A DNA stretch of 44,047 nucleotides from a bacterium (GTDB taxonomy: Bacteria; Patescibacteriota; Patescibacteriia; Patescibacteriales; GWC2-42-12): positions 65,687 through 109,733 of the forward strand of contig JAUSEG010000011.1 of NCBI GenBank assembly GCA_030650415.1, read 5' to 3'. Below the pieces are notes generated by a model. The model saw only the letters and a program-made list of their open reading frames with translations, had not been told where the DNA came from and made no database searches. The position numbers were made by a program, and so were the translations under genes. Shown here one piece after another: positions 1-44,047 of the stretch (position 1 is the stretch's first letter; each line of letters starts with the position of its first letter).

Positions 1-384
1 AATTTTTTTAATTTGCCCTCGCCTATTATGCTGCAGGACCGCGCATTCTATAATAGCATCAAAATAGTGGTCAGGGTAGGGTGTGACCAGGCCGTTAATT
101 TTATCCACTTGGGCCTTAAGTTTTTCTTCAGCCAGCCATTTATTCGTTATTTTAACGGCGGATACGGAAACTTCCGCCCCATAAGCCGAAAAGCCTTCTT
201 TGGCTAAATAGAAGACGTGCCTGCCCGTGCCGCACCCCCAATCTAAAATTTTTATATTTTTTCTAGCCTCTCTGTCGGGAAAATATTTTTGAATAAACCT
301 AATAACATCTTCGTTCGGGTATTTCCCCCTGCGTCCGCCCTCTTTGTATAATTCTTCCCATTTATTTTTTTGATTTGTTTTCAT
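1..384 (-). CDS. class I SAM-dependent methyltransferase, C-terminus cut by window edge
   Basis: The frame is open from an ATG at 384 down to position 1, giving 128 residues. The C-terminal part lies outside the window. A glycine-rich SAM-binding motif I (ILDWGCGTGRHVFYLAK, residues about 46-62) is followed by an acidic motif II region and a later DAIIECAVLQH stretch typical of the class I fold. The gene starts 9 bp after the neuC stop and is the last visible gene of the long minus-strand string. It probably methylates a sugar or sugar precursor of the same glycan, but the acceptor cannot be read from the sequence. Confidence 0.8.
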   Translation of the reverse strand, partial: MKTNQKNKWEELYKEGGRRGKYPNEDVIRFIQKYFPDREARKNIKILDWGCGTGRHVFYLAKEGFSAYGAEVSVSAVKITNKWLAEEKLKAQVDKINGLVTPYPDHYFDAIIECAVLQHNRRGQIKKI

Positions 385-393
385 GAACTTAAG

Positions 394-1551
394 CTAATAA
401 ATAATTTTTTTGTGAATTAATTTTTTATCGATTTTGATATTCTTTAAAATTTTCACAATCCGCTCCCCCGCCCGGCCGTCGCCATAAGGACTGACGCATT
501 TTTGAATTTTCTTCCTAAAATTTTTGTCGAATAAAGCCTTTTTTATAGCCAAAACTATTACTTTCTTGTTATGATCGACGAATATTTTATTGCCGCCGTT
601 TTCTCTAAATGATTCTCGAATGCCAATATTGACTACCGGCAATTTAAATGACGGCGTATCGATTGAACCGCTCGAAGAATTACCAACAAAAACTTTGGCA
701 TACTTCATTAAGCTTAAATACTCCTTTCTGGGCAGGCTTTTGTAAATTTTAAAAAACGGATATTTTCTATACTGGTTTATAACTTTTATAGCTTTACGAC
801 TGCCGGCGTCTGAACAGGGATAGATTAAGATTGTCTGCTGTTTAATTTCTTTTAAAGCTTCCATGGTCGCCCTCATCTGGTTTGCCGCCTCTTTAATCTG
901 ATTGGAGGAAGAATGCTGAAGCACTAAAATTAAAACTTCATTTAAATTTATTTTATATTTTTTTTCTAAAAATTTTCGGCTGAACAAACTTTCACTCATA
1001 ATATCATCAATCGCCGGCGAACCTACGATATGGATACGCCAACTTTCTTCTCCTAATTTTCTTATCCTTTCGGCGCTTCGTTTAGAGGCCGCCAAATGAA
1101 TATGGGCAAACTTAGTAATGGCATGCCTGGCTGAATCATCAACGACTCCCCAGTTGTCGCCTTGATCGCCGCCATGGACATGGGCGATTGGAATATCCAA
1201 ATGAGCGCAAGCGATAGCGCCGATCAAAGCCTCTCCCCGATCCCCTAAAACTAAAAATATATCCGGTTTTAATTTTTCCAAAACTTTGGTTATTTCAGTT
1301 AATTCGTAACCGAGCGCCTTGGCCATGCCACCACCGGTATCAGCTGTCGGTAAGGTATTAGATATTTTGATCGTTTTAAAACCGTCCCGCTCTATTTCAT
1401 CGACCGTGTTGCCAAACGCCTTGGATAAATGCATGCCCACCACGATTAAAGATAAATCAAAATTTTTATTAATTTTTTGCAGCGTGCTTTTCATTAAACC
1501 ATAATCAGCCCTGGTACCGGTCAAATAGCAAATTTTTCTTTTCAATTTCAT
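394..1551 (-). CDS. neuC: NeuC-type UDP-N-acetylglucosamine 2-epimerase (hydrolysing), locus A copy
   Basis: The 385-residue protein is the usual length for hydrolysing UDP-GlcNAc 2-epimerases, which release UDP and give ManNAc or a related amino sugar, the first step of nonulosonic acid synthesis. Visible motifs are the N-terminal TGTRADYGLM, VLGDRGEA, HVHGGDQGDNWG followed by SARHAITK, and VGNSSSGSIDTPSFKLPVVN. An in-frame TTG at 1557 exists, but ATG at 1551 leaves the normal N-terminus and is chosen. The segment after VVN reads GIRESFRENGGN, where the locus B copy has GDRQAGRQHGEN; the latter looks nearer the common family pattern, so this copy may belong to another subfamily. It could act on UDP-GlcNAc or on a diamino UDP-sugar; the sequence does not decide. 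Confidence 0.88.
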   Translation of the reverse strand: MKLKRKICYLTGTRADYGLMKSTLQKINKNFDLSLIVVGMHLSKAFGNTVDEIERDGFKTIKISNTLPTADTGGGMAKALGYELTEITKVLEKLKPDIFLVLGDRGEALIGAIACAHLDIPIAHVHGGDQGDNWGVVDDSARHAITKFAHIHLAASKRSAERIRKLGEESWRIHIVGSPAIDDIMSESLFSRKFLEKKYKINLNEVLILVLQHSSSNQIKEAANQMRATMEALKEIKQQTILIYPCSDAGSRKAIKVINQYRKYPFFKIYKSLPRKEYLSLMKYAKVFVGNSSSGSIDTPSFKLPVVNIGIRESFRENGGNKIFVDHNKKVIVLAIKKALFDKNFRKKIQKCVSPYGDGRAGERIVKILKNIKIDKKLIHKKIIY

Positions 1552-1570
1552 AATCAAATTTATCTTTTAA

Positions 1571-2248
1571 TTATTTTAAACTTTGCCCTCCGCAATTAAA
1601 TAAAAAGTCAATTATTGACAGGTTGGGAATAAAGGGCTCAAATTGCTGATGATAAACCGGATGAGTGAAGTCGGAAAATTTATGATCAATCCTGTTTATT
1701 TTAAATTTATCTTCCTTAATATATTGTCTACCGCCCGGACCAGACAAAAAAGTATCAGCCTTAAGCTCTTTGCACATATTTATTATCATTTCATTTTTTC
1801 GACCATTAATATTATAGTCGGAGCTTTTGTAAATAGGTATTTGAATGCCGAGCTCTTTAAATAAATAACGTATTATTGTTTCATTCAAATCAACTAATCT
1901 TTCCCATTTTTGGGAATATATTTTTTCAAAAAAATCTTTATATTTACTAAAAAAGAGCGCGTTTTTATAGCTATAATAAATGCTTTTCCAGTGCTTTTTA
2001 CCCCAGTATCTGGAATTATCTATCATCACCTCATTTATCTTTTGAAAGCCCTTGCCCTTGGTACGGATTGGCACGGTAAGCCAAATCCAACCATTTTCAC
2101 CTGGCCCGGTTCTAATTTTATTTCTGTTCTGAAAACTCCACTCTAGGAATTGCACATGATCTACAAAAATAAATTTATCAGCTTTTTTAACTTTATAAAA
2201 AAAACCAAGATAGGGTAGATATTCGGGTTGGTGAGCGACAAGTATCAT
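1571..2248 (-). CDS. WbqC-like family protein
   Basis: The 225-residue protein starts with the hallmark of the WbqC family: HQPEYLPYLGFF near the N-terminus, then FVDHVQFLEWSFQNRNKI. Family members sit in O-antigen, capsule and nonulosonic acid clusters, but I know of no settled biochemical role. Start ATG at 2248. It lies between neuB (18 bp gap) and neuC (19 bp gap) on the same strand, so it is almost surely cotranscribed with them. Locus B has no counterpart, so it is not strictly needed for the core pathway. Confidence 0.85.
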   Translation of the reverse strand: MILVAHQPEYLPYLGFFYKVKKADKFIFVDHVQFLEWSFQNRNKIRTGPGENGWIWLTVPIRTKGKGFQKINEVMIDNSRYWGKKHWKSIYYSYKNALFFSKYKDFFEKIYSQKWERLVDLNETIIRYLFKELGIQIPIYKSSDYNINGRKNEMIINMCKELKADTFLSGPGGRQYIKEDKFKINRIDHKFSDFTHPVYHQQFEPFIPNLSIIDFLFNCGGQSLK

Positions 2249-2266
2249 AAATTTAATATTTAAGAG

Positions 2267-3319
2267 CTAGCTCATCATTTCCCAGGTAATGATTGCGCCG
2301 CTTTTAATATTTTTAATTATTTTTCTGCCTACAACCTTGTCAACTTTTACCGGCGAAATGCCCGTACCGGGTCGTAACATAATCAAATCGTCAGAAGAAA
2401 TAATCGCCCCCGTCGCAATATCTTTTTTCGCCACAATGCTTTTCCTACCCGAAATTTTTGAATTCGCCTCTTCTGCGGTACATTTTTTTTTAAAACTTCC
2501 CAACATAACTTCCGCCTGCCTAATCGATTTGATGAAACTTTCTAATTCAACCGGATCAAGCGACGCTTTATGGTCCGGACCGATCATGTCTTTATCTAAA
2601 GTAAAATGTTTTTCAACTATGCAAGCGCCTAAAGCCACGGCCAATAGGCTAGCCACGCTTCCCTTGCTATGATCAGAATATCCCGTTAAGACGCCAAATT
2701 CAGTCTGAATAGTTTTTATAGCGAGCAAATTTAAATTCGCCGGAGAGGCGGGATAATTAGAGGTGCAATGAAGAACAATTAAGTCCCGACACCCCTCCTT
2801 CTTTATAATATTAACAGCCGCTCCTACCTCCTCTAAAGTTGACATACCGCTGGAGACAATCATGGGCTTTCCCTTTGCGGCCAAATGCCGTAAAAATGGC
2901 AAATTATCAATATCGCCTGAAGAAGTTTTATAGGCCGGCAGCCCGACTGTCTCTAAAAAATCCGCATCTTTTTCCGAAAATGGGGTTGATAAAAAAATAG
3001 TTTTCTTTTTTTCGCAATAATCGCGCAAAGCGCGAAAATCGCTGCCACTTAATTCTAAACGTTTTAGCATGGCATATTGCGTTTCAATTTTACCGATATT
3101 TTTAGATTGATATGCGGCCTGCTTGGCCGTTTCGGTTACTAACAATTCCGGGGTAAAAGTTTGAAATTTAATCGCATCAGCACCGCATTTTATGGCTACA
3201 TCTATCAGTTTTTTGGCCAATTTAATATCGCCATTGTGATTCACGCCGGCTTCAGCGATAATAAAAACCGGCCGTTTTTCACCTATAAATTTATTTCCTA
3301 TTTTAATATTTTTTACCAT
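2267..3319 (-). CDS. neuB: NeuB-type nonulosonic acid (sialic acid) synthase, locus A copy
   Basis: NeuB enzymes condense phosphoenolpyruvate with ManNAc or a diamino analogue to make the nine-carbon sugar acid. The 350 residues show the TIM-barrel NeuB domain (IIAEAGVNHNGD, DAIKFQTF, FLSTPFSEKDAD, KTSSGDIDNLPFL, VLHCTSNYP, GYSDHSKG, EKHFTLDK, GPDHKASLDP). A C-terminal SAF/antifreeze-like domain follows from about residue 285 (GRKSIVAKKDI, RPGTGISP, GRKI). Start ATG at 3319. The stop of the upstream oxidoreductase is one base away, which implies tight cotranscription. All signature blocks are intact. Whether the product is Neu5Ac-, legionaminic- or pseudaminic-like cannot be told by eye. Confidence 0.93.
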   Translation of the reverse strand: MVKNIKIGNKFIGEKRPVFIIAEAGVNHNGDIKLAKKLIDVAIKCGADAIKFQTFTPELLVTETAKQAAYQSKNIGKIETQYAMLKRLELSGSDFRALRDYCEKKKTIFLSTPFSEKDADFLETVGLPAYKTSSGDIDNLPFLRHLAAKGKPMIVSSGMSTLEEVGAAVNIIKKEGCRDLIVLHCTSNYPASPANLNLLAIKTIQTEFGVLTGYSDHSKGSVASLLAVALGACIVEKHFTLDKDMIGPDHKASLDPVELESFIKSIRQAEVMLGSFKKKCTAEEANSKISGRKSIVAKKDIATGAIISSDDLIMLRPGTGISPVKVDKVVGRKIIKNIKSGAIITWEMMS

Positions 3320-3320
3320 A

Positions 3321-4337
3321 TTATAATAAAACCCTTTTACCTGTCCGATTACTTTTTTCCAAGGCGTACAAAGTTCTTAAAAGATGCCAACTATCGGCAA
3401 TGGTGTGCGGATATTTAATTTTTTTATCAACCGCCAGTAAAAATACCTTTATTTCATCATTATACATCTCTTCTTCATTAATATAACCGATTTCCGGGTG
3501 ACCTTTAGGAACCGCGATAATTTTAGTCGTTTTAGATTTTGCATTATATAATTTAATCACCGAATCAAACCTCTCCCAGTCCAAGACTCCTTCGCTACCT
3601 AAAACTCGTAATGTTCTATATGGTTTTCGGGAAATAGCATCGATAATTACACTGCCTAAAATTTCATTTTGATATTTTAAATCAGCTAAAATAATATCAG
3701 CAGCGTTCATTTCCAGGTCGGAAATTTTACTAATAAACCCACTGATTTCCCTGGGCTTAGAATTAAAAAGCCAATTAAGCCAAATCAATTCAAAGGGAAA
3801 TATTTCCCGGCAAGCGCCAGTGGCCTTTTTTGAAAAATATACTTTCCGGTAATCCTCGTAAGGATGCCAATCGGGCAAATATTGGCCGGCATGATATTGA
3901 AAGGCCAAAATTTTTCCCACTTTTCCTTTTTCCAAAATATCTTTTATCATCTTAATCGGCCGATAGAAACGCAAAGTGCAGGAAGGAGCCTTAACGATGG
4001 ATAAATTTTTATTTTTTAAAATTTCTTCATAGCCGTCATCGCTGGTCGGATGCTCGACAAAAAAATGCTTTTTTAGCTTTAACGCCATTCTGATATAATC
4101 GCCGTGCTGATCCGGAGGAGTGGAAATTATCATAATGTCAAAGCTTTCTTTGGCCAGGCTCTTTAAATCATTCGCAATTTTGATGCCGTATTTATTTTTA
4201 GCCTCGCGCCTCCTGTCGGAGCTGATATCATAACCGATAATCCGATATTGGCCGTGAAAATGCAGGTTGCGGATGCGCCTTTTGCCCATTGACCCGAGGC
4301 CGACTATTAAAAATTTTTTTATATTTTTCAAAGGCAT
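3321..4337 (-). CDS. Gfo/Idh/MocA oxidoreductase with EHP in place of EKP, locus A copy
   Basis: An N-terminal Rossmann nucleotide-binding motif (LIVGLGSMGKRRIRNL, residues 10-25) is followed by a Gfo/Idh/MocA C-terminal domain; 338 residues, normal length. The family's EKP motif, whose lysine is catalytic in sugar dehydrogenases, reads EHP here (Glu95-His96-Pro97). The locus B homologue has the same change, so it is ancestral and not a sequencing error. Start ATG at 4337. The gene sits between neuA and neuB, as in many nonulosonic acid clusters. Likely an NAD(P)-dependent redox step on the nonulosonic acid or its precursor, but the altered motif makes a plain dehydrogenase assignment unsafe. 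Confidence 0.85.
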   Translation of the reverse strand: MPLKNIKKFLIVGLGSMGKRRIRNLHFHGQYRIIGYDISSDRRREAKNKYGIKIANDLKSLAKESFDIMIISTPPDQHGDYIRMALKLKKHFFVEHPTSDDGYEEILKNKNLSIVKAPSCTLRFYRPIKMIKDILEKGKVGKILAFQYHAGQYLPDWHPYEDYRKVYFSKKATGACREIFPFELIWLNWLFNSKPREISGFISKISDLEMNAADIILADLKYQNEILGSVIIDAISRKPYRTLRVLGSEGVLDWERFDSVIKLYNAKSKTTKIIAVPKGHPEIGYINEEEMYNDEIKVFLLAVDKKIKYPHTIADSWHLLRTLYALEKSNRTGKRVLL

Positions 4338-4342
4338 AAAAA

Positions 4343-5068
4343 TTATTTAAATTTCTTAATTTTTTGGGCTAAGTTTTTCTTATTTTTATAAATCAACTCG
4401 GCCAAAAACCAATCTTCTGGGATATCTAAATCAATGGAGCGCCATTTAGGACAAACCACAGCCTTAGTTTTCTTCGTTATATCGGTTTTTTCCTTAAGCA
4501 GGGCTTCAGTCTTAACCAGGTAAACAAAACAGCCATTAAGAATAAAGCCGGCCGGCCAGTCTTGCACGTTGTCAGACTGTTTTTTCGGGCGATTAACCAA
4601 CAGCAAATCATTTTCCCGGCTTAAATTATATAGACGCGGATGAGTCGGGCAGACGGTTAGTACGCTGTCGGCGTTCGACTGGCGCATTAACCGCCAACAC
4701 TTTTTGATATCTTCCAACTCTCGCAAGGGCGAAGTAGTCTGTAATATTAAAACGTAGTCTGATTTGTATTGCTGCTCTTTTATTAATTTTTTTACAGTAT
4801 ATAGTATGCTGTCTATCGCCTGGGAATGATCTTGGGCTAAATAGGCTGGCCTCAACCATGGCACTTCCGCGCCGTATTTTTTAGCAATCGCTGCTATCTT
4901 TGGCGAATCCGTATCAACAATAACCCGATCAACGAAAGATAAGGCCAGAGCCTGTTCAATCGTGTAAGCGACAAGCGGTTTACCTAAAAAATCCTTAATA
5001 TTTTTATTAGGAATTCTGCTTGAACCGCCGCGAGCCGGTATATAAGCTAATACTTTTTCTTTTGACAT
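4343..5068 (-). CDS. neuA: NeuA-type CMP-nonulosonic acid cytidylyltransferase, locus A copy
   Basis: The enzyme activates the nonulosonic acid with CTP for glycosyl transfer. The 241 residues carry the nucleotide-binding loop IPARGGSSRIPNKN (10-23), then VDTDSPKIA and LQTTSPLR, all typical of CMP-NeuAc synthetases. The loop has Ser17 where the locus B copy and the usual pattern (GSK) have Lys; Arg13 and Lys22 are kept. A TTG 30 bp upstream (5098) would extend the frame into the preceding gene; ATG at 5068 matches the length and N-terminus of the locus B paralogue (MIKKKVLVVIPARAG) and is chosen. The stop of the upstream GT2 is 13 bp away and Gfo/Idh starts 5 bp downstream. Confidence 0.92.
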   Translation of the reverse strand: MSKEKVLAYIPARGGSSRIPNKNIKDFLGKPLVAYTIEQALALSFVDRVIVDTDSPKIAAIAKKYGAEVPWLRPAYLAQDHSQAIDSILYTVKKLIKEQQYKSDYVLILQTTSPLRELEDIKKCWRLMRQSNADSVLTVCPTHPRLYNLSRENDLLLVNRPKKQSDNVQDWPAGFILNGCFVYLVKTEALLKEKTDITKKTKAVVCPKWRSIDLDIPEDWFLAELIYKNKKNLAQKIKKFK

Positions 5069-5081
5069 ATGTAAATTTAAA

Positions 5082-5978
5082 TTATTCCTTAAATTCAAAA
5101 TGTTTTAACTTTTCTTCTGATCTGGATTTATAAGCCTCTAACCCAATCGCCTGCTCGCCCGGGCGCGGCAGATACAAGGCTAGCTGTTTCTCTAAAAAAC
5201 CCATGCGCGCGCCGGCCGAAAATATGCGAATGGCAAGATCTGTATCATTTACCCGATTCCAACTCTTACGCCAGCAATTAATATTATATTTTATAAATTT
5301 TAAATAAGACCGATAAAGCCAGGTGCAAGACCCGCCGATCTTAGGGTTGTCCCCTTCAACCGGCTTATTGGTTATATTATAATAAGGCCCCTGGGCCCTG
5401 GCGCCATCAACCACGCAACGCTCGCCATTTTTCTCTACGATATGGCGGGCGGAAACAAATTCATAATTCCCTAATTGGGCGAACCTTAAAAGCTCCTCAA
5501 GATGATCACCCGTCCAGACATCATCGTCGTCCAAGCGCGCTATCCATTTTCCTCTTACCATGGTCAGCGCCTGATTGGCCGCGACCACCGGTCCGGCCAG
5601 CCAATGGTTTTCTACTGTCGGCGGGTAACGATAACCGCGTTTGGGCAAATTATAATATCTTATCCTGGGATCTTTAATTTTAGAAACCAGCGCCTCGGTA
5701 TGGTCAGTGCAATGATCGCCTAAAATAATTAACTCAAAATTTTTATAAGTTTGCGCCAAAACCGACGGCAAGGATCTCTGAATTAATATCTCCGCTCGAT
5801 TGTAGGTGGGGATATAAACGCTAATTAAAGGAAACTTATCTTCTTGGTTATATAAATTTTCGTATCTTAAACGTGAAATTTTAAGCTTAACCGGCTCAAA
5901 TAAAGAATAACGCAAATCATTACCACCGCTAATTAGCTTATTAATTATCGTCCGTTTTTGCGGCACATTTTTTTCCAT
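5082..5978 (-). CDS. GT2 family (GT-A fold) glycosyltransferase, locus A copy
   Basis: The 298-residue protein has the GT2 start ISVYIPTYNRAEILIQRSLPSVLAQTY (residues about 52-78 region), LIILGDHCTD and the metal/nucleotide-binding acidic motif ARLDDDDVW. The C-terminal half keeps a CWRKSWNR segment also found in the locus B paralogue (33169-34014), which is similar along its whole length. No membrane segment is seen, so it should act in the cytoplasm on a lipid- or protein-linked acceptor. Start ATG at 5978. It heads the neuA-Idh-neuB-neuC set in both loci, so its donor or acceptor is probably tied to the nonulosonic acid glycan. Confidence 0.88.
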   Translation of the reverse strand: MEKNVPQKRTIINKLISGGNDLRYSLFEPVKLKISRLRYENLYNQEDKFPLISVYIPTYNRAEILIQRSLPSVLAQTYKNFELIILGDHCTDHTEALVSKIKDPRIRYYNLPKRGYRYPPTVENHWLAGPVVAANQALTMVRGKWIARLDDDDVWTGDHLEELLRFAQLGNYEFVSARHIVEKNGERCVVDGARAQGPYYNITNKPVEGDNPKIGGSCTWLYRSYLKFIKYNINCWRKSWNRVNDTDLAIRIFSAGARMGFLEKQLALYLPRPGEQAIGLEAYKSRSEEKLKHFEFKE

Positions 5979-5998
5979 ATTTTTTATGAATTATAACG

Positions 5999-8059
5999 TT
6001 ATTCTGTTCTTAAACGCCTAAGCCTTTGTGGCCCCCAAATTATCATCTTTTCATAAAACACATAATTGGAGAAACTCGAAAATTCATCAATTTTAGTATT
6101 GAACAAATCAAATTGATCTAAATAGTAAATTCTTTTAACCGGACGGCTAAAACGGTAATTCTTAAAACTGCCTTTAAAGTCATCTGCTCGCCATTTTTCA
6201 TAATCATATATTTCCTCAACCGCGAATTCTTTTCTAATGTCTTTTTTTGTCAATTTTCCTGCTTTTTTATCCTGAATTATCCGGCATTGTTTATCCTGTC
6301 TGATCACTTCTTTTAAATTTTCGGAGTCTTCACAGGACAATTTATTTTTTACGCCATCAATAATTATCTCGGCGATTTCATCCAGCGCGCCCGTATCTTC
6401 AAACAGGCAATAACCGGAAAAGCCGTGATCCAACTTAAAAAAAGTTCCCTGATCTGCCAGCAGATCTTTCCATTGCTTATCGTCACCTGTAATTTTTTCC
6501 ATTAATTCTTTCTCGTTGTCGAACAGTTCGACTTCGGAATAAGCTTTATACTGCTTGAATAAATTATTTAATCGTGGGTAGCGCACATAATTTTCCATGA
6601 TAAGATTAAAAATTTCCGTCATCTTTATCCCTCGTGAGAATAAAAAAGTTACGCTATCGGAAAACGCTTCCTTACCTACCAGCAGCCAGGTTACCAGACC
6701 GAAACTTCTGATGGTTAAATAATCATTGGAACCGAAACTGTTATTTTGCCAGGCGATTTCTTCGGACTCAATAATGCGAATCGGCTTTCGTCCGCTGATT
6801 AAATTGTATTCGCCGTAGCGGCCATTCAACGGCCTGAATTTTGTTTTATACCCGTACTTTTCCCTGTCCACTTCGGCGATTACCGTACCCGGCAATAGTT
6901 TTAAAATATAAACTGCCGGGTTAGTAACGCCCAAAGATAAAATTTTATCAACCGTCTCCATAAAAGACTTTAAAGTCTCGCCCGGCAAGCCAAAAATCGT
7001 GTCAACTTCCGTCGGTAAGTGGTATGGTTTGGCAATGGCGACTATTTCTCTGATGGTTTCAACCGGTATATTTTTTCTTTTGCAGTTATTAAGCACCGGT
7101 TCGGTTAAAGTCTGCAGGGCGAAATAAAAAGAACCCATCATCCGCGCCGTATTGATCATCATCTCAATTGAAGTTTTTGTTTTTTGTTTGGTGGTCGCGC
7201 TGACGATCAGCCGGGGGAAACCGGTCTTTTTATAAAGATCAAGCATAAACGAACTAATCCTTAAATCGCGTTCGCCCATAATGCCGAAATTTGTGTCGGC
7301 AATTTCAACTTCTTTTGAGGTTGAATGTTTTGAAATATATTGCAGCTCATCATAGACCGTTTGCTCATTTTTTATGCTCAGAGGCATAAAAGTGTTCGCG
7401 CCACCGCAACAAAAAGTGCATTGATGCGGACAACCGCGCGCCGTTTCCAGCGTCGCCACAAAACCGGCATGCAAAAATTTATCTAAATATCCGGTAAGGT
7501 AAGGCGACGGGAAAGTATTGATATCGATTCCTTCGGAAATAATTTTTCCCCTAATTACCTTGCCGGTTCCATCTAAACGAAAGGCGCAACCGTCAAGATT
7601 TTCTTTAAATATTGAGACTGGGCTTGCCTGACTCTCCAAAATTCTGTTTATAATATTCAAAAACGACTTTTCTCCCTGGTCAATAACTATTATATCTAGG
7701 CTGAGGTGAGTTTCTAAAATTTTCTTAAAATGATCCGAGTTCCTGGCGATACTGGCGCCGCCGATAACCGTGATTGTCTGCTGGCTGATTATTTTACAAG
7801 CCTCAATCATTTTAAAAGTTAAATTGGTATTCCACATAAATAACGAACAGCCCAGAATATCTGGCGGCCGACGTCTAATCTCTCTGATCAACTCATCGGG
7901 GTCTTTGAACAAAAAAATTTCTATTGAATCGCTCAGCTCCTTTTTGCAGAAACTCGCGATTGAACCAATGCCTAAGGGCACGTGGAAACGATTGCCTGGA
8001 CGAAAATGATCCAGATCGGCCAAATAGATTATCAACTTTTTTTCTGATGTTTTATCCAT
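5999..8059 (-). CDS. cobalamin-binding-domain type radical SAM enzyme
   Basis: The 686-residue protein has an N-terminal B12-binding-like Rossmann domain (about 1-160, with IGGASIARNSDHF near the end). The radical SAM core follows, with CPHQCTFC supplying the three [4Fe-4S] cysteines Cys210, Cys214 and Cys217, and a later IFGLPGETLKSF motif typical of this class. The C-terminal 250 residues match nothing I recognise. No DxHxxG cobalamin motif is seen; many members of this class lack it. Such enzymes often methylate unactivated carbons or modify glycan and lipid precursors. Start ATG at 8059; TylF-type gene upstream (5 bp), GT2 downstream (20 bp). Substrate unknown. Confidence 0.85.
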   Translation of the reverse strand: MDKTSEKKLIIYLADLDHFRPGNRFHVPLGIGSIASFCKKELSDSIEIFLFKDPDELIREIRRRPPDILGCSLFMWNTNLTFKMIEACKIISQQTITVIGGASIARNSDHFKKILETHLSLDIIVIDQGEKSFLNIINRILESQASPVSIFKENLDGCAFRLDGTGKVIRGKIISEGIDINTFPSPYLTGYLDKFLHAGFVATLETARGCPHQCTFCCGGANTFMPLSIKNEQTVYDELQYISKHSTSKEVEIADTNFGIMGERDLRISSFMLDLYKKTGFPRLIVSATTKQKTKTSIEMMINTARMMGSFYFALQTLTEPVLNNCKRKNIPVETIREIVAIAKPYHLPTEVDTIFGLPGETLKSFMETVDKILSLGVTNPAVYILKLLPGTVIAEVDREKYGYKTKFRPLNGRYGEYNLISGRKPIRIIESEEIAWQNNSFGSNDYLTIRSFGLVTWLLVGKEAFSDSVTFLFSRGIKMTEIFNLIMENYVRYPRLNNLFKQYKAYSEVELFDNEKELMEKITGDDKQWKDLLADQGTFFKLDHGFSGYCLFEDTGALDEIAEIIIDGVKNKLSCEDSENLKEVIRQDKQCRIIQDKKAGKLTKKDIRKEFAVEEIYDYEKWRADDFKGSFKNYRFSRPVKRIYYLDQFDLFNTKIDEFSSFSNYVFYEKMIIWGPQRLRRLRTE

Positions 8060-8064
8060 GATAT

Positions 8065-8784
8065 TTATAATCTGATATAACTAATATGCGGTTCCTCGGT
8101 AAATTTTTTAATCTCATAATTATTTAGGTTAAAGGTTTCCAACAAGGCAGCTGTTTCACCTTCCCACCTTTTCTCGTTAAGCTCGTCAAAAGCTATAATC
8201 GCTCCTTTAGGCATGCGGGGCAATATGGTTTTCAATGCCACCTTAGTGGGTTCATAAATATCAAAATCAAGATACAGCAAAGCTACCAAAATATGTGGAT
8301 TTTTTTCAAAGTAGGTTGGTATGGTTTGAACCGCATCACCTTTCACTAAAATTACTTTAGGGATATGGCCGATAGGCCTATTCCCATCATATAATTCCAT
8401 GCTTTTATTAATCACCCTAAGATTGGTGTCTGACATATCATTTACCTTTGCCATATCGGAATTATCCTTTGAATGAACGCTGGGAAAGCCTTCAAAGCTA
8501 TCAAAGCCGATAACCTGCCGATTAAGTGCATAAGGTTCAAAGATAGCGCTTAAATTGGCAAATAACATTAATGAAGTTCCTTTATAAACGCCGCATTCCA
8601 CTATACTGCCTTTGACATTGAGTATCTTCTTAAATAATTCATACCTTATCAAATATCTGGCTAACTCTTGTCTGGTTATAAACAAAGGAAAATTATCGGC
8701 TATTTCTTCGGGCTTAACACTTTTTAGAAATTTTTCCCTCTCTTCCGCAAGATTAATTTCGGGTTGGGAGCAATTTGTTTTCAT
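8065..8784 (-). CDS. TylF/macrocin-type sugar O-methyltransferase
   Basis: The 239-residue protein shows the TylF family layout. A SAM-binding motif I variant IVECGVYKGTSLMLFANL (about residues 62-79) is followed by VIGFDSFEGFPSV and the metal-binding stretch LLYLDFDIYEPTKVAL, then AFDELNEKRWEGE. Known members O-methylate deoxysugar hydroxyls using a divalent metal. Start ATG at 8784. It lies between two radical SAM genes with gaps of 5 and 11 bp, so the three probably modify the same sugar or glycan. Confidence 0.87.
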   Translation of the reverse strand: MKTNCSQPEINLAEEREKFLKSVKPEEIADNFPLFITRQELARYLIRYELFKKILNVKGSIVECGVYKGTSLMLFANLSAIFEPYALNRQVIGFDSFEGFPSVHSKDNSDMAKVNDMSDTNLRVINKSMELYDGNRPIGHIPKVILVKGDAVQTIPTYFEKNPHILVALLYLDFDIYEPTKVALKTILPRMPKGAIIAFDELNEKRWEGETAALLETFNLNNYEIKKFTEEPHISYIRL

Positions 8785-8795
8785 ATTTTTTATAA

Positions 8796-9689
8796 TTAAA
8801 TTATTTTATTATTTTCCCGCAGTTCATTCTTATCAGTCCATTTTATCTCCGGGCCGCTTTGTTTATATGGCCGATGGCTCCAGGGCGTCCAGCCCGCTCT
8901 GACCACCCGCTCAATATCTTCTTCGGTTAATTTTTTGTCAAAAATTTTATAATTTCCTTTTACATATTTAGGCGAACCCAACGCTTTTAACCGTTCGGCA
9001 TTTTTGGGCGAAACCAAATCGTAGGCGGCATGGCTGGAAACCCGTTCCATCGGTATAGCGCCGCCGCAACGCGGGCAATAACGCTTTACCTGATCCATAA
9101 ATTCATTGGGATTTTTATCCCACCAGCCCTTTTTCAAAGGATAACCGCCCGGACCATTTAACAAATAATCTTGGGCCGCCGCCACTTCGCAAAAGAATCC
9201 GCCCTTGGGAGTAATTGAAGCGGCCCAGCGCCACTGCACCCAGCAATTACCGATTAAGCGCCACATTAATTCCCGATCAGCTAAAATTTCTTCCGCGGCC
9301 ACGAGTAGGGGTTGATGTTCTCCCACCTCCATGTCCTTATGATCATTATAAACAATCATGTCCTTATCAAAAGTTTTGGAGATAATTTCTTTATACTCAT
9401 CCCATTTAAAGCCGTTGGTCCAAAGCGCTCTTTGGCGACGATTGGGAATCAGCTTTTCCACTATTTCACAAACTTCTTTAAACTGCGGATGCAAGGTTGG
9501 TTCGCCACCCATGATGCCGATCTGCTCTTTATAACCTTCAAGCGATTCAATCGCTTTAGCTACCATATCTAAATCCATAAAAAACGGCTTTTTATGATGG
9601 CCGATAAAACGAGTGCACTGCGAACATTGCTGGTTGCAGGCGTTGGTAATTTCAATTTGAATAACTTTCATGCGATAAATCGGTATCAT
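8796..9689 (-). CDS. radical SAM protein with extra C-terminal cysteines
   Basis: The 297-residue protein starts with ITNACNQQCSQCTRF, giving the C-x3-C-x2-C cluster site (Cys18, Cys22, Cys25). GIMGGEPTLHPQF, the glycine-rich SAM contact motif of the family, follows. Further cysteines (GNCW, FFCEV, YCPRCGG) suggest a second iron-sulfur or zinc site of SPASM-like type. ATGs at 9689 and 9671 are both possible; the longer is listed. It lies 25 bp after the ABC exporter and 11 bp before the TylF-type gene. The reaction cannot be deduced; proteins of this kind occur in bacterial glycan clusters. Confidence 0.82.
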   Translation of the reverse strand: MIPIYRMKVIQIEITNACNQQCSQCTRFIGHHKKPFFMDLDMVAKAIESLEGYKEQIGIMGGEPTLHPQFKEVCEIVEKLIPNRRQRALWTNGFKWDEYKEIISKTFDKDMIVYNDHKDMEVGEHQPLLVAAEEILADRELMWRLIGNCWVQWRWAASITPKGGFFCEVAAAQDYLLNGPGGYPLKKGWWDKNPNEFMDQVKRYCPRCGGAIPMERVSSHAAYDLVSPKNAERLKALGSPKYVKGNYKIFDKKLTEEDIERVVRAGWTPWSHRPYKQSGPEIKWTDKNELRENNKII

Positions 9690-9714
9690 ATAAAATTTAT
9701 ATTAAAATAAAAAA

Positions 9715-11502
9715 CTATTTTCTAATATTGCTAACTTTATAAAAATAAGAGTTTTTATTCTTGAGCAATTCTTCCGGCGAACCCTGTTCTTTGACTTCGC
9801 CATTTTGCAGGACCAACAACTTGGTGCAATTCATAACCGTGGATAAACGATGGGCAATTAATAAAACCGTGACTTTATTCTTTAAATTTTCAATCACTTC
9901 CTGAATCTGCACTTCGGATTCGTTGTCAAGCGCGCTGGTAGCCTCGTCTAAAATTAAAATTTCCGGGCGTCTGGCTAAAATTCTGGCGATAATTATTCTT
10001 TGCCTTTGTCCGGCGGATAAGAGCAAGCCTCTTTCGCCGATAACCGCTTCATATTTGTCAGGACAACTCTGAATAAAATCATAAATATTGGCCATTTTAG
10101 CGGCTTGTTTCATCTCTTGATCGGTTATCGATTCGCTGTAAAATTTTATATTATTGGCGATCGTATCATTTTTTAAAAAAATATCCTGCGAGACATAGCC
10201 GACATTTCTTCTCCATTTAGCCAAACGAATTTCATTGATGTTTTTTCCGTCCAATAAAATTTCTCCTTTGACCGGATTAAATAACCGCAATATTATATCA
10301 ACGATAGTGGTTTTCCCCGCGCCCGACGGCCCGATTAAACCCACCATTTCTCCTTTTTTTATTATAAAATTAACATTAGCTAAAATATTTTTTCCATCAA
10401 TATAATTAAAGCCTATATTTTTTAATTCCAGGGAGTCTTCAAATTTAAAATCAGCCGCGCCATCGTCAATTTCCCGATTCTTTGTCACTTCATCGCTATA
10501 TTCAAGCATCTTTTGCACATAGGGAACCGCGGTAACTATAGCATAAAAAGTTGACTGTAATTGCTGGGTATAAGTGAATATTCTTTGAATTAAATAAATA
10601 ATCGCGGCCAAAGCGGCAAAATTAAAAGAATTAGTTTTGTAAGAAACGGCGAAAACAATAAAGACGAAGAACAGGCCGATTGGCTGAATAAGAGCATCGG
10701 TAGTGATGCTTAAAAAAGAAGTTTTAATGGCTAATTCTCTTAATTTTCTGAAATATTCTCCGGCTTTATTGATAATATTACTGCCGGCCGACATTACTTT
10801 GATTGTTTTCATGCCCAAAATATTTTCATTGACATGATGAGCGGTCTGCCGGTTAATTTTTTCCCGTTCACGCGATAAAGATCTGGTTTTATATAAAAAC
10901 GGTTTAAAGACAAAAAAGACCAAACCGCCCATAAATATGGTTATCAGAGTAATAAACCAAGAAATATTTATTGCCACCAAGAGAAAAACGATTAAACTAG
11001 CCACGAGTATCAAGCTATTACTTATATACTGCAATAAGTAGCTGCCACTTTGGACGTTAGTAACTAAAATAGTGTCCAGATGGCCTAATTTTTGTTTTAA
11101 AAGAAATTGCCAACTTGCTTCAGTCGTCTGCTTAAACAACTTCACTCTGGTTTTTTCTTCATAAACCGCGGTGATTCTAATTTTGATATAATTTGACAAA
11201 AGTAAAATCAGCACCCTGAAAATGAGCAAAAAGCAAACAAAAATAAATAAAAATTTCAAACTATAGCTTAAATGAAAAAAATTAAAAAACTTGACAATTA
11301 CTCTGGAAATTACATCGTTGGTTTTACTGCCGGCGCCGGTAATAAAAGAATAGATAGGGATAGCGGCGTTGATACCGATGCCCTCGAGCAAGGTACTTAA
11401 AAATCCCAGAACGGTCAGCGCTAAAATTTGTTTTTTATATCCCCAATAGGCCTTATAAAAAATTTTAGAAAAATCAATTAATTTTTTATTTTTTAAAATC
11501 AT
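9715..11502 (-). CDS. ABC exporter, fused membrane and ATPase domains (MsbA/PglK type)
   Basis: The 595-residue half-transporter has about six membrane segments in residues 20-320, then an ATPase domain. That domain holds Walker A GLIGPSGAGKTT (388-399, Lys397), signature LSAGQRQR (Ala for Gly in LSGGQ), Walker B ILILDEATSALD and the H-loop IAHRLS. Dimers of this type flip lipids or lipid-linked oligosaccharides across the membrane, which fits a flippase for the glycan built here. A TTG at 11544 extends the frame into the HTH gene; ATG at 11502 gives the natural N-terminus and is used. It is the second gene of the minus-strand string, 16 bp after the HTH gene. Confidence 0.9.
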   Translation of the reverse strand: MILKNKKLIDFSKIFYKAYWGYKKQILALTVLGFLSTLLEGIGINAAIPIYSFITGAGSKTNDVISRVIVKFFNFFHLSYSLKFLFIFVCFLLIFRVLILLLSNYIKIRITAVYEEKTRVKLFKQTTEASWQFLLKQKLGHLDTILVTNVQSGSYLLQYISNSLILVASLIVFLLVAINISWFITLITIFMGGLVFFVFKPFLYKTRSLSREREKINRQTAHHVNENILGMKTIKVMSAGSNIINKAGEYFRKLRELAIKTSFLSITTDALIQPIGLFFVFIVFAVSYKTNSFNFAALAAIIYLIQRIFTYTQQLQSTFYAIVTAVPYVQKMLEYSDEVTKNREIDDGAADFKFEDSLELKNIGFNYIDGKNILANVNFIIKKGEMVGLIGPSGAGKTTIVDIILRLFNPVKGEILLDGKNINEIRLAKWRRNVGYVSQDIFLKNDTIANNIKFYSESITDQEMKQAAKMANIYDFIQSCPDKYEAVIGERGLLLSAGQRQRIIIARILARRPEILILDEATSALDNESEVQIQEVIENLKNKVTVLLIAHRLSTVMNCTKLLVLQNGEVKEQGSPEELLKNKNSYFYKVSNIRK

Positions 11503-11518
11503 AAATGATACTAAAACT

Positions 11519-11770
11519 TTACCACTTATTAATTTTATCCACAACTTTTTGTTTCAATTTTAAATACGATTTAACCGCCCGTTTTTCAACTTCGGGCGAA
11601 ACCAAGCGTAAAATTTCTTTGCCTAAAATACGATATTGGCCGCCCACCTTGTTGGCCTTAATCAAGCCATTTTTTAAAAGCCGCTTAATCGTGCTGTTGC
11701 TGATTTTCAATAACTTTTGAGTTTCGGCCGTAGTATAGACGATATTTGGTTTTATTTCTAAATTATTCAT
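11519..11770 (-). CDS. small excisionase/MerR-type helix-turn-helix DNA-binding protein
   Basis: The 83-residue protein has a single winged helix-turn-helix: YTTAETQKLLKISNSTIKRL, then KANKVGGQYRI (wing). A basic helical tail follows. No integrase or other phage gene is nearby, so I read it as a local transcription regulator and not as a true excisionase. It is the first gene of the twelve-gene minus-strand string and faces the plus-strand string across a 106-bp promoter region containing repeats it could bind. Start ATG at 11770 lies only 2 nt after the start site expected from a consensus promoter, so the message would be nearly leaderless. Confidence 0.82.
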   Translation of the reverse strand: MNNLEIKPNIVYTTAETQKLLKISNSTIKRLLKNGLIKANKVGGQYRILGKEILRLVSPEVEKRAVKSYLKLKQKVVDKINKW

Positions 11771-11778
11771 ATATCGGT

Positions 11779-11807
11779 ATTATAACCAAAGTATCAAAAG
11801 GTGTCAA
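11779..11807 (-). promoter_or_regulatory. sigma70-type promoter for the HTH-headed minus-strand operon
   Basis: On the minus strand the -35 is TTGACA (11807-11802) and the -10 is TATAAT (11784-11779), separated by exactly 17 nt. Both hexamers match consensus fully. The expected start site is about 11772, two bases before the HTH ATG. Confidence 0.8.
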
Positions 11808-11821
11808 ATGGTGCCATTGAC
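11791..11821. repeat. operator-like repeats between divergent promoters
   Basis: Three decamers in 10-bp register (GTATCAAAAG, GTGTCAAATG, GTGCCATTGA at 11791, 11801 and 11811) share GT-x-x-CA. They overlap an imperfect inverted repeat, GTCAAATGG (11803-11811) against CCATTGAC (11814-11821), that carries both -35 boxes. A dimeric regulator bound here could control both operons; the HTH protein at 11519-11770 is the obvious candidate. Binding is inference. Confidence 0.5.
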
Positions 11822-11845
11822 GTTTTTAAATATAAGTACTAAAAT
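11817..11845 (+). promoter_or_regulatory. divergent sigma70-type promoter for the 11877-16956 operon
   Basis: On the plus strand TTGACG (11817-11822), a 17-nt spacer and TAAAAT (11840-11845) give a near-consensus promoter. The start site would be near 11852, about 25 nt before the ATG at 11877. Its -35 lies back to back with the -35 of the minus-strand promoter. Confidence 0.7.
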
Positions 11846-11876
11846 ATTTATATAACTTGTAAATACCAAGCTTTTT

Positions 11877-13403
11877 ATGAAAATTTGCTTTATGCTGCAA
11901 CGCCGCTTTGCTTATATCGGACACACCTTAGCCAGCCAATTAAATCAAAAATACGGTATTGAGAATTTTTGCGGCTACGTAGCAATGCGAAAAAGTTTTA
12001 ATTTTATTAAAAATAAAAAATCGCCGCGCTTCTCGGAGCTCATCTTGGACGAGGATATCCACCGGCGTTATAAAACTGAAATAATCGATTGTGACTTTAT
12101 TAAAAAATTAGAAAAGGACCACGGCTTACCCAATCTCTGGCCTTATATTGAACTCGACAGAATTATCCGCTCTAACCAACACATCCGAGTTTTTCCCTAC
12201 GATACGCCCGCCTACTCCCATGAAGAGATGATAAAAATAGTTCAAGTTAACGCCAAGGCGATTATAAAATTTCTGGACGAGAGCAAGCCCGATGTCTTGA
12301 TCACCCCGGTTATCGCCTCAATCGGCAGCTTGATGCTTTACCAAATGGCTAAAAAAAGAAATATAAAGACGCTGATTATTCATTCCGCTCGCATAGGTAT
12401 TAAACACATGATAAACGAAGATATTATTAACTACAGCTCCGCCATTAATTTATTCGATAAACTCCAAACTAATAAAATTGACTATCCCGAAGAACAGGCA
12501 AAGGCCATCGCCCTTTTAGAAAAATTCCGCCGACAGCTTCAACCTTACAGTTTAGCGGATTTACCAAAATTCAGACCAATAAATCGCCGTCGACAATTTA
12601 TTTTTTTAACGCCCAAAAAACTGATTTGGTCGATACGCTGGCACTATAGGATAATAATCTGCTATTTAACTGACCCGTATCGAGACGATTACACCAATAT
12701 TAACCCATTTCTGCAAATTTGGGATAATCTTAAAAAGAAAATTAGAGTCTTAATCGGTTACGGAGATCTTTGCGATGAAATCGTACCGAACGAAGACTTT
12801 GCGTACTTCCCTATCCACCAGGAGCCGGAAAATGCTACCTTGCTTTATGCCCCATTTTATAAAGATCAACTTTGGCTGATAAAGCAAATGGCGCGCTCTC
12901 TGCCATTAAATTTTAAACTTTATCTTAAAGAACATCCGACCATGCACGGCCACCGCTTAAGACGTTTTTATAAAGAACTTAAAAAAATTCCCAATATTAA
13001 GCTAATCAAGCCGGAGATTGAAAGTTCGTCTTTAATAATAAACGCTAAATTAATTTTTACTATCAGCGGCACGACCGGCTGGGAAGCTGTCCAGTTAAAA
13101 AAACCGATAGTTGTCTTCAGCGATGTCTTCTATAGCTACTTACCTATGGTTAAAAAATGTGTTGCGATTGAGCAATTACCCTATCTGGTTAAAGACCAGT
13201 TGGAAAATTTTAAACATGACGAAATAGCCTTAATTAATTTTTTAACAGCCATTCTACACGAAAGTGTTGATGCTGACTTGGCCCAGCTTTGGGATATAGA
13301 AGGCGGCGGCCAAATTGAAAATAAAAAAGACCAACTAACGCCTTTAACCGATTTAATAGCTAAAAGATTAAATTTAAAGCCATTGAAACAGACAAATCTA
13401 TGA
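11877..13403 (+). CDS. capsule-polysaccharide-type GT-B glycosyltransferase, locus A copy
   Basis: The 508-residue protein resembles the capsule polysaccharide biosynthesis family (KpsC/KpsS-like, GT-B fold). It has a KICFMLQRRFAYIGH start, a middle DVLITPVIASIGSLMLYQMAKKR helix region, then LYLKEHPTMHGHR, LIKPE and TISGTTGWEAVQLKKPIVVF near the C-terminus, where this fold binds the nucleotide sugar. Start ATG at 11877. Its stop overlaps the next start by ATGA (13400-13403). A homologue of almost equal length (34011-35540) has the same start and end motifs and likewise overlaps a GT2 gene. Transfer of the CMP-nonulosonic acid is an attractive role but not shown by sequence. Confidence 0.78.
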   Translation: MKICFMLQRRFAYIGHTLASQLNQKYGIENFCGYVAMRKSFNFIKNKKSPRFSELILDEDIHRRYKTEIIDCDFIKKLEKDHGLPNLWPYIELDRIIRSNQHIRVFPYDTPAYSHEEMIKIVQVNAKAIIKFLDESKPDVLITPVIASIGSLMLYQMAKKRNIKTLIIHSARIGIKHMINEDIINYSSAINLFDKLQTNKIDYPEEQAKAIALLEKFRRQLQPYSLADLPKFRPINRRRQFIFLTPKKLIWSIRWHYRIIICYLTDPYRDDYTNINPFLQIWDNLKKKIRVLIGYGDLCDEIVPNEDFAYFPIHQEPENATLLYAPFYKDQLWLIKQMARSLPLNFKLYLKEHPTMHGHRLRRFYKELKKIPNIKLIKPEIESSSLIINAKLIFTISGTTGWEAVQLKKPIVVFSDVFYSYLPMVKKCVAIEQLPYLVKDQLENFKHDEIALINFLTAILHESVDADLAQLWDIEGGGQIENKKDQLTPLTDLIAKRLNLKPLKQTNL

Positions 13404-15040
13404 TTGATGAAAAATCAGAAAAAATTGTCGTGGTCGGTTTTGGCTGGGTCGGACAGGCCAACGCACTGGCGCTCTCTAGAATGGGTTTTGAAGTTTTTTA
13501 TTATGACATTTTTACCCCCAAACATCACTATTCCGAAAAGTATCAAGCGCTTTACGAAAAAATAAAACCTCTAGAAACTCCTCTGCAAATTGACGGTTTA
13601 AACACCTGGTATATTGTTTGTATCGGCGATCGAGTAAGTGAAGACGGACATCAGGATATTTCCTTGATTGAAAAAGCCTTGATCTCCCTACGCCCCGCCA
13701 AAGGCCAAGTCGTCCTTCGCTCCACGGTTTTGCCTAAATACCTTAAACAACTTTCTTTTAATATTTATCTGCCGGAATTTCTTCATGAAATCAACGCCGT
13801 GGAAGAATGTTTAAACCCTTTTATTTTCGTCATCGGGGAAAGAAACAAGGCCGTTTATCCCGACTTTATCAAACAGTGGGAAAAAAGAGCCATAAAAATT
13901 TTTAAAGGCACGCCCGAAGAAGCGGCTCATATCAAATACCTTTCCAACGTTTGGAACGCCTTGCGCATCGCCTTTGTTAATGAATTCGGCGATGGTCTGG
14001 CTCTGCCGACAAATAAGGAACAGCGGGAAAAAATTGAGCGACTGATTGATTTCTTTTTTGAAAAAAAGAGCTATTTGCGCTACGGTAAAACCTTTGGCGG
14101 CCATTGCCTGCCCAAAGATACTCGAGCCTTTATGGCCTACAAAGAAGAAACCCGGCCATCGCCCTTATTGAGGGCGATTCATGAATCAAATAAGCAGCAT
14201 CAACTGGTTGAGACGGCTTATCCCCTGCCCCAGTGGTTTTCTGGCTGGGATTATGCCGCTTATGGCCGAGGCTTTACTCGCATATCTCGCCGTCTTTGGC
14301 AAAATTTAAATTCTATAAAAATCGTAAAAATAATCCGACGTCTTTTCGGGCCATTAATAAAATTGTTGGAAAAACTAGCTTCCAAAAAATCTTTGCCTCA
14401 ACTTAAAACCAGATGGGAAAAATTAGCCAAAGATAATCCTTATTATTATACCAACTCCGATACTAAATCACGCCAAAACGTAGACGAATTTGAATTGCGT
14501 CAAACTGGAAAAAATGATTATTTAAAATATGTGTCCAATGATGCGCTATTGCAGAAGACATTAGACGATTTTAAAGATAAAACCGTTTTGGAAATCGGCG
14601 CCGGTGTCGGACGCATGACTGAGTTTTTTTGCCAAAACTTCAACCTAGTCCATGGACTTGATATTTCTCCGTCGATGCTAGCCATCGCCCGAAGACGCTT
14701 AGCCGCTTACCCAAACGCTAATCTAATTGAAAGCGCAGGTAATACCATACCTTTACCGCCAGAAAAATTTGATCTAATTTTTTCTTACCTAGTATTCAAA
14801 TATTTACCGACTGAAAAATTAATTCTAGATTATTTCAAGGAAATGTCCAAGGCCTTAAAGCCGGGCGGTCTGGCTAAAATACAGCTGCGCACCGGCGCCT
14901 CACCTTATTTCTGGCAGTGGTACTGCGGAATTTCTCTTAACCCGGCTGAAGCGAAAAATTTAGCTAAAGCCGCCGGACTGGAAGTTTTAAAAACAGAAAT
15001 TGAAAATAATAAAAGCCTCTGGCTTTGGCTTAAAAAATAA
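13400..15040 (+). CDS. nucleotide-sugar dehydrogenase domain fused to a SAM methyltransferase
   Basis: The 546 residues join two unrelated enzymes. Residues 1-270 match the UDP-glucose/GDP-mannose dehydrogenase family: NAD site VVVGFGWVGQANALAL (9-24), RSTVLPKYL, YLPEFLHE, a helix with KYLSNVWNALRIAFVNE, and FGGHCLPKDTRAF with the catalytic Cys236. The C-terminal UDP-binding Rossmann domain is missing. A basic linker is followed from about residue 350 by a class I methyltransferase (motif I VLEIGAGVGRMTEFF near 395, then GLDISPSMLAIARRRL). An oxidation to a uronic acid coupled to methylation of the same or a neighbouring sugar is possible. The ATG overlaps the previous stop (ATGA). The methyltransferase tail has a relative cut off at the right window edge. 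Confidence 0.85.
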   Translation: MIDEKSEKIVVVGFGWVGQANALALSRMGFEVFYYDIFTPKHHYSEKYQALYEKIKPLETPLQIDGLNTWYIVCIGDRVSEDGHQDISLIEKALISLRPAKGQVVLRSTVLPKYLKQLSFNIYLPEFLHEINAVEECLNPFIFVIGERNKAVYPDFIKQWEKRAIKIFKGTPEEAAHIKYLSNVWNALRIAFVNEFGDGLALPTNKEQREKIERLIDFFFEKKSYLRYGKTFGGHCLPKDTRAFMAYKEETRPSPLLRAIHESNKQHQLVETAYPLPQWFSGWDYAAYGRGFTRISRRLWQNLNSIKIVKIIRRLFGPLIKLLEKLASKKSLPQLKTRWEKLAKDNPYYYTNSDTKSRQNVDEFELRQTGKNDYLKYVSNDALLQKTLDDFKDKTVLEIGAGVGRMTEFFCQNFNLVHGLDISPSMLAIARRRLAAYPNANLIESAGNTIPLPPEKFDLIFSYLVFKYLPTEKLILDYFKEMSKALKPGGLAKIQLRTGASPYFWQWYCGISLNPAEAKNLAKAAGLEVLKTEIENNKSLWLWLKK

Positions 15041-15043
15041 TTT

Positions 15044-15934
15044 ATGCCTGAAAAATTTGATTTAGAAAAACCAAATCAGGAAGACAAAAAAAATGTAATT
15101 GAACAATTAAGGTCGTTAACAGAGGAAAAGCTAAAAAATTTTTCCGATGGTCACGGTCTGGGCCATGTTTTAAAAGTTGCTGAATTAGCTAAACTGATAG
15201 CTCTAGGAGATGGTAAAAATGTTTTCAACGCAGAGGCGGCCGCTTTAACTCATGATTGGGGGCGGGCTGATGAAGCTAGCGATCCAAAGAAAAGAAAGCA
15301 CGCTGAACTATCTGCTATCGCGGCTCAAGCGCCTTATCGGCAGTTTTATGAACGAGGCCAAATCAATGCCATGCAATATGGCGAAATCATGAGAGCGGTT
15401 AAACGACATAGCTTAAATGAAAAAACTGCCAGGGAAACCCTGCCAATAATTCGAGATGCGGACAGATTAAGCCGTTTCGGCGCGGTCGGCATGTACCAAA
15501 ACACATTGGCCCTTAGTGAGATGGCCAATGTGCCTTTTTATCTTAAAGGTCGCCCGGTCATTAGAGAAGAAAACGCGCCGATTATGGGCAGAAAAGATAT
15601 GAAATGTAACGTCGATAATTTTAATTTTGTTTTAGACTGGCGAAAGATGATGGAGACTGAATCCGGGAAAAAGATAATGGCGATTCTTGAACCAAGTTGG
15701 CGCGCTTTTCTTGAACTGGTATCAAATCATCTGGAGACAAATGACAAAAATTTTTGGTTGGAGTATCTAAGGAGTCGTGCGGAAATTGTCCAAACTAATG
15801 TGGAATTATACAAAAAAGACCCGGAACACCGGCTAGCGACTTTTGACGATCAGCTGGAAATGCTAAAACAGACTGAAAACGTTTCAATTTTTTCCGAGGA
15901 AAAATTTCAAAAATATTTGTTGGAGCATAAATAA
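15044..15934 (+). CDS. HD-domain metal-dependent phosphohydrolase
   Basis: The 296-residue protein shows the HD set in order: His37 and His41 (GHGLGHVLKV), His70-Asp71 (ALTHDWGR), His86, His122 (VKRHSL) and Asp138/Asp140 (IIRDADRLSRFG). The spacing fits a soluble HD hydrolase acting on nucleotides or phosphoesters. The C-terminal 130 residues are helical and not recognised. It starts 3 bp after the fusion gene and is cotranscribed with glycan genes. A link to glycan synthesis, such as sugar-nucleotide turnover, is only inference; it could be a housekeeping passenger. Confidence 0.8.
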   Translation: MPEKFDLEKPNQEDKKNVIEQLRSLTEEKLKNFSDGHGLGHVLKVAELAKLIALGDGKNVFNAEAAALTHDWGRADEASDPKKRKHAELSAIAAQAPYRQFYERGQINAMQYGEIMRAVKRHSLNEKTARETLPIIRDADRLSRFGAVGMYQNTLALSEMANVPFYLKGRPVIREENAPIMGRKDMKCNVDNFNFVLDWRKMMETESGKKIMAILEPSWRAFLELVSNHLETNDKNFWLEYLRSRAEIVQTNVELYKKDPEHRLATFDDQLEMLKQTENVSIFSEEKFQKYLLEHK

Positions 15935-15954
15935 ATAACTTAGCATATCAAGAT

Positions 15955-16956
15955 ATGAAAAAAATCCTCATCACCGGCGGAGCCGGATTTATCGGTTATC
16001 ATTTAGCCAAACATCTCTTAACCAACACTAAAAACCAGCTGGTTTTAGTAGACAATCTTCAGCGCGGTAAAATGGACGCTGACTTTAAAGAATTACTAAA
16101 AAATAAGCGAGTTCAATTTATTCAGGCTGATTTAACCAAGCCGGAATTTTATTCCACGCTGGATACAGATTTTAACCAGGTTTATCACTTGGCCGCGGTT
16201 AACCACACAAAATTATTTTACGAAATACCGCAGGAAGTTTTGCGCATTAACACCTTATCTCTTATTTATATCCTTGAATGGATCAGGGGTCTAAAGAAAA
16301 AACCCAAACTCTGTTTTACTTCTTCCAATGAAGCCTACGCCGGCGCTTTAGCCTCTTTTAATCAGCTGCCAATTCCCACTCCGGAAAATGTGCCTTTAGT
16401 TATCAGCGACACATACAACGCTCGCTGGTCCTACGCCGCCACCAAGCTGGTGGGCGAGCTCTTTGTCATCTTCTACGCCAAGGCCTATAATTTTCCGGCG
16501 GTGATTGTCCGGCCGCATAATTTTTACGGCCCGCGCGCCGGTTACGGCGGACATGTTATTCCGGATTTTTGCGAGAGAATAGCGGCTAAAGTTAACCCTT
16601 TCCCGATTTACGGCGCTGATGACACGCGCACTTTTTGCTATATTAGCGACGTGGTTTTAGCCATGCGAATGCTCATGGACTCGCCCAAAACCGACGGCCA
16701 GCCGATTGAAACCGTCCATATCGGTGCCAGCGATGAAATTACCATGGAAAAATTAGCCGACAAGATGTTTAGCGCTGCCGGCTGGAAGCCAAAAAAAATA
16801 ATCAGCCGGCCCTCGCCGGCGGGCAGCGTTAAACGCCGCTTAGCTGATATCGTCAAAATAAAAAAACTGGTTGGTTGGCAACCAGAAACTTCCTTAGAAA
16901 AGGGGTTAAAAACTACCTTTGAATGGTATAAAGAAAACCCTAAAAAATATTCCTAA
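15955..16956 (+). CDS. NAD-dependent sugar epimerase/dehydratase (extended SDR), locus A copy
   Basis: The 333-residue protein has GGAGFIG (8-14) for NAD, LVDNLQRG for the adenosine ribose, VYHLAAVN, SSNEAYAG and the catalytic Tyr160-x3-Lys164 (SYAATKLVGE). RPHNFYGPRAGYGGHVI and RTFCYISD follow. This is the NDP-sugar 4-epimerase / 4,6-dehydratase / decarboxylase group; the sugar cannot be fixed by eye. It ends the plus-strand operon. Its TAA shares bases with the TAG of the convergent GT4 gene. The paralogue at 42799-43803 is highly similar throughout. Confidence 0.88.
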   Translation: MKKILITGGAGFIGYHLAKHLLTNTKNQLVLVDNLQRGKMDADFKELLKNKRVQFIQADLTKPEFYSTLDTDFNQVYHLAAVNHTKLFYEIPQEVLRINTLSLIYILEWIRGLKKKPKLCFTSSNEAYAGALASFNQLPIPTPENVPLVISDTYNARWSYAATKLVGELFVIFYAKAYNFPAVIVRPHNFYGPRAGYGGHVIPDFCERIAAKVNPFPIYGADDTRTFCYISDVVLAMRMLMDSPKTDGQPIETVHIGASDEITMEKLADKMFSAAGWKPKKIISRPSPAGSVKRRLADIVKIKKLVGWQPETSLEKGLKTTFEWYKENPKKYS

Positions 16957-18155
16957 ATTTCTTGCTTTAGGTTTATGGCCTTTTCCATTCTTCGATTTAA
17001 TTCCGCGATATTTTCTTTATAATTCATTTCGTCTTCGTTCAAGCGCTCATAGCATTGGCGTGACAACTCGGCTCTCAATTCGTAATCGCCCGCCAGCTGT
17101 TCAATTTTATTCGCCAAATCATTTAGGTCTCGGCGCTTAAAATAAAGGGCGCTATTTTTAGCCTGCCACTCTAATCCGCCGCCGCCGGGCAGGATCGATG
17201 GTACGCCAAAAGCCATGGCATAATATAAAGAAATTGAAGTACCGGCCAGCCACCAGTCGGCCTGAATAAAAATATCCGCCTCACTATAGTATCGATAGAG
17301 CTGCTCTTTTGTGACCCAGCCTGGGATGGTCACATATTTCTGCAATCCCAAATCTTCCACCATCTTTCTAACCTGTTTTTCTTCAGGTCCAGAACCCCCC
17401 AAAATTAATCGGAAGTTTTCCTTATTTTTAATTTTTGAAAAACCAGCCAATAAAATATCAAAACCCTTGCCGGGAGACATACGGCTGGAAAAAAATAAAT
17501 TAATCGAACCGGTCTTTTTATTCCTTAACCGATAGGAATTTGGTGTAATTTTATTTTCCTCCATTATCTTTTTAATATCTACTGGATCTCCCAAGACTAG
17601 ACATTTATGGTTGTTGCGAATACCAAATTCTTTATACATGGCCATTAGAGCCGGGCTGACAAAAGCAAAATAATCAAGGCTATTAGCTAATCGCATGCCA
17701 ACGTATTTTTCCAGCCACCATCTAATCTTTCCTTTGGCCAAATTAAAAAAATTCTGTTTTGGCTGTTTAAAGAGGCTGGAAACGCACTGTGGCCAACAAA
17801 TTAAAAATTGATTAAAAAAGCCTACCACGGGCACTCTCCCGCCCATTTTTCGATAAAACCCAGCACCATACATAAACAGGTGGGCGTCAATTATAAAAAT
17901 ATCGGCCCGAGAAGAATACTTTTTCAAAATTTTTAATACTCCCATTTGAACGCTTAATAATCTATAGGATTTAATCATCTCCTCGTGAACCTTATAAGGC
18001 AAGGGGTCAGTTATTTTATTTTTTGAAGAAAAAGCCGTCACCACCGTAACCTCATTTCCTAAATTAATTAAAGTTTTAATAATCAGATCTATCTCTTCTA
18101 TCGAACCGCCGGCGGTCAAAAAATTTAGTTTAGAAGTAACAAAAAAAATCTTCAT
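16953..18155 (-). CDS. GT4-type (GT-B fold) glycosyltransferase, locus A copy
   Basis: The 400-residue protein has an N-terminal Rossmann domain starting KIFFVTSKLNFLTAGGSIEE. The GT4 C-terminal domain has FSSRMSPGKGFDILL, LILGGSGPEEKQV, VTIPGWVTKEQL and the donor-binding loop SISLYYAMAFGVPSILPGGGGLEW. The usual E-x7-E motif region is replaced by ISLYYAMAFGVPS, a variation shared with the locus B paralogue (39181-40374). Start ATG at 18155. It converges on the epimerase with a 4-bp overlap of stop codons (CTAA, 16953-16956) and lies 8 bp after the acetyltransferase. Confidence 0.87.
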   Translation of the reverse strand: MKIFFVTSKLNFLTAGGSIEEIDLIIKTLINLGNEVTVVTAFSSKNKITDPLPYKVHEEMIKSYRLLSVQMGVLKILKKYSSRADIFIIDAHLFMYGAGFYRKMGGRVPVVGFFNQFLICWPQCVSSLFKQPKQNFFNLAKGKIRWWLEKYVGMRLANSLDYFAFVSPALMAMYKEFGIRNNHKCLVLGDPVDIKKIMEENKITPNSYRLRNKKTGSINLFFSSRMSPGKGFDILLAGFSKIKNKENFRLILGGSGPEEKQVRKMVEDLGLQKYVTIPGWVTKEQLYRYYSEADIFIQADWWLAGTSISLYYAMAFGVPSILPGGGGLEWQAKNSALYFKRRDLNDLANKIEQLAGDYELRAELSRQCYERLNEDEMNYKENIAELNRRMEKAINLKQEI

Positions 18156-18163
18156 GAAATTAT

Positions 18164-18757
18164 TTAATTAAAGTAGCCTAATTTTTTCGCGTATTCAAGC
18201 ATCTTCCCCTTTTTTCTTATTTTGACAGGGCGCGCCGGAATGCCAATATAAATTGTCCAAGGTTCTGTATCTTCTGTCACCAGAGAACAGGCTCCGACCA
18301 CCGACCCCTCGCCTAAAGTAACTCCTGGCAAAATAACGGCGTTGGCGCAGACATTGGCGAATCGCTCAAAAATCACTGGTTTAATTATAACTTTAGTATA
18401 TCTAGGCGGTATACCCGGCGCAGTAATCAGACTGTCTCCTAAAAATTCATCGGAGGCGCATAAAATTTTACCGCCCAAAGCGATATTTGTGAAATGCCCC
18501 ATTTTTATTAATCCTTTCTGGCCGCCAATGATATGAACGCCCGGACCAATATGAATATAGTCGCCGATCTCGGCTTGCGTGGTCAAATAAAAACCACTGT
18601 CAATCGCGACATGATTACCGACAGAAACCATGGCCGGTCGCCTAATTTCGACTTGCGCGCTTATAAAAACATCTTCACCTGCTGATTTAAGCCAAGATTT
18701 ATCGTATTGCGGTGAGTTTAATTTATTAGTTGTTGAACTCATAATATTATTTGACAT
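18164..18757 (-). CDS. left-handed beta-helix (hexapeptide repeat) sugar acyltransferase
   Basis: The 197-residue protein has imperfect hexapeptide turns across about residues 40-185 (VGNHVAIDSG, IGDYIHIGPGVHIIGG, VCANAVILPGVTLGEGSVVGACSLV). A YIGIPARPVKIRKK end is typical of WcaF/NeuD-like O- or N-acetyltransferases that use acetyl-CoA. ATGs at 18757 and 18742 are possible; the first overlaps the -35 of the opposite promoter. It is cotranscribed with GT4 on the minus strand, so it may decorate the residue that GT4 transfers. Confidence 0.82.
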   Translation of the reverse strand: MSNNIMSSTTNKLNSPQYDKSWLKSAGEDVFISAQVEIRRPAMVSVGNHVAIDSGFYLTTQAEIGDYIHIGPGVHIIGGQKGLIKMGHFTNIALGGKILCASDEFLGDSLITAPGIPPRYTKVIIKPVIFERFANVCANAVILPGVTLGEGSVVGACSLVTEDTEPWTIYIGIPARPVKIRKKGKMLEYAKKLGYFN

Positions 18758-18778
18758 TGGCCATTATTAATATATAAT
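18751..18778 (+). promoter_or_regulatory. consensus promoter for the C-methyltransferase gene
   Basis: TTGACA (18751-18756) and TATAAT (18773-18778) are both perfect hexamers with a 16-nt spacer. The expected start site near 18785 leaves about 50 nt of leader before the ATG at 18837. The -35 covers the first codon of the opposite gene. Confidence 0.7.
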
Positions 18779-18779
18779 A

Positions 18780-18808
18780 ATACTATATTAATAAAAAAAT
18801 TGAGTCAA
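18780..18808 (-). promoter_or_regulatory. possible promoter for the acetyltransferase-GT4 pair
   Basis: On the minus strand TTGACT (18808-18803), 17 nt and TAGTAT (18785-18780) resemble a sigma70 promoter with a weak -10. The start site would be near 18773, inside the -10 box of the plus-strand promoter, so the two would compete. Confidence 0.45.
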
Positions 18809-18836
18809 CTATAACGATTAAAAATAAATAACTTAT

Positions 18837-20090
18837 ATGATCAAAAAAATTCCCGTCGGCCATGTCGATCAATGCCAAATTTGTTCAGAAAAAAATTTGG
18901 AAACAATCCTATCTTTTGGTCATCAACCGATAGTACAGAATTACTTGACCGCTGAACAGCTTAATCAGCCGGAAATTACTTATCCGCTTAATTTTTGCTA
19001 CTGCTCTAATTGCGGGCTAGCGCAACTTGACTATATTATTGATCAAAAATTAGTCTTTCCTCTAAATTACCCTTACCGCACCGGATTGACTAATATGCTA
19101 ATTAAAAATTTTCGCTCACTGGCTGACACTTTAGAAAAAAAATATCTTTTAACCACCGATGACCTAATTATTGATATCGGCTCAAATGACGGCTCTTTGC
19201 TTAAACCCTTGAAAGACAAGGGCATGAAAGTACTGGGTATAGAGCCGACTAATGCGGCTGAAGACGCCAACAATCAAGGCATCAGAACAATTCAGGGATA
19301 TTTCAACGAAAAAATCGCTAATCAAGCGGTAAAAAAATATGGCAAAGCAAAAATAATCACCATGACCAACGCTTTCGCCCATATCAATAATCTTTTTGAA
19401 ATTTTAAAAGGTATAGAGATAATGCTCGATGATGATGGAATTTTTGTTTCGGAATCGCAGTATTTATTAGACATGATGCAAGGTCTGGAGCTTGATACAA
19501 TTTATCATGAACATCTTAGATTTTATTCTTTAAAACCATTGATCAGGCTTTTTTCTCTTACCGGCTTTAGCTTAATAGATGCTGAAACTATTCCCGCTGC
19601 CGGCGGTTCCATTAGAGTTTATGCAAAGAAGGGCCAACATCTCGCCGGTAATAATTTAAAAAAAATGATTAAGGCCGAAGAAGCTATAGGGCTATATGAT
19701 ATTAAAAAATTAAAAAAATATGGGCATCGAATGATCGAGGCCAAAAAAGAGCTAATGGCCCTATTAATAAATTGTCAGCGGCAGGGAGCTCGCATTGCCG
19801 CTATCGGCAGTCCGGCTCGCTCCAATACCTTGCTGGGTTTTACTCATATTGATAACCATTTAATTGATTATGCTGGCGAAAAATCAGGTTCACCCAAAAT
19901 CGGCCTGTTTACTCCCGGGACCCATATTCCCGTGGTCGATGAAAAAAAACTTTTTGTTGACCAGCCGGACTACGCGCTAGTGCTTTCATGGCATCTAGGC
20001 AAAGAATTAATGCAGCTAATGAGAAAGCTCGGCTTCAAAGGCAAATTCATTATGCCGCTGCCTCAACCCAGAGTAGTCGAAGAAATTTAG
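18837..20090 (+). CDS. sugar C-methyltransferase (TylC3/NovU type), locus A copy
   Basis: The 417 residues have the three-part layout of NDP-sugar C-methyltransferases. A zinc-binding N-terminus (Cys13, Cys16, Cys56, Cys59) is followed by a SAM domain with motif I IIDIGSNDGSLLKPL, and then the C-terminal C-methyltransferase domain. The YHEHLRFYSL block contains the Glu-His pair that is catalytic in the family, and AAGGSIRVYAKKG follows. These enzymes make branched sugars by methylating C3 of a 4-keto sugar. Start ATG at 18837, about 50 nt after a consensus promoter. It converges on the aminotransferase with a TTAG stop overlap (20087-20090). The paralogue is at 40441-41685. Confidence 0.9.
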   Translation: MIKKIPVGHVDQCQICSEKNLETILSFGHQPIVQNYLTAEQLNQPEITYPLNFCYCSNCGLAQLDYIIDQKLVFPLNYPYRTGLTNMLIKNFRSLADTLEKKYLLTTDDLIIDIGSNDGSLLKPLKDKGMKVLGIEPTNAAEDANNQGIRTIQGYFNEKIANQAVKKYGKAKIITMTNAFAHINNLFEILKGIEIMLDDDGIFVSESQYLLDMMQGLELDTIYHEHLRFYSLKPLIRLFSLTGFSLIDAETIPAAGGSIRVYAKKGQHLAGNNLKKMIKAEEAIGLYDIKKLKKYGHRMIEAKKELMALLINCQRQGARIAAIGSPARSNTLLGFTHIDNHLIDYAGEKSGSPKIGLFTPGTHIPVVDEKKLFVDQPDYALVLSWHLGKELMQLMRKLGFKGKFIMPLPQPRVVEEI

Positions 20091-21181
20091 ATGGTATAAA
20101 ATTCTTTTATAGTATTGACGACATACATTACCTCGTCATCTGACAGATCAAAACAGGAGGGCAGCCATAGGGCTTTGGGGCTTAATTTTGTGCTATTCGC
20201 AAAATTATCGTCTTTAAGCTTATAGGGCAACTGGGTATGCAAGGGAAACCAATATTTTCTGCAATTTATATCGCGATTTTTTAAATAAGCTTCTAGCTCA
20301 TCGCGCCTGTCAATGACCGCGTCAGTCCATTGTGGTATTTCCTCTTCTTTAAATTCAAATAATTTTAGTCCCTCAATGTTTTTAAGGTTATCAAAGTATA
20401 ATCTATTTATTTTTTTCATTCTCTCGGTTCTTTCGGACAAATAATTCAATTGACCTAAGCCGACAGCGGCTTGCAGATTGGTAAATTTAAAATTATAACC
20501 AATGGAATTATGAAAATCATCGCCACCCGTGCCGGTTTTCGGCCTGCCTTGATCTTTTAATTCTCTTAATCTTACGGCTAACTTATCGTTGTCGGTCGCT
20601 ATAAATCCGCCTTGTCCGGTGGTGATGGTTTTGTTCGGTGATAAAGAAAAGCAACCCGTGTCACCAAGGGTACCAAGATATTTATCATCTTGTTTCGAAA
20701 AAAGCGCCTCAGCAGCATCTTCAACTACAAAAATATTATTTTCTTTGGCTATTTTTAAAATTGCCCCCATGTCGGCTCCTCTGCCAGTAACATGAACTGG
20801 CACTATGGCTTTTGTTTTTTTCGTAATTGCTCTCTTAATAGCGGCAACGTCAATATTCGAAGTTTTTTGGTCGATATCAACCAGAATTACTTTTGCGCCG
20901 CACATCTCAGCGGCGTTCGCGGTGGCTATGAAAGTTATATCCGGGACTATTACTTCATCGCCGCAACCAACGCCCAAGCTTTTTAAAGACAAAGAAAGCG
21001 CTACTGTACCGCTGGTTACGGCTATCACCTGCCTAACTTTTAATAAACTGGCGATTTTAGTTTCAAATTGTCTAGTTATATCGCCATCATTTAAATAATT
21101 ACTGGCCAAAACATCTTTAACTAAACGGAACTCTTCTTCTCCAATCCTCGGCGACCACCATTTTATTATTTTCTTTTTCAT
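20087..21181 (-). CDS. DegT/DnrJ/EryC1 PLP sugar aminotransferase (perosamine-synthase-like)
   Basis: The 364-residue protein has the sugar aminotransferase layout: TSGTVALSLSLKSLGVG, DEVIVPDITFIATANA, the PLP-ring aspartate in FVVEDAAEA (Asp155) and the PLP lysine Lys184 in SLSPNKTITTGQGG. The NKTITTG pattern resembles perosamine synthases and related 4-aminotransferases, which convert a 4-keto-6-deoxy NDP-sugar to the 4-amino sugar. Start ATG at 21181. It follows the GT-C-like gene by 10 bp and converges on the C-methyltransferase. The product may be the amino sugar later acylated by one of the hexapeptide transferases. Confidence 0.9.
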   Translation of the reverse strand: MKKKIIKWWSPRIGEEEFRLVKDVLASNYLNDGDITRQFETKIASLLKVRQVIAVTSGTVALSLSLKSLGVGCGDEVIVPDITFIATANAAEMCGAKVILVDIDQKTSNIDVAAIKRAITKKTKAIVPVHVTGRGADMGAILKIAKENNIFVVEDAAEALFSKQDDKYLGTLGDTGCFSLSPNKTITTGQGGFIATDNDKLAVRLRELKDQGRPKTGTGGDDFHNSIGYNFKFTNLQAAVGLGQLNYLSERTERMKKINRLYFDNLKNIEGLKLFEFKEEEIPQWTDAVIDRRDELEAYLKNRDINCRKYWFPLHTQLPYKLKDDNFANSTKLSPKALWLPSCFDLSDDEVMYVVNTIKEFYTI

Positions 21182-21191
21182 ATAAACAAAA

Positions 21192-23033
21192 TTAATTTAC
21201 GGAATAAATAAATACTTTGCCATCATTAAATTGCTCAACTAACTTTAATCCCTGAAGCTGATTTTTTATATTATCTTTTAAAGGTCCTGAAGATAAAATA
21301 TAATCTAATTGATACTTTTTCAATAGTTGGGAAAAATCTTGTTTAACAAATTGCCGATAATCTTCGGGCAATTTTTCTAATCTTTTCGGCAGCTCGTTAT
21401 CGGTAAAATCAGGAAATTGTTTTAAATTATATTGACCGCTCCAATTAGAAAACAAATAACTGACCGCTTCGCCTTTATTATTCTTTAAATATTCTTCTAT
21501 ATTGTCGGCCGATACGCCTTTAAGGCGCAAAAGAACCAAATAATTAAAGAAGTCGCGATCAATTACTATTAGATTATAGGCCCAGTTTGAAGCATAAATA
21601 TTCGAATGAGTGAAAGCCGGGATGTAACCGTTTAAAATATCAATCTTGCTTTGATCATCAACCGCAACCAAAACCACACTATCTTTTTTCTGCTGATTGA
21701 GCCAATTAAAAACCGGTTTATACGCCTGCAAAGCTAAATTATAGTTATCCATTTGGCGGTATGTTCCGGCCTGAATAGCTATACCGAATATCACTGAAGA
21801 ACTAAAAATAATGGCGGAAATTAGAAGCCATAAATATTGGCTTTTTCCTTTAATAACATTATAGAGCAAAGTCATTGCGACAACCATGGCTAAAGGGATA
21901 GTGTATTGAACAAAATGAAACGGCCAAATAGTCATGCCGGTAACCACTTGCTCAGTAAACACCCAGAAGCTTCCCAGAAGCAAGGCTAAACAAAACAAAT
22001 TCCAATCTCGAACATTAGATAAATTAAATCGCCTAAAAAATTTCTGCCGGTCTTTAAAAAATAATTTTAATTTATTAATCAACCAAGGCGCGAACAATAT
22101 TAAGTAAAACAATAAAACGGCTAAAATCAATCGGTTGAATAAAGGGTAATGAGTGTTAAATAGCCCATTTTTTAAAACCGCTTCCTTATAAGACGGACTT
22201 TGGCTCGCAATAAAAGACATATACCAATAAGGCAATGATATTGTCAAAGCCCAAAATATCACCCAGAAAAAACTTTTTACTATTTCGAATTCTTTTTTTA
22301 TCAGATACATTAAAATCAAAACAGCTAAAACTGAAACCGCCACCCCCCAGCTAAAAAAATAACTAGCAATCATCAAAGCTAAAAACAGAGCTGAAAAAAA
22401 TATCATGATTTTTTTATACGCCGACTTCTTGATAATCAACCAAATACAGATTAAAAAAGAAAATAAAAAAATCGCTCCCAATATGGGATTAACCAACCTT
22501 GCCCAAATTAAAAATTTTCCGCCAATGGGAGATTGACCGGTTAAATAAAGCCATAGATTATGGTAATCTACCAAATCATAACCAAGTGTCACTAATACCG
22601 CCCCGGCAATTGCATTGAACTTATTGGAAATAAAATTCGAATTGATTGTTAATCTATAGATTAAATAATACACTAATAAAAAAAGTATAAATGGCAAAAT
22701 AAATCTGCTAGCTACTATAATATCTACCAGAGGAATACCAAGCAACAAGCTGGGGATCGCATAAAACATCTCCGCTGTCGGTGGCGTTAACGACATTTGA
22801 TCTTTATATTCATAAAAACCTACCGAACTTATTAAGGGATGGCCGTCTATAATTTCTTGTACCCTGGCTATATAAAAATCTTCGTTGGCCGTGGCCAACA
22901 TGGGAATTCCTTGATATTTATCACCTAAAGAAATTCTAAAAACAAAATAAGGGGTTATATAAATAATTCCTATTAAGGTGGCAAAGATGATGGCTATTTT
23001 GTGCTTTTTAATTATAGTAAATAATTTTGACAT
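21192..23033 (-). CDS. multi-pass membrane protein, GT-C-like glycosyltransferase candidate
   Basis: The 613-residue protein has a first membrane segment at about 13-32 and roughly ten more up to about residue 430, then a soluble C-terminal domain of about 180 residues. In the first outside loop, ANEDFYIARVQEII has an acidic pair where GT-C enzymes bind the lipid-phosphate sugar; this placement is inference. A TTG at 23051 would overlap the upstream stop, so ATG at 23033 is used. It lies 10 bp after the FkbM gene. It could instead be a polymerase or ligase for the glycan; I do not recognise a named family. Confidence 0.72.
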   Translation of the reverse strand: MSKLFTIIKKHKIAIIFATLIGIIYITPYFVFRISLGDKYQGIPMLATANEDFYIARVQEIIDGHPLISSVGFYEYKDQMSLTPPTAEMFYAIPSLLLGIPLVDIIVASRFILPFILFLLVYYLIYRLTINSNFISNKFNAIAGAVLVTLGYDLVDYHNLWLYLTGQSPIGGKFLIWARLVNPILGAIFLFSFLICIWLIIKKSAYKKIMIFFSALFLALMIASYFFSWGVAVSVLAVLILMYLIKKEFEIVKSFFWVIFWALTISLPYWYMSFIASQSPSYKEAVLKNGLFNTHYPLFNRLILAVLLFYLILFAPWLINKLKLFFKDRQKFFRRFNLSNVRDWNLFCLALLLGSFWVFTEQVVTGMTIWPFHFVQYTIPLAMVVAMTLLYNVIKGKSQYLWLLISAIIFSSSVIFGIAIQAGTYRQMDNYNLALQAYKPVFNWLNQQKKDSVVLVAVDDQSKIDILNGYIPAFTHSNIYASNWAYNLIVIDRDFFNYLVLLRLKGVSADNIEEYLKNNKGEAVSYLFSNWSGQYNLKQFPDFTDNELPKRLEKLPEDYRQFVKQDFSQLLKKYQLDYILSSGPLKDNIKNQLQGLKLVEQFNDGKVFIYSVN

Positions 23034-23043
23034 ATATAATAGA

Positions 23044-23943
23044 TTATTCAATCAGTTTTAAAAAAATTCCTTTTGCGCAATATAAATTTACAAATTGATT
23101 ATAAGCGCTTCCATTTGGATGAAATTTTGGGATAAATACTTCATAACTTTCTTTATTTATAGGCGTTATCAAAGAAAGTTTATTATTTGCTATTGCATAA
23201 ATACTAAAATTATTATTTTTGAATTGTTGCAAAACCGTAAGAGGATCTTTGCCCGCGGCTTTTATCCAGGCCGGTGCAAACTCTGTAACAATGGCCAAAT
23301 TTTTATTAATTTGCATGGTTTGTGCCATACCTGTTAAGGCCGCCGCCTCCCCGCCTTCAATATCAATTTTAATCACCTCGACGTTTGTTATGTTTTCTTG
23401 CGTTAAAACTGTATCAAGGGTGTTTGCTTGCACCGATATTTTTTGCATTTTAAAATTAAGCGGAGCGTTAGCTAGCGTGGTATGACAACCGGCTTTTTCC
23501 AGACAATGATAAAAATCAATAATACCGGCGTGGTCGCTTAATGCAAGTTGAAATATTTTAACATTCTCAAGATGCTGAGTATTTTTTTTTAACAAAAGAA
23601 AATTTTCCGGATCGGCTTCAAACGCCAAAACCATACCGCCGGAACCGACCATTTTTGAAAAAATTCTTGTATAATAACCGATATGCGCGCCAATATCCAC
23701 AACTATCATATCTTCTTTTATAATTTTTTTAAACACGGCGACCGTCTCCTTTTCATAGAGCTCCCAAAGCATATCAAGTTTCCATCGCCTTATATAATTA
23801 TTTGGAAAAGAATAACCTCGCAATCGACTGTAACAATCAGTTAGAGCATCAAGTACAAAATAAATTTTTTTATCAAGCCATGGCGAATTTATTGAATGGC
23901 GATATAATTTACGAAGATATGATACCAATGAAAATTTCAGCAT
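23044..23943 (-). CDS. FkbM-family methyltransferase
   Basis: The 299-residue protein has FkbM motifs: MIVVDIGAHIGYYTRIF (SAM motif I), LAFEADPENFLLLKKN, FQLALSDHAG and VIKIDIEGGEAAALTGM. The family O-methylates sugars, polyketides and similar small molecules. Start ATG at 23943, only 2 bp after the aminotransferase stop, so the two are coupled. Its substrate is presumably a hydroxyl of the same glycan. Confidence 0.87.
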   Translation of the reverse strand: MLKFSLVSYLRKLYRHSINSPWLDKKIYFVLDALTDCYSRLRGYSFPNNYIRRWKLDMLWELYEKETVAVFKKIIKEDMIVVDIGAHIGYYTRIFSKMVGSGGMVLAFEADPENFLLLKKNTQHLENVKIFQLALSDHAGIIDFYHCLEKAGCHTTLANAPLNFKMQKISVQANTLDTVLTQENITNVEVIKIDIEGGEAAALTGMAQTMQINKNLAIVTEFAPAWIKAAGKDPLTVLQQFKNNNFSIYAIANNKLSLITPINKESYEVFIPKFHPNGSAYNQFVNLYCAKGIFLKLIE

Positions 23944-23945
23944 AA

Positions 23946-25058
23946 TTATTTAAATAGATTTATTTTATCTATAATATATATTAATTCACGCCGGGTTAAT
24001 TCCGGGAAAATTGGTAATGAAAGAATCTGCTTGGCGAATTTTTCCGTTTGCGGCAGACTGGCTGGTTTATAGCTTAAAAATTTATATGCTGGCTGAAAAT
24101 GAATCGGGTAAGGATAATGAATGCCATAACCTATTTTACAGGCTTTTAAATATTTTTCAAGTCGACTTCTATATTCAGTTCTAACGACAAAAAGATGCCA
24201 GCTCGAAGAAAGGCCATGAAAAACTTTCGGTAAAATAATTTTCGAATTTTTTATATTTTTTATATAATATTCTGCGACGGCTTTTCTTTCCTGATTCCAT
24301 TGTTTAAGATATTTAATTTTAACATTCAAAATTGCGGCATGCACTTCGTCCAAACGACTATTGTAGCCTTCTATTTCGGAAGTGTAGCCCTGCTTCATAC
24401 CGTACATTCTTAAACTGCGGCAAACATCGGCAATTTTTTTATTGTCGGTTAAAATCATACCTCCGTCTCCGTAAGTTCCCAAATTTTTAGTCGGATAAAA
24501 ACTAAAACACGCCATGTCGCCAAAAGTACCGACTCTGCGACCGTTTATTTCAGCGCCATGCGCCTGACAACAATCTTCAATAATTTTTAATTTATATTTT
24601 TTGGCGATTTTAAGAATTGGATCCATATCAGCAGATTGACCGAAAATATGGACTACTAAAATCGCTTTTAGTTTTTCCTGCCTGCCGGCAGGCAGGTTGG
24701 TAATCTTCTCCTCGATTTTTTTCGGATCCATATTATAAGTCACCGGATCAATGTCAACAAAAACCGGCTTAGCGCCGACATATAAAATAGAGTTCGCCGA
24801 TGCCACAAAAGAAAATGGGGATGTGATTACTTCATCTCCATTTTTTATTCCAGCCGCAATCATTGCTAAATGCAATCCCGCAGTTCCGCTAGAAACAGCG
24901 CAGGCATATTTAACACCGATAAATTCAGCGAATTTTTTTTCAAATTTTTCAACCTTTGATCCCATACTTAAAACACCGGATCTTATGACCTCAAAAACAT
25001 ATTTTTCTTCGTTCCCTACCAGATATGGCCTGGCAATCGGATATTTTTTATTCATCAT
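23946..25058 (-). CDS. DegT/DnrJ/EryC1 PLP sugar aminotransferase with in-frame palindrome insert
   Basis: The 370-residue protein has AVSSGTAGLHLAMIAAG, TSPFSFVASANSILY, IIEDCCQAHGAE and the PLP lysine Lys191 in FSFYPTKNLGTYGDGG, so it should be an active aminotransferase. Residues about 121-127 (NLPAGRQ) are an extra loop encoded by a 20-bp GC-rich palindrome at a site where the family normally has a short lysine-rich turn. Start ATG at 25058; a second ATG follows directly. It lies 15 bp after a hexapeptide acyltransferase and near neuC/neuB, an arrangement like the LegC-LegH pair of legionaminic acid synthesis, though the matching 4,6-dehydratase is not adjacent. Confidence 0.88.
   Translation of the reverse strand: MMNKKYPIARPYLVGNEEKYVFEVIRSGVLSMGSKVEKFEKKFAEFIGVKYACAVSSGTAGLHLAMIAAGIKNGDEVITSPFSFVASANSILYVGAKPVFVDIDPVTYNMDPKKIEEKITNLPAGRQEKLKAILVVHIFGQSADMDPILKIAKKYKLKIIEDCCQAHGAEINGRRVGTFGDMACFSFYPTKNLGTYGDGGMILTDNKKIADVCRSLRMYGMKQGYTSEIEGYNSRLDEVHAAILNVKIKYLKQWNQERKAVAEYYIKNIKNSKIILPKVFHGLSSSWHLFVVRTEYRSRLEKYLKACKIGYGIHYPYPIHFQPAYKFLSYKPASLPQTEKFAKQILSLPIFPELTRRELIYIIDKINLFK
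24677..24696. repeat. perfect 20-bp GC-rich palindrome inside a coding region
   Basis: Arms CCTGCCTGCC and GGCAGGCAGG meet without a loop in otherwise AT-rich DNA. On the minus strand it encodes LPAGRQ, which extends a surface loop of the aminotransferase without a frameshift. It looks like a small inserted repeat element. Confidence 0.8.
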
Positions 25059-25073
25059 TTAAAAAGGCAAATC

Positions 25074-25514
25074 TTAATGATCTGCCGGAATTTTTGCCTT
25101 TCTTTTTTTATATAACTTATCTACTGAGCAAATAAATTTAGCGGGAACACCCACAAAAACTGAATTGGCTGGCACATCTTTATTCACAAAGCTATGAGCT
25201 CCGATTATGGCATTCTCTCCGATTTTAATACCAGGCATTATTGAGCTGTGGGTGCCTATGCGACAATTATCACCAAGCACTACCTTGCCGGATTTGTCAT
25301 CAATTGTGGAATAAGAATAAACTGAGCAATGCGATCCGATCTGAACATTATCCCCGATTTCGACACCGTACTTAGCGACGATCAGCGTATATGCCCCAAT
25401 ATCGGTATTTTTGCCCAATTTTAAGCCATCAGGATAAAGGACTAACCAATTCCACTTAGTAGGCTTTCCATGCTTAATTTCAGGCGCTACCCACTTTGAA
25501 AATCTCTTTGCCAT
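25074..25514 (-). CDS. short hexapeptide-repeat (left-handed beta-helix) acyltransferase
   Basis: The 146-residue protein is nearly all hexapeptide turns (LKLGKNTDIGAYT, VEIGDNVQIGSHCSVYS, VVLGDNCRIGTHSSIMPGIKIGENAIIGAHSFVNKDV). It ends in SVFVGVPAKFI, as in sugar O/N-acetyltransferases of the NeuD/LegH/WbbJ group. It lacks the N-terminal nucleotide-sugar-binding domain found in PglD/NeuD. Start ATG at 25514. Position between neuC and an aminotransferase suggests it acetylates the amino group that the aminotransferase installs. Confidence 0.83.
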   Translation of the reverse strand: MAKRFSKWVAPEIKHGKPTKWNWLVLYPDGLKLGKNTDIGAYTLIVAKYGVEIGDNVQIGSHCSVYSYSTIDDKSGKVVLGDNCRIGTHSSIMPGIKIGENAIIGAHSFVNKDVPANSVFVGVPAKFICSVDKLYKKRKAKIPADH

Positions 25515-25567
25515 ATTTTATCAGCTGTTTAATACTTTCAACAGATTAAATCTATTATACCAAAAAA

Positions 25568-26725
25568 TCAATAAGAAATTTTCTTGGCTAATAATTTTTT
25601 ATCAATATTTAAGTTTTCTAAAATTCTGACTATTCGACCTGCGGACTTCCCGTCTCCCCAGGGATTTTTTATCTTTTTCAATTTTTCGATATAATTCCGG
25701 TCATCTAAAGATTTTCTGATTGCCGATTCAATTTCTTTTCTGTCATACCCAACATTGATAACGTTTTCTCCATGCTGGCGGCCGGCCTGCCGATCCCCGA
25801 CATTAACAACTGGAATTTTAAATGAAGCTGATTCAATCATTAATCCGCTACTATTACCGACCCAAACAGCCGCTTCGCGCTCTAATGATAAAAACTTCTT
25901 ATGTGGGATATTCTTGAAGATATGGAAAAGAGGATTGTTTTTTCGTTTTTCAATTTCTTTGATAATTTTTCTTCCCCCCGCATCAGCATGCGGATAAACA
26001 ACAACAACAGGTAGACCGACCGATTCCACTGCCGAAATAACTTCTACGGCCTGTTCTCCGGCTTGTTGCCAATCCTCACTTACCGGATGCTGGGTTAATA
26101 AAATAAATCTGCCTTTAAAATTAAGATCTAAGTCCTTAAATAATTTCGCACGCGTAAATAATTTACCACGCAAAATAACATCTAATGCCGGGGCTCCGAC
26201 GACATGCGTACGCCAGGCGTCCTCCCCCATTTTTATTACGCGGGCAGCGGCCTCTTTTGTAGCCGGGAAATTCAATTGAGATAATTTTGTAATGGCATGC
26301 CTCGCTAATTCATCAACCGTAGAGCTTCGGTCTCCCGCATGCAGTTGACCGGTTGGAATTCCTAAATACAGACAGGCAAGCGCAACACAAAGCATCTCGG
26401 GCCGATCACCTAAAGTTAAAACAAAATCAGGCTGATCTTTTTTAAAGACCGCTATCAGCTTCTGTAAAAAATTTCCGGAAAATTCGGCAGCACCCAAACG
26501 ACCATCAGTTTTAAAAATAGAATTTATTATTTTTGCTCTCGGAAATTCACCCAGAACATCCCTAACGGTCTTTCCAAATTCCGGCATCAGATGTATTCCA
26601 GTAGCATAAATTTGCAGATCCAACTTCGGACTTTTCTTGATGGCGTAGAGAATAGAGGTCATAAGCCCGAAATCCGCCCGCGTGCCGGATATATAAGCTA
26701 TTTTCTTTTTCTTATTCCTATTCAT
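25568..26725 (-). CDS. neuC: NeuC-type UDP-GlcNAc 2-epimerase (hydrolysing), locus B copy
   Basis: The 385-residue protein shows SGTRADFGLM, TLGDRPEML, QLHAGDRSSTVDELARHAITK, WVGNSSGLMIESASFKIPVVNVG and RQAGRQHGENVI. The last three blocks fit the common hydrolysing-epimerase pattern. Although equal in length to the locus A copy, it is clearly more diverged from it than the two NeuA or two Gfo/Idh proteins are from each other, so it may use a different UDP-sugar. Start ATG at 26725. It is 77 bp downstream of neuB and 53 bp upstream of the acyltransferase. Confidence 0.9.
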   Translation of the reverse strand: MNRNKKKKIAYISGTRADFGLMTSILYAIKKSPKLDLQIYATGIHLMPEFGKTVRDVLGEFPRAKIINSIFKTDGRLGAAEFSGNFLQKLIAVFKKDQPDFVLTLGDRPEMLCVALACLYLGIPTGQLHAGDRSSTVDELARHAITKLSQLNFPATKEAAARVIKMGEDAWRTHVVGAPALDVILRGKLFTRAKLFKDLDLNFKGRFILLTQHPVSEDWQQAGEQAVEVISAVESVGLPVVVVYPHADAGGRKIIKEIEKRKNNPLFHIFKNIPHKKFLSLEREAAVWVGNSSGLMIESASFKIPVVNVGDRQAGRQHGENVINVGYDRKEIESAIRKSLDDRNYIEKLKKIKNPWGDGKSAGRIVRILENLNIDKKLLAKKISY

Positions 26726-26802
26726 GATTTATTGCTTAATATAACTGTTTTTCCGCCAGTTAAGTAGCAATAATAAAAAACCACCCAGGGAGTATCCAGA
26801 AG

Positions 26803-27852
26803 TTAAAACATTTCTTCGGCGATAAGGCGGTCTTTTTTAATATCTACCTTCGCGCGCTTTCCTAATAATTCCTCGTAGCGCTTCGGCAAAATTCCAGTAC
26901 CAGGACGCTTAATAGCCAAATTGTTTTTAGTGAATTTTTCTCCTTTTTTAATAATTCCGGAAGCCACCAAACTTTTTCTGGCAACTAAAACATATTGCTG
27001 TTCGCATTTCAAAAATTTCTTTTCCGGACTGCCTAAAATTTCCTGAACAGAACGAATCTGCTCGACCATTTTCTTGAATTCCGCCGGTTCCATGGAAGCA
27101 GAATGGTCGGGCCCAGCCAGCTTCCTATCCAACGTCAAATGCTTCTCCAGCATGCACGCCCCCAAAGTCACCGCCATAAGCGTAGCCCGGGAATCAATCG
27201 TATGATCCGAATAACCAACTAATACATCTAATTCTTTCATCATTGTCTGCATTGCCCGCAAATTGACATTTTCCGGAGCCAGCGGATAGTCAGTAGTACA
27301 ATGAAGCGCGATAATTTGATTATTACCGGCTTTCTTGATCGCCTTCGTGGCTTCTTTTATTTCTTTCAAACTACTCATGCCAGTGCTTATAATCATCGGC
27401 TTTTTGAATTTCGCCGCGTATTCCAGAAGCGGCAAATTAGTAAGATCGCCGGAGCCGAATTTGAAAGCGGGAATTTTTAATTTTTGCAATAAATCTACCG
27501 ATTCAAATCCGCCATGCGGGGTGGAAAGAAAAATAATTTCACGATCTTTTGCTCTTTGAATCAGCACCGGATAGTATTTTTCTTTCAGTTCTAATTTCTT
27601 AAGCATCGCCAGCTGGCTTTCTTTTTTTCCAAGATTTCGCTTTTGATAATCCGCCATTTCTCCACCGGTAGTCACTACCTGCTCTGCGCGAAATGTCTGA
27701 AATTTCACCGCATCTGCCCCCGCAAAAGCCGCCGCGTCTACCAACTTTAACGCCAAATCCAAACTGCCATTATGATTTACCCCAGCTTCGGCAATCACAA
27801 ACGGCCGGAGGCCGTAATTAATTTTTTTCTTTTGAATAAATAGGGTCTTCAT
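26803..27852 (-). CDS. neuB: NeuB-type nonulosonic acid synthase, locus B copy
   Basis: The 349-residue protein keeps the synthase blocks IAEAGVNHNGS, DAVKFQTF, FLSTPHGGFESVDLL, KFGSGDLTNLPLLE, LHCTTDYPLAPENVNL, GYSDHTIDS, EKHLTLDR and GPDHSASMEP. A C-terminal SAF domain follows (ARKSLVASGIIKKGE, RPGTGILP). A TTG at 27903 would extend the frame through a terminator hairpin and is rejected; ATG at 27852 gives a length matching locus A. A terminator just upstream separates it from the GT-B gene, so neuB-neuC here probably has its own promoter, which I cannot place with confidence. Confidence 0.92.
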   Translation of the reverse strand: MKTLFIQKKKINYGLRPFVIAEAGVNHNGSLDLALKLVDAAAFAGADAVKFQTFRAEQVVTTGGEMADYQKRNLGKKESQLAMLKKLELKEKYYPVLIQRAKDREIIFLSTPHGGFESVDLLQKLKIPAFKFGSGDLTNLPLLEYAAKFKKPMIISTGMSSLKEIKEATKAIKKAGNNQIIALHCTTDYPLAPENVNLRAMQTMMKELDVLVGYSDHTIDSRATLMAVTLGACMLEKHLTLDRKLAGPDHSASMEPAEFKKMVEQIRSVQEILGSPEKKFLKCEQQYVLVARKSLVASGIIKKGEKFTKNNLAIKRPGTGILPKRYEELLGKRAKVDIKKDRLIAEEMF

Positions 27853-27894
27853 TGTATCGCTTATATAACATAGGATAAAAAGAAGAGTAACAAA

Positions 27895-27918
27895 AAGCCC
27901 CAATGCTTATCGGGGCTT
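27895..27918 (-). terminator. intrinsic terminator downstream of the GT-B gene
   Basis: On the minus strand AAGCCCC (27918-27912), a 10-nt loop and GGGGCTT (27901-27895) are followed by further T residues. The hairpin lies 16 bp beyond the stop at 27935 and in front of neuB. Confidence 0.8.
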
Positions 27919-27934
27919 AAATTGATTTATTTTT

Positions 27935-28993
27935 CTATTTAATCGACAAAAGAAAATCCTCAATATAATCTGCTGCCTTTTTCGGATTCAACGGAATAAA
28001 TTTATTTCTTACCTCTTCGGAGGCCGGAGTTAAGAATGGACGAATATTTTGAGGAGTTTTAATAATTCCTACCGCGCCAAGCGCCAACCAAGGAACTTCT
28101 TCCAAATTAACTTTTTTAAGCGCAGCATCGCTTTCCGGAGTGCTAAGAATAACTGCCGGCTTTCCAGAGCGAATCGCCGTACTCACGGAAGAGCCAAAAG
28201 CCGAAAAACAAGCGTCGGCAAGAATAGCCAGATCATCGCTCGTGCCCGAATCGCATCGCACTATCCGATTATGAATCGGATCAAGCAATTCATCCCAAAT
28301 TTCAAAACATTTCTTCCCGCTGACATCTTCAATGCGATCTTTATAATTCGGATGGTAACAGGGAATTAATCCCCAATTACCCGGTGTAAGCAAAAGCGAT
28401 GAAACCAACAATTTAAGGTCCGCCTCGGCCACATTTCCTCCGATATAGACAAAAAGCTCGTCAAATCGACGCCTCGCCTCAGATAAAATTTCTAAAACTT
28501 TATCCGGAGTGGAATATTTTTTTATGTCAGATACTGCGTGATTTCCAATCACCTTGACCGGAATCCTCCACAAAGTCGTCTCCTCGGCAATTTTTTTTGC
28601 GTATTCATCAATGGTAAGTATGAGATCTAGCCGAATTCCGCATAAACGCTTGCTCACAGCCCAATAATCTTCTATCAAAATCACCGGAATCCCGCGCTTA
28701 TTCGCTTCAAGTCCGACATCCTTAGCGATATTGACCGAAAAAGGAAACTCCATAAGAATCGCATCTGGCCGTACATTTTTTAAGAATGCTCCGGCGTCAA
28801 AAACAGGAGCAATGATATCCGAACTAGGAGCGCCGATAAAAAACGGTTTTAAGCCGGCTTGAAACCAAAGAAATACTCCCGCGCCTTCCGCAGCCACGCA
28901 TACCTCATGACCGCGATTCTTGGCCTCTATCGCAATAGGAACCAGCATTTTTGTTCCGCCAATATCCTTCGAAACAAACAGGAGTTTTGCCAA
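27935..28993 (-). CDS. GT-B-fold glycosyltransferase-like protein, function unknown
   Basis: The 352-residue protein starts MAKLLFVSKDIGGTKMLVPIA, a Rossmann start like GT-B transferases and CDP-glycerol-type enzymes. It has PDAILMEFPF, VILIEDYWAV, a FVYIGGNVAEADLKLL segment and a C-terminal CFSAFGSSVSTAIRSGKPAVIL, the shape of a donor-site G-x-S-x-A loop. I do not recognise a named family. The start codon is TTG at 28993, supported by a GGAGG six bases upstream; the ATG at 29006 is out of frame. It lies inside the locus B gene string between Gfo/Idh and neuB, where locus A has nothing, and ends in its own terminator. Confidence 0.7.
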   Translation of the reverse strand: MAKLLFVSKDIGGTKMLVPIAIEAKNRGHEVCVAAEGAGVFLWFQAGLKPFFIGAPSSDIIAPVFDAGAFLKNVRPDAILMEFPFSVNIAKDVGLEANKRGIPVILIEDYWAVSKRLCGIRLDLILTIDEYAKKIAEETTLWRIPVKVIGNHAVSDIKKYSTPDKVLEILSEARRRFDELFVYIGGNVAEADLKLLVSSLLLTPGNWGLIPCYHPNYKDRIEDVSGKKCFEIWDELLDPIHNRIVRCDSGTSDDLAILADACFSAFGSSVSTAIRSGKPAVILSTPESDAALKKVNLEEVPWLALGAVGIIKTPQNIRPFLTPASEEVRNKFIPLNPKKAADYIEDFLLSIK

Positions 28994-28999
28994 GACCCG

Positions 29000-29004
29000 C
29001 CTCC
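29000..29004 (-). promoter_or_regulatory. Shine-Dalgarno site deciding a TTG start
   Basis: GGAGG on the minus strand lies 6 nt before TTG (28993-28991). Most other starts in the window have no such motif, so this one is a strong argument for the TTG. Confidence 0.75.
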
Positions 29005-29145
29005 ATATATTGTTTTCAAATCAAATATAACTGTAAATATATTACAAAAAATCATATTTAATAGCAAACTTAAAACTGGCGGGCACGCCGCTTAACTATA
29101 TGAAAATATCCCCTATAAATAGCGTCCGGACGGACGATAACAGTT

Positions 29146-30135
29146 CTATGACTGCTTTGTTATTTGAAAAAGAATCCGGAGATTTGCTAAATTCTCCTCA
29201 AAAGAAAACGGATAATTTACCCTGCCGTAAATCGCATCCAAAAACATTTTTATTTCATCATTATACATTTCTTCTTCGTTGACATAGCCGGTTTCCGGAT
29301 TGCCCTTGGGAGCCGGAATAATCTCGGTGGTTTTTGATTTTGCGTCATATATTTTAATGACATGATCAAATCTTTCCCAATCCAAAACGCCCTCCGATCC
29401 CAAAATCCGAAGCGTCCGGACCGGCTTTCTAGAAATTACATCAATCAAAACATTGCCCAAAATACCATTTTTATATTTTACATTGGCCGAAATAATATCA
29501 TCGGCCTCCATATCCAAATCTGAAACTTTGGCAATCGTTCCCGAAACATCCTCAACCGAAGAATTCATCAGCCAATTCAGCCAAATTAATTCAAAAGGCA
29601 GCATTTCCCGGCAGGCGCCGGTTTCCTTTTTAGAAAAATAAACTAGGCGATAATCCTCCCACGGATGCCAATCCGGCAGATACTGGCCCATATGATATTG
29701 GAAAGCCAGAATTTTTCCGATTTTTCTCTCCTCCAAAATTTTCTTCATCATTTTGATCGGAGTATAAAAACGCATAGTGCACGACGGCGCCATTACGATA
29801 CCCGGATCTTTGTCCGTCGACTGAATAATTTCTCTATAGCCGTCATCATTGGTTGGATGTTCTACAAAAAAATGCTTTTTGTTTTTCAAGGCAAATCTAA
29901 TATAATCGCCATGCTTCTCCGGCGATGTGGAAATCAGTAGCGCATCAAAATCTTTTTCCGACACATCATTCAAGTTGTCAACGGTTTTAATGCCGTATTT
30001 TTCTTCCGCCTCTTTTCGTTTCTCCGGCGAAATATCAAAGCCGATGATATTGTTTTCGCCATTAACACCCAAATTGCGAATCCGCCTCTTGCCCATTGAT
30101 CCGAGCCCAATTTGCAAAAAAGTCAATTTTTTCAT
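29146..30135 (-). CDS. Gfo/Idh/MocA oxidoreductase with EHP in place of EKP, locus B copy
   Basis: The 329-residue protein has the Rossmann motif LQIGLGSMGKRRIRNL (7-22) and is highly similar to the locus A protein over the full length, including YHMGQYLPDWHPWEDYR and GACREMLPFELIWLNWL. The usual catalytic lysine of EKP is His93 (Glu92-His93-Pro94). Its ATG overlaps the neuA stop (ATGA, 30132-30135), so translation of the two is coupled. The conserved pairing with NeuA in both loci argues for a redox role on the nonulosonic acid or its CMP form. Confidence 0.87.
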   Translation of the reverse strand: MKKLTFLQIGLGSMGKRRIRNLGVNGENNIIGFDISPEKRKEAEEKYGIKTVDNLNDVSEKDFDALLISTSPEKHGDYIRFALKNKKHFFVEHPTNDDGYREIIQSTDKDPGIVMAPSCTMRFYTPIKMMKKILEERKIGKILAFQYHMGQYLPDWHPWEDYRLVYFSKKETGACREMLPFELIWLNWLMNSSVEDVSGTIAKVSDLDMEADDIISANVKYKNGILGNVLIDVISRKPVRTLRILGSEGVLDWERFDHVIKIYDAKSKTTEIIPAPKGNPETGYVNEEEMYNDEIKMFLDAIYGRVNYPFSFEENLANLRILFQITKQS

Positions 30136-30854
30136 ATTTTTTTAATACGATCGGCAACGGATTTTTTATTTTTATAAAGAATTTCCGCCAATGCCCAATC
30201 TTCCGGATTATCCAAATCAACCGAACGCCATTTTTCGCAAATAACCGCCTTGGTATTTTTGGTTATAACCGATTTTTCTCTTAAAAAAGCGCTGGTTTTG
30301 ACTATATAAACAAAACAGCCGTTCAAAATATAAGCCGGCCGCCAATCTTGAACATTGGAAGAAATCTTTTTGGGACGATTGACCAGAACAATATTTTTTT
30401 TATCATCCAAATAATAAAGCCGGGGATGAGTCGGGCAAATCGTCAGCGTGGTATCGGCATCGGTTTGCTTGATCAAATTCCAACAATCTTCAATATCTTT
30501 CAGTTCCCTCAGTGGAGAAGTTGTCTGCAGATATAAAACATAATCCGGAAAATAATTCTCTTCTTTTTTCAATTTTAATAAAAGATACAAAAGCGCATCA
30601 TTCGCGCTGGCTTTATCTGTTGCCAGGCGCGCTGGTCTTAGAAACGGAACTTCCGCTCCATACTTTTCAGCTACCTTGGCAATTTTTGGCGAATCAGTAT
30701 CAACAATAATCCGATCAGCAAAAGATACGCTCAGCGCCTGCTCAATCGAATAAGCTATTAAGGGCTTGCCAAAAAAGTTCCGAATATTTTTATTGGGGAT
30801 TCTTTTTGATCCCGCTCGAGCAGGAATCACTACCAAAACTTTTTTCTTTATCAT
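30132..30854 (-). CDS. neuA: NeuA-type CMP-nonulosonic acid cytidylyltransferase, locus B copy
   Basis: The 240-residue protein has the loop IPARAGSKRIPNKN with canonical Lys17, VDTDSPKIA, LQTTSPLREL and ICPTHPRLY. It aligns without visible gaps with the locus A enzyme and most residues agree. Start ATG at 30854; the stop is TGA inside the ATGA overlap with Gfo/Idh. It activates the acid made by NeuB for transfer. Confidence 0.93.
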   Translation of the reverse strand: MIKKKVLVVIPARAGSKRIPNKNIRNFFGKPLIAYSIEQALSVSFADRIIVDTDSPKIAKVAEKYGAEVPFLRPARLATDKASANDALLYLLLKLKKEENYFPDYVLYLQTTSPLRELKDIEDCWNLIKQTDADTTLTICPTHPRLYYLDDKKNIVLVNRPKKISSNVQDWRPAYILNGCFVYIVKTSAFLREKSVITKNTKAVICEKWRSVDLDNPEDWALAEILYKNKKSVADRIKKI

Positions 30855-30903
30855 AACTAAAAGTATTGAACTTCGCCTGCGATTATATTTTAAAAATCAT
30901 CAA

Positions 30904-31788
30904 CTATTTTTTAAACCGCATAGCTGCATTACCCTTACTCATTAATATTTCAACCTCCAAATATTCTCGAAGCGCTTTTCGCCACGAGCGCAAAGACTTC
31001 AATTTCTTTACTCCGATAACTTCGAATTTCCCCCGTAAAGCATCTGCGGCAAACGCTTCTGTAACCGGAACTACTTCTATTTTTTTATGCATTGTTTTAA
31101 CGATCTCTTTTGCAATATCATATGGAGAGCACGCGTCTTTGTTTACGATGTGATAGATGCCTTTTTTATTCTCTGCAATAAGCTTTTTCAGTTCTGTGAC
31201 AAAGTCCTGTGCATATGTAAGATTACACATTTTATCACTTGCTGCTTTTATCTCTTCTTGGCTAAGCTGTCGTATAAATTGCGCCACTAAGTTTTTTGCG
31301 CTATTCGGATCTCCGCCGTACAATCTTCCGCTACGAATAATCAGATAATCTTTAAGCATGCTTTGCACGACAAGCTCACCGATATGTTTTGATTTTCCGT
31401 AGACATTCTGTGGGTTGGGCACGTCTTCTTCGGTATAAGAAACGTCTTTTTTGCCGTCAAAAACGACAGAGCTGGAAACATAAACAAATTTCGCGCCGAT
31501 TTCTTTCGCGGCTAGCGCCACATAATATGCGCCAATGGAATTTACCATATAAGCCCGCTCGGGGTTTTGTTCGCACTGCTCTACGCCAATAAATGCTGCT
31601 AAATGCAAAATTGTTTTTGGACGATATTTGTGGACAACTCTAAAAACTTGCTTCAAATTCGTAACATCAAGTATCTTGCGATCGGTTTTTATTCCAAAAT
31701 CAACATAGCTGCCAATCAGACCACTGCTGCCGGTAACTAAAGTTCTGGAAAACAAGTCGTCATTCTTTATGGAAAGATCATCTCTCAT
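30904..31788 (-). CDS. RmlD-like NAD(P)-dependent sugar reductase (SDR)
   Basis: The 294-residue protein resembles dTDP-4-dehydrorhamnose reductase. It has TLVTGSSGLIGSYV (16-29), ILDVTNLKQV and the HKYRPKTILHLAAFIGVEQCE block that marks RmlD, FVYVSSSVVFDG, and catalytic Tyr130-x3-Lys134 (YGKSKHIGE). It should reduce a 4-keto NDP-deoxysugar. It overlaps the upstream PLP-fold gene by 11 bp, so the two probably act in sequence. Neither has a counterpart in locus A; the pair is inserted between GT2 and neuA. Confidence 0.87.
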   Translation of the reverse strand: MRDDLSIKNDDLFSRTLVTGSSGLIGSYVDFGIKTDRKILDVTNLKQVFRVVHKYRPKTILHLAAFIGVEQCEQNPERAYMVNSIGAYYVALAAKEIGAKFVYVSSSVVFDGKKDVSYTEEDVPNPQNVYGKSKHIGELVVQSMLKDYLIIRSGRLYGGDPNSAKNLVAQFIRQLSQEEIKAASDKMCNLTYAQDFVTELKKLIAENKKGIYHIVNKDACSPYDIAKEIVKTMHKKIEVVPVTEAFAADALRGKFEVIGVKKLKSLRSWRKALREYLEVEILMSKGNAAMRFKK

Positions 31789-33091
31789 ATTTTTTTAAAA
31801 ATACATCGAGCAACTTTGCGAATGCATGTAGTGTCTGCTCTGTAATACCTGCGTGCATGCCAATTAAAAAGCTATACCGATCTATATACTTTATATTCGC
31901 CAATTTGCCAGCCACCCTATGTTGGAACATTCTTGCTACGGGCTGCTTGAGATAATTTCCGCTCATAACTTGCCTTGTTTCAACGCCATTTTTCTCCAAA
32001 AAATCTACTAGGTCTTTTTTAGTAAATGGTGTATTTTTTCTAAGAAGGATCGGGTACGCAAACCAAGAACATTTTTTGTTACGTAATGCCGGAAAAAAAT
32101 AAAAATAACGTCCATATTGTTTAAATATCTCATTCAAGCGTCGCGCATTTACCTCCCGCATCCTAAGATATCGGCGAAATCTTTTAAATTGCACTAAACC
32201 AACCGCACCCTCCATTTCGGTTGGCCGGAAATTATAGCCCGTATTTACAAAAAGATATCTTGGGTCAATATTCGAATATTTTCGCTCAATGGCTTTTTTG
32301 TAACGTTGATTTTTCACGTTTCGCATGACGCCCTGAGAACGCATAATTCGTGCAAGTTCTGCAAACTCATTGTTATTTGTCATCAGCATTCCACCTTCCA
32401 GTGTGGAAATATGATGACTGAGATAAAAACTAAAAGTGCTGATGTCGCCAAAACTGCCTACTTTTTTACCTTTGTACTCTGCTCCATGCGCCTCACAACA
32501 ATCTTCAATAACATAGAGGTGGTGTTCCCGAGCTATTTTCATAATCTCAGTCATTTCCGCCGGAAATCCAAGAAGATGGATTACTAAAATTGCTTTTGTG
32601 CGCGGTGATATTGCCTTGCGCAATGCGACAGGATCAATGCAATAATTTTCTAGATTTACGTCAACGAAAACCGGCTTTAATCCAAGCGCATAGAGAGGGG
32701 TTATTGAAGTCGCCCAATTGAGAGCCGGCACAATTACTTCGTCGCCTGGTTTTAATCGATTTTTTATCGCCGGATTAGTCAGAATGTAAAAGGCTAGTAA
32801 ATTTGCTGAACTTCCGGAATTAACCATAATACCGTTTTTAACACCAATATACTCAGACCAAAGATTCTCAAAACGCTCTATTTTAAGGGGGCCACTAGCG
32901 TTGAGTGTTAACTTATCTGGCGTGAGTAACGTATCTACAACCTCGGCAATCTCACTCTCATCATAAAGCCGCGACATCAACGGCATTACTTTACGATTCC
33001 CAGACTGGCGACTTTCCTTACTTTGTATAAAATCAAAATATGTCCCGACGATTCTTTTAATGCGATTGGTTATTTGTTTTTTAGTAATCAT
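31778..33091 (-). CDS. DegT-fold PLP/PMP enzyme with His at the lysine site (3-dehydrase-like)
   Basis: The 437-residue protein has the sugar aminotransferase fold (VNSGSSANLLAFYIL, VPALNWATSITPLYALG, VIEDCCEAHGAEY). At the PLP lysine it reads FSFYLSHHISTLEGG, with His226 where lysine is expected. This His is the hallmark of ColD and of the RfbH/DdhC E1 dehydrases, which use PMP to remove the C3 hydroxyl of 4-keto-6-deoxy sugars. The length also matches RfbH better than an aminotransferase. The iron-sulfur cysteines of E1 are not seen after the motif, so it is nearer ColD in chemistry. The first third uses GAG and AAG more than its neighbours do. Start ATG at 33091; stop TGA. Confidence 0.83.
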   Translation of the reverse strand: MITKKQITNRIKRIVGTYFDFIQSKESRQSGNRKVMPLMSRLYDESEIAEVVDTLLTPDKLTLNASGPLKIERFENLWSEYIGVKNGIMVNSGSSANLLAFYILTNPAIKNRLKPGDEVIVPALNWATSITPLYALGLKPVFVDVNLENYCIDPVALRKAISPRTKAILVIHLLGFPAEMTEIMKIAREHHLYVIEDCCEAHGAEYKGKKVGSFGDISTFSFYLSHHISTLEGGMLMTNNNEFAELARIMRSQGVMRNVKNQRYKKAIERKYSNIDPRYLFVNTGYNFRPTEMEGAVGLVQFKRFRRYLRMREVNARRLNEIFKQYGRYFYFFPALRNKKCSWFAYPILLRKNTPFTKKDLVDFLEKNGVETRQVMSGNYLKQPVARMFQHRVAGKLANIKYIDRYSFLIGMHAGITEQTLHAFAKLLDVFLKKYER

Positions 33092-33168
33092 TTTTTTCCA
33101 ATATGAGGTTAATTAAAATTTGCGACTTTTAAAAATCATGGTCTATTGAATTGAGAATGGGTAATTTT

Positions 33169-34014
33169 TTATTTTCCAGCGGCCCGATACGCTTCTAAGC
33201 CGATGGTCTGTTCTCCTAAGCGAGGTATTACATATCCAACTACCTTATCCAGAAAACCTATTCTTGCCCCGGCCTTATACATACGATCCATTATATCAGT
33301 ATCAAGTGGCCGATTCCAACTTTTTCTCCAACAATTACTATTATATTTCATAAAACTAAGATGGCTTCGATACAGCCAGGTAATAATAGAACCAAATTGG
33401 GGGCTATCTTTATTCTCAACCTTAATATTCGGATTAAAATAAGGTCCCTCGGCATGCATTCCGGGAACGACTATCTTTTTCCCGTAGCGCTCTTCTTCAA
33501 CTAATGCCGATACAAATTCATAATTATTTTTTTGGGCAAAATTTAAAAGAGATTCTAAATGGTCCTCGGTCCAGATATCATCATCGCCAAGTAAAGAAAT
33601 CCATCTACCCCTCGCCAGTTCCAATGCTTTATTACTTGCCACCACGGGTCCGGCAAACCAATGATTCTCGGGAGTGGGCGGATAACGATATCCCCTTTTG
33701 GGAATATTATAAAAACGAACCCGGGGATCCTTAATCTCGGAAACTAACTTTTCAGTTTCGTCTGTACAATGATCCCCCACAATCACTAATTCAAAATTTT
33801 TATAGGACTGGGACAGAACCGAAGGAATGGCGCGCTCCATAAGCAACTTCGCCCGGTTATAGGTGGGAATACAGACGCTGATAAGGGGGTTTGAATCATT
33901 CTGGTAAGATTTCTCATGCTTCAACCGCATAATTCTAAGCAAAACCGGCTCGGTCATAAAAAAGCGAAATCTATTAAAACCACTTATTAATTTATCGGAA
34001 ATTGTGCGTTTCAT
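33169..34014 (-). CDS. GT2 family (GT-A fold) glycosyltransferase, locus B copy
   Basis: The 281-residue protein is a close relative of the locus A GT2. It shows ISVCIPTYNRAKLLMERAIPS, LVIVGDHCTDETEKLV, KRGYRYPPTPENHWFAGPVV, the acidic motif SLLGDDDIW and CWRKSWNR. The C-terminus is shorter by about 10 residues. Its ATG overlaps the stop of the capsule-type transferase (ATGA, 34011-34014), so the two are coupled; in locus A the equivalents are on opposite strands. Confidence 0.88.
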   Translation of the reverse strand: MKRTISDKLISGFNRFRFFMTEPVLLRIMRLKHEKSYQNDSNPLISVCIPTYNRAKLLMERAIPSVLSQSYKNFELVIVGDHCTDETEKLVSEIKDPRVRFYNIPKRGYRYPPTPENHWFAGPVVASNKALELARGRWISLLGDDDIWTEDHLESLLNFAQKNNYEFVSALVEEERYGKKIVVPGMHAEGPYFNPNIKVENKDSPQFGSIITWLYRSHLSFMKYNSNCWRKSWNRPLDTDIMDRMYKAGARIGFLDKVVGYVIPRLGEQTIGLEAYRAAGK

Positions 34015-35540
34015 TTAGATAAGTTTAAATTTAATTTTTCTGCGATTAAATCCGCCAAAGGCGCCAATTCATCGGTTTTACGATTCTCTATCCGGCCGCC
34101 TTCCAAATTCCACAATTTATTCAAATCAACATCAACGCTTTCCTTAAATAAAGCCGCCAGGAAATCTAATGTATCCTTTTCATTATACCTAAAATTCTCT
34201 ATCTGATTTTTTATCAAAATCGGCAAATCTTCAATATTATCGCACCTCTTAACTGACGATAAAAGATTATAGGAAATTTTTCCAAAGGAAATAACAGGTT
34301 TTTTTAACAATGCTGCCTCAAAACCGGCAGTACCAATAATCGTTGCCACCAGCTTACTATGACTAATTAATTTTAAACTGTCCATGGCTGGATCAATCAA
34401 TCTAACATTGGGAATCTTTTTTAATTCTTGATAATAACTCCTGCGCCGAAAACCGAACATCGCTGGATGGTCCTTAACATATAATTTATAATGAACGGGC
34501 AAAGAACGAGCTAATTGCTTTGCAGTCCAGACCTGGTCCAAAAAAATTGGCGCGTTCAGCATCGGATGAGCTTCGGGTTCGGACTGAAGAGGAAAATAAA
34601 CAAAGTCCTCTTCCAAATTAAATTGATCGTAGAGGTTGCGATATCTAATTAAAATTCTCATTTTGCGGTTAAGCTTATCCCACCATTCATTCCATGGCTT
34701 AATAGTCGTATAATAATTCCGAAACCCACCCTGAATAAATTCTTTATTTTGCCGCCACATCCAGCGAAGCGAACGATAAAGCCCTGCCGGAGAGAAAAAA
34801 CGGAAATGGCTACTTAAAGAAACGGCAGTATTAAAAGCCGAATACGCGCCTGAATTAGAAAAATAATATTGAGGTTTTTCCTGAAATTGTTTTAAAAAAT
34901 CCATTGCCTGCTTTCGATAATGCGCATCGGCGGCTGATATTTGGCCTTGTTTGAATAACTTAAAAGACTCGTTTAAGTACGTTGAGCTGTCATAGCATTC
35001 GCTTAAAAAATATTTATTTCCAATATGGGCAGTATCTGGAATTAAAATTTTGATGTCTCTTTTTTTGGCAACCTGATATAGCAATAAACTGGCAATGGAT
35101 CCCACTACCGATATAAAAATGCAGTCTGGTTTTTCTTTGTCTAGAAATTCCACCACTGACTTAGAAATAACTTGAAATATCCGGAGCATTTCTTCATGTG
35201 AGTATGAAGAGGTATCATGCGGATATTCCCGTACTAATTGTCCATATCTCACCACCCTATCAGAACATATGTACGTCCATAAATTAGGAAGTCCGTAATC
35301 TTTTTCAAAATTTTTGATATATTCAATATCCAATTTTTCATCCTTATAACGATCAAAAATTTCCTCATCCAAAATAAGACCGGTGTAATTTATATCTTTC
35401 TGCGACTTTAAAAATTGATAACTTGAGAGTAATGAGGTGTATCCACAAAACTCTTCAACTCCATATTTCTTATTCAAAATAACCGCCATGCGGTGGCCGA
35501 TATAAGCAAATCTCCGTTGTAATAAAAAACAGATCTTCAT
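34011..35540 (-). CDS. capsule-polysaccharide-type GT-B glycosyltransferase, locus B copy
   Basis: The 509-residue protein shares with the locus A protein (508 residues) the start KICFLLQRRFAYIGH, the central SIASLLLYQVAKKRDIKIL, YVKDHPAMFGFRRRSYYQELKK, the IIGTAGFEAALLKKPVISF loop and the end WNLEGGRIENRK. This is the KpsC/KpsS-like capsule fold. Start ATG at 35540. It is the first gene of the locus B string. Coupling to GT2 by a 4-bp overlap suggests the two enzymes extend the same chain. Confidence 0.78.
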   Translation of the reverse strand: MKICFLLQRRFAYIGHRMAVILNKKYGVEEFCGYTSLLSSYQFLKSQKDINYTGLILDEEIFDRYKDEKLDIEYIKNFEKDYGLPNLWTYICSDRVVRYGQLVREYPHDTSSYSHEEMLRIFQVISKSVVEFLDKEKPDCIFISVVGSIASLLLYQVAKKRDIKILIPDTAHIGNKYFLSECYDSSTYLNESFKLFKQGQISAADAHYRKQAMDFLKQFQEKPQYYFSNSGAYSAFNTAVSLSSHFRFFSPAGLYRSLRWMWRQNKEFIQGGFRNYYTTIKPWNEWWDKLNRKMRILIRYRNLYDQFNLEEDFVYFPLQSEPEAHPMLNAPIFLDQVWTAKQLARSLPVHYKLYVKDHPAMFGFRRRSYYQELKKIPNVRLIDPAMDSLKLISHSKLVATIIGTAGFEAALLKKPVISFGKISYNLLSSVKRCDNIEDLPILIKNQIENFRYNEKDTLDFLAALFKESVDVDLNKLWNLEGGRIENRKTDELAPLADLIAEKLNLNLSK

Positions 35541-35547
35541 ACCCCAT

Positions 35548-35655
35548 ATAACAAAGACAGCATAACAATCGCAAAACTTTGTCTTATTATTAAACGACGA
35601 TTAACATTAAAAATCATGGATTTTTGAATATTTATATTTTTAAAGTCTTTGTTAT
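35548..35655. repeat. composite inverted repeats in the largest intergenic gap
   Basis: The 164-bp gap 35541-35704 contains an 11-bp inverted repeat ATAACAAAGAC (35548-35558) against GTCTTTGTTAT (35645-35655), 86 bp apart. A related GCATAACAA at 35560 is inverted relative to the TTATGCG next to the right arm. No ORF is plausible here. It lies upstream of the capsule-type gene and downstream of the deacetylase, so it may be an operator or a weak terminator region. Confidence 0.5.
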
Positions 35656-35704
35656 GCGAGGGATTCATTGATTTAAATTTAAAACCGCTAATCTAATCTA
35701 AAAG

Positions 35705-36700
35705 TTACCTTAAAGCTCTTGTGATATTGGCGTGGTCCTCTCTGGCAATTTCTAAATCACAGTTAGTCGAAGATTTTCCAATCTTACCAGAGAACATATT
35801 TGACTGAAATCCGCAGTAAATTCCTAATTCTTTTAAAATTTTTAAAGTATCTTCGTTGTAGGAATTACAAGGATGAGACATGGCAAGCGGTTTTTGTCCG
35901 CAAACTCGTTCTAAATGTAGATAATTTTTCTGATATTCCTCAAATTGGCTTTTATAGGACAAATCCGCAAGCGCCGTCGGATGAGAATAAGAATGCAGAC
36001 CGATCAAATGACCGGCATCGCTTAATTGTTTCAAATTTTTATCGGACATCCATAAATTTTTCGCCAGGTCACTTTTAACCGCACCATATTCTTCCATCAT
36101 AGAGCTCATAAGCTTTTCATAATTTTCTTTTCCCAGCGCCCGGTCTCTTAAAAAACGGAATTTAGCGTCGTTTTTGGAATAAAAAGGAAAAATTTTCCGC
36201 AATTCTCCGATTGTTTTTTCTTCCGATTCCGGATCCGCCCCATTTACCAATCCCGATTTAAGAACCTCTTTAAAAAATGCCCTATAAAACTCTTCCAAAT
36301 TATCAAAATATTTCGTGCGGAAAAGCCGATAAATTTCCAAATTTCCTATAATTTCTCCGCCGGCCTGCCCGGCCAGGGAGGCGGGTCCATCTTTATCGGA
36401 AAAAACACCGGAATAAACAAACCAAAAAGCTTTTAATCCGTAACTTTCCAGAACCGGCAAGGCAACATCTATCTGTGAAAGCAGGCCATCGTCAAAAGTC
36501 AGGCAAAGATCCTCCGGCCTTAATTTGTTTTCAGATAATCTTTCCAGCCATTCCAAGGGCGAGAGAACCCTTTCCAAGCCGATATAATCCAGAATTTTCT
36601 TAAAATCATCAGAGGAAATGGAACCCTGAGTTTTCAAATGCTTCTCATTATGAAAATGATGGAACATTATTCCATGCGGAATCTTTTTAGAATAAGCCAT
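35705..36700 (-). CDS. NodB-type polysaccharide deacetylase with GC-rich in-frame insert
   Basis: The 331-residue protein has the NodB metal-site motifs LTFDDG (Asp70, Asp71) and LHSYSHP (His236, His240), so it should be a metal-dependent carbohydrate N- or O-deacetylase. Residues about 105-115 (GPASLAGQAGG) come from a GC-rich imperfect palindrome and look like an insert before the LEIYRLFR helix. A TTG at 36769 is ignored because it overlaps the upstream gene; ATG at 36700 lies 14 bp after the amidinotransferase stop. The pairing suggests it frees the amine that the amidinotransferase modifies. No signal peptide is seen, so it would act inside the cell. Confidence 0.85.
   Translation of the reverse strand: MAYSKKIPHGIMFHHFHNEKHLKTQGSISSDDFKKILDYIGLERVLSPLEWLERLSENKLRPEDLCLTFDDGLLSQIDVALPVLESYGLKAFWFVYSGVFSDKDGPASLAGQAGGEIIGNLEIYRLFRTKYFDNLEEFYRAFFKEVLKSGLVNGADPESEEKTIGELRKIFPFYSKNDAKFRFLRDRALGKENYEKLMSSMMEEYGAVKSDLAKNLWMSDKNLKQLSDAGHLIGLHSYSHPTALADLSYKSQFEEYQKNYLHLERVCGQKPLAMSHPCNSYNEDTLKILKELGIYCGFQSNMFSGKIGKSSTNCDLEIAREDHANITRALR
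36357..36384. repeat. 28-bp imperfect GC-rich palindrome inside a coding region
   Basis: Symmetric arms CCGCC/GGCGG (outer) and CCTG/CAGG (inner) are centred between 36370 and 36371, with 11 of 14 pairs matched. It encodes PASLAGQAGG on the minus strand and stands out from the AT-rich surroundings. Confidence 0.65.
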
Positions 36701-36714
36701 GAACAAAACCGAAA

Positions 36715-37845
36715 TTAATCGCAATAACTTTCCAGTTTGCTGTCGCGGACAGTATCTAAAGTACTGCAATGAATTCCCCCCATATAATAAGAGTGCCTGA
36801 AGCTGATCGGCACGGCGGTAAAACCGTTCTTTTCAAAAAGTTTAATTAGTGGAACTTGAATTTTATCCACGACAACCGTCTTGGGATCAATAGAAAGAAC
36901 ATTCATTCCAATCCACGGAGAACTTACCGACTCCAGTCCAGATTGCACGCCCAATTCCAAAAGCTGTTTATGGACTTTTTTCCTGACATCTTCGTGAAAC
37001 TTCAAAGTTCTTTCCGGCGTCTGAATAATATCGGTAAAATAAATTTTCTTCCATTTTTTCAAAACTTCCGGACAATTGCTTTCATTCACCCGCTTGCCAT
37101 TGAGAAGAATAACGCCCGGGCTGAGCGCCAAAGCAGTGGAATCAATATGGCTGGAACGATAAATTTTATCCGTAGTATGGACTTTATATTCATCGCCCAA
37201 AACGCTCTGAAGCCATTTTGCGCCAAGATAATTCCCCGATCGGGAAACTAAATACAGAAGATCTTTACCTAACCGCACCGTATTAGCGGCTTCAAATAAA
37301 ATCTCGTCTTCCTTCAGCCGAATATATTTCTGCCCGTCATCATATCCGTCTTTTCCTTCGGCGGTATAAACCACCATATGATCTCCGGGAATTCTCTGCT
37401 TCGGACCGCAGACCCAGCGGAAACCCTCTTTGAGATATTCATACCAGATCGGATATAGGCCCATCGCCTCAAAATAACGATGCTGTTCCTGCGATGGCGA
37501 TTCAACCACCGTATTGCCGACAACCAGATGCAAATCTCTCATATTATATACATGATCGCCGACCGCGCTAAAATATGGAGTAGTAAATAATTTATTATTA
37601 TGAGAAAGATCCGGACGATGCACTTTGACTCCGAAAGATTTCAAAACATCGGAAAGTCCTTCCAAGTCCTCGTTAATTTCATCAGTAAGCCATTGCGGGA
37701 AAGCTTCTCTCGCCAAATCCGTTGCTTTATGAAGTAATTCTTCGTTAACCGGTCCGTGAGGAAAAACAAGATTGGCGTGGCCATCTCCTCTGCCGACCAC
37801 GACTTCCCGCAACTTATCCCACTCATTATGGCTGTTAATTTTCAT
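36715..37845 (-). CDS. amidinotransferase (glycine/inosamine amidinotransferase family)
   Basis: The 376-residue protein matches the arginine:glycine / inosamine-phosphate amidinotransferase family along its length. It has FEAANTVRLGKDLLYLVSRSGNY, a histidine-aspartate pair in SSHIDSTALALSPG, WIGMNVLSIDPKTVVVDKIQVP and catalytic Cys360 in GGIHCSTLD, 16 residues from the end as in the human enzyme. It moves the amidino group from arginine to an amine, forming a guanidino group. A longer frame to 37950 overlaps the upstream methyltransferase and is rejected; ATG at 37845 is one base after that gene. In this setting the acceptor is probably an amino sugar, which would be unusual for a surface glycan. 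Confidence 0.88.
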   Translation of the reverse strand: MKINSHNEWDKLREVVVGRGDGHANLVFPHGPVNEELLHKATDLAREAFPQWLTDEINEDLEGLSDVLKSFGVKVHRPDLSHNNKLFTTPYFSAVGDHVYNMRDLHLVVGNTVVESPSQEQHRYFEAMGLYPIWYEYLKEGFRWVCGPKQRIPGDHMVVYTAEGKDGYDDGQKYIRLKEDEILFEAANTVRLGKDLLYLVSRSGNYLGAKWLQSVLGDEYKVHTTDKIYRSSHIDSTALALSPGVILLNGKRVNESNCPEVLKKWKKIYFTDIIQTPERTLKFHEDVRKKVHKQLLELGVQSGLESVSSPWIGMNVLSIDPKTVVVDKIQVPLIKLFEKNGFTAVPISFRHSYYMGGIHCSTLDTVRDSKLESYCD

Positions 37846-37846
37846 A

Positions 37847-39073
37847 TTATTTAATATCTTCCGTCGGTTTATAAGCAATAAAATCCGCATGGCGAACACC
37901 GCAAGCTCCCCGGAAAAGAACCTTTGTGTTTTCAATAAAATTACGGACATTCTTCAAATCGGATTCCTCAACCAATCCGACAAATTCATCGGCCTCTTTC
38001 AGCGCCTGCAACAGCTTATCGCGAAGCGGCTGAAAAAAATCCAACGATTCGGAAGATTCAGCCAGCGCTTGCGATAGTTCTTGAAAACGGCCGGCATCAA
38101 TTTTGGTATTTTTATTTAGATTTGCGACATACGAGGTAAGATTTGCGAAAGCGGTTGCAAACGGATTTAATCCGCTTGTAAATTTAGGGAACGCTTCGCT
38201 GTCCGAATCCGTCTGCAACATCCAAACCAGCTCGGCAAGCACGCCAGGATTGGATATCAGCGTAGGATCAAACTTCGGCTTATGATGAGCCGAATCGCCT
38301 AAAAGAGGCAACATAAATGAAGGATAGGCCGAATAAGAGCGCAAACCATTGTTGCTCATCCAGCTCATGACTTCCGTGACAGAAGGATCATCCTGAGATT
38401 GAATAACCCACCGGTCAAAAATAATGGCGCGCCGGGTGCGAGGAATAAATTTAACGCTCCGGTCAATGTCTTCCTTAAAAAGAAATTCTGAAACATCCGC
38501 CATTTCATCCGGCGTGGAAGCGAAATGATAAACCGCGAAACGCTGAAGCATATTCTGGAAACCGCCCGCCTTATTCGGATCTCCAAAAATAAGAAATCCT
38601 CCCGGCTTAACCAGTTTTGCGATTTTTGAAAAAGCCACCTCATTAGCCGCGGTATGCGAAAGAACGCCCCGGCAATGGACAATATCATATTGCTTGCCGT
38701 CGGTCGGATTGTAATCAAAAATTGATGAAAGAATAAATTTATGGTCATCAAAATTTTTCGTATACTTTTTAAATACTTCTTTTGAAATATTCTGCGCCAA
38801 TGGATTCATTTCAACCAGCGTGCATTTAGCGCCCCAATTTGCCAGATAAACGGTGTTCTCGCCGGTTCCGGCGCCAAAGTCAATAAGTTCCGCTCCGCGG
38901 AACATCTGGGGAGGAAATTTGAATAACTCCCGATAAACAAACTCCGCGTTCTTTACATAATCCCTGTATTCGGATTCGCTTTTATGCGAAAAATACTGCG
39001 ACGGAAGCTCTTCCTGAAAAGTTTTAAGCGTCTCGCCTTCCACCTTTTTTATACTGTTAATGTTTTTGCTCAT
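37847..39073 (-). CDS. SAM-dependent methyltransferase with long C-terminal domain
   Basis: The 408-residue protein has motif I LIDFGAGTGENTVYLANWG, motif II CTLVEMNPLAQNI and DIVHCRGVLSHTAANEVAF, then LVKPGGFLIFGDPNK. The C-terminal 200 residues are mostly helical and not recognised. Start ATG at 39073. It is first in a three-gene set with the amidinotransferase (1 bp) and deacetylase, so a modification of the same sugar, such as N- or O-methylation, is likely. The 107-bp gap upstream (39074-39180) is AT-rich with no clear promoter or hairpin. Confidence 0.82.
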   Translation of the reverse strand: MSKNINSIKKVEGETLKTFQEELPSQYFSHKSESEYRDYVKNAEFVYRELFKFPPQMFRGAELIDFGAGTGENTVYLANWGAKCTLVEMNPLAQNISKEVFKKYTKNFDDHKFILSSIFDYNPTDGKQYDIVHCRGVLSHTAANEVAFSKIAKLVKPGGFLIFGDPNKAGGFQNMLQRFAVYHFASTPDEMADVSEFLFKEDIDRSVKFIPRTRRAIIFDRWVIQSQDDPSVTEVMSWMSNNGLRSYSAYPSFMLPLLGDSAHHKPKFDPTLISNPGVLAELVWMLQTDSDSEAFPKFTSGLNPFATAFANLTSYVANLNKNTKIDAGRFQELSQALAESSESLDFFQPLRDKLLQALKEADEFVGLVEESDLKNVRNFIENTKVLFRGACGVRHADFIAYKPTEDIK

Positions 39074-39180
39074 TTTTTTATATATTTATTTATATTTATA
39101 AAACCACGCTACTTAATAAAAAGTTTTTACGGCGCAATTTTATCAATATCCACATTATCATAATTTAAGATTTTATAAAA

Positions 39181-40374
39181 CTATTCCGCTCGGCGCAACT
39201 GCCGCATTCTTTCATATAAACGCCCAACTTGCTTTTTATGGCTCATTTCGTCTTCGGCCAATCTCTTATGGCAATTCCGGGAAAGTTCCGCCCGCAAATC
39301 AGAATTATTTCCCAGTTGTTCAATTTTAGCCGCCAAATCATCAGTATCTTCGTCTCTAAAATAAAGCGCGCTTTTTTTCGCTACCCATTCCAGACCGCCG
39401 CCACCAGGTAGAATGGACGGCAAACCAAATGCCATGGCATAAGATAATGAAATAGAAGTATTGTCAGTCCGCCAATGGGCCTGTACGAATATATCAACTT
39501 CTTTATGTCGCTGTAGTAATCTTTCCCTGGTAACCCAGCCCGTCATTTCTATATAAGGATCTAATTTGAAATCACTGATCATTTGCTTTATAGCGTTCTT
39601 TTCCGGACCAGTTCCTCCGAGAATTAAGCGAAAGTTTTCCTTATGCTTTAATTTTGAAAAAGCGGTCAATAACAAATCAAATCCTTTTCCCGGAGCCATC
39701 CGACTGGAATAAAAAAGCGTAATCGGCCCCTTTTTTTTATTGCGCCTCAAATAATCATCCGGTAAAATATGATTCTCTCTGTAAATTTTCTGATAATCAA
39801 TCGGGTCCCCGATAATCAGCGCCTGCGGATCTTTTCGCATTCCAAAATCCTCATAGGCCTCCTTCAAAACCGGATTGGTATAAAGAAGTATGTCTAGCTT
39901 GCCGGCAATCGGCATAAAAAAATATTTTTCAATCTGCCGGCGCAATTTCTTTTTTAATCTTATGAAAAGATTGTCTTTTTTTACGCCAAAAAGTCCGGAA
40001 ATATTTTCCGGCCAGCTGGAAAGTTCCCGATTAAAAAAAGCGGATACTGGAACCCGGCCACCCAACAATCGGTATAATCCGGCGCCATAAAGAAAATTAT
40101 GGCCGTCTACGTGGAAAAAATCCGCCTGATCGGAATACTTCCTTAAAACCTTAAAAATTCCTTTTTGAATTCCAAGCAAGCCCCTCGCCGTGACATTTTC
40201 TTCTATCAACTTATATGGCAGAGGATTAGGAATGTCATTGGCGTAAGAAAATAATGTGACCGCAGTCACATCGTTGCCAAGCTCTATCAATGTCCGGATC
40301 ATCAAATCAAATTCCTCAATGGATCCGCCAGCGGTCCGAAAATTTAATTTAGAAGTGATAAAAAATATTTTCAT
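39181..40374 (-). CDS. GT4-type (GT-B fold) glycosyltransferase, locus B copy
   Basis: The 397-residue paralogue of 16953-18155 has KIFFITSKLNFRTAGGSIEE, FYSSRMAPGKGFDLLL, LILGGTGPEKNAIKQM, EMTGWVTRERL and SISLSYAMAFGLPSILPGGGGLEW. A TTG at 40407 gives an 11-residue extension absent from the paralogue; ATG at 40374 is used. It diverges from the C-methyltransferase gene with 66 bp between, the same arrangement as in locus A except that the acetyltransferase is missing here. Confidence 0.87.
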   Translation of the reverse strand: MKIFFITSKLNFRTAGGSIEEFDLMIRTLIELGNDVTAVTLFSYANDIPNPLPYKLIEENVTARGLLGIQKGIFKVLRKYSDQADFFHVDGHNFLYGAGLYRLLGGRVPVSAFFNRELSSWPENISGLFGVKKDNLFIRLKKKLRRQIEKYFFMPIAGKLDILLYTNPVLKEAYEDFGMRKDPQALIIGDPIDYQKIYRENHILPDDYLRRNKKKGPITLFYSSRMAPGKGFDLLLTAFSKLKHKENFRLILGGTGPEKNAIKQMISDFKLDPYIEMTGWVTRERLLQRHKEVDIFVQAHWRTDNTSISLSYAMAFGLPSILPGGGGLEWVAKKSALYFRDEDTDDLAAKIEQLGNNSDLRAELSRNCHKRLAEDEMSHKKQVGRLYERMRQLRRAE

Positions 40375-40425
40375 ATTATCCAGATAACTTATATAACTTG
40401 AATCCAACTATTATAAGTTATAGTA

Positions 40426-40431
40426 TATAAT
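40426..40431 (+). promoter_or_regulatory. possible -10 box of the locus B C-methyltransferase promoter
   Basis: TATAAT at 40426-40431 would place transcription start about 3 nt before the ATG at 40441, again nearly leaderless. No good -35 lies at the right distance, so this is tentative; TTGAAT (40398) with TAGTAT (40421) is an alternative. Confidence 0.35.
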
Positions 40432-40440
40432 AATATAAAT

Positions 40441-41685
40441 ATGAAATCGCAACAACATATCGGCCCTGTTACAAAATGCCAGATCTGTTACTCTGAAAAA
40501 TTAGAAATGGTTTTGCGCTACGGCAATCAGCCAATAGTACAGGCCTATCTTACGGAAAAATTATTGCTCCAGCCGGAAACAACTTATCCATTAAACTTAA
40601 TTTACTGCCAATCTTGCGGCCTTTTACAACTGGATTATATACCTGATCCGAAAATTGTTTTTCCAAAAAATTATCCCTATCGTACCGGACTCACTAATAT
40701 GCTTATACGAAATTTCCAAGAATTGGCTGATTTTTCCGTCCCCAAATACAATCTAAAGCCGAAAGATTTGGCAATAGACATCGGTTCCAATGACGGCTCC
40801 CTACTCAGGGCATTCAAAGAAAAAGGAATGCGCGTCCTGGGAGTAGAAGCGACCGATGCGGCCAAAGATGCTAATAAAAATAACATTCCGACTATTCAGG
40901 CATTTTTTAATAAAAAAATCACCCGATCAATACTTAAAAAATACGGCAAAGCAAAGCTTGTCACTGCCACTAATGTTTTCGCTCATATTAATAACGCGCC
41001 GGAACTGGCAAAAAATATCTCATCGCTTTTGGATAAAGACGGAGTTTTTATTTCCGAATCGCAATACTTTCTGGATACTTTTGAAAAAACAGAACTGGAT
41101 TGCGTTTATCACGAGCATATCCGTTTCTATACCCTGAAACCGCTCATCAGATTATTGGCCGATTCCGGATTTACCACGGTAGACGCCCAAAGGATTTCCG
41201 CCGCGGGCGGATCTATCCGGGTTTTCGCCCAAAAAGGCAAGCATCCGCAAAGTAAAAATGTCAAAAAATTAATTTCCCAGGAAGAACAGGCAGGAATTTA
41301 TGACATAAAAAAATTAAGGAATTTTTCCAAAAAAGCCGTGAAGGCCAAACGGGCATTGGTGAATCTGGTTTTGGAATGCGCGAAAAACGGCCGAGTGGCC
41401 GGACTTGGTTCGCCGGCGCGCGCGAATACCCTGCTCAACTTCACTCATTTGGATAAAGACATTTTAGATTATCTCTGCGAAAAATCCGGCTCCCCGAAAA
41501 TAGGGTTGCTAACTCCCGGGACACACATTCCAGTTATGGATGAAAAAAAACTTTTTCAGGAACAGCCGGAATACTTATTAATCTTGTCCTGGCACATTGG
41601 CGAAGAATTGATGAAAATAATGCGGCGGCTGGGATATAAAGGGAAATTTATCATGCCCCTTCCAAATCCAAAAATTATCAATTAA
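40441..41685 (+). CDS. sugar C-methyltransferase (TylC3/NovU type), locus B copy
   Basis: The 414-residue protein has zinc cysteines Cys13, Cys16, Cys56 and Cys59, SAM motif LAIDIGSNDGSLLRAF, the catalytic-region block YHEHIRFYTLKPL and AAGGSIRVFAQKG, matching the locus A paralogue in every domain. It should C-methylate a keto-deoxysugar to give a branched sugar. Start ATG at 40441. The third Gfo/Idh gene follows after 7 bp on the same strand and could supply or reduce the keto sugar. Confidence 0.9.
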   Translation: MKSQQHIGPVTKCQICYSEKLEMVLRYGNQPIVQAYLTEKLLLQPETTYPLNLIYCQSCGLLQLDYIPDPKIVFPKNYPYRTGLTNMLIRNFQELADFSVPKYNLKPKDLAIDIGSNDGSLLRAFKEKGMRVLGVEATDAAKDANKNNIPTIQAFFNKKITRSILKKYGKAKLVTATNVFAHINNAPELAKNISSLLDKDGVFISESQYFLDTFEKTELDCVYHEHIRFYTLKPLIRLLADSGFTTVDAQRISAAGGSIRVFAQKGKHPQSKNVKKLISQEEQAGIYDIKKLRNFSKKAVKAKRALVNLVLECAKNGRVAGLGSPARANTLLNFTHLDKDILDYLCEKSGSPKIGLLTPGTHIPVMDEKKLFQEQPEYLLILSWHIGEELMKIMRRLGYKGKFIMPLPNPKIIN

Positions 41686-41692
41686 ACATTTT

Positions 41693-42766
41693 ATGATTAG
41701 AATCGGAATTATCGGAACCGGCTTTGGCGCAAAAGTGCATTTGCCCGGTTTTCAGACAATCAAAGAAGCGGAAGTTTTTGGAATCGCCGGATCAGATTGG
41801 AAAAAAACTTCGGAAATTGCCGAGGAAAAAAAGGTTGAAATTGCTTTCAAATCCTGGCAAGAACTAATAGCTTCGCCAAAAATTGACGCGGTCAGCATAA
41901 CTGCTCCGCCCTATTTGCATTTCAAAATGGCCCTGACGGCATTAAAAAATGGCAAACACGTCTTATGCGAAAAACAGCTTGCAATGAATGCTAAAGAAGC
42001 TCGTCAAATGGCCGAATTGGCAGATAAAAGCAGATTGATTAATATGGTTAATTTTGAATTTAAGAATATTCCGCATTGGATCTACATGAAAGATTTGCTC
42101 CAAAAAAATCATCTCGGTCGGATTAGCCGGATCAATATCAATTGGATTACCGGCGGACGGGCAAATTCTAAACTGCCATTTCTCTGGCAAAATGAAAATA
42201 AATTCGGCGGTGGAGCTCTCTTCGCCTACGGCTCCCATATGATTGACTATATAGAATGGTTTTTCGGACCGGTTGAAAAAGTGTTCGGAAAACTAAGTAT
42301 TCTTAAACATAAAGTTAGCGGCAAAACACCAACTGCGGAAGATACCTGCGATATCCTAATGAAATTAAAAAATGGGGCGCTGGTGAATATGATTACTTCC
42401 AATGTCATAGTCAACGGCTGCGGACATCGGATAGAAGTTTATGGCGAAAAGGGGTCGCTAAAACTTCGGAACACTAACTTAAAAGATGGCATCTATGGAT
42501 TTGAACTGCTGGAATGGCTGACTAATCAAAATCAAGAAAAAATTATTCCTCTCCCCGGCCGATATTCAAAACTTACCGAAACTTATCCAGATGGCCGATT
42601 GGAAGCGTTTATAAAAATAGCCGAACGCTTTATTAAAGCGATAAAAACAAAAACTCCGCCTTCGCCTTCCTTCAAAGAAGGATTAAGAACTCAAATAATT
42701 ATGGACGCAATCAGAAAATCGGATAAATTAAAAAAATGGATTGAAATTAACAATCCTCGCTTTTAG
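41693..42766 (+). CDS. Gfo/Idh/MocA oxidoreductase, third type (EKQ motif)
   Basis: The 357-residue protein has the Rossmann start IRIGIIGTGFGAKVHLPGF and the motif CEKQLAMNA (Glu93-Lys94-Gln95), so the catalytic lysine is present but the proline of EKP is not. It differs clearly from the two EHP-type proteins next to neuA and resembles ordinary sugar 3- or 4-dehydrogenases or reductases. Start ATG at 41693. It is cotranscribed with the C-methyltransferase, suggesting it reduces or oxidises the branched sugar. Its last five codons and stop form part of the terminator stem-loop. Confidence 0.87.
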   Translation: MIRIGIIGTGFGAKVHLPGFQTIKEAEVFGIAGSDWKKTSEIAEEKKVEIAFKSWQELIASPKIDAVSITAPPYLHFKMALTALKNGKHVLCEKQLAMNAKEARQMAELADKSRLINMVNFEFKNIPHWIYMKDLLQKNHLGRISRININWITGGRANSKLPFLWQNENKFGGGALFAYGSHMIDYIEWFFGPVEKVFGKLSILKHKVSGKTPTAEDTCDILMKLKNGALVNMITSNVIVNGCGHRIEVYGEKGSLKLRNTNLKDGIYGFELLEWLTNQNQEKIIPLPGRYSKLTETYPDGRLEAFIKIAERFIKAIKTKTPPSPSFKEGLRTQIIMDAIRKSDKLKKWIEINNPRF

Positions 42767-42782
42767 CGAGGATTGTTTTTTT
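42749..42782 (+). terminator. strong intrinsic terminator overlapping a stop codon
   Basis: A 12-bp perfect stem (AACAATCCTCGC / GCGAGGATTGTT) with loop TTTTA is followed by a T-run to 42782. The TAG stop of the preceding gene begins in the loop (42764-42766). Read from the other strand the stem is preceded by A residues, but its downstream T content is poor, so it acts mainly on the plus strand. Confidence 0.9.
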
Positions 42783-42798
42783 AGATAAAAAATGGGAA

Positions 42799-43803
42799 TC
42801 ATTTTTTAGAAGGGTTCTTCAAATACCAATCATAAGTTCTCTTCAGCCCTTCTGCGAGCGATACTTCCGGCTTCCAACCGGTCAAAGACTGCAACTTAGA
42901 AACATCGGCCAAGCGCCGCTTTACGCTGCCCGGCGGACCGTTCTTTATATCCAATTCTTTCGGCTTCCAGCCGACAGCTTTGAACAGTTTTTCCGCCAGT
43001 TCCCGCATAGTAATCTCTTCAAAATCACCGATATGCACTGTTTCAATGGGCTGGCCGTCGGTTTTTGAAGAATCCATCAGCATCTGCATCGCCCGAACCG
43101 CGTCCGTAATATAACAAAATGTCCGCGTATCATCAGCTCCGTAAATCGGAAACGGGTCAACATGGGCGGCAATCCTCTCGCAAAAATCCGGAATCACATG
43201 ACCGCCATATCCGGCTCGCGGACCATAAAAATTATGCGGACGGACAATCAATGCGCGAAAATTGTGCATTTTCGCGTAATGAATCACGAAAAGTTCTCCG
43301 ACTAATTTAGTGGACGCGTAAGACCATCGGGCATTATACGGATCATCTATTACCAATGGCACTTTTTCCGGAGTCGGAATCGGCAATTGGCCGAAAGCGC
43401 TTAAAGCGCTTGCATAGGCCTCATTGGAAGAGGTAAAACAGAATTTGCCTTGCGGATTTTCTTTTCTAAACCATTCCAGCATATAAATAAGCGATAAGGT
43501 ATTGATCCGCAAAACTTCATGAGGAATCTCATAAAAAATTTTCGTGCCGTTAATGGCGGCCAAGTGATAAACCTGATCATAGCCATTTCCGAATTGAGAA
43601 TAAGCTGATAGATCAGTTAAATCCAAATTTAAAAATTTCACTCTCTTATCTTCAAGTAGTTCCTTAAAATCAGCATCCATTCTCCCCCGCCGAAGATTAT
43701 CAACCAAAGTCAACCGGACATCTTCACCATATTCCTTCAAAAGCTGTTTGGATAAAAAATATCCGATAAACCCCGCCCCACCGGTAATTAATATTTTTTT
43801 CAT
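42799..43803 (-). CDS. NAD-dependent sugar epimerase/dehydratase (extended SDR), locus B copy
   Basis: The 334-residue paralogue of 15955-16956 has GGAGFIGYFLSKQL, LVDNLRRGRMDADFKELL, VYHLAAINGTK, SSNEAYAS, catalytic SYASTKLVGE (Tyr-x3-Lys) and RPHNFYGPRAGYGGHVI. A start at 43833 would overlap the upstream gene; ATG at 43803 lies 5 bp after that stop and gives the same N-terminus as the paralogue. The order methyltransferase then SDR matches locus A (without the HD gene), but the pair lies in the opposite orientation. Confidence 0.9.
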   Translation of the reverse strand: MKKILITGGAGFIGYFLSKQLLKEYGEDVRLTLVDNLRRGRMDADFKELLEDKRVKFLNLDLTDLSAYSQFGNGYDQVYHLAAINGTKIFYEIPHEVLRINTLSLIYMLEWFRKENPQGKFCFTSSNEAYASALSAFGQLPIPTPEKVPLVIDDPYNARWSYASTKLVGELFVIHYAKMHNFRALIVRPHNFYGPRAGYGGHVIPDFCERIAAHVDPFPIYGADDTRTFCYITDAVRAMQMLMDSSKTDGQPIETVHIGDFEEITMRELAEKLFKAVGWKPKELDIKNGPPGSVKRRLADVSKLQSLTGWKPEVSLAEGLKRTYDWYLKNPSKK

Positions 43804-43808
43804 AATTA

Positions 43809-44047
43809 TTATTTTTTTTCTAAAGTCAGCCAAAGATTTTTAAGTCCTTCGATTTTTTGTTCAACTACAGAAAAACCGGCTTTCTTTGCCATTATTAGGG
43901 CGATTTCAGGGCTTACCGCCACGCCGTAATACCAATGCCATTTATAGGTGCCAAGGCCGGTGCGAAGATGAATTTTCGCAATTCCGTCCGGCTTCAAAAC
44001 TCTGTATATCTCATCTAAATAATCTTTGATCAGCTGTTCGCTGGGCA
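43809..44047 (-). CDS. C-terminal part of a SAM methyltransferase, cut by window edge
   Basis: The frame is open to the window end; about 78 residues are visible, with no start. The segment PSEQLIKDYLDEIYRVLKPD, then GIAKIHLRTG, WHWYYGVAVSP and LWLTLEKK, aligns with the last 78 residues of the 13400-15040 fusion protein (LPTEKLILDYFKEM, GLAKIQLRTG, LWLWLKK). It may therefore be the end of a second dehydrogenase-methyltransferase fusion, or of a stand-alone methyltransferase. It precedes the SDR epimerase by 5 bp. Confidence 0.75.
   Translation of the reverse strand, partial: PSEQLIKDYLDEIYRVLKPDGIAKIHLRTGLGTYKWHWYYGVAVSPEIALIMAKKAGFSVVEQKIEGLKNLWLTLEKK

Follow-up and report, generated by a model that had tools for sequence, protein, structure and literature searches.

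A two-domain sugar-nucleotide dehydrogenase fused to a class I methyltransferase in surface-glycan gene clusters of Patescibacteria

The stretch of DNA analyzed here (the window; 44,047 nucleotides) encodes, at positions 13400–15040 of the forward strand, a 546-residue protein in which a sugar-nucleotide dehydrogenase without its UDP-binding domain is joined to a class I SAM-dependent methyltransferase. With confidence a little above even, we infer that this fusion is a bifunctional sugar-nucleotide 6-dehydrogenase/methyltransferase for surface-polysaccharide precursors, including its catalysis, the order of its steps, and the nucleotide sugar as its substrate. The fusion is old, conserved, and of common origin, and the missing UDP-binding domain is not special to it.

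Results

Architecture and Structural Model of the Fusion Protein

UGD-family enzymes are regarded as three-domain proteins in which the third domain holds the nucleotide. The fusion gene is a single intact frame with an ATG start, and its architecture was assigned from the open reading frame, Pfam and NCBIfam matches, an AlphaFold2 (AF2) model, and homologs in other MAGs. The NAD-binding Rossmann domain (residues ~6–170; 13415–13909, on the forward strand, as are all features below unless noted) contains a GxGxxG motif at residues 13–18 and Asp36, matches PF03721, and aligns to UGDs with a VIA-align Z score of ~22. The central domain (residues ~172–282; 13913–14245) matches PF00984 and, by residue mapping, carries Lys179, Asn183, Asn194, Cys236, Asp240, and Asn264. 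Thus, the catalytic cysteine and NAD site reported in a first-pass annotation of this DNA are both present: Cys236 (codon 14105–14107), which corresponds to Cys260 of the Streptococcus pyogenes UGD, lies in the context FGGHCLPKD.

The domain search of the whole protein placed PF03721 at residues 8–37, PF00984 at 174–265, and methyltransferase families at 396–490, with no match to PF03720, the UDP-binding domain, anywhere in the protein. Likewise, the NCBIfam nucleotide sugar dehydrogenase model is covered over positions 2–296 of 413 only. PF03720 was also absent across the window's whole genome (1.29 Mb, 98.7% complete), though the same search was positive in 14 of 14 control genomes, which rules out, for this genome, a UDP-binding domain supplied in trans.

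The AF2 model, obtained from a 50-row alignment in which the catalytic columns had been checked, has a mean pLDDT of 82 and a pTM of 0.59. Many UDP-glucose dehydrogenases match its residues 7–282 through their first two domains (Z ~22, 3.0–3.5 Å over ~265–275 residues). The linker that follows (residues ~283–345; 14246–14434; pLDDT ~35–78) is predicted to form three helices, at 285–305, 307–327, and 332–345, with moderate confidence; it starts at the place where PF03720 would begin in the dehydrogenase family. Between residues 270 and 390 the model contains these helices rather than a normal UDP-binding domain or any other Rossmann-like domain, with 273–294 and 351–359 modeled at low confidence. 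The methyltransferase domain comes next (residues ~346–546; 14435–15037; PF13649, E 2e-18), with motif I, LEIGAGVGRMTE, at 397–408 and an acidic residue, Asp421. Residues ~338/345 to 546 of the model align with class I methyltransferases, among them TylM1, a sugar N-methyltransferase (VIA-align Z ~19.7), so that, as the first-pass annotation had it, a complete methyltransferase occupies the place of the third domain. The fold of residues 330/345–546 resembles that of TylM1-type and phosphoethanolamine-type class I enzymes, with a sequence identity of only 15–23%. The annotation had recognized the architecture from no characterized enzyme; our search of the full-text literature, which was mostly open access and hence provides weak evidence of novelty, similarly returned no description of the fusion, nothing relevant on two-domain UGDs, and no two-domain dehydrogenase characterized by biochemistry.

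Conservation and Phylogeny of the Fusion

A search of other genomes recovered the fusion in six further MAGs. Homologs are found on contig JAUSGE010000014.1 (the same contig as G006; 66% identity), in a Candidatus Magasanikbacteria MAG (JAHFIE010000069.1; 53%), and in genomes G195 (43%), G799, and G723, while the homolog in G778 is divided by contig ends. Because it occurs in six other assemblies at 43–66% identity, the fusion is no assembly artifact, and a frameshift or mis-assembly is ruled out by its being intact in several of them. Six of the 381 genomes drawn from the Patescibacteria class carry the fusion, and, according to the genome family labels, the genomes that bear it span at least four families within this one class. 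Within the fusion family, the dehydrogenase half is conserved at least as well as the methyltransferase half.

In a dehydrogenase tree built on 256 columns, the dehydrogenase domains of the seven fusions group as a single clade (UFBoot 94), set on a long stem of 1.58 substitutions per site. This clade does not belong to the main two-domain clade, and hence is not monophyletic with the stand-alone proteins described below; its placement relative to L027 and L085 is weak (74). As the deep nodes of this tree are weak, we claim no more than that the fusions are a single clade, distinct from the main two-domain one. The long, separate branch on which they sit also means that function is not simply transferable from the two-domain relatives to the fusion.

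Two-Domain Dehydrogenases Are Common without the Fusion

In the order to which the window's genome belongs, the central dehydrogenase domain was detected in 56 of 111 genomes and PF03720 in only 12 of 111. Consistent with these counts, stand-alone two-domain proteins, with open frames no longer than 360 residues, are encoded at 53 of the order's 69 dehydrogenase loci. Similar proteins are found in phages. Among the best 80 IMG/VR relatives of the two-domain proteins, 67 of 76 complete genes encode 256–304 residues, a fraction that is no census because the search started from a two-domain profile. The Campylobacter phage CP220 protein gp019, annotated as a UDP-glucose dehydrogenase, is a two-domain protein of 256 residues, and PHROG 9148, which bears the same annotation, is likewise without the third domain. 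The catalytic residues are retained throughout these two-domain proteins. The notion that fusion to the methyltransferase explains the domain loss is ruled out, as two-domain proteins are common without it.

The gene context of the two-domain proteins is informative about their product. Of 31 strong UDP-glucuronate decarboxylase (UXS) homologs in the order, 20 have a two-domain dehydrogenase no more than 3.4 kb away, and such proximity is seen in 20 genomes. Moreover, 21 genomes, the window's own among them, contain UXS but no PF03720, and a two-domain dehydrogenase is present in 19 of these. Downstream of the second two-domain dehydrogenase of the window's genome (L072, 5441–6295) lie a gene for an epimerase-like SDR and a UXS-type gene whose top solved match is a UDP-glucuronate decarboxylase (E ~2e-119). 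In genome G070, a two-domain dehydrogenase of the main clade is itself fused to an SDR (L071, 3764–5623), the nearest solved relatives of which are 5u4q, deposited as a dTDP-glucose 4,6-dehydratase, and the 6zl6 group, a UDP-glucuronate 4-epimerase. Like our fusion, the L071 protein joins a two-domain dehydrogenase to a pathway partner, although the partner in this case is an epimerase-type SDR. The simplest reading of these gene contexts is that the two-domain proteins make UDP-glucuronate. Because many of them adjoin UXS or epimerase genes, a methyltransferase need not replace the lost domain.

Residues Kept and Lost in the Fusion Clade

The fusion has in common with UDP-glucose 6-dehydrogenases (S. 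pyogenes UGD, 1dli/1dlj; Cj1441, 7kws; Porphyromonas gingivalis, 3gg2) and GDP-mannose dehydrogenase (1mfz) the NAD-binding and central domains, the catalytic Cys, Lys, Asn, and Asp, and the Glu141 and Glu145 positions. It differs from these enzymes in the attached methyltransferase, in the missing UDP-binding domain, and in a set of substitutions, which include Tyr10 to Trp. An analysis of 229 NDP-SDH family members listed 18 invariant residues with their roles (PMC4794789). The fusion retains 15 of the 18, including the equivalents of Lys204, Asn208, Cys260, and Asp264; these four (Lys179, Asn183, Cys236, and Asp240) are present in all seven fusions across an identity span of ~43–66%, as are Gly13, Gly15, and Gly18 of the GxGxxG motif.

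Of the three missing residues, Lys320 is gone together with the third domain. Thr83, which touches the nicotinamide ribose (PMC4794789), is replaced by an aspartate (Asp77) in seven of seven fusions, and Glu201 by alanine or serine (position 176), again in all seven; among the 71 other sequences compared, Thr83 is present in 70 and Glu201 in 57. A further loss is probable at Arg244, a residue that crosses the dimer to reach the sugar (PMC4794789) and whose human equivalent is Arg260 (PMC3184952), as the loop that bears it has no arginine at that place in the fusion clade. The loss of Thr83 and of the Arg244-type residue, combined with alanine or serine for Glu201 throughout, is seen only in the fusion clade; the main clade of stand-alone proteins, with which the fusion shares the catalytic residues and the loss of the third domain, is distinct in the tree, has no methyltransferase, and retains Thr83, the arginine of a DPRIG motif, and mostly Glu201. 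These lost NAD-ribose and sugar contacts suggest that substrate recognition has changed in the fusion clade, and because the substitutions are fusion specific, a substrate other than plain UDP-glucose is likely. The first-pass annotation had offered a different acceptor as one of two alternatives, and the same residue changes mildly favor it.

The absence of three invariant residues, Thr83, Glu201, and Lys320, could also be taken to mean that the dehydrogenase half is noncatalytic and serves the methyltransferase as an NAD-sensing or scaffolding domain. We regard this as very improbable, given that the residues directly involved in catalysis are all kept in the seven fusions and that this half is no less conserved than the methyltransferase half.

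The Methyltransferase as a Separate Module

The SAM motif, LEIGAGVGR at residues 397–405, and Asp421 are invariant across the fusions and the phage homologs. Close relatives of the methyltransferase also occur as complete, separate proteins, one in locus L044 and two in phage modules. In L044 the methyltransferase gene adjoins genes that read as polysaccharide-deacetylase-like and glycosyltransferase-like, with no dehydrogenase. In phage L051 (IMGVR_UViG_3300023296_000504; L052 is the same DNA, 99.96%), a two-domain dehydrogenase gene (4956–5825) overlaps a methyltransferase gene (5815–6435) by 11 bp, and in phage L050 the two genes are ~1.2 kb apart. The L051 pair thus has the same two components as the fusion, its methyltransferase being 36–37% identical to that of the fusion, but they are separate polypeptides and the dehydrogenase is from the main two-domain clade. 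Because the phage dehydrogenases belong to this other clade, the dehydrogenase–methyltransferase link apparently originated on two or more occasions. Finally, in genome G282 a homolog of the SDR found near the fusion (see next section) comes after a dehydrogenase that stops with no methyltransferase attached; this arrangement suggests a core pair of dehydrogenase and SDR to which the methyltransferase is an added module.

These findings bear on the second alternative of the first-pass annotation, that the methyltransferase domain helps bind the substrate, taken here to mean that it replaces the lost UDP-binding domain in this role and is structural rather than a second catalyst. The idea accords with its position in the chain, which is that of the lost domain. 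However, the stand-alone two-domain relatives, which have the same catalytic residues, are the majority in the order, and are common in phages, have nothing in that place; every fusion has preserved the SAM motif; the methyltransferase is also found alone or as a neighboring separate gene; and in G282 the SDR accompanies a dehydrogenase that has none. We consider this the least probable of the readings weighed here.

The two activities might instead be real but belong to different branches of one surface-glycan cluster, having been joined for coexpression only. The clusters are rich in sugar-modifying genes and the L044 relative has no dehydrogenase, as this explanation would anticipate, but the repeated origin of the link in different dehydrogenase clades, in the patescibacterial fusion and in the phages (overlapping genes in L051, nearby genes in L050), makes it quite improbable.

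Gene Neighborhood and the Partner SDR

Upstream of the fusion is a gene for a Capsule_synth-like glycosyltransferase (11877–13403), whose stop overlaps the fusion start codon (ATGA). An HD-domain phosphohydrolase-like gene (15044–15934) begins 3 bases after the fusion and is followed by the gene for an SDR of the epimerase/dehydratase/decarboxylase superfamily (15955–16956), the partner SDR. Given the ATGA overlap and the 3-base gap, the four seem to form a single transcription unit. The HD-domain gene was not found between fusion and SDR in the other fusion loci. The partner SDR, on the other hand, is present in every fusion locus, always downstream of the fusion and less than 3 kb from it, either adjacent or after one or two genes. 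Its homologs occur in 8 of the 381 genomes of the class, including all six with the fusion (hypergeometric P ~7e-12, with genomes treated as unrelated). In genome G580 (L187), the contig ends at a partner SDR homolog.

The catalytic motif of the partner SDR is SSNEAY...YxxxK, and it has Glu and Arg positions in common with UXS, which is a lead only. Attempts to assign it a named reaction failed, as its nearest solved structures mix epimerases, dehydratases, and decarboxylases; no NCBIfam model matched it above cut-off. A second copy, 71% identical to the first, is located at 42799–43797 on the reverse strand, directly downstream of the C-terminal 77 residues of another such methyltransferase (43812–44047, reverse strand; 49% identity to residues 470–546), which is cut by the contig end and possibly belongs to a second fusion.

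The fusion, two-domain, and partner genes all sit in surface-glycan gene clusters. Several fusion loci have in common a TylC3-like C-methyltransferase, a DegT aminotransferase, a hexapeptide acyltransferase, and a GT4 gene, and these shared sugar-modifying genes make a complex sugar of the cell surface the probable end product. Three-domain dehydrogenases were also found in five of the six fusion genomes tested; thus, the fusion is not the sole source of uronate in those genomes.

The presence of these normal three-domain enzymes, the long stem of the fusion clade, and the losses specific to the fusions (Thr83, Glu201, and the Arg244-type residue) on top of the missing domain would all fit a dehydrogenase half that has moved on from nucleotide sugars and oxidizes something that carries no nucleotide, for instance a sugar phosphate, a lipid-linked sugar, or the end of a glycan; the losses of domain and residues would then reflect that shift. 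Against this, the two-domain relatives adjoin UXS and epimerase genes that act on UDP-glucuronate, and the fusion is paired with an SDR of the NDP-sugar superfamily; we therefore hold a nucleotide-free substrate to be unlikely.

Discussion

On the bifunctional reading that we prefer, the N-terminal half would use NAD to oxidize an activated sugar at C6, from alcohol to carboxylate, by a two-step reaction that passes through a thioester on Cys236. It would do so without a UDP-binding domain, as the large, uncharacterized two-domain group appears to. The C-terminal half would act as a separate SAM-dependent methyltransferase on the product or on a later intermediate of the same route, and the downstream SDR may work on the same intermediate. 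What the fusion helps to make is probably an acidic sugar that bears a methyl group and is destined for the cell surface.

A more far-reaching version can be put forward only tentatively, and we think it rather doubtful: that the UDP-binding domain is dispensable in a widespread class of patescibacterial and phage enzymes, and that the fusion is a derived member of this class with a new substrate, combining C6 oxidation and methylation in one polypeptide to yield an undescribed methylated uronate nucleotide.

Most dehydrogenase genes in the order, and most of the phage matches examined, are without the third domain, which makes how, or whether, the nucleotide is bound a sharp question. The fusion and its co-occurring SDR define a small, unexplored surface-sugar pathway in uncultured bacteria with reduced genomes.

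Dehydrogenase Fusions and Longer Frames

A natural fusion of a different type from the dehydrogenase–methyltransferase one is encoded in genome G070, where a single 619-aa ORF (locus L071, 3764–5623, minus strand) joins a two-domain dehydrogenase to an SDR. At seven other sites (G008:C7, G025:C19, G031:C94, G040:C33, G060:C2, G072:C26, and G075:C1), UDP-glucuronate decarboxylase homologues lie within open frames of 523–550 aa, an excess of ~200 aa over the usual size, and these are possible further fusions. The three-domain dehydrogenases of loci L073 (3963–5669, plus strand) and L066 (143–1855, minus strand), each of ~570 aa, match the family only from approximately residue 134–146 and therefore carry an N-terminal extension of ~130 aa.

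The window itself ends in the tail of a second fusion-type methyltransferase (43812–44047, minus strand), the gene being cut by the contig end. After this tail comes another copy of the partner SDR (42799–43797, minus strand). The genome may contain two fusions.

Genomic Settings of Two-Domain Dehydrogenases and Other Window Genes

At locus L027 (3071–6810, minus strand), a two-domain dehydrogenase of a separate lineage adjoins a 936-aa protein that, on reading its sequence, looks like GT2 polymer synthase, LysM, and right-handed beta-helix parts, an arrangement reminiscent of alginate synthase/epimerase. The phage modules L050–L052 carry the gene of a Ser/Pro-rich repeat protein (SPSASPSVS...) and, after it, glycosyltransferase-like genes, the two-domain dehydrogenase, and the methyltransferase, and are candidate systems for decorating a virion protein with sugar.

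Three window ORFs gave no Pfam match at E 1e-5, namely 27935–28993 (352 aa), 36715–37950 (minus strand, 411 aa), and 21192–23051 (619 aa), the last having relatives in other fusion loci (L032 and L173). Two window gene sets (394–5098 and 25568–33091) each contain NeuB-type synthase, UDP-GlcNAc 2-epimerase family, Gfo/Idh/MocA, and cytidylyltransferase genes, which gives this small genome two pathways for nonulosonic acid.
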